In this document: positions 1-64,000 of the stretch, one piece after another
How positions within the stretch are numbered: position 1 is the first letter of the stretch
Layout of the letters: each line of letters opens with the position of its first letter
Assembly (NCBI GenBank): GCA_949361645.1
Contig: OX442429.1
Coordinates: forward strand, 4,319,147-4,383,146
Direction of reading: 5' to 3'
DNA from: Spongilla lacustris
Lineage: Eukaryota; Porifera; Demospongiae; Spongillida; Spongillidae
DNA length: 64,000 nucleotides
Translations under genes and position numbers: made by a program
Notes under the pieces: generated by a model
What the model was told of the DNA's origin: nothing
Databases searched by the model: none
Seen by the model: only the letters and a program-made list of their open reading frames with translations

Positions 1-1140
1 TACACTCCACATATTAAAAAATAAAAATGTGGGAAGCATTGTAGGGCTACTGCTATCCTATAGCACAAAAGGAGGTCAGTTAATTAATTGTAGTTGTGAA
101 AAGTATTGGTCAAAAATCCTGACCTTGCCCTTTTACAATAAATGTCCATTAGGTGAAGCGTCTGTTTGTAATTCTTTTTACAAGAGGTTAACGTGTGAAG
201 TGAGGTTAAGCCTCAGCATTGCGCATGCGCATTCGTTCGCATCAGGCGCATGTTCTGTAGCGAGGTGGCTATCGGTGCGAATTAGGATTATTTTTCGATT
301 TGTGACCGCCGCCCGCAACATATCTCTCTCTGGCTCCTCGGTAGTTTTGTCAGGAGCCGTGACCAGTGTTGGGCATTCCAGGGTCTTCCCCTGGCTCCCC
401 CAAGCCATACTCACACCGGACAGTGAGGGGTGTGGCCCCTACGCCCACCTTCGGTCCTGATTCCGGGCAGCTTTACGTGGGGCCCACCGGGCCCGGCACT
501 TGCTAGATGCGGATATATAGGTCGCGGGCGAAAGCCGATGGAGGGGTGTTGGGGAGGGGCCCTACCCCTCCTGACCTGCCGCCCCGGCGTAGCCCATTAA
601 CTGTTGTCAATTTACATAAGTTCATTTCTGTATACCTTGTAGCTACTCCAAAAATATAGCATACTGGTGGAATATAAAGGTAGCCTCGAAACTGATAGAT
701 GAGCAGCTAGAATGTCACAATCTGTATTTTAATTGCAACAATAGCACGAATATCATGTAAAAAATCACCTGCAATTTTTTTTTGTGCAATGCATCTGCAC
801 TAGCTTTACTAACAGCTGCATGTGCAGATTTAGTACAGATATTTGTTGCTAACCATACCAGGGTGGGTATCATGTATGCTTTTTTTTCCTGCGCTCTTAA
901 TGGCTTCTGAATTTTGGCTGTAGTGCAGTCTCTTTGCATTCCGTTTTGGCTAAGGGTTCTCGTGATACCGTTTTTTTCTCAGCGGTTCGCTTTAGCTGAG
1001 GGTTCTCATGATACCATTCTTTCTCAGCGGTTCGCTTTGACTCCGCATCTCCCAACTCAGAGGCTAAGTTAGACATAACTTAAATTCAACGCTTCACCAG
1101 TACTAGTGTCGCCCCTATTAAATGTTTATATCGTGAAAGG
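1..1140. other. Intergenic, no gene recognised
   Basis: No convincing coding exon is visible. About 240-600 is GC- and CpG-rich, with several short open frames that resemble no family I know. About 948-1045 contains a diverged tandem duplication of roughly 60 bp, built on 'ctgagggttctc..gataccattctttctcagcggttcgctt'-like words. The rest is AT-rich. Confidence 0.5.
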
Positions 1141-1144
1141 CCCT

Positions 1145-1400
1145 TAATCTCCGGTTATGCACAACCTCACTTAACCACCGGTTATGGACAACCTCACTTA
1201 ACCTCCGGTTATGGAGCTTAACCTCTGGTTATGCACAACCTCACTTAACCTCCGGTTATGGACAACATCACTTAACCTCTGGTTATGGACAACCTCACTT
1301 AACCTCCGGTTATGGACAACCTCACTTAACCTCCGGTTATGGACAACCTCACTTAACCTCCGGTTATGGACAACCTCACTTAACCTCCGGTTATGGACAC
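1145..1400. repeat. 27-bp minisatellite
   Basis: About nine to ten tandem copies of a unit built on CTCCGGTTATGGACAACC. Early copies differ (TTATGCACAACC, CCACCGG, CTCTGG) and the distal copies are nearly identical. One short unit occurs near 1205-1215. The array ends about 90 bp upstream of a TATA box and an RGG-repeat ORF. Confidence 0.9.
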
Positions 1401-1491
1401 TTCAAAGGTAAAGTCCAGCCCTCCTCGCAACTAGATTATTCGTCCATCACACTTCAAAGAATCAAGTCCAGCCTCTTTTCTTTGTAAGGCC

Positions 1492-1500
1492 TATATAAAG
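1492..1500 (+). promoter_or_regulatory. TATA-box-like element
   Basis: The sequence TATATAAAG lies 31 bp upstream of the ATG at 1531. Initiation about 25-30 bp downstream would leave almost no 5' leader. The link to the following ORF is inferred from position only. Confidence 0.4.
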
Positions 1501-1530
1501 TCATGTTCACATTACTGCTTTACTTGTACT

Positions 1531-2079
1531 ATGGAGGAGTTGACAGAACATGAAAATAACCAATTGATGGAAGGAGGCAGAGGTGGTGGAGGTGAAGCTG
1601 GAGTTCGAGAAGACGATGGTGTCGGGGGAGGTGAAGCTGGCGTTAAAGGCGTAGGACGCGGTGGAAGAGGAAGAGGTCGCGGAGCAGGAGATGTAGAACG
1701 TGGAGGAAGAGGCGGTGCAGGAGGTGTAGAACGCGGAGGAAGAGGCGGTGCAGGAGGTGTAGAACGCGGAGGAAGAGGTGGTGCAGGAGATGTAGAGCGC
1801 GGAGGAAGAGGTGGTGCAGGAGATGTAGAACGCGGAGGAGAACGCGAGGAAGAGGCGATGCAGGAGATGTAGAATGCGGAGGAAGAGGTGGTGCAGGAGA
1901 TGTAGAACGTGGAGGAGAACGCGGGGGAAGAGGCGGTGCAGGAGATGTTGAACGCGGTGGAAGAGGAAGAGGTCGCGGTGGAAGAGGAAAACGCGGAGGA
2001 CGATGGGGCAGGAGAGGAGGGGACTTTTACTCTAAAATCACTAATGTGTACTATTATTATAATTACGATCATTATTAAC
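1531..2079 (+). pseudogene. RGG-repeat ORF, frameshifted
   Basis: The ATG at 1531 opens a frame starting MEELTEHENNQLMEGG. It then becomes a tandem run of GGRGGAGDVER-type repeats, rich in Arg and Gly, encoded by a coding minisatellite (about 1680-1960). The frame is lost near 1840-1860, where one unit appears to lack a G, and it stops at 1870. Allowing one +1 correction, the RGG frame continues to a basic Gly/Arg stretch and a Tyr-rich end, stopping with TAA at about 2077-2079. RGG runs are typical of RNA-binding proteins. A short acidic start plus an RG-rich stretch also resembles the N-terminus of some Tc1-like transposases, but no transposase core follows. An AATAAA follows at about 2166. 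The function is unknown, and it could be a pseudogene or a repeat-driven artefact. Confidence 0.4.
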
Positions 2080-2185
2080 TTTTACCCGGTAACCATTTAT
2101 ATTTGGCCCTGTTCATTTTGCGTCTGGGTATCCAACGGATCAATTATGCATCGGAGTACATGTATGAATAAAACAATTAAATATA

Positions 2186-2456
2186 AAACATTCTCTATAT
2201 GAGAACATTGGTGGCATATAGGATTTGAATGTAATGGTGGTGTAAAAAGGAAGGAAACTAGGGTCTAATAATAAGGGAAAATGGAATAGTCCTATATTTA
2301 GCACACAAACAACATACTATCCTACATGCATGTAGAGATGTGCTAAATATAGGACTATCCCATTATCTCTTATTATTAGACCCTAGTTTCCTTCCTTTTT
2401 ACACCACCATTACATTCAAATCCTATATATCACCAACTTTCTCATAGAGAATGTTT
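2186..2456. mobile_element. Foldback (MITE-like) element, ~270 bp
   Basis: The two halves are inverted copies of each other. The left half runs from AAACATTCTCTATATGAGAA to the TAGTCCTATATTTAGCAC region near 2305. The right half runs from GTGCTAAATATAGGACTA near 2340 to TTCTCATAGAGAATGTTT at 2456. Matching words are found throughout (the CTAGGGTCTAATAATAAG and GGATTTGAATGTAATGG blocks), leaving only a short loop of about 35 bp. This is a near-complete hairpin typical of a non-autonomous DNA transposon. A related right end lies near 51371-51398. Confidence 0.8.
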
Positions 2457-3196
2457 TTTTATTTAAGGCATGTACTTCAGGAAACAAATTTTTCAATATG
2501 TTTCATGAATTTAAAATGTCACATACATGTAGGGTGCAAATTGATGTCGCATGTTTTAACTGCAACCCGGATCTTGTTGGTGCGTTTTAAGAAGATCAGG
2601 AATCATGGACAGCTGGAGATGTTTGATATTCAAATCCTTTCAATAAGGAAAAGCTACTTCATCTGGTCTTTTAGTTGGTGGCTTACCATTGCATGCATTC
2701 ATGATAATGGTCTCGATATGTGATGCTACAGTAAAGCCTTTTTGTTCAAACCTTCTGGCTGATTCTCCATGACAGCTATCTATTGTTGTCTTCAGGATCC
2801 TGGTTGTCATTGCCCAGCGTACAGCCACTTTGGCACCCTACGATACATGTAGGCAGAATAGGAGGCACTGATGTATAGAATGATTGAAATGATGAAAGCT
2901 CCCTTTGTCAGATGTAGAATTGTTTTGCCATGTTCACAGCAATCATGGCCTCTTGCACCATAACATTTTTGCTCTTAAGTGTGATGGAAAGGCTGCTGAG
3001 ATGCACTAGAGTTGAGACTAGCAAGTCTGAGTCCAAAAACCATTGAGAATTTCTCCATCAATTGTCCATCTTGTTGGGCAGGGTGGCTTCAGGCCAAGTT
3101 CAGGGATACAGTGACATGATCAACGGACTTTTGACTCTGATGTAACAAACAAGGAAAAAAACCTGTTCTCGTTTGGGTGAGTACTTTATCAAGCCC

Positions 3197-3246
3197 AAAT
3201 ACCAGATCAAATACCAGATCAAATAGCAGATCAAATAGCAGATCAA
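3197..3246. repeat. 12-bp tandem repeat
   Basis: About four copies of AAATACCAGATC / AAATAGCAGATC lie inside the hAT-like remnant. Confidence 0.8.
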
Positions 3247-3390
3247 GAGCATGCTTAATTGGCTTGCATTGGTTGCTGACATAGCAAATGCAAATGCGTT
3301 ACAATGCAAGTTAAGTAATGAAGTTAAATGATATTGATCACCAGCAAAAAACTAGTTACTTTCTAGGCCAGAGTGAACTGTGCACTAGCT

Positions 3391-4601
3391 CTACAGGGAG
3401 AGGAACACTGCAAGGTACACGCCCCTTTCAAGAATGAGCTCCTCTGATGCATAGGATGGATGAGCGGAGGATAGAAAAGGACAGGCAGCATTGCAGCCAT
3501 CCAATGGTTTGGCTATAAGGTGAATTCCATTTAGAAGATAGCTGGTCTGCCAGGCGTTTATAAAAAGTCCTTGCAATTTGCCCCATTCCACCAGTAGTGG
3601 AGAGTACTATGGGGGTGAAGGAGGCATGCTCTATGTCCCTGATGCGTTGCTCATACACTCTTTTTATTTTTTGTTTTCATGTCTGCGGTAGCAGGCAATA
3701 GGTGTGGGTGTGGTGTTAGATGGAGCAAGTGAGTTAAGGACTCTGACATCAAAAAACGTTTTTTTCAAAATGGCCACCCCAGAAACCATCAGCTGCAATG
3801 TCTGATCTTGCTCCAATGTCAGTGATGGTGGAGGCAAATTTGAATGTTTCTCTAGTAACTGGTTGAAGGGTTGGTTTGATAGTTACATTGTGACACACTT
3901 CATGTAGTAAATTTGCAGTGAAGTTCCGAATCTCATTGTGGTGTAGGGTCAGATAACCTCCAAAAGGACATGAGAGCGCATGTTCTACAGTGAATGATTT
4001 CCCACAGATGCAATGTGAAGGTGTGTTAGGAGGGTCCCATCCATACCTAAGAGCAAGGGCATCGTGAAAGGCACCTTTGGGCAATGCAAAACCATATTCC
4101 GAGATTGGAAGAGTGGTAAGCCAGCTGGAAGCACTCTTCTCTTGAGTAAGGACCATTGACTGATCTCTGGGAGGACTCAGATAACTGTGGTAATAGGTTG
4201 GTTGCTGTGTCTTGGGTTTGCTGTTGCTTCGATTGATGAAGTTGTTTTTTTGGCCTGGATCTCTGCCTCAATTACACTGAATGGGATTGTGTGTTTTCTT
4301 TTGCATGATGAGGTCATATCATTGCTTTGTGACTGTCATTGAAGCATCAAACTCAATGGCTGACAGATTGGTGGGGATGGTTTAGCCGAGGCTGCCAAGT
4401 CTTGGAGGCAAGGACAATTAGGAGTCGCTCGAGATCACCAGGAGGAGCTCTACCAGTGAGGGATGGGATAAGGTTTGACCTTATTATGTCTTCGATGGGA
4501 GTTAAAAACGTGCTTATGTTTGAAACGGTCCTGGCGAGGTAAGTCCATTGGTGAACCACACTGTCAGTGAAGGCTGCAAAGATCGCGTGTGATGCTGACA
4601 T
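3391..4601 (-). pseudogene. LINE 3' fragment (RT end plus zinc/endonuclease-like tail)
   Basis: The minus-strand pieces run in order. 4601-4353 resembles the region after the reverse transcriptase core in multicopy invertebrate LINEs (FAAFTDSVVHQWTYLARTV, LIPSLTGRAPPGDLERL). 4156-3749 contains SSWLTTLPISEYGFALPKGAF, RYGWDPPNTP and a zinc-knuckle-like C-x-C-x7-H-x3-C (SHCICGKSFTVEHALSC), then a tail with DIGARSDIAADGFWGG that may be the restriction-like endonuclease region. 3658-3391 contains IEHASFTPIVLSTTGG and FSILRSSILCIRGAHS. Frameshifts separate the pieces, so it is dead. It lies inside the hAT-like remnant, which implies later insertion. The clade is not certain. Confidence 0.65.
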
Positions 4602-5277
4602 CTTGAATACAGAGGGTTACACAATCAATGAACATGTACTGCCAATGGCTCCTCATTAGCTATGCGTGTTGCAATACCACTTTCTTTATGTGCAGGGCCA
4701 CTGCAGCTGCTCAGTGAAGTCATGCACCAAATAAGAACATCCTTTATAGCCGGGGTTAAGGAACCTTTCAGCATCAGTCAGTCTTTGTTACTGGTGTCAT
4801 CCCCACAAATATATTATAGTCACTATCAACCCATCGCAGAGAAATGGAGGGCTGTTCTTTATTACTGATATCTCTAGTTTCATCAGCAATGATGGAGGAA
4901 AACCGACACACTCTGCTACATGGAACAAATGCCGTGACGGATGGTTTCCCATCGATGTCATTAGTCATATCTGTTTTTATCTTCAATGAATTTTACAAGT
5001 TTTATTATCTTATGATCGAACTTTCAATAACTGCAAAACATTACCTTGCAACTCTTCATGGCCTCTTATAGCAAGGCCCTTACCGTAGACGATACTGGGG
5101 TGATGTTACAAGTATCATGAGTGATTTTCTATGCCATTCCTGGTCTTCTAGGAGTTGAACATTCATGCGCTCAATAATGCTTGGCTGAGTAAAAGTGATG
5201 AATTTTAGGCAAGCTTCGGAATGTGCTTGATTCTTTTCATGATTTGTTAAACTTATCTTTGGCATGCTTCAAGTTGC

Positions 5278-5336
5278 AAAACCCCTGTGTGACCCCTGTG
5301 TGACCCCTGTGTGACCCCTGTGTGACCCCTGTGTGA
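5278..5336. repeat. 11-bp tandem repeat
   Basis: Five copies of ACCCCTGTGTG in a row lie just upstream (minus-strand sense) of the first hAT-like fragment. Confidence 0.9.
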
Positions 5337-5930
5337 CAAATGCATCTTCTGCTTTAAAACATACCATCCTAACAAGAGAGGTTACTAATCTGCAATAAAA
5401 GCAAAATGCTTTTGCCTAAGTTTCACATAACACTATCCAATTGTACTGCTTATACCAAGCAACTGAAACCGCCTATTCTTTCCATCTGGATATGTGATTA
5501 TAGTTTTGGTCAATATGGTATTGGAAGGGGGCAGGCGTATTATAGCAGCAGCGCAGCTTACACTCAATCAGAACATCAGCCAACCTTTTCTTTTTCGCAG
5601 CACACTCTTGTTTATTCAAAACCAATTAAAACTTCTTCACCAGTCTCGACGTCGTCGACTGTACATGTAGCAAGTAGTTGATGCTTCTGATGGAAAAGAA
5701 GGTGGGGGCTTGTTGGTGGATCCATTGCTCAGCTGTTGCTGACCTCATACTGATTCCCAAATAGCTTAAAATTGATTTCATATCCTGGAACTAAGGCCTT
5801 CTAATAGCGAGCAGTCTATTTCATCAGCGAAATTATTTAATATTACAGGCTTTGGCCAGGCACTGGACAGATACAATATATGACTTAGCACAGACAGTGT
5901 AATTATATTGATATTCAATTAAAAAAGAAC
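5337..5930. other. Intergenic, nothing recognised
   Basis: The DNA is of mixed composition with one 91-codon open frame on the plus strand (5406-5681). I recognise no family or exon signals in it. Confidence 0.4.
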
Positions 5931-5934
5931 GAAT

Positions 5935-6130
5935 ACTAGGGGGTGTGTGGGGGGGGGGGGGGTGGAGCCTATCATGTAGGGCCCCCTCTATTATAGCATT
6001 GTGGGGGGGGGGGTGGAGCCTATCATGTAGGGCCCCCTCTATTATAGCATTTGGGGAGGGGGGGGGGTGGAGCCTATCATGTAGGCCCCCTCTATTATAG
6101 CATTTGGGGGGGGGGGGGGGGGGGGGGGGC
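5935..6130. repeat. ~58-bp minisatellite with poly(G) runs
   Basis: Three copies of a unit containing GTGGAGCCTATCATGTAGG and CCCCTCTATTATAGCATT, each separated by a G-run. The last copy ends in an uninterrupted G tract of about 23 bp (about 6106-6129). Confidence 0.85.
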
Positions 6131-7327
6131 TTTGGTGCCTGCCTGGTTCCTATGCCTATGTATTGTTGCTGCAGTGATGGAAAAAGATAACACTGCCAGT
6201 ACCCCACCATGTGAGCTGGTACAGTATAGTAGAAAAAATGTGTTCAGATGTAAGTACAGAACCATCTATACCCAGAAGGTGTGGACGACAAGTTCATATA
6301 AGTAACATCACTGCAGGCACTCCATCTGAGTACTATTGTTGCTGCATCTCCACCCCTGTACTTGATCACCTGTTGTCTGAGATGCAATCATGCAGGGTGT
6401 ACTTACAAAACACCCTCAAACTGCTTTACTAGGACTATGCCTTCAGTCTTAGTGAAACTCTCGGACAGAGAGTTTAGCACTATGGTTATGAAGTTTGCAG
6501 ATAGCTACACCCAAGCAGATTGCATCCACAGTGAGCTGCAGGAAGCAGCAACATGGAGGCTACAACAAAATTCTTTCCCCACCTCCTCATAGTGCAAACC
6601 CACCCACGTATAATTACTGTTGCAATTCACAGCTTAAAAGAACAATGAGGGTGGAAACCAAACAGGAGTAGAAGGGAGATGGGTGGGAGTGGTGGAAGAT
6701 AGCAGCGTGAAGGGAGGTGTGGCTACTGAACTGAATACATACAATACTTGTAATACTGTATTGCCAATAAGGATCCAAGGGATTTTTAAAAAGCCACATA
6801 TGCGTGTTCTATTAGCATACCAGATAGTTGAAATGCGTTTGTCGCATCACGTTGTGATGATTTTAAATGGACTCCATTTTATTTCACATATTTCAATCTA
6901 TCATATGTAACCAAGGAATATGTGGCCACAGTAACTTATATTTTATTTTGAGGATAGTTAATTAACCAGGATCTTATTGTTGGTGATCTTAAAAATCAGT
7001 GAGCTAGTTATAATTGTAGCTGTCTGATTGTGTACCAAAACGTGTAGTTTTGCCTGCATACAATGATACAGCTTCTCACCATAGTACTTTTAACGCTCGC
7101 AACCCATTGAAATCTGAGATAAAATTTGAAGGGGAAAGAAACATACTGAGGGATAGAATTGGTTAATGCTAACTCTATATTATACCACGCACTGACATCT
7201 GCTTCAGTGCCTTAGGGGTAGACATGTTAAAGCCCTATATCATGCTAGCATGGGAGGACCTATGCCAGTACATTGTACACATGGGAGGGCCCAAGTACTG
7301 GCTCATCTCCTTCCCCTCTTGGCACAG
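6131..7327. other. Region upstream of the ATOX1-like exon
   Basis: No recognisable coding exon was found. The missing first exon of the ATOX1-like gene would be expected here or further upstream. It probably encodes only a start methionine and a few residues, and I could not identify it. Confidence 0.35.
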
Positions 7328-10300
7328 GTCCACGAGTACAACGTTGCCATGAGCTGTGAGGGCTGCTCGAATGCAGTGAACCGTGTTCTTTCAAGGCAGC
7401 AAGGTAGGGGGGAGGGATCATAGCAATCTGCATGTCTGTGGAGATGATTTAATTGTGGGCAAAACAGCATCTGCATAAAGGCCAGCATACATGGGGGCTC
7501 CTTGCCTGCAGCTCTGGGTGAACGTTCAGTGAACCATCGGTAAAGTAAAAATGACATATTCATTTGACAAGTCGCCTGGAAGTCACCCTGTATGCTGGCC
7601 TTAAGGTGGATCTGTGGGTGTGTCCCTTTGTGTGACTTTGTGGATGATGATATTCATAACAAACATGTTAAGAGGGAGGGAGAAGGGGAGAGGTGTAAGA
7701 TTGGAGAAGGGAAGAGGTGTAAGATTGGAGAAGGGGAGGGTGTAAGATTGGAGAAGGGGAGAGGTGTAAGATTGGAGAAGGGGAGAGGTGTAAGATTGGA
7801 GAAGGGAGGGGTGTAAGATTGGAGAAGGGGAGGGGTGTAAGATTGGAGAAGGGGAGAGGTGTAAGATTGGAGAAGGGAGAGGTGTAAGATTGGAGAAGGG
7901 GAGAGGTTTAAGATTGGAGAAGGGAGGGGTGTAAGATTGGAGAAGGGAGGGGTGTAAGATTGGAGAAGGGAGGGGTGTAAGATTGGAGAAGGGGAGAGGT
8001 GTAAGATTGGAGAAGGGAGAGGTGTAAGATTGGAGAAGGGGAGAGGTGTAAGATTGGAGAAGGGGAGAGGTGTAAGATTGGAGAAGGGAGGGGTGTAAGA
8101 TTGGAGAAGGGAGGGGTGTAAGATTGGAGAAGGGAGAGGTGTAAGATTGGAGAAGGGAGAGGTGTAAGATTGGAGAAGGGGAGAGGTGTAAGATTGGAGA
8201 AGGGGAGAGGTGTAAGATTGGAGAAGGGAGGGGTGTAAGATTGGAGAAGGGAGGGGTGTAAGATTGGAGAAGGGGAGAGGTGTAAGATTGGAGAAGGGGA
8301 GAGGTGTAAGATTGGAGAAGGGAGGGGTGTAAGATTGGAGAAGGGAGGGGTGTAAGATTGGAGAAGGGGAGAGGTGTAAGATTGGAGAAGGGGAGAGGTG
8401 TAAGATTGGAGAAGGGAGGGGTGTAAGATTGGAGAAGGGGAGAAGTGTAAGATTGGAGAAGGGAGGGGTGTAAGATTGGAGAAGGGAGGGGTGTAAGATT
8501 GGAGAAGGGAGAGGTGTAAGATTGGAGAAGGGGAGAGGTGTAAGATTGGAGAAGGGGAGAGGTGTAAGATTGGAGAAGGGAGGGGTGTAAGATTGGAGAA
8601 GGGAGGGGTGTAAGATTGGAGAAGGGAGAGGTGTAAGATTGGAGAAGGGAGAGGTGTAAGATTGGAGAAGGGGAGAGGTGTAAGATTGGAGAAGGGGAGA
8701 GGTGTAAGATTGGAGAAGGGAGGGGTGTAAGATTGGAGAAGGGAGGGGTGTAAGATTGGAGAAGGGAGGGGTGTAAGATTGGAGAAGGGAGGGGTGTAAG
8801 ATTGGAGAAGGGAGGGGTGTAAGATTGGAGAAGGGGAGAGGTGTAAGATTGGAGAAGGGAGGGGTGTAAGATTGGAGAAGGGAGGGGTGTAAGATTGGAG
8901 AAGGGGAGAGGTGTAAGATTGGAGAAGGGAGGGGTGTAAGATTGAAGAAGGGAGGGGTGTAAGATTGGAGAAGGGAGAGGTGTAAGATTGGAGAAGGGGA
9001 GAGGTGTAAGATTGGAGAAGGGAGGGGTGTAAGATTGGAGAAGGGAGGGGTGTAAGATTGGAGAAGGGAGAGGTGTAAGATTGGAGAAGGGAGAGGTGTA
9101 AGATTGGAGAAGGGGAGAGGTGTAAGATTGGAGAAGGGGAGAGGTGTAAGATTGGAGAAGGGAGGGGTGTAAGATTGAAGAAGGGAGGGGTGTAAGATTG
9201 GAGAAGGGAGGGGTGTAAGATTGGAGAAGGGGAGAGGTGTAAGATTGGAGAAGGGAGGGGTGTAAGATTGGAGAAGGGAGGGGTGTAAGATTGGAGAAGG
9301 GAGGGGTGTAAGATTGGAGAAGGAGGGGTGTAAGATTGGAGAAGGGAGGGGTGTAAGATTGGAGAAGGGAGGGGTGTAAGATTGGAGAAGGGGAGAGGTG
9401 TAAGATTGGAGAAGGGAGGGGTGTAAGATTGGAGAAGGGAGGGGTGTAAGATTGGAGAAGGGGAGAGGTGTAAGATTGGAGAAGGGAGAGGTATAAGATT
9501 GGAGAAGGGGAGAGGTGTAAGATTGGAGAAGGGGAAAGGTGTAAGATTGAAGAAGGGGAGAGGTGTAAGATTGGAGAAGGGACATCATGTAGTCTAGGTA
9601 GGTTACAAGTACATTGTTAGGTCATGGAGATAGATGACAGAGATTGTTGCAGGGCTTTGATGTTGAGTTTGGACAGAAGATTCTAGATTACAATCCCCTC
9701 CCCTTCTCAGAAGTTGCCCAGTTAAAAAACATAGATCAACTGATACAGTACCTGAGTTGCACCTCAATGATGTTCCCAGGTAGTTGTCTGTGGGGTTTTT
9801 TGTGGGTGGACAAAAATGAACCTTGAGTTGGCAGGTAGGGTGGTGGTGAGAGTCACTGGCTGATGATGGCTCTGATGTTGGACCCACAACTGGATCAATA
9901 TTAGGGGTGGAGTCCCTAGTGTTGTGCACTGCCCTAGCTCAATAATGGTTTGTATAAATGGTGGTGCCTTCATCTGATTAGTGGCACAATGTTAGTTTGA
10001 CCTTGTGCTGTGGAGTCACTAAATTTCAAGGTGCTGTTGTGGGAATGTGATATCTGAGGTGCCAAGGTCAAAATTGTGGTTCTCACAAGCTGTAATATAG
10101 GATGTAATGACCTTAGGGTTATATGGAGGAGAGGGAGGGAGATTACATGTATGGTTGGCTGGAGGAGGGCTGTAAATTTCTGTAACATGTATGTTACAGA
10201 AATTTACTGTCTGTCTCACTAAAGTAGTATTGATTACACACACACATGCCACCATCAGCACATGTACTGGGGACATTTGCATAACCTAGTTTCATTAGCC

Positions 10301-10746
10301 CACATACAGCCAAGCTAAAAGCATTAATTATTCACACGCATACATGTAGTATTTATTTTTATTCTGTTTCCTGGAGCAATAAATGCTGTCTAACTCCAGG
10401 AAATGAAAACGCCCACAACATACCATGCATGTGAATAATTAATGCTATTTAACTTTGGCTCTGGAAGGTACTGTAACCTCTAGAGCATATCCTCTTTATC
10501 TGATACACCTGACCATATATGGGCAACATAACTGCCCTGAGCACCATTGTTCTGCACGTTGGTTGTTCCCTACCCACACTTCTAAGCATGCTACCCTTTT
10601 CCCCCTGTTGTCCAGATGTAAAGAAGGTTACATTTGATATGGAAAAGCAGAAAGTGTATGTGGAGACATCGATGTCAGGGGAAGACATCTTGGCAATCAT
10701 AAAGAAGACTGGACGAGAGTGCTCCTATGTAGGTGTGAAGCAGTAA
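7328..10746 (+). CDS. ATOX1: ATOX1-like copper chaperone (first exon not found)
   Basis: Two exons were found. The first, 7328-7403 (acceptor ggcacag, donor gtaggg), encodes VHEYNVAMSCEGCSNAVNRV..., with the heavy-metal-associated M-x-C-x2-C copper site (MSCEGC). The second, 10616-10746 (acceptor tgtccag), encodes VKKVTFDMEKQKVYVE, then ILAIIKKTGRECSYVG, and stops with TAA. The exon phases match (G|AT). The joined product is about 69 aa, close to the roughly 70 aa usual for ATOX1, so only a tiny 5' exon is missing. The family accepts Cu(I) in the cytosol and passes it to P-type copper ATPases; the conserved Lys near the C-terminal KKTG is present. The 3.2-kb intron is mostly a 23/24-bp minisatellite. 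The gene converges tail to tail with the oxygenase gene that ends at 10921. Confidence 0.85.
7655..9590. repeat. 23/24-bp minisatellite, ~80 copies
   Basis: An uninterrupted array of GTGTAAGATTGGAGAAGG followed by GGAGAG (24 bp) or GAGGG (23 bp) endings, lying wholly inside the ATOX1-like intron. The mixture of lengths and single-base variants (GAAGAAGG, GTATAAG, GTTTAAG) forms a readable variant map. The 644-codon minus-strand frame across it is a repeat artefact, because the unit lacks stop codons. Confidence 0.95.
9591..10615. other. Distal part of the ATOX1-like intron
   Basis: No exon is visible apart from the acceptor at 10611-10615. A short inverted repeat around TTCTGTAACATGTATGTTACAGAA lies at about 10177-10200. 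A pair of CATTAATTATTCACACGCAT and ATGCATGTGAATAATTAATG blocks (10322-10341 and 10425-10444) forms a larger stem with TIR-like character, flanking about 85 bp. Confidence 0.45.
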
Positions 10747-10920
10747 CGCCGTGTGCAGTAACAAAAGGACTGTGCCAAATGGTGTTTTTTTTAATGTGTT
10801 TGCTGTTGTGGTTGTTTTGAACACATACATGTATGGTCAAGCATGTGTACAATTGGAGAGAACTACTATGAGGAGGAGGATGAGAGAGAGAGAGAGCGAG
10901 AAGGGGGCCTATGTAGCTAG

Positions 10921-12980
10921 CTACCAGGTGAGGTCATCCTCTTTCTTGACTGTGAACTTCTGGCTGCTCTCCGAGTAGAACTGTGAGTACCACCGCCTAT
11001 GTTCCAGTATCAGGCGGTCTTCCTTCACCAACAGTGGCTTGGACAGGTAGGTCTTGTTGCTCCACACGTTCACGTCCCTATCAATCTGCACCCCCATGCC
11101 CTAAAGGATTACAAAAATAAAATTTAAAAAAAACAGTGGTATTACATGCACCTGCATGGGGGTGTGGTCAAGAAATGATGGGGCTTTGTCAGTACAGTTA
11201 GCCTCTACCATACTGTGCTGCTATGGTTACTGCTCACCTTCAGCATACCGGTCGCTATAAAAGTAGGCATCCACCAGTCAGCAAAGACATAGTTGGTCAT
11301 CCTTTGGTTCAGTGGCTCTTCTGGGACCACTGTCTGTAGCCATGCCCCATTCCCAAATATGGTCTTGAACCGAAGTATTACTAGTGACGGGCCAATCTGA
11401 AGGGCGCTAAGGTTCACATCCAAGAACGGTAGCGCGAGGCCAAGGACAGAGTTGGCAAGGTGAAGAGTCATGTGACCAATATGACTGTGAAGGGAAAGGT
11501 GAAGAGTCATGTGACCAATATGACTGTGAAGGGAAAGGTGAAGAGTCATGTGACCAATATGACTGTGAAGGGAAAGGTGAAGAGTCATGTGACCAATATG
11601 ACTGTGAAGGGAAAGGTGAAGAGTCATGTGACCAATATGACTGTGAAGGGAAAGGTGAAGAGTCATGTGACCAATATGACTGTGAAGGGAAAGGTGAAGA
11701 GTCATGTGACCAATATGACTGTGAAGGGAAAGGTGAAGAGTCATGTGACCAATATGACTGTGAAGGGAAAGGTGAAGAGTCATGTGACCAATATGACTGT
11801 GAAGGGAAAGGTGATGAGTCATGTGACCAACATGACTGTGAAGGGAAAGGTGAAGAGTCATGTGACCAATATGACTGTGAAGGGAAAGGTGATGAGTCAT
11901 GTGACCAACATGACTGTGAAGGGAAAGGTGAAGAGTCATGTGACCAACATGACTGTGAAGGGAAAGGTGAAGAGTCATGTGACCAATATGACTGTGAAGG
12001 GAAAGGTGATGAGTCATGTGACCAACATGACTGTGAAGGGAAAGGTGAAGAGTCATGTGACCAATATGACTGTGAAGGGAAAGGTGATGAGTCATGTGAC
12101 CAACATGACTGTGAAGGGAAAGGTGAAGAGTCATGTGACCAATATGACTGTGAAGGGAAAGGTGAAGAGTCATGTGACCAACATGACTGTGAAGGGAAAG
12201 GTGAAGAGTCATGTGACCAACATGACTGTGAAGGGAAAGGTGAAGAGTCATGTGACCAATATGACTGTGAAGGGAAAGGTGAAGAGTCATAAGACCAATA
12301 TGACTGTGAAGGGAAAGGTGATGAGTCATGTGACCAACATGACTGTGAAGGGAAAGGTGAAGAGTCATGTGACCAATATGACTGTGAAGGGAAAGGTGAT
12401 GAGTCATAAGACCAATATGACTGTGAAGGGAAACAAGGCAAATAACTATATGTCAATTATGGGGACATACAGTGAAGAGTCATGTGACCAATGGAAATAG
12501 GAGCCATGCAATGGGACAAGGCAGTAAGAAACAGAACAGCATTTGAAGAGGTATAGTAAGTATTGGGCAATGCCATGACAATATGTTGATGTTCAGCATA
12601 ACATCATATACCACCCCTCCCTCTAACATGTCAATTATGATTGTTCTGCAAGGGAATGCTTCAATGTAGCACAACTTCAATGTCTTGATTTCAATTTACA
12701 TGTAGAGGTACTGGTGATATTCAGTTACATATTCCCTAGCCCCCCCATCCCTGCACAGATACATGTACACTATACCTCATAGATTCATTTTCAGGTTGCC
12801 AGGTGGCAGTCCACTTGTGTGAATGTAGATTGGACAGCCATGTTTCTGCAAAGCTCACACTACCCCCTCCTGCAATACCAGGCTGATGGAGGGCATTCAG
12901 GTGAGCCACATCTGCTCCATTCTCTGATATCTCCTCAATGTGAGCTGCAATGTAGTGCACAACCCTTCCCCTGTGTGTGT

Positions 12981-13013
<33 letters not shown>

Positions 13014-16000
13014 AGTATGTAGCATAGATAGTAACAACACACTTGTGTACAAATCCTTGAAATTGAAAAAAAAAACAAGAGCTTATTTCACATGCAGAAT
13101 ACATGTATGCAGTTCACTGTGTGTACAGGAGGCTACTGGTCCCATTATGTGTACAGGTTCTTTGAAAATCGCATTCCCTTTCTGTATAGCAGCTCACATG
13201 ACATACATACATTATAGTTCGCGCGGCTCCCAAATCGGTCACGGACCAAGTATCTTCCATTGCTGAACTTGAACAACGGGGCCCGGCGCTGAACCACCTT
13301 TCGCCATGCCTGTAGTTCAGTACAGCCGCCACAGGCTGCATGGGCAAAAGTCCGAACCTGTGCTCATTAGGGTTACCAGCCTGGATGAATTAGGACGAGG
13401 CGTCGTCGCTAGGTCTTCAAATAAAAGCACAGGTGGGATTGCGGGTCAAACGCCGACTCGCGGAGGGTATATACAAGTATATATATACCACCAACTCGCC
13501 CTAGCGCAGGCGTCCGTGCAAACAAAACGTAACGACCCACCCCCACCAGCTGACCACGCCCCCTTTACGGGACTCGGCCCGTTCGGATTAGGGGCAGGAC
13601 CGCCGGTCTCGCTTGGGGGAGGAAGCCAGGAGGGACTCCGCTTCGCCCAACACTCTGATAATATCGTAGTGCGCGCTAAGTTCACCCTGCCCGCCCTCCC
13701 TTGCATAGAAGCGCATGTATAGCGACCTCTCCCACCCCCCAAATGTTGGTGCGCAAACATTAAGTGCAAATAAGATTTTCTGAATTCATGAGTTCAAAGG
13801 GAAGACATCTCACCTGTATGTCCACTTCCTTGTCTTTATCTCCTCTACCTCCTCCAGAGAGTACTTGGGGTCCCTCCCCTCCACATCATACCACACATAG
13901 ATCAGCTCATTGCACTCAGCAGAAGGCCACACCTTCGTCTTTGCAAATTTGGGGATCTGGGTACGATATGTAAGAGGGAGGGAAAATAGGGTGAGGAAAA
14001 TTCATGCAATCCAATGAAAGATGTAATGACGCCAAGAGGACAAGTACACACCCATCAAGTACACACCCATCACCAACAGGACGAGTACACACCCATCACC
14101 AAGGGGACAAGTACACACCCATCACCAAGGGGACAAGTACACACCCATCACCAAGAGGACAAGTACACACCCATCACCAAGGGGACAAGTACACACCCAT
14201 CACCAAGGGGACAAGTACACACCCATCACCACTGAGGGGACAAGTACACACCCATCACCATAAGGACAAGTACACACCCATCACCAAGGGGACAAGTACA
14301 CACCCATCCCCAAGAGGACAAGTACACACCCATCACCAAGAGGACAAGTACACACCCATCACCAAGAAGACAAGTACACACCCATCACCAAGGGGACAAG
14401 TACACACCCATCACCAAGAAGACAAGTACACACCCATCACCAAGGGGACAAGTACACACCCATCCCCAAGAGGACAAGTACACACCCATCACCAAGAGGA
14501 CAAGTACATACCCATCCCCAAGAGGACAAGTACACACCCATCACCAAGAGGACAAGTACACACCCATCCCCAAGAGGACAAGTACACACCCATCACCAAG
14601 AAGACAAGTACACACCCATCACCAAGGGGACAAGTACACACCCATCACCAAGGGGACAAGTACACACCCATCACCACTGAGGGGACAAGTACACACCCAT
14701 CACCAAGGGGACAAGTACACACCCATCACCAAGAGGACAAGTACACACCCATCACCAAGAAGACAAGTACACACCCATCACCAAGGGGACAAGTACACAC
14801 CCATCACCAAGGGGACAAGTACACACCCATCACCACTGAGGGGACAAGTACACACCCATCACCAAGGGGACAAGTACACACCCATCACCAAGAGGACAAG
14901 TACACACCCATCACCAAGGGGACAAGTACACACCCATCACCAAGAGGACAAGTACACACCCATCACCAAGAGGACAAGTACACACCCATCACCAAGAGGA
15001 CAAGTACACACCCATCACCAAGAAGACAAGTACACACCCATCACCAAGAGGACAAGTACACACCCATCACCAAGAGGACAAGTACACACCCATCACCAAG
15101 AGGACAAGTACACATACACACCCATCACCAAGGAGACAAGTACACACCCATCACCAAGAGCACCCATCACCAAGAGGACAAGTACACATACACACCCATC
15201 ACCTCTGAGGGGACAAGTACACGTCCTCAAAGCATAATACCTTATCAGCATAGGGTATTTTGACACACTGGCCGCTTTCACCATCGAACTGCCAACCATG
15301 GAAGGGGCACTCGATGCAGTTGCCATGGACACGACCTCCAACACCAAGGTTTGCTCCAAGGTGGGGACAGTAGGCATCAACGATCGATACCTGCGTGGGG
15401 AGGAGGTGGGAGGGCTAAATGATATTTCACCATGAACACTGCTTTTCCCAAAATGAAATATTATGTGGATCTGCAGATATTGATCTGCCCACCACTGAAG
15501 GTACATCACACTTTAGGAAATGGAGGGCATATGGGAAGGTAGAAGCAAAATCAATCCTATTTGTTTCAAGATTTATGACATAAACTTGTCCCCGTGCTAG
15601 CAATATTAACCAACTGTGGTTCCGAGCTTCCTGTTTGGGTGGTTAACTATTTAAGCACAATACAGCAGTGCAAGCCACACCCACTAGTTAGCACTTCCCT
15701 GTTAACCCTGCATTTCATTTGTCAATCTTGCCACCACCCTGGCTGCAAGTGAATGATTATTTAGTGCTTGCTAAGAAGTACACATGCATCAGACCATACG
15801 TTTATATCAAAAGTGCTAGACTTCAAACTGATTGGTTTATGTGTCATAGGGTTTTTTTGTCAGGATCTCTGCACAATTCTATGCAGTCCAGTTACAACTT
15901 CCAATGCAATCAGCATAAAATGAAATTCTATGTAGTAAAGTCTAGCGTTGGTAAAAATGATTTACACCACAGCAATTAGTTACATGTACACCTAAAGGCC

Positions 16001-17940
16001 AGCATACATATACATATATATGAGGGGACTTTGTTGCCAGCAACTGGGTAAAAGTCCAGTAAGCCATCCATAAACTAATGTTGTTTCACTGGACTCAACC
16101 TTTACCCATGAGTCCTCAGTATGCTCCATGAATGCTGGTAAGACTTCAACAGGAACAATTGCAAGATAATGATCAAATGAATACATGTAAGCTTGCTACA
16201 GCTTGTTGCTTATGCATGGGTGGTGTCCAGCAGAACTCCTGGGCTAATGTGGGTTGGACTTTAGTCCATTTTCTTGCTATAAAAAAGTTAATCAAAGCAC
16301 ATACAGTAGCCTCTAAACTAGTCAACAAAGCCATACCACTCATTCCACATCACAAACCACTGGGGGGGGGGGGGGGGGGGGGGGGGGAGGGGGGTGCTGC
16401 TACTTATACTAATATGTCTGCCCTGCACATGCACTCACTTTGGGGAATTCAAGAAGGAATGGTGACAAAGGGAGAGAGGAAGGGTGCCATGTATTTTATT
16501 ATCTGATAAGATTATAGATCAAGAGACATACATGTGCACAACACAGTTGAGGTAAGAACTTTGATGCAACCAATGAATTTAGCTGCACTTTACTGATGGT
16601 TAGATGCTAGGTCCCTGCCCTTTGTACCCAACACCCATCCAGCTGTTAAATACTGCACCCATTATTGGATGCCATACACGTGTGCACTTAAGAAGTGGCA
16701 TAATGCTCATCTGGTCCCATGCTGATTTGTGGCATACATGTACCTTACTCAAGCATACAGTACTAAGCACATCGATCAAACCACATATACCACATCACAA
16801 ACCACTTGGGGGGGGGGGGGGGGGGTGCTGCTACTTATACTAATATGTCTGCCCTGCACATGCACTCACTTTGGAGAATTCAAGGAGGAATGGTGACGGG
16901 AGAGAGGAAGAGGGGAGAGGAGAGGAGAGGGAGGGAAAGAGGGGAGAAAGAGAAAGAGAAGGGGAGGAATGCCATGTATTTTATTACCTGATAAGATTAT
17001 TTACACCTCTACATGTGTACATGTAGATTAGGAGACATAAAAGTGCACAACATGTATGTGTGTGTGTGTGTGTGTATGTGCACATGTGCATGCAAAACTT
17101 GCACAAAGCATGACACACAGCAAGCAACACAAAACACAGCACATGCGCACACACACAACAAATATACACACCTTGCCATTTTCACCTCGGAACACAGCTA
17201 AATTCTGTCCTAACATGGAGATAGCTTTAGCAGCCTTCTTTGGAAGTTCACATGACCTCATCACCTCATACCAGCCATTAGGGTATGGAGGGGGAATGTT
17301 TCCAACCTTCCTTAGACGTTGGACAAGACTACTAAGCTCCTTCCTATCTTTGCCTAAGGAAAGGAAAAGATATCACCACACCATAATGACATTTTACAGA
17401 GAGATTTGTTTTTGACATACTTCCATGGAAAAAAACTATATGCATTTTACCCAGTCGTTTTACGTCTGAATGTATGCCAAAGCATCTTCTGCTTCGTGGA
17501 ACATCATGTAATTAAAAACAAACTGCCCTTTCAAGAACTAAAAGCTTGGTTTGCTGTAGATAATGACCGCAATTAGGAGTCAATTAGCGGTGGTCATGCA
17601 CGGTTGCTGTTCGAGTCAAATTGATACGTGCGTTATGCACAGCACATAAGCGCACAATTGCAATGCGAGAAAGGACGATGTATGTGTTGAAGCCATAATA
17701 TTTTTTTAAAGCGCAGCGTGCAGCCAATATATATAACATGGAACGTGTTTCCGCGCAGCAATTTCGCTTGCTAAATCTATGGTCGAGTACGCGTTGCTAT
17801 AGTCTAAATAATATCTCTACATGCTCACATGTATAGCCCAAATTTACGTACTTGTCTCAGCATGGTCTCAGTGACTAACTGTTAACTGATTTTATTTTAC
17901 GATCGCAGTGCAGCGTGGTTGAAAAATCCCCATCAGCTGC

Positions 17941-17973
<33 letters not shown>

Positions 17974-18363
17974 ATTTCTTCACCTAGCTCAAACCCAACA
18001 CTCGTTAGAAGCTGACAAGAGTTGCTTACCAGGTGGGATCTGGAAGCCCAAGTCCCTGGACTTAGCATTGTGCACCAGATCGACAGGTGAGAACAGCACG
18101 AGGTACACTCGGACGATAAGGTATGCAGCATACAGCAGCGCCAAAGCGGCCCCGAATACCTTCAGCAAGGGGCCGACCTCTAAGTAGAGAATGCCTTTAG
18201 GCACCAGATCGGCAATTACTCTCCGGCAAGTTGAATTCCCTCCAGTGCACAGCACCGCCTGCGTGACGCCTCGCTCGTATACTTCTTTGTAGAGGTATGA
18301 GAACGCCAGTAATCCGAACACGTGCATCGACGCGGCCTTCAAGTTGTTTCCAGAAAGAAACAT
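10921..18363 (-). CDS. nvd-like: Neverland/DAF-36-like Rieske oxygenase, copy 1
   Basis: Seven coding exons on the minus strand: 18363-18030, 17353-17172, 15390-15241, 13956-13814, 12970-12776, 11484-11238, 11100-10921 (TAG). All have GT-AG borders, and the total gives 476 aa. Exon 1 carries hydrophobic N-terminal segments ([30 protein letters not shown]), likely membrane anchors. Exon 3 has the Rieske motif CPH-x17-CPFH, which binds a 2Fe-2S cluster. Exon 5 has [13 protein letters not shown], the E-x3-D-x2-H-x4-H catalytic iron site. Known family members dehydrogenate cholesterol at C7-C8. The substrate here is inferred, not shown. Introns hold a 26-bp minisatellite beginning a few bases from the exon 3 donor, a CA-repeat acceptor before exon 5, and a 39-bp array that repeats the exon 6 acceptor. 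The ATG at 18363 gives exon 1 a length (334 bp) close to its paralogs (331 bp). Confidence 0.9.
11116..11121 (+). promoter_or_regulatory. Candidate polyadenylation signal for the ATOX1-like gene
   Basis: This is the first plus-strand AATAAA after the ATOX1-like stop codon. It lies in intron 6 of the opposing oxygenase gene. If used, the transcript would run antisense across the whole last oxygenase exon. Inference only. Confidence 0.3.
11461..12431 (-). repeat. 39-bp array of splice acceptor plus exon start, ~25 copies
   Basis: On the gene strand each unit reads CTTTCCCTTCACAG (pyrimidine tract and AG) followed by TCATATTGGTCACATGACTC and TTCAC. The last unit (11461-11499) is the real intron 5/exon 6 junction: exon 6 starting at 11484 has exactly the 247 bp found in both paralogs. 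Each unit also contains a TGAC that could serve as a branch site. Variants are few: ATATTGG versus ATGTTGG, ACTCTTCACC versus ACTCATCACC, and two units with TTATGACTC. The minus-strand frame stays open to 12407. Confidence 0.95.
12971..13013. repeat. (TG)n microsatellite at the exon 5 acceptor of copy 1
   Basis: On the gene strand a CA repeat runs directly into the acceptor CACACAG|GGGAAGG and takes the place of the usual pyrimidine tract. Confidence 0.9.
13215..13735. other. CpG-rich block inside intron 4 of copy 1
   Basis: A GC- and CpG-rich stretch contrasts with the AT-rich flanks. It has open frames on both strands (for example 13306-13722 plus, 138 codons), but no family is recognised. 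A TATATACAAGTATATATATA stretch lies inside it. It might be an inserted element, an internal promoter, or foreign DNA. Confidence 0.4.
14040..15232. repeat. 26-bp minisatellite, ~45 copies
   Basis: The unit is GACAAGTACACACCCATCAC followed by CAAGGG, with AAGAGG, AAGAAG, TCCCC and ACTGAGG variants. It fills most of intron 3 of oxygenase copy 1 and stops a few bases from the exon 3 donor (15240/15241). Because 26 is not a multiple of three and no unit holds a plus-strand stop, all plus frames read through, giving a spurious 419-codon frame. Confidence 0.95.
16330..17000. repeat. Direct duplication with poly(G) inside intron 2 of copy 1
   Basis: About 16347-16512 and 16791-16998 share the order: CACATCACAAACCACT, a long G tract, TGCTGCTACTTATACTAATA, TGTCTGCCCTGCACATGCAC, AATTCAAG.AGGAATGGTGA, and a final ATGTATTTTATTA.CTGATAA. 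The second copy also carries a purine-rich GGGAGAGG expansion (about 16899-16965). Confidence 0.8.
17941..17971. repeat. Poly(A) tract
   Basis: An uninterrupted run of about 31 A lies in intron 1 of oxygenase copy 1. On the gene strand it is poly(T), about 60 bp after the exon 1 donor. Confidence 0.95.
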
Positions 18364-18972
18364 CTCTCTTGTTGGAACGTTCTAGTAACGTTGACAAAAC
18401 AATTTTTATAATGGGTTTTTTTTTTGCTGAAATGTATTATATGAATATGGACATGCAATTATAATTAGCGCAAAGATCTACTAGACCACGGTTGTGTGCG
18501 GCTGGAAACTAAGTCAACAATTAGATCATTTACGGTATTACCATATATTTCTTAACTGATGGCTCATTATAGACATCTGATGTTTAAAAGCAAACCATAA
18601 CTCACCAGAACTAGCAAATCAAACACTGAAAACGAACTCAAACACTGCATTCCTTTTCCTGTCATGTCCAGTCAATGCGCACAATTGAAATTCCACATAG
18701 ATAGCATGCGCATACCGTTTAGCAAGGTCACGCGATACGTATTTAGAAGGAGGGCATTACTAAATGCGACGACGTAGCCTTTGGTGACTGAACTGGAAGG
18801 TATGAGTACTACAGCGATGCTCAGGAGGCATGTGGCTACCAGAATTTACTAACCTGAAGTGGCAACGCATTTTCTGTCACCACGAACAAGCTGAGCGTAT
18901 TGCATGAATAATCGACGTACGTTGTGGTTTTGCCCTATACATTATAGGTATGGATTACAATTTCCATACATT
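18364..18972. other. Divergent intergenic region
   Basis: This lies between the start codon of oxygenase copy 1 (minus) and the RING-like fragment (plus), so it may hold promoters for both. No TATA box or motif stands out. Nothing else is recognised. Confidence 0.4.
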
Positions 18973-20780
18973 GCAGAGTGTGTGGGCAGAGGCTAACGAA
19001 GTACAAGGCAAAGAAAAGAACCAGCTCTGAGTGCATAGCATTCTCAGCTGAGCTGAAAAAAGCTTTTGACATTGACACATCTGGGGATGATGTAACCCTA
19101 AGATGTTCTGCATGCAATGTAAGCTGGGTATGTAGAGAACCATCTGTGCCATCACAAAGTGAGTGCATCACAAATGTGTAGTGATGCTATTTGAGTGGCA
19201 AAACAAGTAAACATATGACATCATAAGAGGTCATCTTGAGAAGATTGCCCCTCCTCTAGTTCTCCATAGTGAGCCTAGCCCACCTTTGGCAAGAGCTAAC
19301 AACCTATCAATGCTAAAGGAGCTGAAGTGTGCACTGTGCTCCAACACCCTCTCACAGCCACTGGAACTGCTGTGTGGTGCACTGGTGTGCTCCAAATGCC
19401 TCCGGGAGTGGATAGCAGCATATGATGCTGTGAACCGTCCATGCTGCTCAGAGGACGGATAGTCCTCTGCTGCTTAGAGATGGTCCCATGTTGCTCAGTA
19501 ATGGTCCCATGCTGCCCAGAGGATGGTCCCATGCTGCCCGGAGGATGATCCCCTGCTGCTCAGAGGATGGTTCCCTGCTGATCAGAGGATGATCTCCTGC
19601 TGCTCAGTGGATGATCCCCTGCTGCTCAGATGCTGCTCAGAGGACGGTCCCCTGCTGATCAGAGGATGGTCCCATGCTGCTCAGAGGATGATCCCCTGTT
19701 GCTCAGAGGATGATCCCCTGCTGCTCAGAGGACAGTCCCATGCTGCTCAGAGGACGGTCCCCTGCTGATCAGAGGATGGTCCCCTGCTGATCAGAGGATG
19801 GTCCCATGCTGCCCAGAGAATGATCCTCTGCTGCTCAGAGGATGATCCCCTGCTGCTCAGAGGATGATCTCCTGCTGCTCAGAGGATGATCCCCTGCCGC
19901 TCAGAGGACAGTCCCATGCTGCTCAGAGGACGGTCCCCTGCTGATCAGAGGATGGTCCCCTGCTGCTCAGAGGATGATCCCCTGCTGCTCTGAGGATGAT
20001 CCCCTGCTGCCCAGAGGAAAATCCCCTGACGGTCACCAGATGGTCCCCTAGTCAGACTATCATCAAGTGTGATAATGCTGCTGTCAGATGTTCTGGAGCA
20101 CTGTATACAGACTGCAGCAGGGATATTAAGGATGGTGACTATGAAGGGCATGAGTGTGCACCAACACTTACACCTGAGGAGGAGAAGCAAGCAGCGAGTT
20201 TGCTGAAGAGGGTAATCTCTACCAGCTAGTCCTGACAAAGCCATCATAAAACTTGCTACAGGGGAAGCAGTTAAGTGAATGTCAATGACTTGTACAGAGG
20301 TTACATAATATATACACTCACTTCTGCCAATAACATTCGTGCATGTCACCAGAGCTAAACTACAGCTGCCTACTCATCATGGACTAAAGTTCAGGTACAT
20401 GTATTGCCGGCGATTAAGGCTGGGCTTGCCATACCTTGGAATACACTGAGGCTTCTAAGGCGGTGTGTCACAACATACAGCAAAGGCTCAATTCTAACTC
20501 ACTGGTGTTTCAGGTGGCTCAAATCATCAGGAATCTGTCTGGCTGGTGAGGAAAGGATGCACCACATATCCAGCCAAATTGTTGGCGATAACCCCAAAGG
20601 AGAAACAGCCCCCTTTTCAGGGGCCAAGTCAATTCATGCAAAATTCTTGGCTTGACATTTGCTCCAATCCACAACCACATGCAGAACCTGATGCGCATTG
20701 TGCAAGAACACTTACTAAGTATTGAGCCACAATTGGTAGCTGCCATCCCCCCTCCAGCCAAGAGAGTAAAGAATAAATAA
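18973..20780 (+). pseudogene. RING-like zinc-finger gene fragment broken by a minisatellite
   Basis: The first piece, about 18979-19127 (donor gtatgtag), encodes CGQRLTKYKAKKRTSSEC, AFSAELKKAFDI and CSACNVSW. The second, about 19275-19455, encodes LKELKCALCSNTLSQPLELL and CGALVCSKCLREWI, a C-x2-C...C...C-x2-C pattern in which the usual RING His is replaced (CGA instead of CGH). After about 600 bp of minisatellite, about 20075-20212 (donor gtaatc) encodes AAVRCSGALYTDCSRDI and YEGHECAPTLTPEEEKQAAS. A last piece, about 20640-20780, encodes LGLTFAPIHNHMQNLMRIVQ and ends AKRVKNK-TAA. The order suggests one multi-exon gene, possibly a mobile-element-borne or RAG1-N-like RING protein. I do not recognise it with certainty. 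The missing His and the repeat expansion suggest it is not functional. Confidence 0.4.
19445..20045. repeat. ~21-bp minisatellite, ~28 copies
   Basis: Units of CTGCTGCTCAGAGGATGATC / CATGCTGCCCAGAGGATGGT type. The array starts exactly where the RING-like reading frame ends, with CCATGCTGCTCAGAGGACGG, so it appears to have been seeded from the exon itself. Confidence 0.9.
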
Positions 20781-22470
20781 TAATTCAGTTCAAGCTCAAT
20801 CTATTTACATACGAGCATGGAGTCAAATTTAGACCAAAAGAAATATAAGGCTATATTTTAAACGCTCTGTTAAAACCCACTTCATTGCGCAAATATTAAT
20901 TCCCCCACCCCCAAAAAGACACCAAAATGGTGGATTTTCAAAGGCTAGAAATCTACTTCAGAAAATGCGTTGCCACTAACCTGTACCAAAAAACGATAGT
21001 ACAAACAACTAACTTTACCGTGATAGCTTTGGCATGTTCCAATTCAGTCACCGAGCGTCGTTGTAGTTTTTTGAACACATGTAGTCGGTGATCGCCGTGC
21101 GTAAGTCGATAGGTTTGAAGTACCAGAGCCGACAGTTGGCAACACCAGGCCACGTGATTTTTGCTTACAATATAGTTCAAAGGTGTTTATCACTGCTAGT
21201 ATGGCTTTTAGGTGTTGATTACGTTTTATGTACCCCGTGCACAGCTGGTTCTAAAAGGCATCGGTTGTCAGGTTCGTTGCTATGGGTGTACGTAACCATT
21301 TCAATTTTTCGGGGCGTAGGGCTTAGTTTCCACGCGTTCAATGAGAGCAGACCACCGTGAGACACGTACGTACGTTGCCCTAGCCCTGTGCGCCGCGCCA
21401 CGTGTGCTTTAATAAACCGTGTCGATCAAAGCATGTGCTTATAAATTGATAATACTGAAGTTTGTTGCACTTGTATATAGGACGAGATAGTCTGTTGGAA
21501 ATTTCGTGTAGCTAGCTCTCAGCAATGTATTTAATTAACTCATGTGTGTGTACATAAGAGGGTGCTTATATGTATGTAGCCTACATGTACGTTAAAGTAG
21601 TAATAAATTCATAGATTTTTAAAATAAATATTATACAAGGCAATAATTATGTAAACTAATTATAACACACAGTTTAGTGGACCTTTGCCTCGTCACAGGC
21701 CATTGTGAGTGTGGATGAAAAGGCTAGGTCCCTTAATTCGACTCCCTTGAAGGCACATGCATGATGATTGCTGAGCGGAGTAAAGAAAAACTCAATTTGC
21801 ATCACAACCAAAAAAAGTGTGGTGGAAAAGGGTTCTTGTTGTTTATCTGCAATCTATTCTCTTGTAGACTGTGCTGCTATTCAGTACTCAGTTTAGTGGT
21901 ATTTCCTCCATTCTGTGCATAGCCGAGCTCTAGCTTCTTCATTTTCAGACTTACATCTAAGGTGCTCACCCTGCAATGGCTGCAAAGCAGGTTCTCACCG
22001 AGGAATGCAGAGGTCAGGTCTCACACCTCATTGTGTCGAACTGAAGGAAAGCCTCCTGATGGGCAATTCATGGCATGCTGCACAGTATAGATGGAGCCGC
22101 ACTGATATGCAATGGGATCAACTCTTGTGTAGAGCAAAACCATGCCTTGCAATAGGAAGATCATTCAGCCAGCTGGATGCTCCTTTTCTATCTAGAGATT
22201 GCTTTTGTTGCTGATATTGAAGTTAATAATATTAGTGTTAATACAATATTAGTATGCTAAATCTGTAGAGTCTGCTTATGTAACATAATTTCTGCAATGT
22301 GTTTGATCTTGGAGGATGTTTGAGACTCATGATAGGTGGGACCATGAAAGCATGTATACAAGCAGGATCAATGAATCCAGTTATTGTGCTTTATATCCCT
22401 TGGAATGATTCTTCCAGAGCACATGTGCCATCCAGTTATTTTTGGGCGAAGCTGCACTTGTAATCACCCT
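20781..22470. other. Intergenic, nothing firm
   Basis: AT-rich DNA with a moderately CpG-rich patch at about 20980-21420. An open frame at 21915-22214 (plus) contains CSPCNGCKAGSHRGMQRSGL and may be an upstream part of the LINE remnant that follows, but I cannot show this. Confidence 0.35.
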
Positions 22471-22479
22471 GCATATGTA

Positions 22480-23710
22480 AACCTCTAATTCCAGAGAAGG
22501 ATATCAAATGTGGTGCAGAGGCCAAGGCAATGTATCTGGTCATCCCCACATCATTTAGATACTTTCTGAGCTAGAGGAAGTTGCAGTTACAGACCCCCCC
22601 CCCCCCCCCCCCCCAGGTTGCTCCTCTGCTTCTACATATGTGTGGCAGCTTCTCCAAGCTTGTCCATTTAGTAAGAACCACTCCAACTGTACTAATCTTT
22701 GAGGCCATTCAGCGGTTTGATGTTGATGTTACGCAGCGCTTCTCTAATTGCATAGCTGATTTCATCTCGCATGGCATCATTAGCATGTCCAGAGGTGGTC
22801 TTGGCCTTTCCCAGCATTCTCTGGGTTTGCTTCAGAGAGTAATTATCACCTTCTTCAGGCAGTTGCTCGTTTTAATGATTTATTTACATCCCCTCCAAGA
22901 CATGACCACAATGCTGGACCATTTCAATTTCCAGTGTCTCTTGGACCAGGCCTTGCCAGCGGATAAAGCATGACTCCTTCCTGTGTCGGCACCCCACTCT
23001 GCTTCATGGCTTTCTGTTTGCCTTCAATTGGCTTGGGTCTGCACATGGACTCTGATGAATTCCAGACTGAGGTGAAGTGGTGGCTGGGTATAGACACCTC
23101 TTGTGGTTCCCCATGTGCTCTCTGCCCTAACAGTGCCCTTGACCCACTTGGCCATCATGCGCTACATGCAAACATGGAGGTGATGTTGTTATGAGGCATA
23201 ATAAATTGAGGGACATATTGGTGAAGTAGTCTTTCCATTGGGCTCACCTTCACATCCATGTTGAGGCTGGTTCTGGACTCAGCCATGATCGGCCCCATTC
23301 TCGACCATCATTCTTGACCAGCTGACATTTTAGTGCTTGGCTGAGGGCATGGGCAGCCTGCTGCTCTGTATATGACTGTTACTTCACAACTTAAATGGAA
23401 GCGGGTGTGACAGCTGGTGCAGCAGCTCAGGCTGCTGAGGCACAAAAGCATGCAGCCGATGATGAGAAGTGTTCTGAATTGGTACGGATGGGCTTGTGTG
23501 CCTCTTGCTGTTGAATCCTACGACGCTTGGGGCAAAGACGCCCAGGAGTGTTTTTCCTGTCTTGCCTTTTGCTGTCACACTTGATGCAACAAATCCAATA
23601 CCACAGCCAACTGAACCTTGCCCTAGCTAGAGGAAGTGCCAGAGCAATCTTGTCAAGGGCTAGCCTCCACAATGGGGACAATAATCAGCCCCACCCACCG
23701 TGTGTTTAGG
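22480..23710 (+). pseudogene. LINE 3' fragment (RT C-terminal region and tail)
   Basis: Pieces follow the order of a multicopy invertebrate LINE. 22618-22900 encodes LLLHMCGSFSKLVHLVRTTP, FEAIQRFDVDVTQRFSNCI and SMSRGGLGL (thumb region after reverse transcriptase). 23070-23190 encodes WWLGIDTSCGSPCALCPNSA and LDPLGHHAL, a zinc-knuckle-like stretch. About 23190-23290 encodes RHNKLRDI- and HIHVEAGSGL-like words. About 23400-23560 encodes GVTAGAAAQAAEAQKHAADD. A final NLALARGSARAIL lies at about 23610-23650. Frameshifts, stops and a poly(C) tract (22592-22614) break it. A second fragment of the same family lies at 42089-42437, with its inverted copy at 45369-45717. Confidence 0.65.
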
Positions 23711-24600
23711 TAGTATTTTGTATAATTTACCAGTATTCATGCAATGTGTTTACATGAATATACAATTATTTATTAAATGAATATTTATTTTGTTTAACAA
23801 TTTGTGGTGGTTAGTTTTAATGTACATATGTTTAGCTTTGTTGAATGTCATGCTGGATAATAAATAATAAATAATAATTGCTATTAGCAACTTTCGTTCA
23901 AAAATGAGTCAGAAGTATTTAACACAAGTTTTTGCATATGGTCACACTGCAACAGTACCTAATGTGTTATTTGGAGAGGAAGCTTTGCTTCAAGCTAAGA
24001 TTGTAGTGGTACATTTAAATTTAGAACATTGGGTTTTCCTCAGACATCATCTGAGAAGACCATTACAGTAGACATTGGTATGGCTGGGTATTTCTTGGGT
24101 TATTTATGTATGTGTACGTGTGTATGAGATGGTTCTGGAGTGCAAGAATATGGACAACACTGTGAGAATTAGATCCTTTTTGGTCTGTATGTATTAGTGA
24201 TAGGTGCTAATTTTCCATGTCAAATAGATATAATTTGGAACATGAACTAATACCTTTGAACATTATACCGCTTGAAGTTCGTCATGAAAATCGTTTCTGT
24301 TTCAATTGACAGACATTCCTCTTTAATTTGTGGCCACATTGTAGGTTCACTCACCTTTACCTAGCAAACTATTTCTCACACACTCAGGAGTCAATGAATA
24401 GTTGAGGCATAAAGATGAGCATTTGTTGGGTAAGTGCTCACACATACTAAAAATCAGATAAACCTAGTTTTTCTACATAGTTGCTCTTGTGAATTATATA
24501 CACAATACTATAGCATTCCATCTTTCCAACTTTATTATCAATTATCCCAATTTCACTCACATGGAGATATCGACATGGAGAATAAAGTGAATCAAAGTTC
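23711..24600. other. Intergenic, AT-rich
   Basis: I see no coding exon and no TIR element here. A short AATAAATAATAAATAATAATT run lies near 23861. Confidence 0.45.
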
Positions 24601-24624
24601 AGGAGAACCCATGCATGTGAAGGA

Positions 24625-25425
24625 GATTGGAGGAGTGGTAGTGGTAATGGGAGGAGTGAAGTGGTAGTGATGGTAATGGGAGGAGTGAAGTGGTAGTGAT
24701 GGTGATGGGAGGAGTGGTAGTGGTGAAGTGGTAGTGATGGTGATGGGAGAAGTGGTAGTGGTGAAGTGGTAGTGATGGTGATGGGAGGAGTGGTAGTGGT
24801 GAAGTGGTAGTGATGGTGATGGGAGGAGTGGTAGTGGTGAAGTGGTAGTGATGGTGATGGGAGAAGTGGTAGTGGTGAAGTGGTAGTGATGGTGATGGGA
24901 GGAGTGGTAGTGGTGAAGTGGTAGTGATGGTGATGGGAGGAGTGGTAGTGGTGAAGTGGTAGTGATGGTGATGGGAGAAGTGGTAGTGGTGAAGTGGTAG
25001 TGATGGTGATGGGAGAAGTGGTAGTGGTGAAGTGGTAGTGATGGTGATGGGAGGAGTGGTAGTGGTGAAGTGGTAGTGATGGTGATGGGAGAAGTGGTAG
25101 TGGTGAAGTGGTAGTGATGGTGATGGGAGGAGTGGTAGTGGTGAAGTGGTAGTGATGGTGATGGGAGAAGTGGTAGTGGTGAAGTGGTAGTGATGGTGAT
25201 GGGAGGAGTGGTAGTGGTGAAGTGGTAGTGATGGTGATGGGAGAAGTGGTAGTGGTGAAGTGGTAGTGATGGTGATGGGAGGAGTGGTAGTGGTGAAGTG
25301 GTAGTGATGGTGATGGGAGGAGTGGTAGTGGTGAAGTGGTAGTGATGGTGATGGGAGGAGTGGTAGTGGTAATGGAAGGAGTGAAGTGGTAGTGATGGTG
25401 ATGGGAGGAGTGGTAGGGAGTGATT
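24625..25425. repeat. 38-bp minisatellite, ~20 copies
   Basis: The unit is built of GTGATGGTGATGGGAGGAGT and GGTAGTGGTGAAGTGGTA, with GGAGGAG/GGAGAAG variants arranged in a non-random order. It starts about 275 bp beyond the stop codon of oxygenase copy 2, so it lies in its 3' untranslated or downstream region. The 390-codon His/Thr/Pro/Leu frames on the minus strand are repeat artefacts, since 38 is not a multiple of three and all three frames are open. Confidence 0.95.
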
Positions 25426-25468
25426 TTCTTATGCACAATGATCTGACAAGATGGTAAGTTTATGTAGA

Positions 25469-25535
25469 TAGCCCAGACCATATAGCCCAGACCATATAGC
25501 CCTGACCATATAGCCCAGACCATATAGCACAGATA
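25469..25535. repeat. 16-bp tandem repeat
   Basis: About four copies of TAGCCCAGACCATA, close to the 3' end of oxygenase copy 2. Confidence 0.85.
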
Positions 25536-25698
25536 TATAATCTCACAATTACATGTGCTGTGGGTGTCACTATATGTATGTAGATCACATAACCATAGAG
25601 GTATTACAACTAATATCATTATAATTTATACACAGTTGTCCAACATAAAATCCACATAACTCTAGATCTATCCCTAAGTCTATGGGTAGGAACACAGA

Positions 25699-26411
25699 CT
25701 ACCAGGTGAGGTCATTGTCTCTTCTGATGGTGAACTTTTTACTATTCTCAGAGTAAAACTGTGAGAACCACCGTCTGTGATCCACCAGGATCTTGTCTTC
25801 TTTCACAAACAATGGTTTCAAGCGATACGTCTTGTTCACCCAGATGTTGACATCTCGATCAAGCTGGGTCCCCATGCCCTACAGAGCAAACACTTCTCAT
25901 CCCACACGCGCACTACAGTACATGTATGTCTGCACACCCCTGCACACCACTGTATATCACTGCACACCACTGTATATCACTGCACACCCCTGCACACCAC
26001 TGTATATCACTGCACACCCCTGCACACCACTGTATATCACTGCACGCCAAATACATGCACCCACACATGGCAGTGAGAATACCCCTAGGCAAATAGGTGG
26101 TATCTCAAGCAATGTGCTCTGTTACCTCCAGAAATGAAGAAGCTACAAATGCGGGCAGCCACCAGTCTGTGTACGCATAGCTGGTCATCCTCTGGTACAG
26201 TGGCCCCTCGGGGACTATGGTCTGCACCCATGTGCCACACCCAAACGTGGTCTTATACTTGAGGATGACGAGGGCCGGCCCGATCTGGTGGGTCACCACG
26301 GAGACATCCAACAGGGGCACCCTCACTCCAAGGATGGTGTGAGCGAGGTTGATAGTCATGCAACCAACATGTCTGGAGAAGAATACGTCAACTCAATGTG
26401 CACACAGGTAT

Positions 26412-26471
<60 letters not shown>

Positions 26472-27742
26472 CACACACAACACACACAACGTACACACAA
26501 CATACACACAACATACACACAACATACACACAACACACACACAACATACACAACGTACACACAACATACACAACGTACACACAACATACACAACGTACAC
26601 ACAACATACACACAACACACACACACAACATACACTGCGTACACACGAAACACATAACCACACACATTGAACACACACACACAACACAAACACATTGGAT
26701 GATATAATAACAGCTGCAGCTCTAATACTTGTGCACACTTTACAGACAAAAGTTGTAAGGCCTAGCCAATGATCTTCCTAGTTTCACATTTTCTCCATGT
26801 GTGAGCTAACAGTAGTCTCCATGTGCCTACCACTACCGTAAAATATACACACAAGTGCATGCACACCAGCACGCCAGCACACACACATGTACATATGCTC
26901 AACTATTTACAGCAGGCTTGCTTTGAGGGCTATGTATTTTGGTGTGTTGTGTCCTGTGACAGACCTAGACACACAGTAATGCTCACGACAAAGGTAAAAT
27001 ATTTATGCACATGCTAAAATGTAAGTGTTATTCATTTCCTGCTGGTTGTATTAATAATTGCAATAGGCAACTCACAAGAAACATATAACGCCCACCATAT
27101 AGGATGGTGGAGCAGGATGGTGTGGGTGGATGAGGACATGGGGCAGGATGGTGTGGGTGGGGCAGGATGGTTTGGGTGGATGAGGATGTGAGGCAGGATG
27201 AGGATGTGGGTGGATGAGGATGTTAGGGTGGTCTAATATATGCACTGTGAGTAAACTCTAGACCACAACAACAGGGCTTGTGTATATTTCAGTACATGTA
27301 AATGTACAGTACAGCTCACAGGAAATGTAATCATCATTCACATACATCCTCATCCTAGCTGCCCTCCCACCCAACAACCACATCCTCCCCAGCCTCACCA
27401 ACACCCTCATCCCCAGCCTCACCAACACCCTCATCCCCAGCCTCACCAACACCCTCATCCCCAGCCTCACCAACACCCTCATCCCCATCCACACCTCCCG
27501 GCAAGCAATCTATTTTGTTCCTCATCTCATAAATTATACCCTTACCTCCGAGAGGTGTCATCTAAAGGTTCCCAGTTGCCCTTCCAATGGTGAGTGAGTA
27601 GCCGGGAGAAAAAGCCCTCATCATAGCCACGACTGGCTCCTGTGGCCACATTGGCTCCATGCACAACACCAAGGTGGACCATATCTGCACCATTCTCTGA
27701 TATCTCCTCAATGTGGGTTGCAATGTAATGTACACTTCGTCC

Positions 27743-27819
<77 letters not shown>

Positions 27820-30800
27820 AAAAATGATACCTTTGATATTATACTTGCAAGTTTTAACCACCCATCGTGCACAAATGAAATTATTTTACGACTAAACACC
27901 ATGCCTGTACAATAATACATGTTCATGCAATGGACATTTTCACTTAAGATATAGGCATAATTAGTCCACATGTGTTGGAAATACAATATAAAAAGAAGTG
28001 ATTTCTTAAACAAAATGGACTGTTACAAGCGCAGATGTTTGTTGGTGCAGTACAGCCCACAGCATAAACATATACCGTATCACAGGTGTGCTTTTAATAT
28101 AAAAAGTCTTCTAACAATGAACAAACTATAGCATCATACTTGTAGCAAGCAAGTTATAACGTGCATGTACCACTTAAAGCCATGGTTAATTAAAGCTCTT
28201 AGCTTCCTTCTTGCATGGGCCAAGGTTACTGCCCCTCCCTCTCCTCACCTGAACCTCCACCGCCCACCCTTCACCTCCTCTATCTCCTCCAATGGGAACA
28301 GTGGGTCCCGCCCCTCCGCGTCGTACCACACAAATATCAGGTTGTGACACTCAGCAGAAGGCCAAACCTTCGTCTTTGCAGATTTGGGGATCTGGTAACA
28401 AAAAGGATGTGGAGTAGGAGGGAGGGAACACAGGGGAGTCAAAGAACAGAACGAGGCAGGTGACTAATTATACAAAACAGAGAAGATGTGCAATGGCTGG
28501 CAATTTGGTGCCCCTTCCACTGGGCACAAGGTGTAGCATAAAGGACGTATACTGACTTGCACCATCCAACCTTCCCAGCAGACAAGAAATGGCTACATGT
28601 CTCTTTAACTTAACATTATTCTGTAAAAAAACGACACAAGGAAGTTGACACAGAAGCATGTTGTAGCTAAGTGCATGAACTGAGAGGTGGGGGGGGGGGA
28701 GGGGAGGGGGAGGGGGAGGGGGAGGGGGGGCATGATAGGGATAACATAAGAGTGCTGCTGAGAGCACCCCAAAACCATGTGCACACACCCATGAAACCTT
28801 TGCCATATATTTATACATAATTAAATCCATGCACTGAACGTACAGGCTTATCTGTGTATGGAATGCTGACACACTGGCCGCTTTCGCCATCAAACTGCCA
28901 ACCATGGAAGGGGCACTCGATGCAGTTGCCACGGACATGCCCACCAGTACCTAAGTTTGCTCCAAGATGGGGACAGTAGGCATCAACGATTGATACCTGC
29001 ATGGGGAGGAGGTGGGGTTAAGCATGTACCAACGCCATTACAACAACTCTTAGTACCCAGTGCCCAGTGATTGTCACAAGGAGTGGGGGGGGGGGGGGGG
29101 GCGGGGAGGGGGGGTTGTGTACATTGTACATGCAGCGGACACATTCTTTAATGAGTGCATACTAACTACATTGGCTGCTCCCTAGATCCCCACTGTAATC
29201 CCTGCATGAGTATACAGTCAATGTGGCTGTGAAGCTGCATGGCTAAAAAAAGTATACCCACAAATGCATACACATACAGCGCAGATAATTGTCATACAAG
29301 GACAGCACCCCCCCACCCCCCATTGAGACCATGTGACTGGTGAAGTGGTGTGAATGAGGGCCCAAAAGTAGCTGATCCTTTCAATGGGGTGTGAGGTACT
29401 TATTGTGCATGGTGAAGGGGCAGCATATGAGCTCCACTGTGGGATTTTGTGAATAATAGGAGAAGCACTGCTATGGCCAAAACTTCACTGGATCCATTGC
29501 ACTGCTATGGCCATTCTAAGAATTGCCCTCAATAAGGAAATAGTTTAGAAGAACTTGTTAGCTGAATGCCACAGAGGCTACAAGTCAACTAGGCAAACAT
29601 CTGTTACATGTGTGGAGTTCACACATGTGCTGCGTGGAGTTCACACATCTGCACACATGCATAACGTATGTGCATCACACAGTGCATGCAATACCTTGCC
29701 ATCTTCTCCTCGAAACACAGCGAAATTCTCTCCTATCATGGAGACAGCTCTAACAGCCTTTGTTGGAAGGTCACGTGATCTCATCACCTCATACCAGCCA
29801 TTTGGGTATGGAGGAGGAATGTCACCAACTTTCCTAAGTTGCTGGATGTAGTTACTTGTTTCCCTCTTATCCTTGCCTGTGAAGGAGTGATACATTAATT
29901 ACATGTATAGTTTGATGTGCGTCAATTAGCACATTCTATTCATAGTGTTCTCAATGCACCGGTACTACAGACAGGTTGAATATTAGGAATTTCTCTGCAA
30001 TTTTAACCACATTCTCATGCATCTGCCAGTGTATGCTCTACCATACATACATGTATTATCCTGGCTTTGCCACTGGTTGTGTCCAGGGCTGCCGAAGGCC
30101 GACTAGGGGTCCGGCTGAAAACCGGCCGGCCTTACAGGCCAAATTATTGGAAATTATAATTTTAAAATGTCAATCAATTATTACGTAACGGTACGATGTC
30201 GATTGATCAACTTAGCGTCTCCATCGGTTTCAATGATTCCTACACCATCTGCTCGGCGCCTCAAACCCAGACCTATGGCACTGGAAATATAATCCCGAGT
30301 AAACTGTGAGATTCACGCCTTTAATGTGCGAAGGTAGCCCAAACACATCCGCTGTCTGGTCCCGGCTCATTCAAAGGTCCATACATCGAAGGTGAAAGGG
30401 TACGCAGATAAAGCTGATGTGATTATTGCCACAAGCCGTTCTCCAGGGAACATTCCACTCTTTTAAGACACAATGACAATGAACGGCATCATGCCCAAGG
30501 CCCATGCAAAGGAGTCTCAGTAGTTTATGCCAAACAAGAAAAGACCATTTTATAAACAGCCTAGAAATCGCAGCTCGAGCAGTATTTTACATTGCAAATC
30601 CCGTCTCTCACAAATTAAAGTTAAGCATGATGAAGCCATGAAACTCTTAGCACATGCATGGTATGAAACTTTGCTCACACCAGTTCTTGCTGACAGTCTA
30701 ACCTTCAGAGAATTTGTTGCATGCATCTCAAGAGGTTTAATATAAAGTGTGTAATATAAAGTCACTACTTCTCAGATGCTTAATAACTAATAAACATACT

Positions 30801-31762
30801 GTTGCTATTTACTGTTGCCCCTTACATATATACTTTAATAGTTGAATTCTAAACAAGAGGTGAGCTTGGTTTGTACATGTACAAATATACTGCATGCACG
30901 TTGGTACATCAAGGGGGCATGGTCTGGCCTGACAGGCCAGGGGTCCGGCCTGACAGGCCAGGGTCCGGCCTGACAGGCCAGGGTCCGGCCTGACAGGCCA
31001 GGGTCCGGCCTGATAGGCCAGGGTCCAGCCTGACAGGGTCCGGCCTGACAGGGTCCGGCCTGACAGGGTCCGGCCTGACAGGCCAGGGTCCAGCCTGACA
31101 GGTCAGGCCAGGTCTCCGGCCTGTCAGGCTGGCTGGCCTTTGGCAGCCCTGGTTGAGTCCACTTATAACATGCTTTGCACCCCCCCCCCCCCCCCCCCAA
31201 CACACCCCCTGGCTAGGAGGCCTGGTTATATACCTTGCATGACAGGAATCTAGATATATAAATGCGCGATGATACAAACTTACTTTTCCATATACGGTAA
31301 CAACCCCAAGTCACGCCACTTCCCTTTAATGGCTTTATAATGATCATATATACAGCTAGCCTTCGTGCGTGTACACTATTCACATATCCCGTCTCTGTAT
31401 GTTAACAGGAACGTGAATCAACAATTCTCACCGGGAGGAATCTGGTGGCCCATATCTCTCGTTTTATAGTAGTGTACCGAGTCCGTAGGGGAGAAGATCC
31501 AACGGTACGCCAGCGTGATGAGGTACATTGCGTAGGCTGCCGCGATGGTAAGCTTCACCAGCCACGATAGGACCCCCACCTCCAGATAGAGGATGCCTTT
31601 AGGTACGATGTCTGCAATAGTTATGTTGCCATTTGAAAAGCCCATGCCCAGTATGGTGGGAACAAGCCCTTCATCGCTGAAGTCTCTGTAGAGATAAGCA
31701 AGGGCCCAAAATCCGAGCACGTGCACGGTGATCGCCTTGAGAGCGCTTGCAGGGAAACCCAT
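25699..31762 (-). CDS. nvd-like: Neverland/DAF-36-like Rieske oxygenase, copy 2
   Basis: Seven exons on the minus strand: 31762-31432, 29876-29695, 28996-28844, 28391-28249, 27743-27546, 26372-26126, 25878-25699 (TAG). They give 477 aa. Exons 2, 4, 6 and 7 have exactly the same lengths as in the paralogs (182, 143, 247, 180). Exon 3 is 3 bp longer because the conserved AAG is followed by CCT before a gtacgt donor, and exon 5 is one codon longer. Hydrophobic segments occur in exon 1 ([29 protein letters not shown]). The Rieske motif is CPH-x17-CPFH. The iron site is [13 protein letters not shown], so all ligands are kept. It is the most divergent of the three copies. Intron 1 carries a hAT-like insertion, intron 4 a long CA repeat, and introns 2 and 3 poly(G) tracts. 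The enzyme role in sterol 7-desaturation is known for the family and inferred here. Confidence 0.9.
25928..26050. repeat. ~30-bp tandem repeat
   Basis: About four units made of CCCTGCACACCACTGTATAT plus CACTGCACAC, in intron 6 of oxygenase copy 2. Confidence 0.85.
26409..26690. repeat. (CA)n and ACACAACATAC compound repeat
   Basis: A pure CA tract (about 26411-26470) grades into ACACACAACATAC and ACAACGTACAC variants. It lies in intron 5 of oxygenase copy 2, about 40 bp from the exon 6 acceptor. Confidence 0.95.
27095..27228. repeat. GGATGGTGTGGGTGG tandem repeat
   Basis: Imperfect units of GGCAGGATGGTGTGGGTGG and GGATGAGGATGTG, in intron 5 of oxygenase copy 2. Confidence 0.75.
27378..27492. 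repeat. 24-bp tandem repeat
   Basis: Almost five copies of CCCAGCCTCACCAACACCCT plus CATC, in intron 5 of oxygenase copy 2, about 50 bp from the exon 5 donor. Confidence 0.9.
27744..27816. repeat. (TG)n microsatellite at the exon 5 acceptor of copy 2
   Basis: An almost pure tract of about 36 TG units. On the gene strand it ends directly in the acceptor CACACAG|GGGACG. The same arrangement occurs in the other two copies. Confidence 0.95.
30084..31151. mobile_element. hAT-like non-autonomous element in intron 1 of copy 2
   Basis: The left end is CAGGGCTGCCGAAGGCC and the right end is GGCCTTTGGCAGCCCTG, inverted with one mismatch. Flanking octamers are GTTGTGTC (30076-30083) and GTTGAGTC (31152-31159), a 7/8 match that fits the 8-bp target duplication of hAT transposons; CAGGG ends are also typical of hAT. 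The interior holds a 72-codon plus-strand frame (30527-30745, unrecognised, basic N-terminus) and, at the right, a 20-bp GGGTCCGGCCTGACAGGCCA array. There is no transposase, so it depends on a partner element. Confidence 0.7.
30915..31130. repeat. 20-bp minisatellite, subterminal in the hAT-like element
   Basis: About ten units of GGTCCGGCCTGACAGGCCAG, some shortened to GGGTCCGGCCTGACA. Matching single words (GGTCCGGCTG, CCTTACAGGCC) lie near the left end, as expected for subterminal transposase-binding repeats. Confidence 0.85.
31181..31198. repeat. Poly(C) tract
   Basis: An uninterrupted run of about 18 C lies in intron 1 of oxygenase copy 2, just outside the hAT-like element. Confidence 0.9.
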
Positions 31763-33430
31763 TCAGCTAGCACACTGATCGCGTGGGGGCGTGGTAAATC
31801 TATCTAGCGTATTCATCGTGCATGTGGTCAGACCATCTACACGTGCAATTGTACGTGAAACACTTATACTTTGTCAAAGAGAGTCGTCCATATTTAAATT
31901 GAGCCAACCTTATTTGAAACCATGCCATTACATCCGCAACAAGCTTAAATAACATAGCCTATTTTTGATGACTATCCAACTAGAAATTCGTTGCGCTAGA
32001 GAAAAAGTGGTAACTTCACATCAAACGTGATTTAAACTTCCCATTACTTCTTAATGATCCGCACACTTAAATTATATCACTAAAGACATCCAAAGCAGTT
32101 TAAAAATGTGGTGTGCTGTAGGCACACGTTCATGTTTTTGGGACACTGAGAGGATAGAACAACAATTTAAACTGATGACCTTCCTGATTGTGTAGATTCC
32201 TTGGTCAGATGTTATTCGAGATGGATTCCCATGGATACAAAGGTATGCAAGGAAACGTGATACTAAACAGTGTTGCCTTTTAAAATTTCAGTGTCAAGAT
32301 GTATTTTTACTCAATATTCCATGCAGTTTCTGATGTTTTCAGAACCAGTTTGCTTGTTCCTTTATTAGAGCTGGGGATGACCTTGGGTGGGATAATATTC
32401 ATGAATAGGTTGTTGTCAGTTCAGCATACAAGATTAGCACTTTTTGCTCGCTGCATCATTGCACAGGTGTGGTTTACAAGTATCAACATACTCTCAAACA
32501 GAGTAAGAGTTGTGCACTTTCCCAACCATGCATGCTCACCTTTTATTTTGGAGTGGGGAGGAGGGGGGAAGTCTTATTACTCTCCTTCCGGCACTATTGC
32601 ATTACATGCCACAGTCGATTATGACATAAACTGTTTATAGCTAAGCTTCTCAGCTATGCATATGGAGAAATCAACGGACACGAAAGTTGCGGTTTGTAAA
32701 TTTTTGGATTTCATTCCGCGGTACGTTCCATAGAGAATGTATGGCGTTTTTACTAACTTGATTATTATTTACTTAACTAACGGACCTGCAACTTTTGCCA
32801 CCCTCTAATACTACTCTAAATGATGTTTAAATGTAGGCAATTTCAAATTTTATACCTTGTATCGTCCAAAATTCTGGGACCATTTCTGAAAATATGATAT
32901 TCCATAGACTTGTACAGAAAATGGAAAAAAATCATGCTAATTAAGATATTCCATTAGTTATAACTAATGAACAGAGGGGGGTTAGAACTTTTGCCACCCT
33001 CTGAAACAATTCTACAACTATCCAAATAATATAATATACGAAAAAAAGTGGATGTTGTCGTGAAGAATTTGGGGACCATTTTTAAAAATATTAAATCAGT
33101 TTTGGTGCAATAAGGCGCCATTTTTAAATGGCGTTTCTATGTGTTGCCATAGATATTTAGTAAAATCAAGGATATTCCATAGTTAATAAAATGAGACTAG
33201 GACATGCCAGCATTTTGCAAAGCTGGAGTTGAGCAGAGGGCGTGGTGGGCCAGGTGCCGCCCCGTGCCGGGGGTAACTACTTACTTAACTGTACTAGTAC
33301 ATGCCATGGAATACTAAAAGCTTCGAGTCTGTGTTTTCTGCAAGACAGATCGATGTATTGAAATGATGTTAGGCTGCTTACCTCGACCGGCTGCTCAGAC
33401 AAGAGATATAGGCCTACACGTAGCTGTAGC
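31763..33430. other. Upstream of copy 2, nothing recognised
   Basis: Two parts near 32770-32860 and 32985-33060 share ACTTTTGCCACCCTCT and 'gggaccatttttaaaaat'-like words, so they look like a diverged direct repeat of about 200 bp. An open frame at 32299-32640 (plus) is unrecognised. No promoter element is evident. Confidence 0.4.
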
Positions 33431-33439
33431 TGGATCTGA

Positions 33440-33468
33440 GCTATCCGAGTGCATCCTGAGGTATCGAG
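33440..33468 (+). repeat. 29-bp direct repeat, possible LTR end (left)
   Basis: An identical 29-bp block containing CTATCCGAGTGCATCCTGAG recurs at 35627-35655. The two copies flank Gypsy-like coding debris, which suggests remnants of long terminal repeats. No full LTR can be traced. Confidence 0.5.
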
Positions 33469-33510
33469 ACTCTACAGTGGCGACGAGGGTGCATGGGATA
33501 GCTAAGAAGG

Positions 33511-34369
33511 ATGGCAGGGGAGTATGACGCGTCAACGGAAGACTGGTTGAGTTAATACGTCGAGCGGCTAGAACATTTCTTCCTGACAAATAAAGTGGAA
33601 GCCGAACAGAAACAGGACGCTTTCCTCGCCTGTATTACATTTAGCCTGCTCCGAGCGCTCGTAGCACCCCAGAAATTGAAAGACCGAACGTACGAGCAAC
33701 TGGTCGCAGCCTTAACGACACACGTAGCGCCTAAACCTCTAGTCATCGCAGAACGTACGGTTCCACAAACGGGACAAAAGGAGGGAGAAAGTGTGATATG
33801 TGGTATGCAGCAAGTTTGCAGAACTGTGCGTTTGGTGCGACGTTATCAGAGACGCTGAGAGACAGGGTGTTCTTTGGTATGAGGGACGAGGGGGTACAGA
33901 AGAGACTCCTCACAAAGGCAGACCTCACTTTTGCCAAGGAGCTGGAGACAGCGGAAATAGCGGAAAGGGAGACTAAAGACGCGCAGAACAGTTGCAGAGT
34001 GTCACAAAACAGGAAGTACATCAAGTGGCAGCACCACCAAGAAGGGGGAGACCGTCAGGCCTAGGGGCTTGCAACAGGTGTGGAGGAGCGCATGATACTC
34101 AACAGTGCAGGTTCAGAAACAAAGTTTGCATGAAATGGGGGCAAATTGAGAGGGCGTGTTGTGCAAAGAAAAGGGCAGAAGGAACAGGTGTTGGAAAGGG
34201 TGTACCCACTAGAGACCACTCTGTGAAGGAACTAAAGGGGGACGATGAAAGCAAAGAAGAATGGGACAGACTGCAATGGGGATCACTACATGGCCTAGCA
34301 AAAGACAAGAGAAATGGAATGAAACAGAGGACAATGGATAAACCTATATGTATGTGGAGTTCATCATGA
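33511..34369 (+). pseudogene. Ty3/Gypsy-like Gag remnant
   Basis: The ATG at 33511 starts a frame that meets a stop after 14 codons, then continues with EAEQKQDAFLACITFSLLRA, YEQLVAALTTHVAPKPLVIA, CAFGATLSETLRDRVF and GMRDEGVQKRLLTKADLTFA in two frames. Toward the end are a CCHC-type knuckle (CNRCGGAHDTQQC) and a second knuckle spoiled by Cys-to-Trp (CMKWGQ). The content is typical of metazoan Gypsy Gag with nucleic-acid-binding knuckles. The premature stop, frameshift and lost zinc ligand make it inactive. No protease or polymerase follows on this strand. Confidence 0.7.
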
Positions 34370-34394
34370 ATGAACAACTGCTATGTATCAATAC

Positions 34395-35095
34395 AATTGG
34401 TTGTACCCCAAATTGTACAGGCCTGTACAATTTTATAGGCCTATACCACTGTACAGGCCACTACCCCTCCCTGTACAGGCCGCTACCCCTCCCTGTACCA
34501 GCCATTACCCTTGTACAGGCCTGCACCCCTGTACAAGCCTGTACCCTTGTACAGTCCTGTACACCCCCCCCCCCCCCCCCCCAGTACAAGCCTGTACCCC
34601 TGTCCAGGCCACTACCCCTCCCTGTACACGCCATTACCCTTGTACAGGCCAGCACCCCTGTACAAGCCTGTACCCTTGTACAGTCCTGTACCCTCAACCC
34701 CCCCCCCCCCCCCCCACCCACCCCAGTACAGGCCTGCATGTACCCCTGTCCTGGCTTGTACCCTGTACCCCTCCCTGCATGTACACGCCTTTACCCCTGT
34801 ACAAGCCTGTACCCACTGTACAGTCCTGTACACCCCCCCCCCCCCCCCCCCCCCCCCCGCCAGTACAGGCCTGTACCCCTGTCCAGGCTTGTATCCCTGT
34901 ACCCCTCCTTGAACATGCCTGCATCCCTGAGCAGGCCTGTACCACTGTTCATGGAGGGGTACATGCCTGCATCCCTGAGCAGGCCTGTACCACTGTTCAT
35001 GGAGGGGTACATGCCTGCATCCCTGAGCAGGCCTGTACCCCTCCGTGAACAGTGGTACAGGCCTATACCTCTCCCTGTACCCTTTCACAGGATTG
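34395..35095. repeat. TGTACAGGCC-type complex minisatellite with poly(C) tracts
   Basis: Units of GCCTGTACCCCTGTACAGG type alternate with GCCACTACCCCTCCCTGTAC and TGCATCCCTGAGCAGGCCTG. Three long C tracts (about 34565-34582, 34699-34716, 34832-34858) follow CAGTCCTGTAC each time. Proline/cysteine-rich frames here are artefacts. Confidence 0.9.
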
Positions 35096-35244
35096 TACTG
35101 CTGTACATGTATAGTTCATGTCTCTACTCAAAGCATGGCTTTATAACCGGACCTCTTCTGTAGTTTTGGGTGGCCATCCCTCCTGAATAGGCTGAAACAC
35201 CCTTGCTAACACCAGGTCCCTTAATTGTTGTTGTTCTTCCTAAT

Positions 35245-35545
35245 TCTGCCACCTCGACCAGGAGGGTTTGTAGTTGGGAATGTCCCTCCTTCCTCCTCGT
35301 CCATTTGTGCCATCTGCATGTCGGCCACCACTGGGAGACGTGAAAGTGCATCAGCATTTATGTGCTGAGTGGTACTCTTGTACCTGATATCAAGACAGGG
35401 CTAGCCTACCGCATATACCAATGCAACCGTGCTGCTGTCACTGCTGGTAATCCCTTTTCCGGGTTGAGAATGGACAACAAGGGATGGTGGTCTGTCACCA
35501 GTGTGAAATGGGGAGGAACTGTGATGTCCGGAAACATTCAGTGAT
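35245..35545 (-). pseudogene. Gypsy-like RNase H fragment, inverted relative to Gag
   Basis: The minus strand reads VTDHHPLLSILNPEKGLPAV, TAARLHWY and then, after stops, HINADALSRLP. These are hallmark words of the Ty3/Gypsy RNase H domain and its C-terminal border. The strand is opposite to the Gag remnant at 33.5-34.4 kb, so this is a rearranged or separate insertion. Confidence 0.6.
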
Positions 35546-35626
35546 TAGAGATATATAGGATCATGTGTGTGTATGTGATTATGTGTATGATTCAGTATAA
35601 TGAATGAATGGTTGTTGATGTTGTAA

Positions 35627-35655
35627 GCTATCCGAGTGCATCCTGAGGTATCGAG
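35627..35655 (+). repeat. 29-bp direct repeat, possible LTR end (right)
   Basis: Identical to 33440-33468, in the same orientation. Confidence 0.5.
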
Positions 35656-35659
35656 TGTC

Positions 35660-36720
35660 TGAGAAACAAACCAGCCTAGGACACCATTGCATGTGGTTGA
35701 ATCTTTTGAAACATGATCACATGTACATGTACAACAGTGCTTTGTTGTGACACCTGCAGTTAAATTAACACAACAGTAACGCTACATTACATCCATAGTG
35801 ACATCCATGCACATGCACTGTTCCTTCTGATTGTTCCTGCAGCTAGTGAGCGTTGTATGTAAAAAATCAATTTAAGCTGACACTTGAACTCCCTGAAATA
35901 AAAATGCAGTGATTACTAGAATACACCTGAACACACATATTGCATACTGTAGAAGAGAACAGGTTAACTTACGTCCTTTTCTTCAACCCAATATAAGTGT
36001 CTTCTTAACCACTTTACACACTAGATAAACTATTCTTCCATTCTGGAAAGCATGGTATTATTCAGTTTTATTTTGTTTTTTTAAAACAAACCCAGCTAGC
36101 TTACCTTTTTCCTTTCACACACGATCCTTTCAGCCGGATAGTACTTCATTTGACATGCGCTATAAGATGAGAGCCAGGGCCAGCGGCGTGAATGGGGATA
36201 AGGGGAGGAAAGGAGAGAGGAGGAGCGAGAGTGATGGGAGGGAGGGGGAGGTAGGGAAATTGACGGGATGAGGAGGGAGGGAGGGAGATGGAAGGGGAGG
36301 TAAGGAAATTGAAGGGAGGAGGAAAAGAGAAAGTATTATTTTGTACAGGTTGTGGTGGCAGTTTGTATATGCCAAAACATTGAGTGTCTGACTGGCTAAA
36401 TACAATTGAGGGATTCATGAAAGTTTGTGTTATGATGTTCTACTTCCATTGCTGCAGTATTATTGTAGGAAGTCTTCCCTTCATATGTACAGTTAAATGG
36501 CATGTTTGTGAACCCTGGATTAATTGACAGAACAGCAAGTGACATGCCACGTGTACACCAGGGGGTAGGTGCGGTAAATCCCTGATGTTATAGGAAGTAC
36601 ATGCATGTAATGGTGTGCTTCTTGTACACGTAACATCTGTAGCAAATGCATGACTGGAAACCGTAAGTGATACTGGCAGATGTTGCCTATTCCTGCCTCC
36701 TCCTCCCCCACGTTCAGCTG

Positions 36721-36807
<87 letters not shown>

Positions 36808-37285
36808 TGTGTGTTGTGTGTGTGTGTGTGTGTGTGAGTACATGTATGTGTGTGTGTACATACATGTAAACACCTGCTGATCCTATCTTATTTTGATGTT
36901 TGTACAAAGTAACAAAGGCCCAATGTCATGAATTTTGTTGTGTGGCCAGACTGTGCTGATAAAAGGTCTAGGTCTGTACATACAGTGAATAATCTCATGC
37001 ACAATGCCATGTATCTTTGTGCAAATACAACCCCTAGGCCTGGTTTTGCTGGTTGTCCTAGGGAATAGCTGTGTCCTGGAAGTTCATAGTATGTTAACAG
37101 ATGTGCAGCACTACTACTTGTGTCCATACATGTATGTACATTTTTGGTGAGCCCCAGGGTTATTCTATTGCCTGTCTACTTGTTGCCAGCTAGGCTTGGA
37201 GTACTACAGTTGAGAGCCTTACTGTTGACAGTAATGAGAGCAAGGTACTACATGTAATGCCGTGCATACTAAGAATGAAAACCTT
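35660..37285. other. Intergenic with purine-rich and TG tracts
   Basis: No coding exon was recognised. About 36190-36335 is a G/A-rich stretch (GGGAGGGAGGGGGAGGTAGG type). 36721-36836 is a long TG microsatellite. The rest is unremarkable. Confidence 0.5.
36721..36836. repeat. (TG)n microsatellite, ~57 units
   Basis: Nearly pure TG, with a GCGC interruption near 36803 and a TTG near 36814. Confidence 0.95.
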
Positions 37286-37289
37286 TAGG

Positions 37290-37445
37290 GAAGGCCAACA
37301 GTATAGGGAGAAGGCCAACTGTATAGGGAGAAGGCCAACAGTATAGGGAGAAGGCCAACAGTATAGGGAGAAGGCCAACTGTATAGGGAGAAGGCCAACA
37401 GTATAGTGAGAAGGCCAACTGTATAGGGAGAAGGCCAACTGACCA
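37290..37445. repeat. 20-bp minisatellite, locus 1
   Basis: About eight copies of AGGCCAACAGTATAGGGAGA, alternating between CAACAG and CAACTG. The same unit recurs at 38986-39256. Confidence 0.95.
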
Positions 37446-38567
37446 ACAGTATAGTATATAACATGTACATGTACATGTAAGTTGTCAAGGGAGGTGTGTC
37501 CATACATGTATGTACGAAGTGGGCCCATAAGGTTATTCTATTTGTGATAACTAATGCAAACACTAAATGGGCATGGGCCAACCTACATGTAGCATAGCCC
37601 CAGAACCATTATCCCTTGTTAGGCCAGTAGCTACATGTAGCTTAGGGTTGGCTTGTGGTTTCCTTGTCCACACAATGGATGTGGTTGCTTTGCAAAACTT
37701 AGGTAACCACTAAAATCACTACCTATCTTTGAAGTACCACTGCATGTACATGTAGTGACCTACAGCCAAAAAAGTTGCATGAAGGGCATAAGATGACTTG
37801 GCTACATACATGTATAGAAGGGTTAAGGTGACCACACGTGGGTAACATGTTGCGTGCAACTCAAATGAATATAGCGCATGGTCGCCTTTTAAAGCACAGT
37901 CTCATATGCAAATGTAGTAATATTAAATTTACCTGAACTTTTGTGTAGGTAGTCAGGGTTAGGGGTTATACCTGTATCTGGTAGCCACCAGATAAGACCA
38001 TTTTTGAAATTAGTCCTGGGTACATATACTAGGTACAGGATTGATGGTGTCTATAAAGATAGACAATAGTACATGTAACAAAGAGTACATGTACAAGTTA
38101 ATGTACCTCTCCAGGCCCTTAAACAGAAAGTACTTTAACATGCATGTTCAAAGACCTCTGATGGAGCCGTCACACAAGTGGTGAATTGTATGTGTACAAA
38201 GGACACCTCCCCCCTTCTGGGGGGTTTGGAGAGGTGATCCAATGACACCACCAACACCCCTCCAGGGGAGTGAGGAAGTGTCCTCAGCACCAATGCATGC
38301 AAACAAAAATTAGCATGTCCAAAAATACCATGCCTACTCTAGTGCATGTAGCCACTAACACAATAGCCCCCAAACAGCCATTAACACACCTGTTATCTGT
38401 CGTCACTGTGTTCAAAGGACTGGGGAAGTAGCCAGACCAGTAAATACTTTGGTTTGTAGTACTGTAGTTTGTAGGTCTTCATTGATCCTCTGCTCCTCCA
38501 GTAGTATGGTAGCTCTCTCCTGGTAGATTGTTGTGTCTTGTTGTGGTTGTACAGCAATCTGTGTGTA

Positions 38568-38599
<32 letters not shown>

Positions 38600-38985
38600 T
38601 GTGTGTGTGTGTACATGTACATGCATGTGTGTGTTTGTGTCCAAATTATTATTATTTATATCTGATGTATATGGATGTACATGTAAGTATCACTGTGTAC
38701 AGGTATATGTGTGGACATCATTGGTGTGTGTGCCCATGTTTGAAGCACACAATACACAGCTCTACATCAGCGTGTGTAGTGTGCACATGATGGAGACACT
38801 TGTGAATATGTGCATCACCACCAGTAGAGCTACTACATTGAGTGTCCACACTGTAACTGAGCATGCGTGACTTGCTGGAAGTGTCCATGCACGTGTGTGG
38901 TGTGTGTGTCCCACAGGTCAGCTATACACATGGTAAACAAAGGGACAGAGATGCTACACAAATGGACAATGCTCAGTGGTTCATA
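37446..38985. other. Intergenic, nothing firm
   Basis: No coding exon was recognised. It contains a TG/TATG microsatellite at about 38559-38612 and many TACATGTA-type words. Confidence 0.5.
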
Positions 38986-39256
38986 TAGGGAGAAAGCCAA
39001 TAGTATAGGGAGAAGGCAGGAAATAGTATAGGGATAAGGCCAACAGTACAGGGAGAAGGCCAACAGTATAGGGAGAAGGCCAACAGTATAGGGAGAAGGC
39101 CAACAGTATAGGGAGCAGGCCAACAGTATAGCGAGAAGGCCACCAGTCTAACACTACAGGAAGAAGACCAACAGTATAAGGAGACGGGCAATTAACGGTC
39201 CGGGAGAAGGCCAACAGTACAGGGAGAATTCCATACAGTACTATTATAGGGAGAAG
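38986..39256. repeat. 20-bp minisatellite, locus 2
   Basis: About eleven partly diverged copies of AGGCCAACAGTATAGGGAGA, the same unit as the array at 37290-37445 about 1.5 kb away. The array ends about 55 bp before the left arm of the giant inverted repeat. Confidence 0.9.
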
Positions 39257-39581
39257 GCCATATCTCCTCCCCCTTCACTGCATCGAATATATGCCTGTTC
39301 TGCACATACTAAATTTATGGGATGTAATTCGTGCCAAAACTACACCACACATTGTTTACGACGCACACCATACCCAAAATTGCACAGTCTGGGGACCCGA
39401 CCGATGCAAGTCGGGTCCCCATACCGGTCTCATGTGTCGATCGTGCCAAAACTCGCGTAGACACACCGATGTCATTTCAAAATTTCTCTACTTTTTTATA
39501 ATAAGACGTTCCTCTTTATTTCTCGTATACAACGACTTGTCTTCGAGGAAAGTTTTTTATCTTTTAGTATTGCACCCTAGT

Positions 39582-41883
39582 ATGACCAACAAGCTCAAGG
39601 AAGCTGGTGGAGGTGAGGCTAACGTTTAGAATGACGGTGTAAATTGCATTTCATTCTGAAGCTGCCTGTGTATGCTAACACGCGTGCATGCTACTCAGTA
39701 GTTATCACTAGCTAATAGTTTATGGTCACTCAATTGTTCTTTGCAGATCTCCTGAGTGATGACAACCGGTCTGTCGACTCCAACTCTCACGTATGTTTTG
39801 ATCAGTCGTCTCGGTGCACTAGGTAGTGTTCGTGGGCGTTTTAATTTACCTACTTTACGGGGATAAATACGCAGAACCGTAGCCAGGGGCGGATCCAGGA
39901 ATTGGGAGCGGGGGGGGGCAAAGGTGAGGGTGTGGCAGGGGGGGGGGGGGGCAAATCAGGAGGCGTAGCCACCCCGGGGAGGGTGCGGGAGGGGGCTGTA
40001 AGCTCCCCCAGCGGGGCCTGGGGCATAGCCCCAGAAGCCAACGCTTTTTGCGTTGTAAACCCCCCAAAAGTACTTGGCTATGAATATTTAATTTCTATTT
40101 GGCGGGGGGGGGGGGGGGGGGGGGGGGGCAGAACCCAGTTGCCCCCCCCCCCCCCCCCCCCCCCCTCCCCTGGATCCGCCACTGGTAGCTTTGTGTTTTT
40201 GGTGTGTGTTGTGCCCAGACACGTGGTACTTTTACATGTGTATCTTGCTGTTCTGTGTAGTTTTCTTTTCACAACATTGGGGGTGTGGAAAGGAAATGAG
40301 GGGTGGAGTAATTAGGTGGGGACTGGAGCTTTGATCATCATCTGTGTGCCTGATACACGTCTGCCATAGTAAGCTGACATTCTTGGGGATGTCTGCGCGC
40401 GTAAATATAGGCCTACTTGCATGTGTGTATGTATGTGTGCTTTATGGTCCTCTATGTTCTTTCCAGACCTGCTGGGTGATGAGCACCGGACCATCAATTT
40501 TCAACTTCAACTCTCGTGTATGTTAATTCTACTAGCTTGCACTAATTAGATGAAGGAATCTAATTGTGTCCATGATTCTAAAGATTATGCAGGGTGTTAA
40601 CAGGACCATAGATTTCTGATTTAGGTTGTGTGTGCTGAATAATTGTCCTGCACGAAAAAGCGGTGATCAACATTTAGCCTGCACACTACCTTATAGTATT
40701 TCAGCACATAATTACTTATTTTGTGTACAACCAGTTGTTCTGTTTAATTAATTCTCCCACTCTACTTACTCTATGATGTACATGTATATTAAAGTTAAAT
40801 GCTCATTATTATAATACTGGTCCAAAAAAAAATTCTCCTGTAAGTGTACATCAAGTAATGTAGTACCTGAAAGAACTTGGGGGGGGGGGGGGGGAGGGCA
40901 TGCACAGCTACAATTATTTATGGCCTTGATAAATCAATCATGACCCAATGTGCTTTGATCTTTGTATGAAACATTTTGGGACAACCAGAATAAGTTGGAC
41001 GCTAAATTAAAATTAAACAAAACTGAGAGTGAATGCAGCATAATTAACAGATCTAGGCCAAATAGGATTTTGAAGCATACTTGGAGAGGATGGGGGAGGG
41101 GGTGTGACCAAAACCCAAGTAGATATTCTCACATAGCAACGTTACTATGTATTGCACCTTGAATAGTTTATGGGACAGTGTCCAGCAAAACCGGGCTTGT
41201 GGGGTTATAATCTTATCATTATAAAAATTGCACGTTGTACTAAACAACACATCTTCGCGACGGTACTACCTTTTCCTTTCAAATTTCGTACACTTGTTCC
41301 CACACCATTTCTCTGAGTGAAAATCGTGATCTACACTTTTTCTGTGCCGTGGAAACAACAATCGTTAACCCCGCGGGTTAGAAATCCACATTTCTCTACG
41401 TACGAGTGTTGAAAACGCGTCAAATTCAGAGTGTGCATAGAAGAGTCCTGTAGCAATTTGGCTGATACCCACAGAGCAGTATGTATGTGATTATAACAAT
41501 ATCCTACATGTACATGTTGGTCTAGAACTTTTGTCCTACACGTAGATCTAGGATATTTGAAGATTAAAAAAAGTAAAGTATTGTGAGATGTCCCTTTGAT
41601 GATGGGACGGAGTCCCAGAGGTGTGCTCTTTTTGTGGACTGGTTGTGTATCTGTGTGTGTTTGCACGAGTGTATGTGGTGTGCATCAATCCTTACACTCA
41701 ATTTACTCTCTCTCCCTCTCTTAAATCTTTCCTCCCCCCTTCCCCCCCCCCCCCTCCCCAACAGTACATGCTGGTCGCACCAGTATATTTGATGACTCCA
41801 AAGACATAACTGTTACACCAACTTCATTGGAACACTTCCTGCTGAGTCTTCAATATTCTGTACAAGAGCTCTTTGCAAACTGA
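39582..41883 (+). CDS. Putative small split gene in the left arm, unrecognised
   Basis: ATG 39582-39612 (MTNKLKEAGG, donor gtgagg), 40467-40517 (DLLGDEHRTINFQLQLS, donor gtatgtt) and 41765-41883 (HAGRTSIFDDSKDITVTPTS, then LEHFLLSLQYSVQELFAN, stop TGA) join in frame to 66 aa. An alternative exon, 39747-39790 (DLLSDDNRSVDSNSH), resembles the second one but has a length that throws exon 3 into another frame with an early stop. All borders fit GT-AG. The inverted copy keeps the same exons with an Ile-to-Thr change (KDITV to KDTTV). No family is recognised. It could be the tail of a larger gene, because the frame is also open upstream of the ATG. Confidence 0.4.
40104..40167. repeat. Poly(G) followed by poly(C) tracts
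   Basis: G runs at about 40105-40128 and C runs at about 40142-40165 are separated by CAGAACCCAGTTG, so they can form a G:C hairpin. The inverted arm has the same pair (about 49096-49145) with different lengths. Confidence 0.9.
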
Positions 41884-42088
41884 CTAGTTTTTATTATCCA
41901 ATATATGGAACTGTTTTTATTATGCATGTTCTTGTCATAAAAAACGTTGCTACGTGCATGAATCCAACCAATTCCGATTAAGTGGAGAGAAGCAGTATTA
42001 TTGCTATTTTAGTTGTGTTCCACCACCATGCAGAGTGGAGGGATATTTAAGATAGAGTAAAAGTTGATATTATTTTTCATGTGGTGAT

Positions 42089-42437
42089 GCTAAGGGACAT
42101 TCTACTTGAGTCATTCCATCGGGCCCACATACATGTTCAAGTTGAGGCTGGTTCTGGAAGACAATCATAGTTTTTTACTGGGACTGCAGCTGGACCTGGC
42201 TGTCGTTTTACTACTTTATGCAAACATTTTTATGGAGTGGGTATAACAGCTGGTGCAGTAGCTAAGGCTGCAGAGGTGAGGAAGCATACAGCCAACGACC
42301 AGAAGTGTATTGAGTTGGGATGGTCTTTTATCTCTTGCTGTGGAGTCATATGGCGCTTGGGGCAGAGATGCCCAGGAGTGCTTCACACATTGAGCAGCAA
42401 GTTCAAGACAACATTCAATCTCTTAACCTGGCTCTGA
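42089..42437 (+). pseudogene. LINE 3' fragment in the left arm
   Basis: Contains LRDIL-ESFHRAHIHVQVEAGSG-like words and the open stretch GITAGAVAKAAEVRKHTAND, then QKCIELGW. This is the same family as the fragment at 22.5-23.7 kb. It is broken by a stop in the first part. The right arm carries the inverted copy. Confidence 0.6.
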
Positions 42438-42935
42438 TCATTTCAAAATCAACTTGACATTAGTTGGTAGTTAATGTTGTGATAATTTTAATTGTAATAG
42501 TAATGATTATAAAAGGTATTTCAGTGTATTAGATTATGTGCACAACCCAATGAGCACAGTCACAATATCCTGTTCAAAAAAGATCTAGTAGACTCTAGTT
42601 CTGATGTAAGTTTACTCTTCTTCCCATGTACTATGCCCAGTTTCTTTTTCCATTGCAGAAATTAATTTTTTTGTGTGTGGTAAACTACCACCTCAGTTGC
42701 ATCTCTTTTTAAATCCTAAATTATTCTAGAAGAGAGAGTAGCTGTATAATCAATACATAAGCTACAAATTTCAAGCTAACTCTAGACTTGCATTTGAATT
42801 TTAAATGATAATAAGACATAATTGTGAAACTGTGCATGCCTCTCCTGCCAAATTAACTCACTCGAAGTAATTTAATGAATACTTTAATAGTGTGAACACA
42901 TTATCAAGTAAGATAAATACATTCCTTGCAATGTT

Positions 42936-44897
42936 TCACTACCTGTTTATCCCAATTTTGCTCTATAATATGCCCAAAACATCCTATATATATATTCATA
43001 ATTGGCTACATGTACATGTGTATATCGCTTAATGTGTTGAAGATTTAGTACTGTGTGTTATCTTCGTCTTCATGTTTGTTTGTGCTTTGCATAGTGTACA
43101 TATTCAAGATTTGTCAATTCTGCTACTTGTTTATCATGCTAGTAATATGTTTGCGTATGTAGATGTCACTATGTGAAATATCAATATTGCACCATTGTAC
43201 CAGTTCAATCCACTAATTTTTATGCCTAATACAGGATATGATTTTATAGGTGGATTTTAATCTGAGCAGGAGTAATACACAATGCCCTTGTAGTTTAAAG
43301 GTATTCCTTTCAATCTTTGCACTTTAGAAATCAACAAAACATGTTTGGGTGAGGCCAATCAGTTACTAGTGCACTAAAGCTTGTCTGAAATGTACAAGAA
43401 AGGCACAAATTAGGTCAGTCCTCTTAAAAGAAGCCCATTTTACATTATCAGTATCAATATGCACGATTTATCTATTCTGGTTGTGTATCAGGCTATTATA
43501 CATGTATAATGTGACTGTGTTGTGCACATAGAGTTGCGCATGCAAAAATGATAATAGCATAGTGCCAGTTTTATTTGTTAGGGGTTGCTATATCTGCCAA
43601 CAAATAATCCCCTGTTTAAAACAAAAACAGTGTTCATGGTAAATGCCACATCACCAAATTCAGCTACGAATAATTCTTGTGGATCTATTTAAAGTATTCA
43701 GTACTGTACTTCATCAATGTGCATGTGCACATGCAGCCACTACATGTAAGAAGATTATTAATTTTAATAGTCACAAATTCAAAACTTGCAAAATGTTTTC
43801 GTGTGATATTATATATATATTTATAATTATAATATTCTCATTAAAAGCATTGTAGACCAGTATGTTTCATTAGCACTAATTTTCATCACATCATTTAGCT
43901 ACAATACATTTCAACCTGTATGTACACAAATATGCACTGCTAAATTATTCTAGGCTCAATACATCCTCCTTGCTGCATTGATAGCGTACTTTTAATATCT
44001 ATGCCTAGTCAGGGCTAAATTGTGCCATGGCAATTGTGCTTAAATGCAGTGTGCAAGTTTGTTTACAACAATTGATAGAATTAAAATATAATTTATATTT
44101 AAATGAATGCATTAATACAACAATTCATTACTAACATAAGCCTATCAGTAAGAATACCTAAATGCATAACAATAAAATATGTTAAGCCCATGAATTACGC
44201 ATACTTTATCTTTCCCAACTTGCATATCATATTGCTTGCATGCATGTGGCATGTTTACACTTTGCACCATTTGAAAAACATTTTATGGGTACACAAAAAA
44301 AACAAACCGAAATCAGGCAATAACTAGAAACATAGTAAACATACTAAATGACTAAATCTTCAACAATCCGTATAAACAATTAGCAAAACATTAATATTTA
44401 AATGTTTCAGGCAAATTTGTTCTTTTGTTGACTATGTCACAACTGAATCATGTGCATTGTAAGGAATGGGTGGTTAATTAATCTTGTTGGATCATGTGTT
44501 CACCCTATTGTGGCATTCATTTTTAAAAGTACATTTTTCCCTACAGTGAGCTAATTTGAAGACACAGGCCATGGGAATAAAACAGACCTATCTTTTCACA
44601 ATTATACATAAAATTATAATAAATGAAGAGCCAGGTTGGTCATAGCTTGAAACATTAATTTTATAGCTTATATATAGCTTATACAGTTACTCTCGCTTCT
44701 AGAATCATTAAAACAAAGATGTAACTGAGGTGTGGTTTAGTAATAGGTAAACAAAAAGCTGTGATTTCTGCAAGGGACAAACAATAAAACTGGGAATGGT
44801 ACATGGGAAGAATGAACTGACACCCGACAAGATCTGCAGTCGGCTAGAACCATACATACATTCCTTGCAATGTTTCACTACCTGCTTATCCCAATCA
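42936..44897. other. Central spacer of the giant inverted repeat
   Basis: About 2 kb of AT-rich DNA with no coding exon recognised. At its right edge, 44640-44835 is a diverged direct copy of 45040-45235 (shared TAGCTTGAAA, GTAGCTTAT and CTGGG.AT.GTACATGGGAAGA words). 44858-44873 and 44898-44913 form a 16-bp stem of ACATTCCTTGCAATGT. Confidence 0.6.
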
Positions 44898-45368
44898 ACA
44901 TTGCAAGGAATGTACTAATCTTACTTGATCATGTGTTCACACTATTGCAGTAAATTACATTTTTCCTTAGAGTAAGTTAATTTGGCAGGAGAGGAGTTTC
45001 ACAATTATGTCTTATCATTATCTTTTAAAATTCAAATGCAAGTCCAGAGGTAGCTTGAAATTTGTAGCTTATGTATTGATTATACAGCTACTCGCTCTTC
45101 TAGAGGATCTAAACAGAGATGCAACTGAGGTGGTAGTTTACCACCCACAACAAACTTAATTTCTGCAATGGAAAAAGAAACTGGGCATAGTACATGGGAA
45201 GAAGAGTAAACTTACATCAGAACTAGAGTCTACTAGATCTTTTTTGAACAGGATATTGTGACTGTGCTCATTGGGTTGTGCACATAATCTAATACACTGA
45301 AATACCTTTTATAATCATTACTATCACAACATTAACTACCAACTAATGTCAAGTTGATTTTGAAATGA

Positions 45369-45717
45369 TCAGAGCCAGGTTAAGAGATTGAATGTTGTCT
45401 TGAACTTGCTGCTCAATGTGTGAAGCACTCCTGGGCATCTCTGCCCCAAGCGCCATATGACTCCACAGCAAGAGATAAAAGACCATCCCAACTCAATACA
45501 CTTCTGGTCGTTGGCTGTATGCTTCCTCACCTCTGCAACCTTAGCTGCTGCACCAGCTGTTATACCCACTCCATAAAAATGTTTGCATAAAGTAGTAAAA
45601 CGACAGCCAGGTCCAGCTGCAGTCCCAGTAAAAAACTATGATTGTCTTCCAGAACCAGCCTCAACTTGAACATGTATGTGGGCCCGATGGAATGACTCAA
45701 GTAGAATGTCCCTTAGC
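45369..45717 (-). pseudogene. LINE 3' fragment in the right arm
   Basis: Inverted copy of 42089-42437. The translated tail differs by only a few residues (GAVAKAAEV versus GAAAKVAEV). Confidence 0.6.
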
Positions 45718-45930
45718 ATCACCACATGAAAAATAATATCAACTTTTACTCTATCTTAAATATCCCTCCACTCTGCATGGTGGTGGAACACAACTAAAAT
45801 AGCAATAATACTGCTTCTCTCCACTTAATCGGAATTGGCTGGATTCATGCATGTAGCAACGTTTTATGACAAGAACATCGCACAATTTGCATAATAAAAA
45901 GAGTTCCATGTATTGGATAATAAAAACTAG

Positions 45931-48900
45931 TCAGTTTGCAAAGAGCTCTTGTACAGAATATTGAAGACTCAGCAGGAAGTGTTCCAATGAAGTTGGTGTA
46001 ACAGTTGTGTCTTTGGAGTCATCAAATATACTGGTGCGACCAGCATGTACTGTTGGGGAGGGGGGGGGGGGGGGGGAGATTTAAGAGAGGGAGAGAGAGA
46101 AAAAATTGAGTGTAATTTTTCATGCACACTCTATGCACATACACTCGTGCAAACACACACACAGAAACACACAACCAGTCCAAAAAAGAGAGCACACCTC
46201 TGGGACTCCGCCCCATCATCAAAGGGACACCTCAAAATATTTTACTTCTTTATACTTCAAATATCCTAGATCCTAGATCTACGTGTAGGACAAAAGTTCT
46301 AGACCAACATGTAGATGTAGGATATCGTTATAATCAAATATATACTGCTCTGTGGGTAACTTTACTTTCAGCCAAATTGCTGGGCTATCCATCTAGAAAT
46401 TAATAAATGCATGGATACAAGATACAATAAGATATTAATTAACGAACCAAATTAACGACTAAACAGAACAATGCAGCAGTGTAGGGAAGATATTGCAAAA
46501 ATCCAGGTCATATTGGCATGTTGTGAAACAATTTAATCAAAATACAATAATTTTTTGCAGGCACAGGTTAATACTAACATTAACCTTTAATCTGCGTGAA
46601 ACGATCCTGAATTCAGGATCGGTAAAATCCTGAATTCAGGATGGTGAGTTCTGCCATTTATAACAACCATTGCAGTGAAAATTAAAATCATTAAAACATA
46701 AAAGCTGTTTGTTTCAACAATGGTGCACACATTCTATAGCATGGAATAATTTTTATCATCTAGAAAGCTGCCCAAACTTCAAGGATGCATAAGCATGTTC
46801 GTTGCTCCCGCGTACGTAAATTAAATGATTAGCAATTTATAGTTTGTAATGCTTACAAAGAGCATTGAACATATCAATTTTACTCCTTTTCACTACTTAT
46901 TGGTGGTACCACCTCCAGACTCTTGGTAGAAGTTGTATTTTTATCAAACTTGTACACAAAATAATAGAAAAGGGTAATTTATTATCACTGTCCGAGCATC
47001 CGCCCCTTCTTTTTATGTCCAAACAGTACTGGTGACAGCATTTCTACCAATGCCAGGCATTTCTACATCGCTCTCAATGACACAAATGCTTTTTTATTTT
47101 TATTTTGCAGAGGCTAACCATCGTACCACCCGCTCTGACTCGCTTTGCGTAGTCCGCCTTGAGTTAATTCGATGCTCGTACCTCCTGTGTCCCATATTGT
47201 TTAATTTGCTTATATGGCTCTCCTTACAGATCTTAGTAACAGTTTCTATCTTGAAAGTAAGCTTCCTGCTCTTTCCTCAACCTTATACCCGACTTTGATG
47301 GTAACCGCGGCGAACGAAAAAGTAAACTAAGCCTAAAAATTGTTTTTTCTAAACTGAAGAAATAAAGATTTGAATGACTAAAATGGATAGCGCTGTTTAG
47401 ATGAAAGCCTACAGAAGCTAAATATTAAAAAAAAAATCAGCATTACCGTTCGAATTTATGTCGATACGAGCGGCGTAAAGTCATCCTTAATTCAGGATTT
47501 CCATCCTGAATTAAGGATGAAAATAGATTAAAGGTTAAGCAAAACTTTCGTCATCAACTACATTGCTCATGCATGATGAGCCTGGATTTGCAGCTGTAGT
47601 GGTCAAGCCTGCCAGAGTGCTGTGCAATGAGCACTTTATACACAAAATAAACCAGACATACATATCTGGCTTACAAAAAACACTCACACATTTTTTAAAT
47701 ACACAAATTGGTAAGTGGGATATGTATATAGTGTGTTGCGAGTATTATTGAAATGAAATCCTAAAACATCCACTCTTTCAGCCTAAATTGATCAGGAAAA
47801 GCCTTCAAGTTGGTCATGTATCTTTTTACCATAAAGGGCAAAATTATAACATGGTAATGTCATTGAAATATGTGGACATCAATTTAAAAAAACCCAATTT
47901 TAATAACATCAAGCAATTTTAGCATGTTAAAATCGAAAAGCACAAGAGAATATGAAAGTACAGCTCCAATATCCAGCTTTCAGAAATTTTCACGTTATAA
48001 ATAATTTTATTCTTGATATATGGATAGATATATACTATTCAAGGTGCAATACATAGTAACATTGCTATGTGAGAATATCTATTTGGGTTTTGGTCACACC
48101 CCCTCCCCCATCCTCTCCAAGTATGCTTCAAAATCCTATTTGGCCTAGATCTGTTAATTATGCTGCGTTCACTCTCAGTTTTGTTTAATTTTAATTCAGC
48201 GCCCAACTTATTCTGGTTGTCCCAAAATGTTTCATACAAAGATCAAAGCACATTGGGTCATGATTGATTTATCAAGGCCATAAATAATTGTAGCTGTGCA
48301 TGCCCCCCCCCCCCCCCCCCCCCCCCTAAGTGCTTTCAGGTACTACATTACTTGATGTACACTTACAGGAGAATTTTTTTTTGGACCAGTATTATAATAA
48401 TGAGCATTTAACTTTAATATACATGTACATCATAGAGTAAGTAGAGTGGGAGAATTAATTAAACAGAACAACTGGTTGTACACAAAATAATTAATTATGT
48501 GCTGAAATACTATAAGGTAGTGTGCAGGCTAAATGTTGATCACCGCTTTTTCGTGCAGGACAATAATTCAGCACACACAACCTAAATCAGAGATCTATGG
48601 TCCTGTTAATACCCTGCATAACCTTTTGAATCATGGACACAATTAGATTCCTTCATCTAATTAGTGCAAGCTAGTAGAATTAACATACACGAGAGTTGAA
48701 GTTGAAAATTGATGGTCCGGTGCTCATCACCCAGCAGGTCTGGAAAGAACATAGAGGACCATAAAGCACACATACATACACACACTCACACACACTCACA
48801 CTCACAATCATGCACATGTGTACATACGTGCGTGCATACACATGCAAGTAGGCCTATATTTACACGCGCAGACATCCCCAAGAATGTCAGCTTACTATGG

Positions 48901-50361
48901 CAGACGTGTATCAGGCACACAGATGATGATCAAAGCTCCAGTCCCCACCTAATTACTCCACCCCTCATTTCCTTTCCACACCCCCAATGTTGTGAAAAGA
49001 AAACTACACAGAACAGCAAGGTACACATGTAAAAGTACCACGTGTCTGGGCACAACACACACCAAAAACACAAAGCTACCATTGGCGAATCCAGGGGGGG
49101 GGGGGGGGGGCAACTGGGTTCTGCCCCCCCCCCCCCCCCCCCCCCAAATAGAAATTAAATATTCATAGCCAAGAGGCAGTGCCTTACACAATTAATAGTA
49201 TGTGCGAAAACGACTAAATGTACGTGCAGGCACAGGCTGCAGTGCCAGCCGGTGCGGTCGGGCAGGCATACACGTGCTCTAAATTAAAACTTCCGCGACA
49301 GCTGGAATTGTGTTTGAGTGAATTGCAAGGCGCCTATACAATTTTTTTTCAATATTAGCAGGTAGGGCTATGTAGCAAATCCGTACAGTCAAAATTAATA
49401 TTATAGTTCACCGGTTCTTCTGACGTTGAAGTAACTCTGGACTGACCAGATAGGGCCTCGGAGTCGAAAGCGACCAAGCAAAGTAGGTTTGCCATTGGAT
49501 GCATGATACCGGTATTATAGATCGTTTGTACACAATGCTGATAACACCACCAGCCAACTTTGGTGTCACTTCACGCAAAGATAATAGAGTTTATCTACGT
49601 AGATGAGTTATAACGTTTTTGGTGCAGTTTTTACGTACTTTTGGGGGGTTTACAACGCAAAAAGCGTTGGCTTCTGGGGCTATGCCCCAGGCCCCGCTGG
49701 GGGAGCTTACAGCCCCCTCCCGCACCCTCCCCGGGGTGGCTACGCCTCCTGATTTGCCCCCCCCCCTGCCACACCCTCACCTTTGCCCCCCCCCGCTCCC
49801 AATTCCTGGATCCGCCCCTGGCTACGGTTCTGCGTATTTATCCCCGTAAAGTAGGTAAATTAAAACGCCCACGAACACTACCTAGTGCACCGAGACGACT
49901 GATCAAAACATACGTGAGAGTTGGAGTCGACAGACCGGTTGTCATCACTCAGGAGATCTGGAAAGAACAATTGAGTGACCATAAACTATTAGCTAGTGAT
50001 AACTACTGAGTAGCATGCACGCGTGTTAGCATACACAGGCAGCTTCAGAATGAAATGCAATTTACACCGTCATTCTAAACGTTAGCCTCACCTCCACCAG
50101 CTTCCTTGAGCTTGTTGGTCATACTAGGGTGCAATACTAAAAGATAAAAAACTTTCCTCGAAGACAAGTCGTTGTATACGAGAAATAAAGAGGAACGTCT
50201 TATTATAAAAAAGTAGAGAAATTTTGAAATGACATCGGTGTGTCTACGCGAGTTTTGGCACGATCGACACATGAGACCGGTATGGGGACCCGACTTGCAT
50301 CGGTCGGGTCCCCAGACTGTGCAATTTTGGGTATGGTGTGCGTCGTAAACAATGTGTGGTG
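45931..50361 (-). CDS. Putative small split gene in the right arm (inverted copy)
   Basis: On the minus strand the equivalent exons are the ATG exon at about 50091-50121, the alternative exon 49957-49914, exon 48739-48689 and the last exon 46049-45931 (TGA). Lengths equal those in the left arm (44, 51 and 119 bp) and the splice sites are kept. The start-exon ORF upstream of the ATG is also preserved (112 codons, 50413-50075). Preservation may only reflect recent duplication or gene conversion. Function unknown. Confidence 0.35.
46584..47534. mobile_element. piggyBac-like non-autonomous element, 951 bp
   Basis: The ends are CCTTTAATCT at the left and AGATTAAAGG at the right, flanked by TTAA on both sides (46580-46583 and 47535-47538), as is typical of piggyBac superfamily insertions. 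Just inside each end lie repeated palindromes: ATCCTGAATTCAGGAT twice at the left (about 46605-46640) and ATCCTTAATTCAGGAT / ATCCTGAATTAAGGAT at the right (about 47484-47519). There is no transposase. The element is present only in the right arm of the giant inverted repeat, so it was inserted after the duplication or lost from the other arm. Confidence 0.75.
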
Positions 50362-50392
50362 TAGTTTTGGCACGAATTACATCCCATATAAA

Positions 50393-52227
50393 TTCACACA
50401 GTATACTCACCAAAAGACCTGAATCTCAGAAGTTGAAATCATGCAGGGCAATCCGTTTATTGCTGCCTCCACATCTCCAAAGCTACGATTGTGTATTATC
50501 GTTAATAATTCATCTGCAATAACAGTTAACTAGTTGCAACGTACGCAATAACTGTAACTTAATCCCAGATGACGCAAGGTATTACGTTATGACATATTGT
50601 TTATGAATAAATTATGCGCGGTAGAAATTAATTTTTTGTCTTGATTTTACTACACGAATGGTTCATATCATAATTATATAAAACACAGATTCACAATCAG
50701 ACCGATTTATAGTAAATTATAAATATGTTTAAAATTCAATTTGAAAATAAAAGCATGATGACCGCCTATGTATGGGCCATTTCTCCATATGGATACGATT
50801 ACTGGTTTTCTCTGTGATAATTTATGTGCTGGCTTTATTTGCAATAGCATGACTCAGCACCTATGTCTGCTTGTTAGAAGTTACCTATTTTGTACACTGA
50901 CCCTTCTATGTCGCTAGGTGAGGGCAAGGATGTACCTCAGCACACTGAAAAATGCAGACATACATATGCACACAGTCACACACACTCAGATGCCTAAATG
51001 TAAAGTACACATGCTGCTGAAAGGTCATCTCCAAGCTCTGCTGTGATTGTAATGCATCTACATACTACTAGCCCAAATGTAAGTAAGTTCACATATGTAC
51101 CAGAGGGTTTTTTAAAAAGGAGATCAGGGTTACAAAACAGTACATATCTATGCATGTATTACAAGTAAATAAAAACGGCATTTTCTATGCCGAGGAATTT
51201 GGTGGTGCAGTAAATACGATTTGAAGGCAATAGTGCATGCATGGTGTAACAACAAGTCTAAAACCATAAGGTAATCATATATTTAGCACATAGTCTCCTA
51301 CAATGTGTTAAATATTCATTTTTCCTGATTGCACACTTGTTTACTATTAATTGGCTTCAGATCTTATATACTACCAACTTTCTCGTAGAGAATGTTTTTA
51401 TTTATCGTTTTTGCTTATGATAGCTACTACACAGATTACATTTGAGCGCTTGTACAGGTAGGGAACAAAACATAAATTTAAAATTGTGGGTTTAAAAAAA
51501 AAAACGTGCGTAGAGGCACGTACAATTCAAAGCACGCCTTATTGGCAAGTGTCTGATTGTTGCATCTAATTATAAGTTACAGGCAGTTTTTTTTAAGTGC
51601 ATTCTTATATGCCATTACTTGCCATTTTGGTGTAAACATGCGTGTTCACCAAAATATACTATTATTTGTTATTATTCATGTGATATTATTTGGGGATATT
51701 CAGTTCCTAGGTATTCCTAGGTATTATCTCACCACTGTGGGCATGCACTCTCCCGTCACATCCTAAGATTGGCATTCCTTGAACATGTGTACATCTACCC
51801 AAGAAGATGAATATGGTTACGAAATTCGGGATCGGGAACGAGGACAGCCTACTGCATTAAATTTGCATGCGACATCAAACAAACACGAACTGCACGTTTT
51901 TGTGTTCGATATGAACGATCCGATCGTCAGAAAAGTGGGCCGCTTTTTAAAAAATATGGGTCAAGATTTATCTGATTCAAATCCTATACATGTATAAGGA
52001 GCCGTATAGTCTCGTACCCAGACTTATATATGCGACGGTGGCACTTGTGCACCTTGGAATGTAAAGTTGTAAACAATCATATCCAGATCAATGATTATCT
52101 TATAGACCCCCTTTCATATGACGTCAAATATCACATCTTATCGAAGCCACTGGCAAGCAGCCGTAGCACAAATACTTTCCAAAGCCATGCCGCTTTGCTT
52201 TCATAGTTAAATCCAGTTGTTCTGGGG
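50393..52227. other. Intergenic, AT-rich
   Basis: No coding exon is recognised. 51371-51398 (ACCAACTTTCTCGTAGAGAA plus TGTTTTTA) and TATTTAGCACA at about 51279 match the right half of the foldback element at 2186-2456, so a decayed copy lies at about 51270-51400. Confidence 0.5.
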
Positions 52228-52230
52228 GTA

Positions 52231-53076
52231 GGGGTCGTTCATAAATTACGTCACACAAATTAAGGCTGTTTTGGACCCCCTCCCCCCCCTCCGTCACGGA
52301 ACCGTCACAATAATCCTCTCCCCCCCCCTCTTAATTATGTCACATTTGCTCCCCTTCATGAATAATCATAAATCGCTTCGAGCGTGCATATTTGGCCAGT
52401 TTCGCGCCGTAATGCAAGCAAAGCTCAAAGAAACAGTTTTCGCATGCGGGCAACTCCATTGAATTCGACCACACTACTGTCAATAATATATCATACATCG
52501 TCGCAAGCATGAAGCGTGATGAAGGTCTTCTTCATTCTAGGCCGCGTGGCTACCCGGCATAATTCCTTCGATTTTTACCAATACAGACTACCTAGCCTGT
52601 TTCAGGCAGTCAACTTTATCTCATCTCTGTGCCTCAGATAGGGCAGCAACTTGATGCGTGTGACTCTAATGTAATTATTTCTCGGTTTGGTCAAACGCAG
52701 GCAATGCCCAACTAGGCATCAACTAGCTCTTATTTGGCTTGTCTTGCTTATGAATCACCATATGTTTCTGCAGCATCACGTTTAAAGCGAAATAGAGAGA
52801 GCAGATCTTGCACGACCGGCCGAAAAAGCAAATGCAAGTGGCTGCCTGGTACTGATGCCATCATCGAGCGCGTAGATCAATATTACCCACGACATGAATC
52901 AATTTTAGTAACCGCTAAACACCATCGTGCATCATAGATCACGACAATGAATTTTAATTCAAAATGTGACATCACGCCAGCCTAAACCCCCCCCCCCTCC
53001 CCCCCGTCACAAACCGTCACAATTGTTCAGACCCCCTCCCCCCCCCTTTTGCGTGACGTAATTTATGAACGGCCCC
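52231..53076. mobile_element. TIR element, 846 bp, with GTA target duplication
   Basis: The left end is GGGGTCGTTCATAAATTACG(TCAC). The right end is the reverse complement of GGGGCCGTTCATAAATTACG(TCAC). Beyond these lie matching CCCCCTCCCCCCC and CCGTCAC...CCGTCACAAT blocks near each end. GTA occurs immediately outside both ends (52228-52230 and 53077-53079). The interior has no transposase. A 3-bp duplication is compatible with several DNA transposon superfamilies, including PIF/Harbinger and CACTA, so the superfamily stays open. It ends about 300 bp before the start codon of oxygenase copy 3. Confidence 0.75.
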
Positions 53077-53177
53077 GTAGCCCAACTGATGAAAATTATA
53101 AGCGAGGGTTAACAAAGAAAACCACTTCATTAAGTCACATCAGTCGTTTGGGTGTAATGGCTTACAACACGATTACC

Positions 53178-53215
53178 CGACCAGTCGGGCTACGCCCAAC
53201 TAGTGCCACCTCAGT
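53178..53215. repeat. Solo terminus related to the 63.3-63.5 kb foldback
   Basis: The words CCCGACCAGTCGGGCTACG and CCCAACTAG match the outer ends of the foldback at 63299-63491. No partner end was found nearby. Confidence 0.5.
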
Positions 53216-53379
53216 CCCACACATAGGAAATCAATCGTCTCCCTTCCCCAACTGCAAGATATTTTGATACATGTACCACGATACAATTTTCCCACGCGCT
53301 TTACTATTAAATAAATTAAGTTTAGTTTTAAAAAATATAAAAGCATTAATTACACTTAATACATTCATAATAACTTTCA

Positions 53380-54211
53380 ATGGAACGAAAGACGTTACAA
53401 AGCTGCGCGTTGCATATCATAGCTTCAACAACACTCGCCTGGTTGTGTTACGTTCTGAATCGGGATATCGCAACGAAAACAAGCATAGCTACAAATCGTA
53501 ATGCAACCGTTGCCGAGAAAGAGCTAGCCGACTTGCTTCCCGACATCTTTCTCCACGCCAAGGTTGACTGGACCCTGAGATCCATCCTGCTACTTGCAGC
53601 TGTCCTATACGGTACTTACATCTCTGCCAAGGTGTATCGATTTCTGTTCGCTGAGGCGAATTATGTTCACGGTATCAGCGGTAGAGATATGGGTTATCAC
53701 GTTGCACCTGGTAAGCTTTGTAATACGTGTATTGGCATGTGCCTGCGTGCGTGTTTACAGGTATTGTTGTGCGTGCGTGTTTACAGGTATTGTTGTGTGT
53801 GCGTGTGCGTGTGCGTGCGCGTGCGCGTGTGTGCGTGCATGTGTGTGCGCGCGCGCGCACGCGGGCGCGTTTCGTTTGTTCGCGCGTACGTACGTACGTG
53901 TATGTGCATGCGCGCACGCAAATGTGCATGCCCTGGCGGGGTACGGCGCCTATACCCACACGTTGTTGTATCGGTACAATAGTGAAATCAAGTCCTGGGA
54001 GGAAGGGGCAAAGTTCCCGCCGGTGGGCATTACAATACATGTATGTCTTTTCTCACCCGTGAGTGGTTTACTTTCTTGGGTGCTATGGGTCCCATAGAAG
54101 CATGCAAGATTACATATAAATGTATGCGCGTGACGTCAGAAGGTCATGAATTAGGCACCATGTATTGTGTAAGCAAACATTTAGTACTTATCATTCTAAC
54201 ATACAGATACA

Positions 54212-54283
<72 letters not shown>

Positions 54284-57200
54284 CATCAACACTATCAATG
54301 ATCCTTGTTTCAGCAATGTCATCCACACCTACTTACACGTAATAGTTTGTTTGTTAACCTTTGCACTCAAATAATTTGAGTGCAAAGGTTAAAGAACAAG
54401 TATCAACGCTACATGATTATATCAATTTGTGGTGGTTTTTTTTTTTTCATGCTATTAGGAAAAAGCAAAAAAGAAATTCTGAATGCGGCGCGCAAGCATC
54501 GAAATATTGGTGACATTCCTCCTCCATACCCTAATGGCTGGTATGAAGTGATGAGGTCATGTGACCTTCCAAGAAAGTGTGTAAAAGCTGTTTCGATAAT
54601 TGGAGAGAATTTTGCCGTATTTCGAGGTGAAAATGGTAAAGTAAGTTACAAAGATGGTACACACTAAGTTGTACAGGTGTAATCAGGGTGGATTGACCAT
54701 CACTGTATTACATCTGAAAGATCATTCATTCCAAAGTTTCATTTAGTGCCTTCTCTCCATGCAGGTATCGATTGTTGATGCCTACTGTCCCCACCTTGGA
54801 GCAAACCTTGGTGTTGGAGGTCGTGTCCATGGCAACTGCATTGAGTGCCCCTTCCATGGTTGGCAGTTTGATGGCGAAAGCGGCCAGTGTGTCAAAATAC
54901 CCTATGCTGATAAGGTGTGTGGTTTAGGAAAGAGGAGGAGGAAGCCAGGGTGGTATGTTTACAGAGACAAGTGGGGAATTCTTATAGATAGTCTCAACTG
55001 GGCGTGTTGTGGTTACGAATAATGGAAAATATGTAATCACCTTTTGTACCCAGCTATGTTATGATTCTTGTTACTGGTGCCACATGCACGTAGTACTGTG
55101 GCTGTGTTGACTGCATGAAAAAGGGTGTGTCTGGGTGGCTAGCCTTTGCCATACATGTACATTGATGTCGAGAAGGAGTGGTGCATAAAAATGTGGGTGG
55201 AGATCAGTTGTGTGGGTGGGGTTGCAAATGAAATTGATGGGTGGAGAAATCCTGTGATAGGGGTGTGTACTCCTCATGTTTTACAACCCAGATCCCCAAA
55301 TTTGCAAAGACGAAGGTGTGGCCTTCTGCAGAGTGCAATGAGCTGATCTATGTGTGGTATGATGCGGAGGGGAGGGACCCCAAGTACTCTCTGGAGGAGG
55401 TAGAGGAGATAAGGACAAGGCAGTGGACATACAGGTGAGGCTGGGGACATACATGTGAGGCTGGGAGTGTACATGTAAATGGAATGTAGAAAAGGGTGGG
55501 GTTGATGGGCCCCTCATGCAGTGGGGTTTCCTTGGAACCTCATATTCATGTTAATGAATTCCATTTCTTTTCATGCCTGTACATGTAAACACCAAACTCT
55601 TCTCAGTAATGCTTGGGTGGGAGTGGTGGGGAAGGTGAAGTTGTTGATCATTTTGCAAAGATGTATAGAAAATAGAACATCGTTAAGTCAGGCTTCAGAA
55701 AAATTGGAATCTTTGAAAATAATAATAATATAAATTGTGTTCCTTTTTACAGCCCCTTCACCATATACATGAATAAGTGCACTAACAAGCTTTGCTCTTC
55801 TTTTGCTTGTCCTGGGAGCGTGCTATACATAGGCCCCTTCTCACATATATTTACATACTTGTTTCTTCATCCTGCCAATCAACCGTACAAAATTGTGACT
55901 GATTTTAATAGCTTGTAGCTCCCGAAATGTACAGACTTGCTGGACATAACAAGCAATTGTCAGCAGGCAGGCCCACAATGTAGGATATATTGTACATTGT
56001 GCAATGGCAGATTGATCGTGGTGGGTGAGTCAACATGGAATACTTCAGGATGGTGTATGTAAGGAAGGGGTAGATTTTATGGCTGGTTCATAGGTTGGAT
56101 GCATTATGCCCTCATAAACAGTACCACTATGCCCTATAACATTATAAGTTATTATGCTTCTGAAGCTGTTAGCTGCAAACATAAAATAGACATTTGATGC
56201 CATGCATATGCACCAGAGGCAACTGTATTTATATTGCCCCTCCTTCCCCTCCTCCCCCTCCCCTCCCTTCCTCTACCCTCTTCATATGATGTAATGGTTT
56301 GTATATCACGTACGATGCATGTAATTACAATCAGTCAAGGTCTAATGCTACACCCTCTACCTTCCTCCCTCCCTCCCACTCCTACCCACCTACCCTCCAT
56401 CCCTCCCTCCCTCCCCTCCTTCTCATCCTCCCTCAACTGTTAATTAAATAAAACCAAAAATCATTTTTTGAAAGGGTGGACATTTTTTAAGAACTATATG
56501 TTTAGCGAATGAGAGGTGATAAAATTGACATCTTTAAAAATTTTTTGGTAGGCAAGGCATTCATACTATCCACTGACTCACCTCTGATGGGGATAATGAC
56601 CAAACACTTCAACTTTTCATAACGTGCAAACAATTAACTTATGAATAGTTAACTGGTGGACAGAGTATACCTCCTGCTCCAGCTCACAATAATGGGTGAC
56701 TGTCTATTTTTCATAGCATTCCAATTTTTTAATGCAGGTGAAGGGTCGAGTGGGCGATATTGGGGCAAGGGGGAGTAGTTAGCAGTGGGTTTGTATCTTT
56801 TGGGTGTCATACCCAAGGCATATGCAGGTGGTGATAGAATGGAGGAGGCTAGCTGGGGACTTATGATAGCTAGATGGCTTTAGTGATGTAGATTATGATA
56901 ACAGTTATACATGTATTTTACAACTGCTATATTATCATGCTTAAAACTCCCAGCAGCTATACTGAGTTACTAATGCAGGCGGAATGAGTATAAAATGAAT
57001 GATGTAAGACAGTGGTACTAATCCCACCCTTCTTAGTGATGCATGGATCAAGTCATTGCCAACAAAATTTTGTGATTCATCATAGCGTCTGCAAATATTC
57101 AATAATTTATGGGTCAGATTAGCAGGAAATGACCCCTAGTAATTGTATGATAGCTGCTCGGTGCAAGCTAAAATGACAGCAGTATCTTCATTATTCAAGC

Positions 57201-59817
57201 AAATTATGCCGCAAAACCCGTTAGAAGGCAGTACTTTTAAAAAAGAATGCCATGGCCAAATATTTTTGGAAGGTGGGGAGGGGGAGCAGAGAGGTGCAGC
57301 AAAGCCCATTTTTTTTACTAAAAATCAACCATAAATGACACCTTTGGATGTAAAGTGGACCCCTTCCACACTTCATGGTCTGGTTAATTCAGGTTTTGAG
57401 ATAACTATTGAAGTACCATAATACAGTACCATGCACTTGTTGCCGTTAACTTGAAAGAAAATGTGGCCCTCTGATCCCTCAGATGTCCTCATATCTCAAG
57501 AACCATTCTGGTTGATGTCATTTTTACATTTAAGAAGCTCACCCTCCAAACCATCAAGTGTTACTGAACCCCACTTCTCGGTCACTTTCACTTAAACATT
57601 GAGCATCATTCGATTTTAATGTCACTCCTATTGAAAATATTTGACTTACACATATAATATATGATGGGTTCGAAATTCATATTCACCATTAGGGACAATT
57701 TACTACGCTCCTAGAACAAGAAAAACACACTAAATACTCCTATATCATAAGCTAAAAACTGAATGTCAGTATTTGTAACAACATCAGTACATGTACACAT
57801 AGACTAATGAACATTTAAAATATAACACATGCAAGATAATTCACCATATTAGATATCTACCACCCACAGCACTCAGTTTTCCACATTGAAAGTGCCTAAA
57901 GCAACTTTTGCCCTTGTTACTATATTGCTCACTATAGTAGTGAATTAGATTTTCTGTGCAATAAAAGACATCTATTTGATGATCAGTCATAGATCAATTA
58001 AAAGCACATAGAATTTTTGTTGATAGCCTTGATGTACATTTACAAATGTTCAATAACATCTGCATCTGTTGATGTAGCTCATTATAGTTACATTTTCACT
58101 CACATTTGCATCACTTGCACACACACACACAGGGGAAGGGTTGTGCACTACATTGCCGCTCACATTGAGGAGATATCAGAGAATGGAGCAGATGTGGCTC
58201 ACCTGAATGCCCTCCATCAGCCTTGTGTGGCTGCAGGGGGTAGTGTGAGCTTTGCAGAAACATGGCTGTCCAAACTACTGCAACACAAGTGGACTGCCAA
58301 GTGGGAGAGCAAAACTGAATCTCTCAGGTATGTGCATGTGTACATATAGAATATGGCTCTAAGCAAATTTCAAGTGGTTAGTTTACAACTGGCCTTCAAC
58401 TAAGTGTAGAGGGTGAATTAATCCGTGAGTTGTAAAATTCTTCTTGTTGTCGCAGAACTTGAACTAAGAAGTTATGGCATTTGATGGGATGAATTCTTAA
58501 CTGAATATTGGCTGCACCAGATGAAAAAAAAAAAAGGATTAACAATGAAGTAAACAATTTGCAAAGTCAGACTTTTCCACATTTACTTTCATCATAGGGT
58601 TCATGTGAAGGAAATCCACATTCATTGAATCTATTGCTGAACTGAGTATGGTACTCATCATGCAAGCCCTAATTCATGATTCATGCAAATACTAAGCCTT
58701 AAATATTGATTCATGCAAGACAAATAGTAATCCACGCAAGCCTTAAATATTGATCCATGCAAGCATTAAATACGGATCCATGCAAGCCTTAAATGCTGAC
58801 AGCTCTACTTTCGTACAAATGTATGAATTAGTATGTATGTACAATGGAAGAACAAGGCAGAAGTGTTATTTAGCTTTGTTGTTTAAGTCAGGGCAGGCTT
58901 GGCAAATATTCCTGTGGTGCATCTACTTAGTATGTGTATATCCACTGTTCTGTATGTATGCGCACAACTATTGGATTTATTTCATGTGTGGTGTAATTAT
59001 AAAACCAGATGTGATAATGTCTTCCTTTACTGATAATAAATATAGTCTGTATTAACTGCATGGTAACCACATCAGTGTCACATTTCATAGTTCACATAAA
59101 GTAAATCATTTCATCAATTGCCTATGCTATTACCTTTAACCAGCATTGCCAGTCATCGCAGTTTTATTTATGTAATAAGCCTTCATATTCTGCGTCTAAC
59201 AATGGATTTAAAACATTTTTGGATTTCATTTTGGTTTGTGTACCTTACCTTTCCCCCTGTTCATAGCCACACAGGTCACATGTCACTACATATGGTCAAC
59301 ACCGTATTGGGTATTCCTCTACCACTGCTAGATGTGCACGTAGAATCAGACCAAATCGGTCCTTCAATTGTCCTATTGAGGTTTAAGATATTCTTGGGAA
59401 GGGGAGTGTGGATCCAGACAGTGGTTCCAGAAGAGCCACTGTACCAGAGAATGACAAACTATGTGTTCGCTGACTGGTGGATTCCAACTTTTGCCATCAC
59501 TGCATTTTTGAAGGTAATAATGCATGGGGGATGTGGTGGATTGTTGGATGGAGGTGAGAATTGTGTGCATGACTATTTGCTGCCAAGGATATTGATTGCA
59601 CTGTGATTTTAAGCAAATGCATTGCGTTCTTTTAAAGGGCATGGGGGTGCAGATTGATAGGGACGTGAACGTGTGGAGCAACAAGACCTACCTGTCCAAG
59701 CCACTGTTGGTGAAGGAAGACCGCCTGATACTGGAGCATAGGCGGTGGTACTCACAGTTCTACTCAGAGAGCAGCCAGAAGTTCAAGTTTACAAAGGATA
59801 AAGATCTCACTTGGTAG
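53380..59817 (+). CDS. nvd-like: Neverland/DAF-36-like Rieske oxygenase, copy 3
   Basis: Seven exons: 53380-53710, 54459-54640, 54765-54914, 55292-55434, 58133-58327, 59267-59513, 59638-59817 (TAG). They give 475 aa. The ATG makes exon 1 331 bp, exactly as in copy 2. Exon 1 has hydrophobic runs ([29 protein letters not shown]). Exon 3 carries the Rieske CPH-x17-CPFH. Exon 5 carries [13 protein letters not shown], the mononuclear iron site. Exon 6 has [20 protein letters not shown], and exon 7 ends in SSQKFKF and DLTW. Exons 3, 4, 5 and 7 are nearly identical to copy 1, while exon 1 is very different. The exon 5 acceptor again follows a CA repeat. Family members act on sterols in membranes. 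Substrate and direction are inferred from homology only. Confidence 0.9.
53730..53935. repeat. GTGCGTGT-rich tract and short duplication in intron 1 of copy 3
   Basis: A duplicated GTGCGTGTTTACAGGTATTG block (53748-53797) is followed by alternating GCGTGT/GCGC purine-pyrimidine sequence that could adopt Z-DNA. Confidence 0.75.
54208..54281. repeat. (CA)n microsatellite, ~37 units
   Basis: A pure CA tract in intron 1 of oxygenase copy 3. Confidence 0.95.
54354..54392. mobile_element. 31-bp perfect foldback flanked by TTAA
   Basis: TTAA, then CCTTTGCACTCAAAT, then a single A centre and its exact reverse complement, then TTAA. It looks like two terminal repeats of a piggyBac-like element fused with almost no interior. 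It sits 70 bp before the exon 2 acceptor of oxygenase copy 3. Confidence 0.55.
55435..58132 (+). other. Intron 4 of copy 3
   Basis: About 2.7 kb with no exon recognised. It includes a C/T-rich stretch (CCCTCCCTCCC type) at about 56237-56280 and 56360-56430. It ends in a short CA repeat (58118-58131) forming the exon 5 acceptor. Confidence 0.6.
58675..58800. repeat. ~26-bp imperfect tandem repeat in intron 5 of copy 3
   Basis: Units of CATGCAAGCCTTAAATATTG and ATC, varied. This is a different repeat from the 39-bp array that fills the same intron of copy 1. Confidence 0.7.
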
Positions 59818-60690
59818 AAATGAAGTGTTCTTCCTTAAATATTTTGAGCCAGCACATACCTTCAGCTGTTCAGAGACATTTGCTGTTTAGTCATAGGCCT
59901 GCAATTAGCATTGAGAACAACTTATAAACAGTTGTTTTGCCTCAGCTAGTGTTTCAGTACTATTATGTGCAAATTAATTATATTAAACAGTAATTAAATA
60001 AGGAGACCAGTAGTGAAATTTGCAGGGCATGGTTAAAACATTTAGACAGTACTTTAACTATTAGCATTGCACAGCTCATTTACATGTATGTATGCATCAG
60101 TATCAACTGTTCAGTTCAAGATGTCAAAGAGGCATCGAAGAGCTTCACTGTGCAGTGATGAGGTGATTAGCAGTGACCACCTGCACATTCACCCTGGCAG
60201 CATCATCTCAGATGGTATAGATACCCAGATCCTCGTATGGGGAGTGTCCAAACAGCAAACCAAATGAGATTTATAACTGAAATTTGATATGCATGCATCA
60301 TTATGGTATTAAAGTATTGAGCTACTAAAACGTATGATATACATACTCATAACATGAGATTAAAATGAGATTAGAGGAGCTCCTTTCGTTATACGATTGT
60401 CCATAGATGAGCATAGAGTTGCATTGACGTCACGTATTGTTCAGTTATGTACCTTAGGCTAGGCTTAGGTATGTGCTATAAATATGACACCGCCTTTCTG
60501 CCGATGCTCGTTCCCGTCCGGTTATTGTGTATCTTGTAACCGCTCGGTGTATATTCAAATACATAGTGATATAAGGACGCGCGTGACGCCTCTACTGGCC
60601 ACACAGTATATCACACTGCCAAGACATAATGGCGGAGAGAACTGTTTGGCGGAGCCAAAACAATTTATTTTAACTAACTGGCGATTTTCA
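59818..60690. other. Downstream of copy 3, nothing firm
   Basis: AT-rich to about 60450, then a CpG-richer patch up to about 60700. A 66-codon frame (60067-60267) is unrecognised. Confidence 0.45.
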
Positions 60691-60691
60691 A

Positions 60692-61018
60692 TTGGCGGAA
60701 GTCTCAGAATCATTAAATTTAAGGCGATTTATAATATCGTCTACAGCTAACTACGTACGGAATGCTCCTCCCCCGCCCCCCCCTCCGCGACGCTTGTTGG
60801 CGGAGAAAATTACACGGTTGGTGGACATTGTCGCCAAAACGTCTTGGCAGTATACGTGTAGTTTTAAGGAGGCAATGATTGTTACCAATGAGGGTGCTAT
60901 CAGACTAAGCCGGCATCCACAATTATATTTCCGATACTGGAAAGGATTGCGGCAGACGTGGCGGCTAAAATTTAAGAAATACCTCAAAAAGGAAGCTGTT
61001 GTAGCTGCGATAAAATGA
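60692..61018 (+). CDS. Hypothetical 108-aa basic ORF
   Basis: The ATG at 60692 starts MAEVSESLNLRRFIISS. A proline run follows (a C-rich tract), then AEKITRLVDIVAKTSWQYTC and a basic C-terminus (WRLKFKKYLKKEAVVAAI). It sits in a CpG-richer patch downstream of oxygenase copy 3 and just before the outer GTCCCCC repeats. No family is recognised. It might be a small gene, part of a mobile element, or chance. Confidence 0.25.
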   Translation: MAEVSESLNLRRFIISSTANYVRNAPPPPPPPRRLLAEKITRLVDIVAKTSWQYTCSFKEAMIVTNEGAIRLSRHPQLYFRYWKGLRQTWRLKFKKYLKKEAVVAAIK

Positions 61019-61148
61019 CTGGCATATCATTCCAGGTGTAGTAGTTTCAGATACTGAAACACTCAACTCTGGCATGTTACACGTAACATAATTGCATTCC
61101 ACGTAAGGTATCATAATTTTTTTTGAAACTAATTAGAACCGATACGGT

Positions 61149-61346
61149 GTGGGAGGGCGGATTGTCCCCCCGTGCAGAATGTCCCCCCGGACATTCTGCA
61201 CTAGGGCGCAATGTCCCCCCGGACATTCTGCACTAGGGCGCAATGTCCCCCCGGATATTCTGCACTAGGGCAAACTGTCCCCCCAAAATGTCCCCCCCCC
61301 CCCCCCCCCCTTGGACACTCCACACTAGGGCGCAATGTCCTACCAG
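61149..61346. repeat. Outer GTCCCCCCGGACATTCTGCA repeat, left
   Basis: About five imperfect units of TGTCCCCCCGGACATTCTGC plus ACTAGGGCGCAA, with one long C tract (about 61291-61310). The reversed version (TGTCCGGGGGGACATT, CACTAGTGCA) fills 63866-64000. Confidence 0.85.
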
Positions 61347-61897
61347 TCCTATAGGATAACAAAGGGAGTTATAAACGTCTAACAGACAAAGACCCGTAGT
61401 TATACCGGTATAGCGTAAAAACCATCCTGCCCGGATTGTGCATGCGTCCAGGATGGGAATACATGTGGTTCTACCCTAGTTCTGTCGAATGTTGAAGCAA
61501 TAATTCAATTCATACGTCTACATTCGACAAAACCCCTCCAAGTAAGGTTTTTACACTATTCCCACCCTGCATGGACGCAGGATGCATGGTTTTTACGCTA
61601 TTTAGGATGGGTTTTAGACTGGATACCCGACTGATCGGTTGTACTATCACGCAACAGATGAACTGACGATGGGATAGCCTTTCCTGAGATATGTCAGGCG
61701 GTGCACGCAGTGTGGAGCTGTGTTTATGTGACATTACTTTTCAGGCTATGGTCCTCAATCTCTCATACTCATCTGATGAGATTTCAGCCATGAAGTGATA
61801 TGATAAGGAATTTTACTAATGAATGTGTTCGTGTATACATGTATATGTGTGTGTGCTTTGACGACACGGAAAGGATAAGAGCTGTGTCGTAGGCATG

Positions 61898-62109
61898 GTT
61901 GTCCCCCCCGCAAAATGTCCCCCCGGACATTCATGCCTAGGCACCGCTGTCCCCCGGACACTCGTTCCTAGGCACCATTGTCCCCCGGACAATTATGCCT
62001 AGGCATATATGTCCGCAGGGGACATTTATGCCTAGGCATAATTGTCCTACCCTAGGCACCAGTGTCCCCCCATGGGGGGACACTGGTGCCTAGGATAGAA
62101 TGTCCTACA
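61898..62109. repeat. Inner GTCCCCCGGACA..CCTAGGCA repeat, left
   Basis: About six units in which GTCCCCCGGAC alternates with ATGCCTAGGCA or TTCCTAGGCAC. The last part contains a palindrome of GGCACCAGTGTCCCCCCATG type around 62059-62095. Confidence 0.85.
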
Positions 62110-62664
62110 CTTTAAATACAGGCCTGGAATGTACAAGCGTAAGTATAATACAACCAAATCGGATCGATATACATGCGTTAGTCGTTTTATACGTGCATGT
62201 ATTAGCAAACGTCATGCATGCCATGATATATCTTAATACATTTACATGCGTCTGCGTGCCCGCTCGGTTGTGTGCAGAGCAGCTAATTATTTATTACTAA
62301 AGGCTCTCATTTCAAGGAAAGGCATTCTTGTGTAAATGTTTACAAATGTAAATCGTATATATGAAAATTCGTGTGCATGCAAGTATCCGCGTGAGGTCAT
62401 AAAAAAATGATTGGTACCATGATATCACAAAAAAAAAAAACATGCTTCATGTGTCAGACAGATATTTGCTGCATGCAGTGCAGAGCCATTTGCCTTGTAA
62501 ACACCTTTGCCAACTGACTCTTGAACTTTGTACGATTTTTCTTTGCTGGAAGTAAGTGAACACCCAATATCAAAGTTACAGTCATGCTTCTATACATGGT
62601 GGTCGCATGCATATATCTATACAACGATCAGGAGCATATCCATAGAGGTTTCCGTGTTACCTGA

Positions 62665-62703
<39 letters not shown>

Positions 62704-62975
62704 AGAATAATATTTACAAAACTTAATTGATACTAACCTTCCCTCCTCCCCCCACTTGTATTAATTTGGCCTACCCTCCCCTCTCCGCTCTTATTTGGCC
62801 TATCGCAAGAGTGCATGATCCCCCCCCCCCCCCCTCCCCCCTCCCCCGCTCGTATTCGATTGACGTACAATGTTAATAGGTTTGAAATTCTGGATACGCG
62901 CCAGGCCTGACGATTTTCCTTGTGGTGAAGCGTGGCAAGCTATCATTATTCTTTCCTGCTCTTCTTTCGATTTGA

Positions 62976-63218
62976 TCACTGTTGATCGCCACTCATATCT
63001 TGGAACAATTTGTAAATAAAGAGCGCCATTGTCAACTTTGTAATTTCCACGCGCTTTCGTCTAAAAGAACGTTTCTGATATTTTGAACATCCAACTGGCC
63101 TGGATACCTTCCTTTTAACAAGAACTGAGTTCAAAACGATTTCGTCGTCCATGGCCAGAAACACTCGCTGTTCTAAAAGGAAACCTCCACGGACGCGTGC
63201 GAACATTAGTTTATACAC
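62976..63218 (-). other. 80-codon ORF inside the candidate transposon
   Basis: A minus-strand frame with FLAMDDEIVLNSVLVKRKVS and KYQKRSFRRKRVEITKLT. It is basic and unrecognised. It could be a first exon or an element-encoded peptide. Confidence 0.2.
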
Positions 63219-63298
63219 GCATGAGGCAGAGCAGTTACGAGGATTGGAAGGCTAAGTGTTTGGTTGAACGTTTATGATAAACGAGAAAACGTGGAGGG

Positions 63299-63491
63299 GG
63301 GCTAGTTGGGCGTAGCCCGACCGTACCTTCGCGTATTGGAATGTCGGGTATACCTGGATTTGTACCCATGCATCTAATAGCGCATGTGGGCTGTATGTGA
63401 TAATAGTATAGCCCACATACGCTATCAGATGTGTACAAATCCAGGTATAGGCTAGATACCCAATACGCGAAGGTCGGGCTATGGGCCAACT
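63299..63491. mobile_element. Foldback element, ~190 bp
   Basis: The left half (CTAGTTGGGCGTAGCCCGAC, CTTCGCGTATTGG, ATACCTGGATTTGTAC, ATGTGGGCT) is repeated inverted in the right half (AGCCCACAT, GTACAAATCCAGGTAT, CCAATACGCGAAG, GTCGGGCTATGGGCCAACTAG). The loop is short. It lies immediately before a long poly(G) tract. Confidence 0.75.
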
Positions 63492-63494
63492 AGA

Positions 63495-63680
63495 GGGGGG
63501 GGGGGGGGGGGGGGGGGGGGGGACAGCTGTGCCTAGGAAAAAATGTCCGGCATGGGGGGACAATAATGCCTAGAGGGGACATTCATTCCTAGGCACCAGT
63601 GTCCGGGGGGACAGTCGTGCCTAGGCATGAATGTCCGGGGGGACACTTTTTCCAGGGGGACAGCCATGCCTCCGACAGCT
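63495..63680. repeat. Poly(G) and inner GGGGGAC..CCTAGGCA repeat, right
   Basis: A G tract of about 28 bp is followed by about six units mixing TGTCCGGGGGGACA with GCCTAGGCATGA and TTCCTAGGCACC, the inverse of 61898-62109. Confidence 0.85.
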
Positions 63681-63865
63681 GTGTATTCGTTAAGGAATTT
63701 AATACTAAAATTCTAAATGTTCGTGTATGTGTGTCAGTATTGTTTACAATGAGCATTTCAAGCGGCGGAACGACATGCAGCTTTGGCGACGGTTAGGAGC
63801 TACTGACAACGCGATCCCGTGTACTGCCGTAAAAGTTTCCCAGCCTTGTCATCGATGAAATAAAA

Positions 63866-64000
63866 TGTTATGAGGGGGGACATTTTACCCTGGAGGGGGA
63901 CAGTTTGCCCTAGTATACTAGTACAGAATGTCCGGGGGGACATTGTACACTAGTGCAAAATGTCCGGGGGGACAAATTTTAGGGGGGACATTGTGCACTA
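63866..64000. repeat. Outer GGGGGACATT repeat, right, truncated by the window
   Basis: Units of GGGGGGACATTGTGCACTAG and AGAATGTCC type, the inverse of 61149-61346. Confidence 0.85.

What the first reader, a model, noticed from the sequence alone, without database searches (positions are those of the whole stretch)
11461..12431. A tandem array of about 25 complete 3' splice sites, each followed by the start of the same exon
Each 39-bp unit on the gene strand contains TGAC, CTTTCCCTTCACAG and then the first bases of exon 6. The paralogs have a single such junction, with exon 6 exactly 247 bp long, so the array grew from the junction itself. Because 39 = 13 codons and every AG is followed by T completing the same split codon, splicing to any unit stays in frame and adds n copies of a 13-residue [13 protein letters not shown] repeat before the conserved domain. 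This could act as an adjustable acceptor bank that yields protein-length variants, or as a buffer that keeps splicing robust. Copy number is probably polymorphic.
Basis: partly seen in the sequence, partly recalled or inferred. Interest (0 to 1): 0.88.

Follow-up and report, generated by a model that had tools for sequence, protein, structure and literature searches.

The report
Minisatellite of repeated splice acceptor sites
In a freshwater-sponge sterol-enzyme gene the spot where an intron ends and an exon begins has been copied in tandem 25 times, so the splicing machinery has 25 nearly identical, in-frame places to cut; similar repeats of the opposite kind of splice site are known in people, and which sites this sponge uses is still unmeasured.

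Summary
On the minus strand, 25 CACAG|T acceptors lie exactly 39 bp apart (exon first bases 12420 to 11484), followed by a 247-bp exon 6 that is also 247 bp in both paralogs. The gene is an intact 7-exon, 476-aa Rieske oxygenase of the DAF-36/Neverland type; the genome matches the Spongilla lacustris HiFi assembly. Each unit is about 27 exon bases plus 12 bases of intron end, and the junction 17-mer occurs 25 times in the genome, all here. Best reading: a minisatellite that grew from the splice junction and is tolerated because every unit is frame-neutral. Some isoform spread of n x 39 nt is likely but not shown. The enzyme probably needs the last acceptor, because the insertion falls in a beta-hairpin loop inside the KshA_C domain whose surroundings span 22-24 residues in all 49 sequences aligned. 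An adaptive acceptor bank has no support: no single substitution can make a stop in a unit, so the open frame says nothing about selection. Closest precedents: human CBS 31-bp VNTR, IFI6 donor minisatellite, CBS 844ins68. Existing RNA-seq could settle acceptor use.

The parts
10921..18363 (-). DAF-36/Neverland-like Rieske oxygenase gene, copy 1, 7 exons (334/182/150/143/195/247/180 bp), 476 aa
   Evidence: joined exons translate without an internal stop; Pfam Rieske and KshA_C; 80% identity to an Ephydatia muelleri protein
12776..12970 (-). exon 5; ends in AG, donor gtatagtg
11485..12420 (-). 24 complete 39-bp units (about 27 exon-derived + 12 intron-derived bases; the boundary is uncertain by one or two T)
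12421..12433 (-). first (5'-most) acceptor, TTTCCCTTCACAG; matrix score 8.4
11485..11497 (-). last (25th) acceptor, the one homologous to the single acceptor of the paralogs; matrix score 9.8
11238..11484 (-). exon 6 proper, 247 bp, starts with the exon part of the unit
11485..11796 (-). run of 8 identical units (17-24) next to exon 6, perhaps the youngest part of the array
   Evidence: unit types; age is inference
12472..12492 (-).
12434..12471 (-). 38-nt stretch between the relic and the first acceptor

Best explanation
A splice-junction minisatellite. Shown: 25 tandem copies of an acceptor in a 39-bp unit (about 27 nt of exon start + 12 nt of intron end) lie across the intron 5/exon 6 boundary of an intact DAF-36-like gene, and each copy keeps one AG and the same pyrimidine tract; acceptors 2 to 25 also have TGAC upstream. 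Inferred: the first duplication was a slippage between CACCTT in the pyrimidine tract and CACCTT in the exon, which lie one unit apart. Inferred: the spliceosome can use many of the units, so the pre-mRNA probably yields a ladder of mRNAs with n x 39 nt, weighted to the exon-proximal acceptor(s), of which only the last gives the loop length that the enzyme family conserves. Inferred: the array persists because it is frame-neutral, not because length variants were selected.
For: 25 sites in exact 39-bp register with one AG per unit. An acceptor matrix from the 17 other acceptors of the three paralogs gives 8.4-9.8 for the 25 array sites, against a leave-one-out median of 5.7 for the 17. Junction homology with both paralogs and exon 6 = 247 bp in 3 of 3 copies. 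The annotated E. muelleri protein P0001 has the exon peptide [13 protein letters not shown] once, so the exon sequence is probably older than the array. The junction 17-mer is found only here. All acceptors restore the same codon, and the unit-1 splice is open to the end of exon 6. The junction sits in a loop between strands 323-333 and 341-352 of the P0001 model (mean pLDDT 84.3), and the stretch from W331 up to G354 is 22-24 residues in 49 of 49 aligned sequences.
Against: No RNA was seen, so use of more than one acceptor is inference. Exon definition could hold splicing to the last acceptor alone (exon of 247 nt against 1183 nt from unit 1). The matrix discriminates weakly: a non-array AG in the same intron, at 12646, scores 8.8, and true acceptors range from -5.9 to 15.5. 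No protein found carries the 13-aa repeat: 2 hits among 6983 candidates, P0001 and P0006, covering 22% and 19% of the query; this is weak, because no row (120 of 1444 shown) exceeds 80% identity, so this gene's own product seems not to be in the database. The relic and the 38-nt stretch upstream are not explained by a single duplication.
Confidence: 0.6

Rival explanations
1. Inert array: only the last acceptor (exon first base 11484) is used, because exon definition across the 247-nt exon 6 fixes the choice; the other 24 are decoys inside intron 5.
For: Loop surroundings are 22-24 residues in 49 of 49 aligned sequences. In the human CBS 844ins68 duplication of an intron 7/exon 8 junction the more distal of two sites is strongly favoured (PMC2630376, passages). 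Exon 6 at 247 nt is in the range of the other exons of the gene (143-334 nt), while unit 1 would give 1183 nt.
Against: All 25 sites score alike; the unit-1 acceptor would make an ordinary 355-nt intron, and the introns of this gene run from 137 to 1781 nt.
Confidence: 0.27
2. Coding VNTR: the first acceptor (unit 1) is used and the protein carries 24 His-rich 13-residue repeats inserted in the hairpin loop.
For: Unit 1 is transcribed first and scores 8.4. The frame is open. A single-sequence model of the repeat is one continuous beta stretch, residues 2-335, with 10-residue block means of 74-87 over residues 1-310.
Against: AlphaFold2 is known to give confident beta-solenoids for perfect repeats (recalled, not looked up), so the model counts little. 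312 extra residues would sit in a loop of nearly fixed length. All four variable positions change the protein, and 0 of 117 single changes can make a stop, so the open frame is uninformative.
Confidence: 0.08
3. Adaptive acceptor bank or splicing buffer.
For: Pyrimidine tract, AG and TGAC do not vary among 24 complete units while four exon-derived positions do.
Against: Only four variable positions, so all four avoiding those 18 sites is weak (about 7%, worked out by hand as C(21,4)/C(39,4)), and homogenisation within the array explains it too. 12.6% of the window lies in tandem arrays, so an array hitting a junction needs no special cause.
Confidence: 0.04
4. Assembly artefact or collapsed/expanded repeat.
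For: Reads could not be inspected here.
Against: No N in the window. If the genome is odSpoLacu1, it was built from HiFi reads at an estimated 34x from fragments of 12-20 kb, QV 53.6. Five unit types in an irregular order.
Confidence: 0.01

Closest known systems
Human CBS 31-bp VNTR, c.1444_1467+7(16_21) (PMC2630376, passages; Lievers et al. 2001, title seen only)
   Same: Minisatellite unit spans an exon/intron junction (24 exon + 7 intron nt by its notation), 16-21 copies of constant length with single-base variants
   Different: Repeats a donor side, unit not a multiple of 3; here an acceptor side, 39 nt, frame-neutral, 25 copies, in a sponge
Human IFI6 (G1P3, 6-16) minisatellite with multiple splice donor sites (Turri et al. 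1995, title in reference lists only; one statement in PMC4526556, passages)
   Same: Tandem units offer splice sites; PMC4526556 says two downstream repeat units are used as splice donor sites, giving three mRNA species
   Different: Donor sites; unit size not checked
CBS 844ins68 (PMC2630376, passages; Romano et al. 2002, title only)
   Same: Duplication of an intron/exon junction that doubles a splice site; the distal one is favoured
   Different: Two copies, not 25; the passage calls them donor sites, the cited title speaks of 3' splice site selection
Internal tandem repeats at exon-intron boundaries of human segmental-duplication genes (PMC2812944, outline and passages)
   Same: Minisatellites at boundaries change splicing in recent paralogs (27 intron modifications reported)
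   Different: There repeats lead to novel introns or cryptic sites; here the native acceptor itself is in the unit

Membership tests
DAF-36/Neverland cholesterol 7-desaturase family (host gene) | Rieske [2Fe-2S] domain | tested here: met
   PF00355, 85.3 bits, cut-off 20.3
DAF-36/Neverland cholesterol 7-desaturase family (host gene) | KshA_C catalytic domain; fold of KshA | tested here: met
   PF19298, 95.1 bits, cut-off 23.3; model of the E. muelleri relative P0001 best matches KshA structures, Foldseek E 1.7e-21
DAF-36/Neverland cholesterol 7-desaturase family (host gene) | 7-desaturase activity on sterols | not testable with these tools
   names of homologs only
Splice-junction VNTR (CBS 31-bp, IFI6 kind) | repeat unit spans the exon/intron junction and carries a whole splice site | tested here: met
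   branch point not tested
Splice-junction VNTR (CBS 31-bp, IFI6 kind) | copy number varies between alleles | not testable with these tools
   alternate haplotype GCA_949361655.2 is named in PMC12141999 but was not available here
Splice-junction VNTR (CBS 31-bp, IFI6 kind) | several units are used in RNA | not testable with these tools
   RNA-seq ERR12708738 is named but was not available here
NAGNAG tandem acceptors | two AGs three bases apart | tested here: not met
   AGs are 39 bp apart, one per unit
Adaptive acceptor bank | selection on the array (frame, site or peptide) | tested here: inconclusive
   four variable positions only; stops cannot arise by one change

The most novel reading that the evidence does not exclude
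The array is a working multi-acceptor: one gene makes a graded series of enzymes with 0 to 24 inserted 13-residue units, its spread set by transcription speed or splicing factors and re-tuned each time the minisatellite changes length. This would be a natural acceptor bank of 25 nearly identical competing 3' splice sites, part of which are told apart by sequence variants in their units.
Probability: 0.1. Interest if true: 0.85.

Novelty: new variant of a known kind. Interest (0 to 1): 0.52.

Why it matters
How the spliceosome picks among equal 3' splice sites (first transcribed, nearest to the exon's donor, or at random) is, as far as I recall, mostly studied with a few engineered copies. This gene offers 25 near-identical, in-frame acceptors in one natural intron, which pits intron definition (unit 1, 355-nt intron) against exon definition (unit 25, 247-nt exon). 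It also shows the acceptor-side counterpart of the human donor-side splice VNTRs in an early-branching animal.

Tried and rejected
RNA structure as a selector: with a base-pair span of 200 the last acceptor AG looked less paired (0.46) than the other 24 (0.91-0.95), and again 0.46-0.48 with the last ten acceptors, but with spans of 60 and 100 the difference vanished. AG pairing in arrays with a shuffled exon part reached the observed value in 33% of 200 shuffles, and their folding energy in 11.5%; 97 shuffled arrays at span 100 averaged 0.63 for inner and 0.62 for last AGs. Dropped as not robust.

Open frame as evidence of coding or selection: dropped, since 0 of 117 single changes make a stop and three of six frames are wholly open.

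TF-binding array: 23 copies of GTCACATGAC, an inverted repeat but for its central two bases, holding TCACATGA (resemblance to an M-box is recalled). Kept only as an observation, because the motif is simply the exon codons GGT CAC ATG ACT.

Upstream AGs at 12646 and 12446 as acceptors: both lead to a premature stop when spliced to exon 5, though the first scores 8.8.

How common this is in the genome: 30 gene-anchored loci (L002-L008, L013-L035; several overlap each other, and L005-L007 lie in the window; L009-L011 and L036-L043, all in the window, were left out) held no array (period 10 or more, 3 copies or more) over the conserved core match. With L012 as a 31st locus, 7.5% of 109,291 bases lay in arrays, against 12.6% in the window, where 1 of 36 junctions of the three paralogs is covered. 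This is a small sample.

Literature: ten searches were counted. Judged by titles and the starts of abstracts listed (several lists were capped, e.g. 15 of 26 and 8 of 99), none is about an acceptor-side array of this size; the library lacks most subscription papers, so this does not show that none is in print. Searches asked for many terms at once and listed nothing.

Full report
WHAT IS THERE. TRF reports one array of a 39-bp unit at 11457-12433 (25.1 copies, 96% matches, no indels). On the minus strand the array holds 25 CACAG acceptors with first exon bases at 12420, 12381 ... 11484, every 39 bp, and no other AG. The 24 complete units (12420-11485) fall into five types in the order ABCDBEEBCBCBECBC followed by eight B; they differ at positions 5, 12, 13 and 21 only. 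The junction 17-mer TTTCCCTTCACAGTCAT occurs 25 times in the 248.6-Mb genome, all here. The array as a whole has one DNA match in the genome, itself (that search skips simple repeats, so it is a lower bound).

THE GENE. Joined exons give an uninterrupted 476-aa protein (exons 334/182/150/143/195/247/180 bp) with Rieske and KshA_C domains, nearest to an Ephydatia muelleri protein (80%). Two paralogs in the window share the 7-exon layout; exon 6 is 247 bp in all three. A search of the genome with the exon 6 peptide found three places, all in the window, and one with the Rieske family seven places; both counts are lower bounds. The model of P0001 matches KshA structures best.

THE ORGANISM. Its size (248.56 Mb) and contig lengths seen (31.13, 22.15, 10.27, 9.18, 8.68, 8.64, 8.40, 7.72, 7.11 Mb) agree with the Spongilla lacustris assembly odSpoLacu1 of PMC12141999 (outline, sections 6 and 9 read), in which chromosome 15 is 8.4 Mb; chromosome 1 there is 31.14 Mb, slightly longer. 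Against it: here contig 23 is only 0.15 Mb and there are 51 contigs, while the paper lists 23 chromosomes of 6.79 Mb or more and 70 scaffolds; contig numbering differs from chromosome numbering, and the version may differ. Identification: inference, strong.

HOW THE UNIT IS BUILT. Gene strand: TCATATTGGTCACATGACTCTTCACCT (exon) + TTCCCTTCACAG (intron end); the boundary is uncertain by one or two T. Exon 5 ends in AG and every acceptor is followed by T, so AG|T restores the serine codon whichever unit is used; the unit-1 splice is open to the end of exon 6. E. muelleri P0001 shows the exon peptide [13 protein letters not shown] once, so the exon probably came first; this is an annotated protein, not its genomic junction. 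CACCTT recurs at 39-bp spacing, and the exon body has CACCTTGCC; slippage between such direct repeats is the likely first step (inference). A 21-nt relic of a unit lies upstream at 12492-12472, separated from the first acceptor by 38 nt. This was not in the finding; it suggests that the array was once longer or was broken.

ARE THE SITES GOOD? A weight matrix from the 17 other acceptors of the three genes gives 8.4-9.8 for the array sites; the leave-one-out scores of the 17 have a median of 5.7 and range from -5.9 to 15.5. Among 7669 AGs of the window (both strands) 0.7% reach the score of the last acceptor, a count that includes most of the array's own sites and the training acceptors. The matrix is small, includes paralogous acceptors of the same introns (which inflates some scores, the intron 4 set above all) and the intron 5 acceptors of copies 2 and 3, and gives 8.8 to an AG at 12646 that would lead to a premature stop. 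So it says that the sites look like acceptors, not that they are used. The role of TGAC as a branch point is a guess from a recalled consensus; the first acceptor has no TGAC close by.

WHAT THE PROTEIN SAYS. The insertion point, S339/H340 in P0001, is in a loop between strands 323-333 and 341-352, inside the KshA_C domain. The stretch from W331 up to G354 spans 23 residues in 40, 22 in 7 and 24 in 2 of 49 aligned sequences, P0001 among them, which I chose from the 120 listed of 1444. A functional enzyme therefore most likely needs the last acceptor in at least part of the mRNA (inference). A single-sequence model of 415 residues (repeat + exon 6 and a few intron codons) is one long beta stretch over the repeat, with 10-residue block means of 74-87 over residues 1-310 and low confidence in exon 6; I give it little weight.

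IS IT SELECTED? No test here has power. There are four variable positions, all nonsynonymous. No single change of the unit makes a stop (0 of 117; 25 synonymous, 92 nonsynonymous), and three of six frames are open throughout. Tandem arrays (period 10 or more, 3 copies or more) cover 12.6% of the window and 1 of 36 splice junctions of the three genes; by that density 4 to 5 would be covered if placement were blind, so one overlap needs no special cause.

KNOWN RELATIVES. The human CBS 31-bp VNTR, written c.1444_1467+7(16_21), is a mirror image: 24 exon + 7 intron nt, 16-21 copies, at a donor (PMC2630376, passages). IFI6 carries a minisatellite with multiple splice donor sites, and PMC4526556 states that two downstream units are used (passages; Turri et al. 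itself not held). CBS 844ins68 duplicates an intron 7/exon 8 junction and the distal site is favoured; the passage calls them donor sites, while the cited title (Romano et al. 2002) speaks of 3' splice site selection. PMC2812944 describes repeats at exon-intron boundaries of human paralogs (outline and passages). Hence: a new variant of a known kind, on the acceptor side, frame-neutral, with 25 copies.

VERDICT. Observation confirmed; origin from the junction well supported; use of several acceptors likely but unproven; the adaptive bank unsupported.

Noticed in passing
18363-10921 (copy 1) against 53380-59817 (copy 3): Exon-by-exon mosaic: copy 1 and copy 3 share 97, 97, 89 and 92% DNA identity in exons 3, 4, 5 and 7 but only 46, 71 and 66% in exons 1, 2 and 6. 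This suggests gene conversion that skipped exon 6, next to the array.
   Followed up: partly
12971-13013, 27744-27816, 58118-58132: In all three paralogs the intron 4 acceptor is a CA repeat that runs straight into the CAG, in place of a pyrimidine tract.
   Followed up: no
28846-28839: Copy 2 exon 3 has no GT at the homologous donor (GATAAG|CCTGTACG); a GT lies 3 nt downstream.
   Followed up: no
14056-15160 and 7679-9582: Two further large minisatellites (26 bp x 42 in intron 3 of copy 1; 23 bp x 81 downstream of the gene).
   Followed up: no
about 39150-42440 and 45370-50430: Near-identical ORFs on opposite strands (e.g. 42171-42437 + and 45369-45635 -) point to a large inverted repeat.
   Followed up: no
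11461-12431: The array holds 23 copies of GTCACATGAC, which resembles an M-box/E-box for bHLH-Zip factors (motif name recalled).
   Followed up: no
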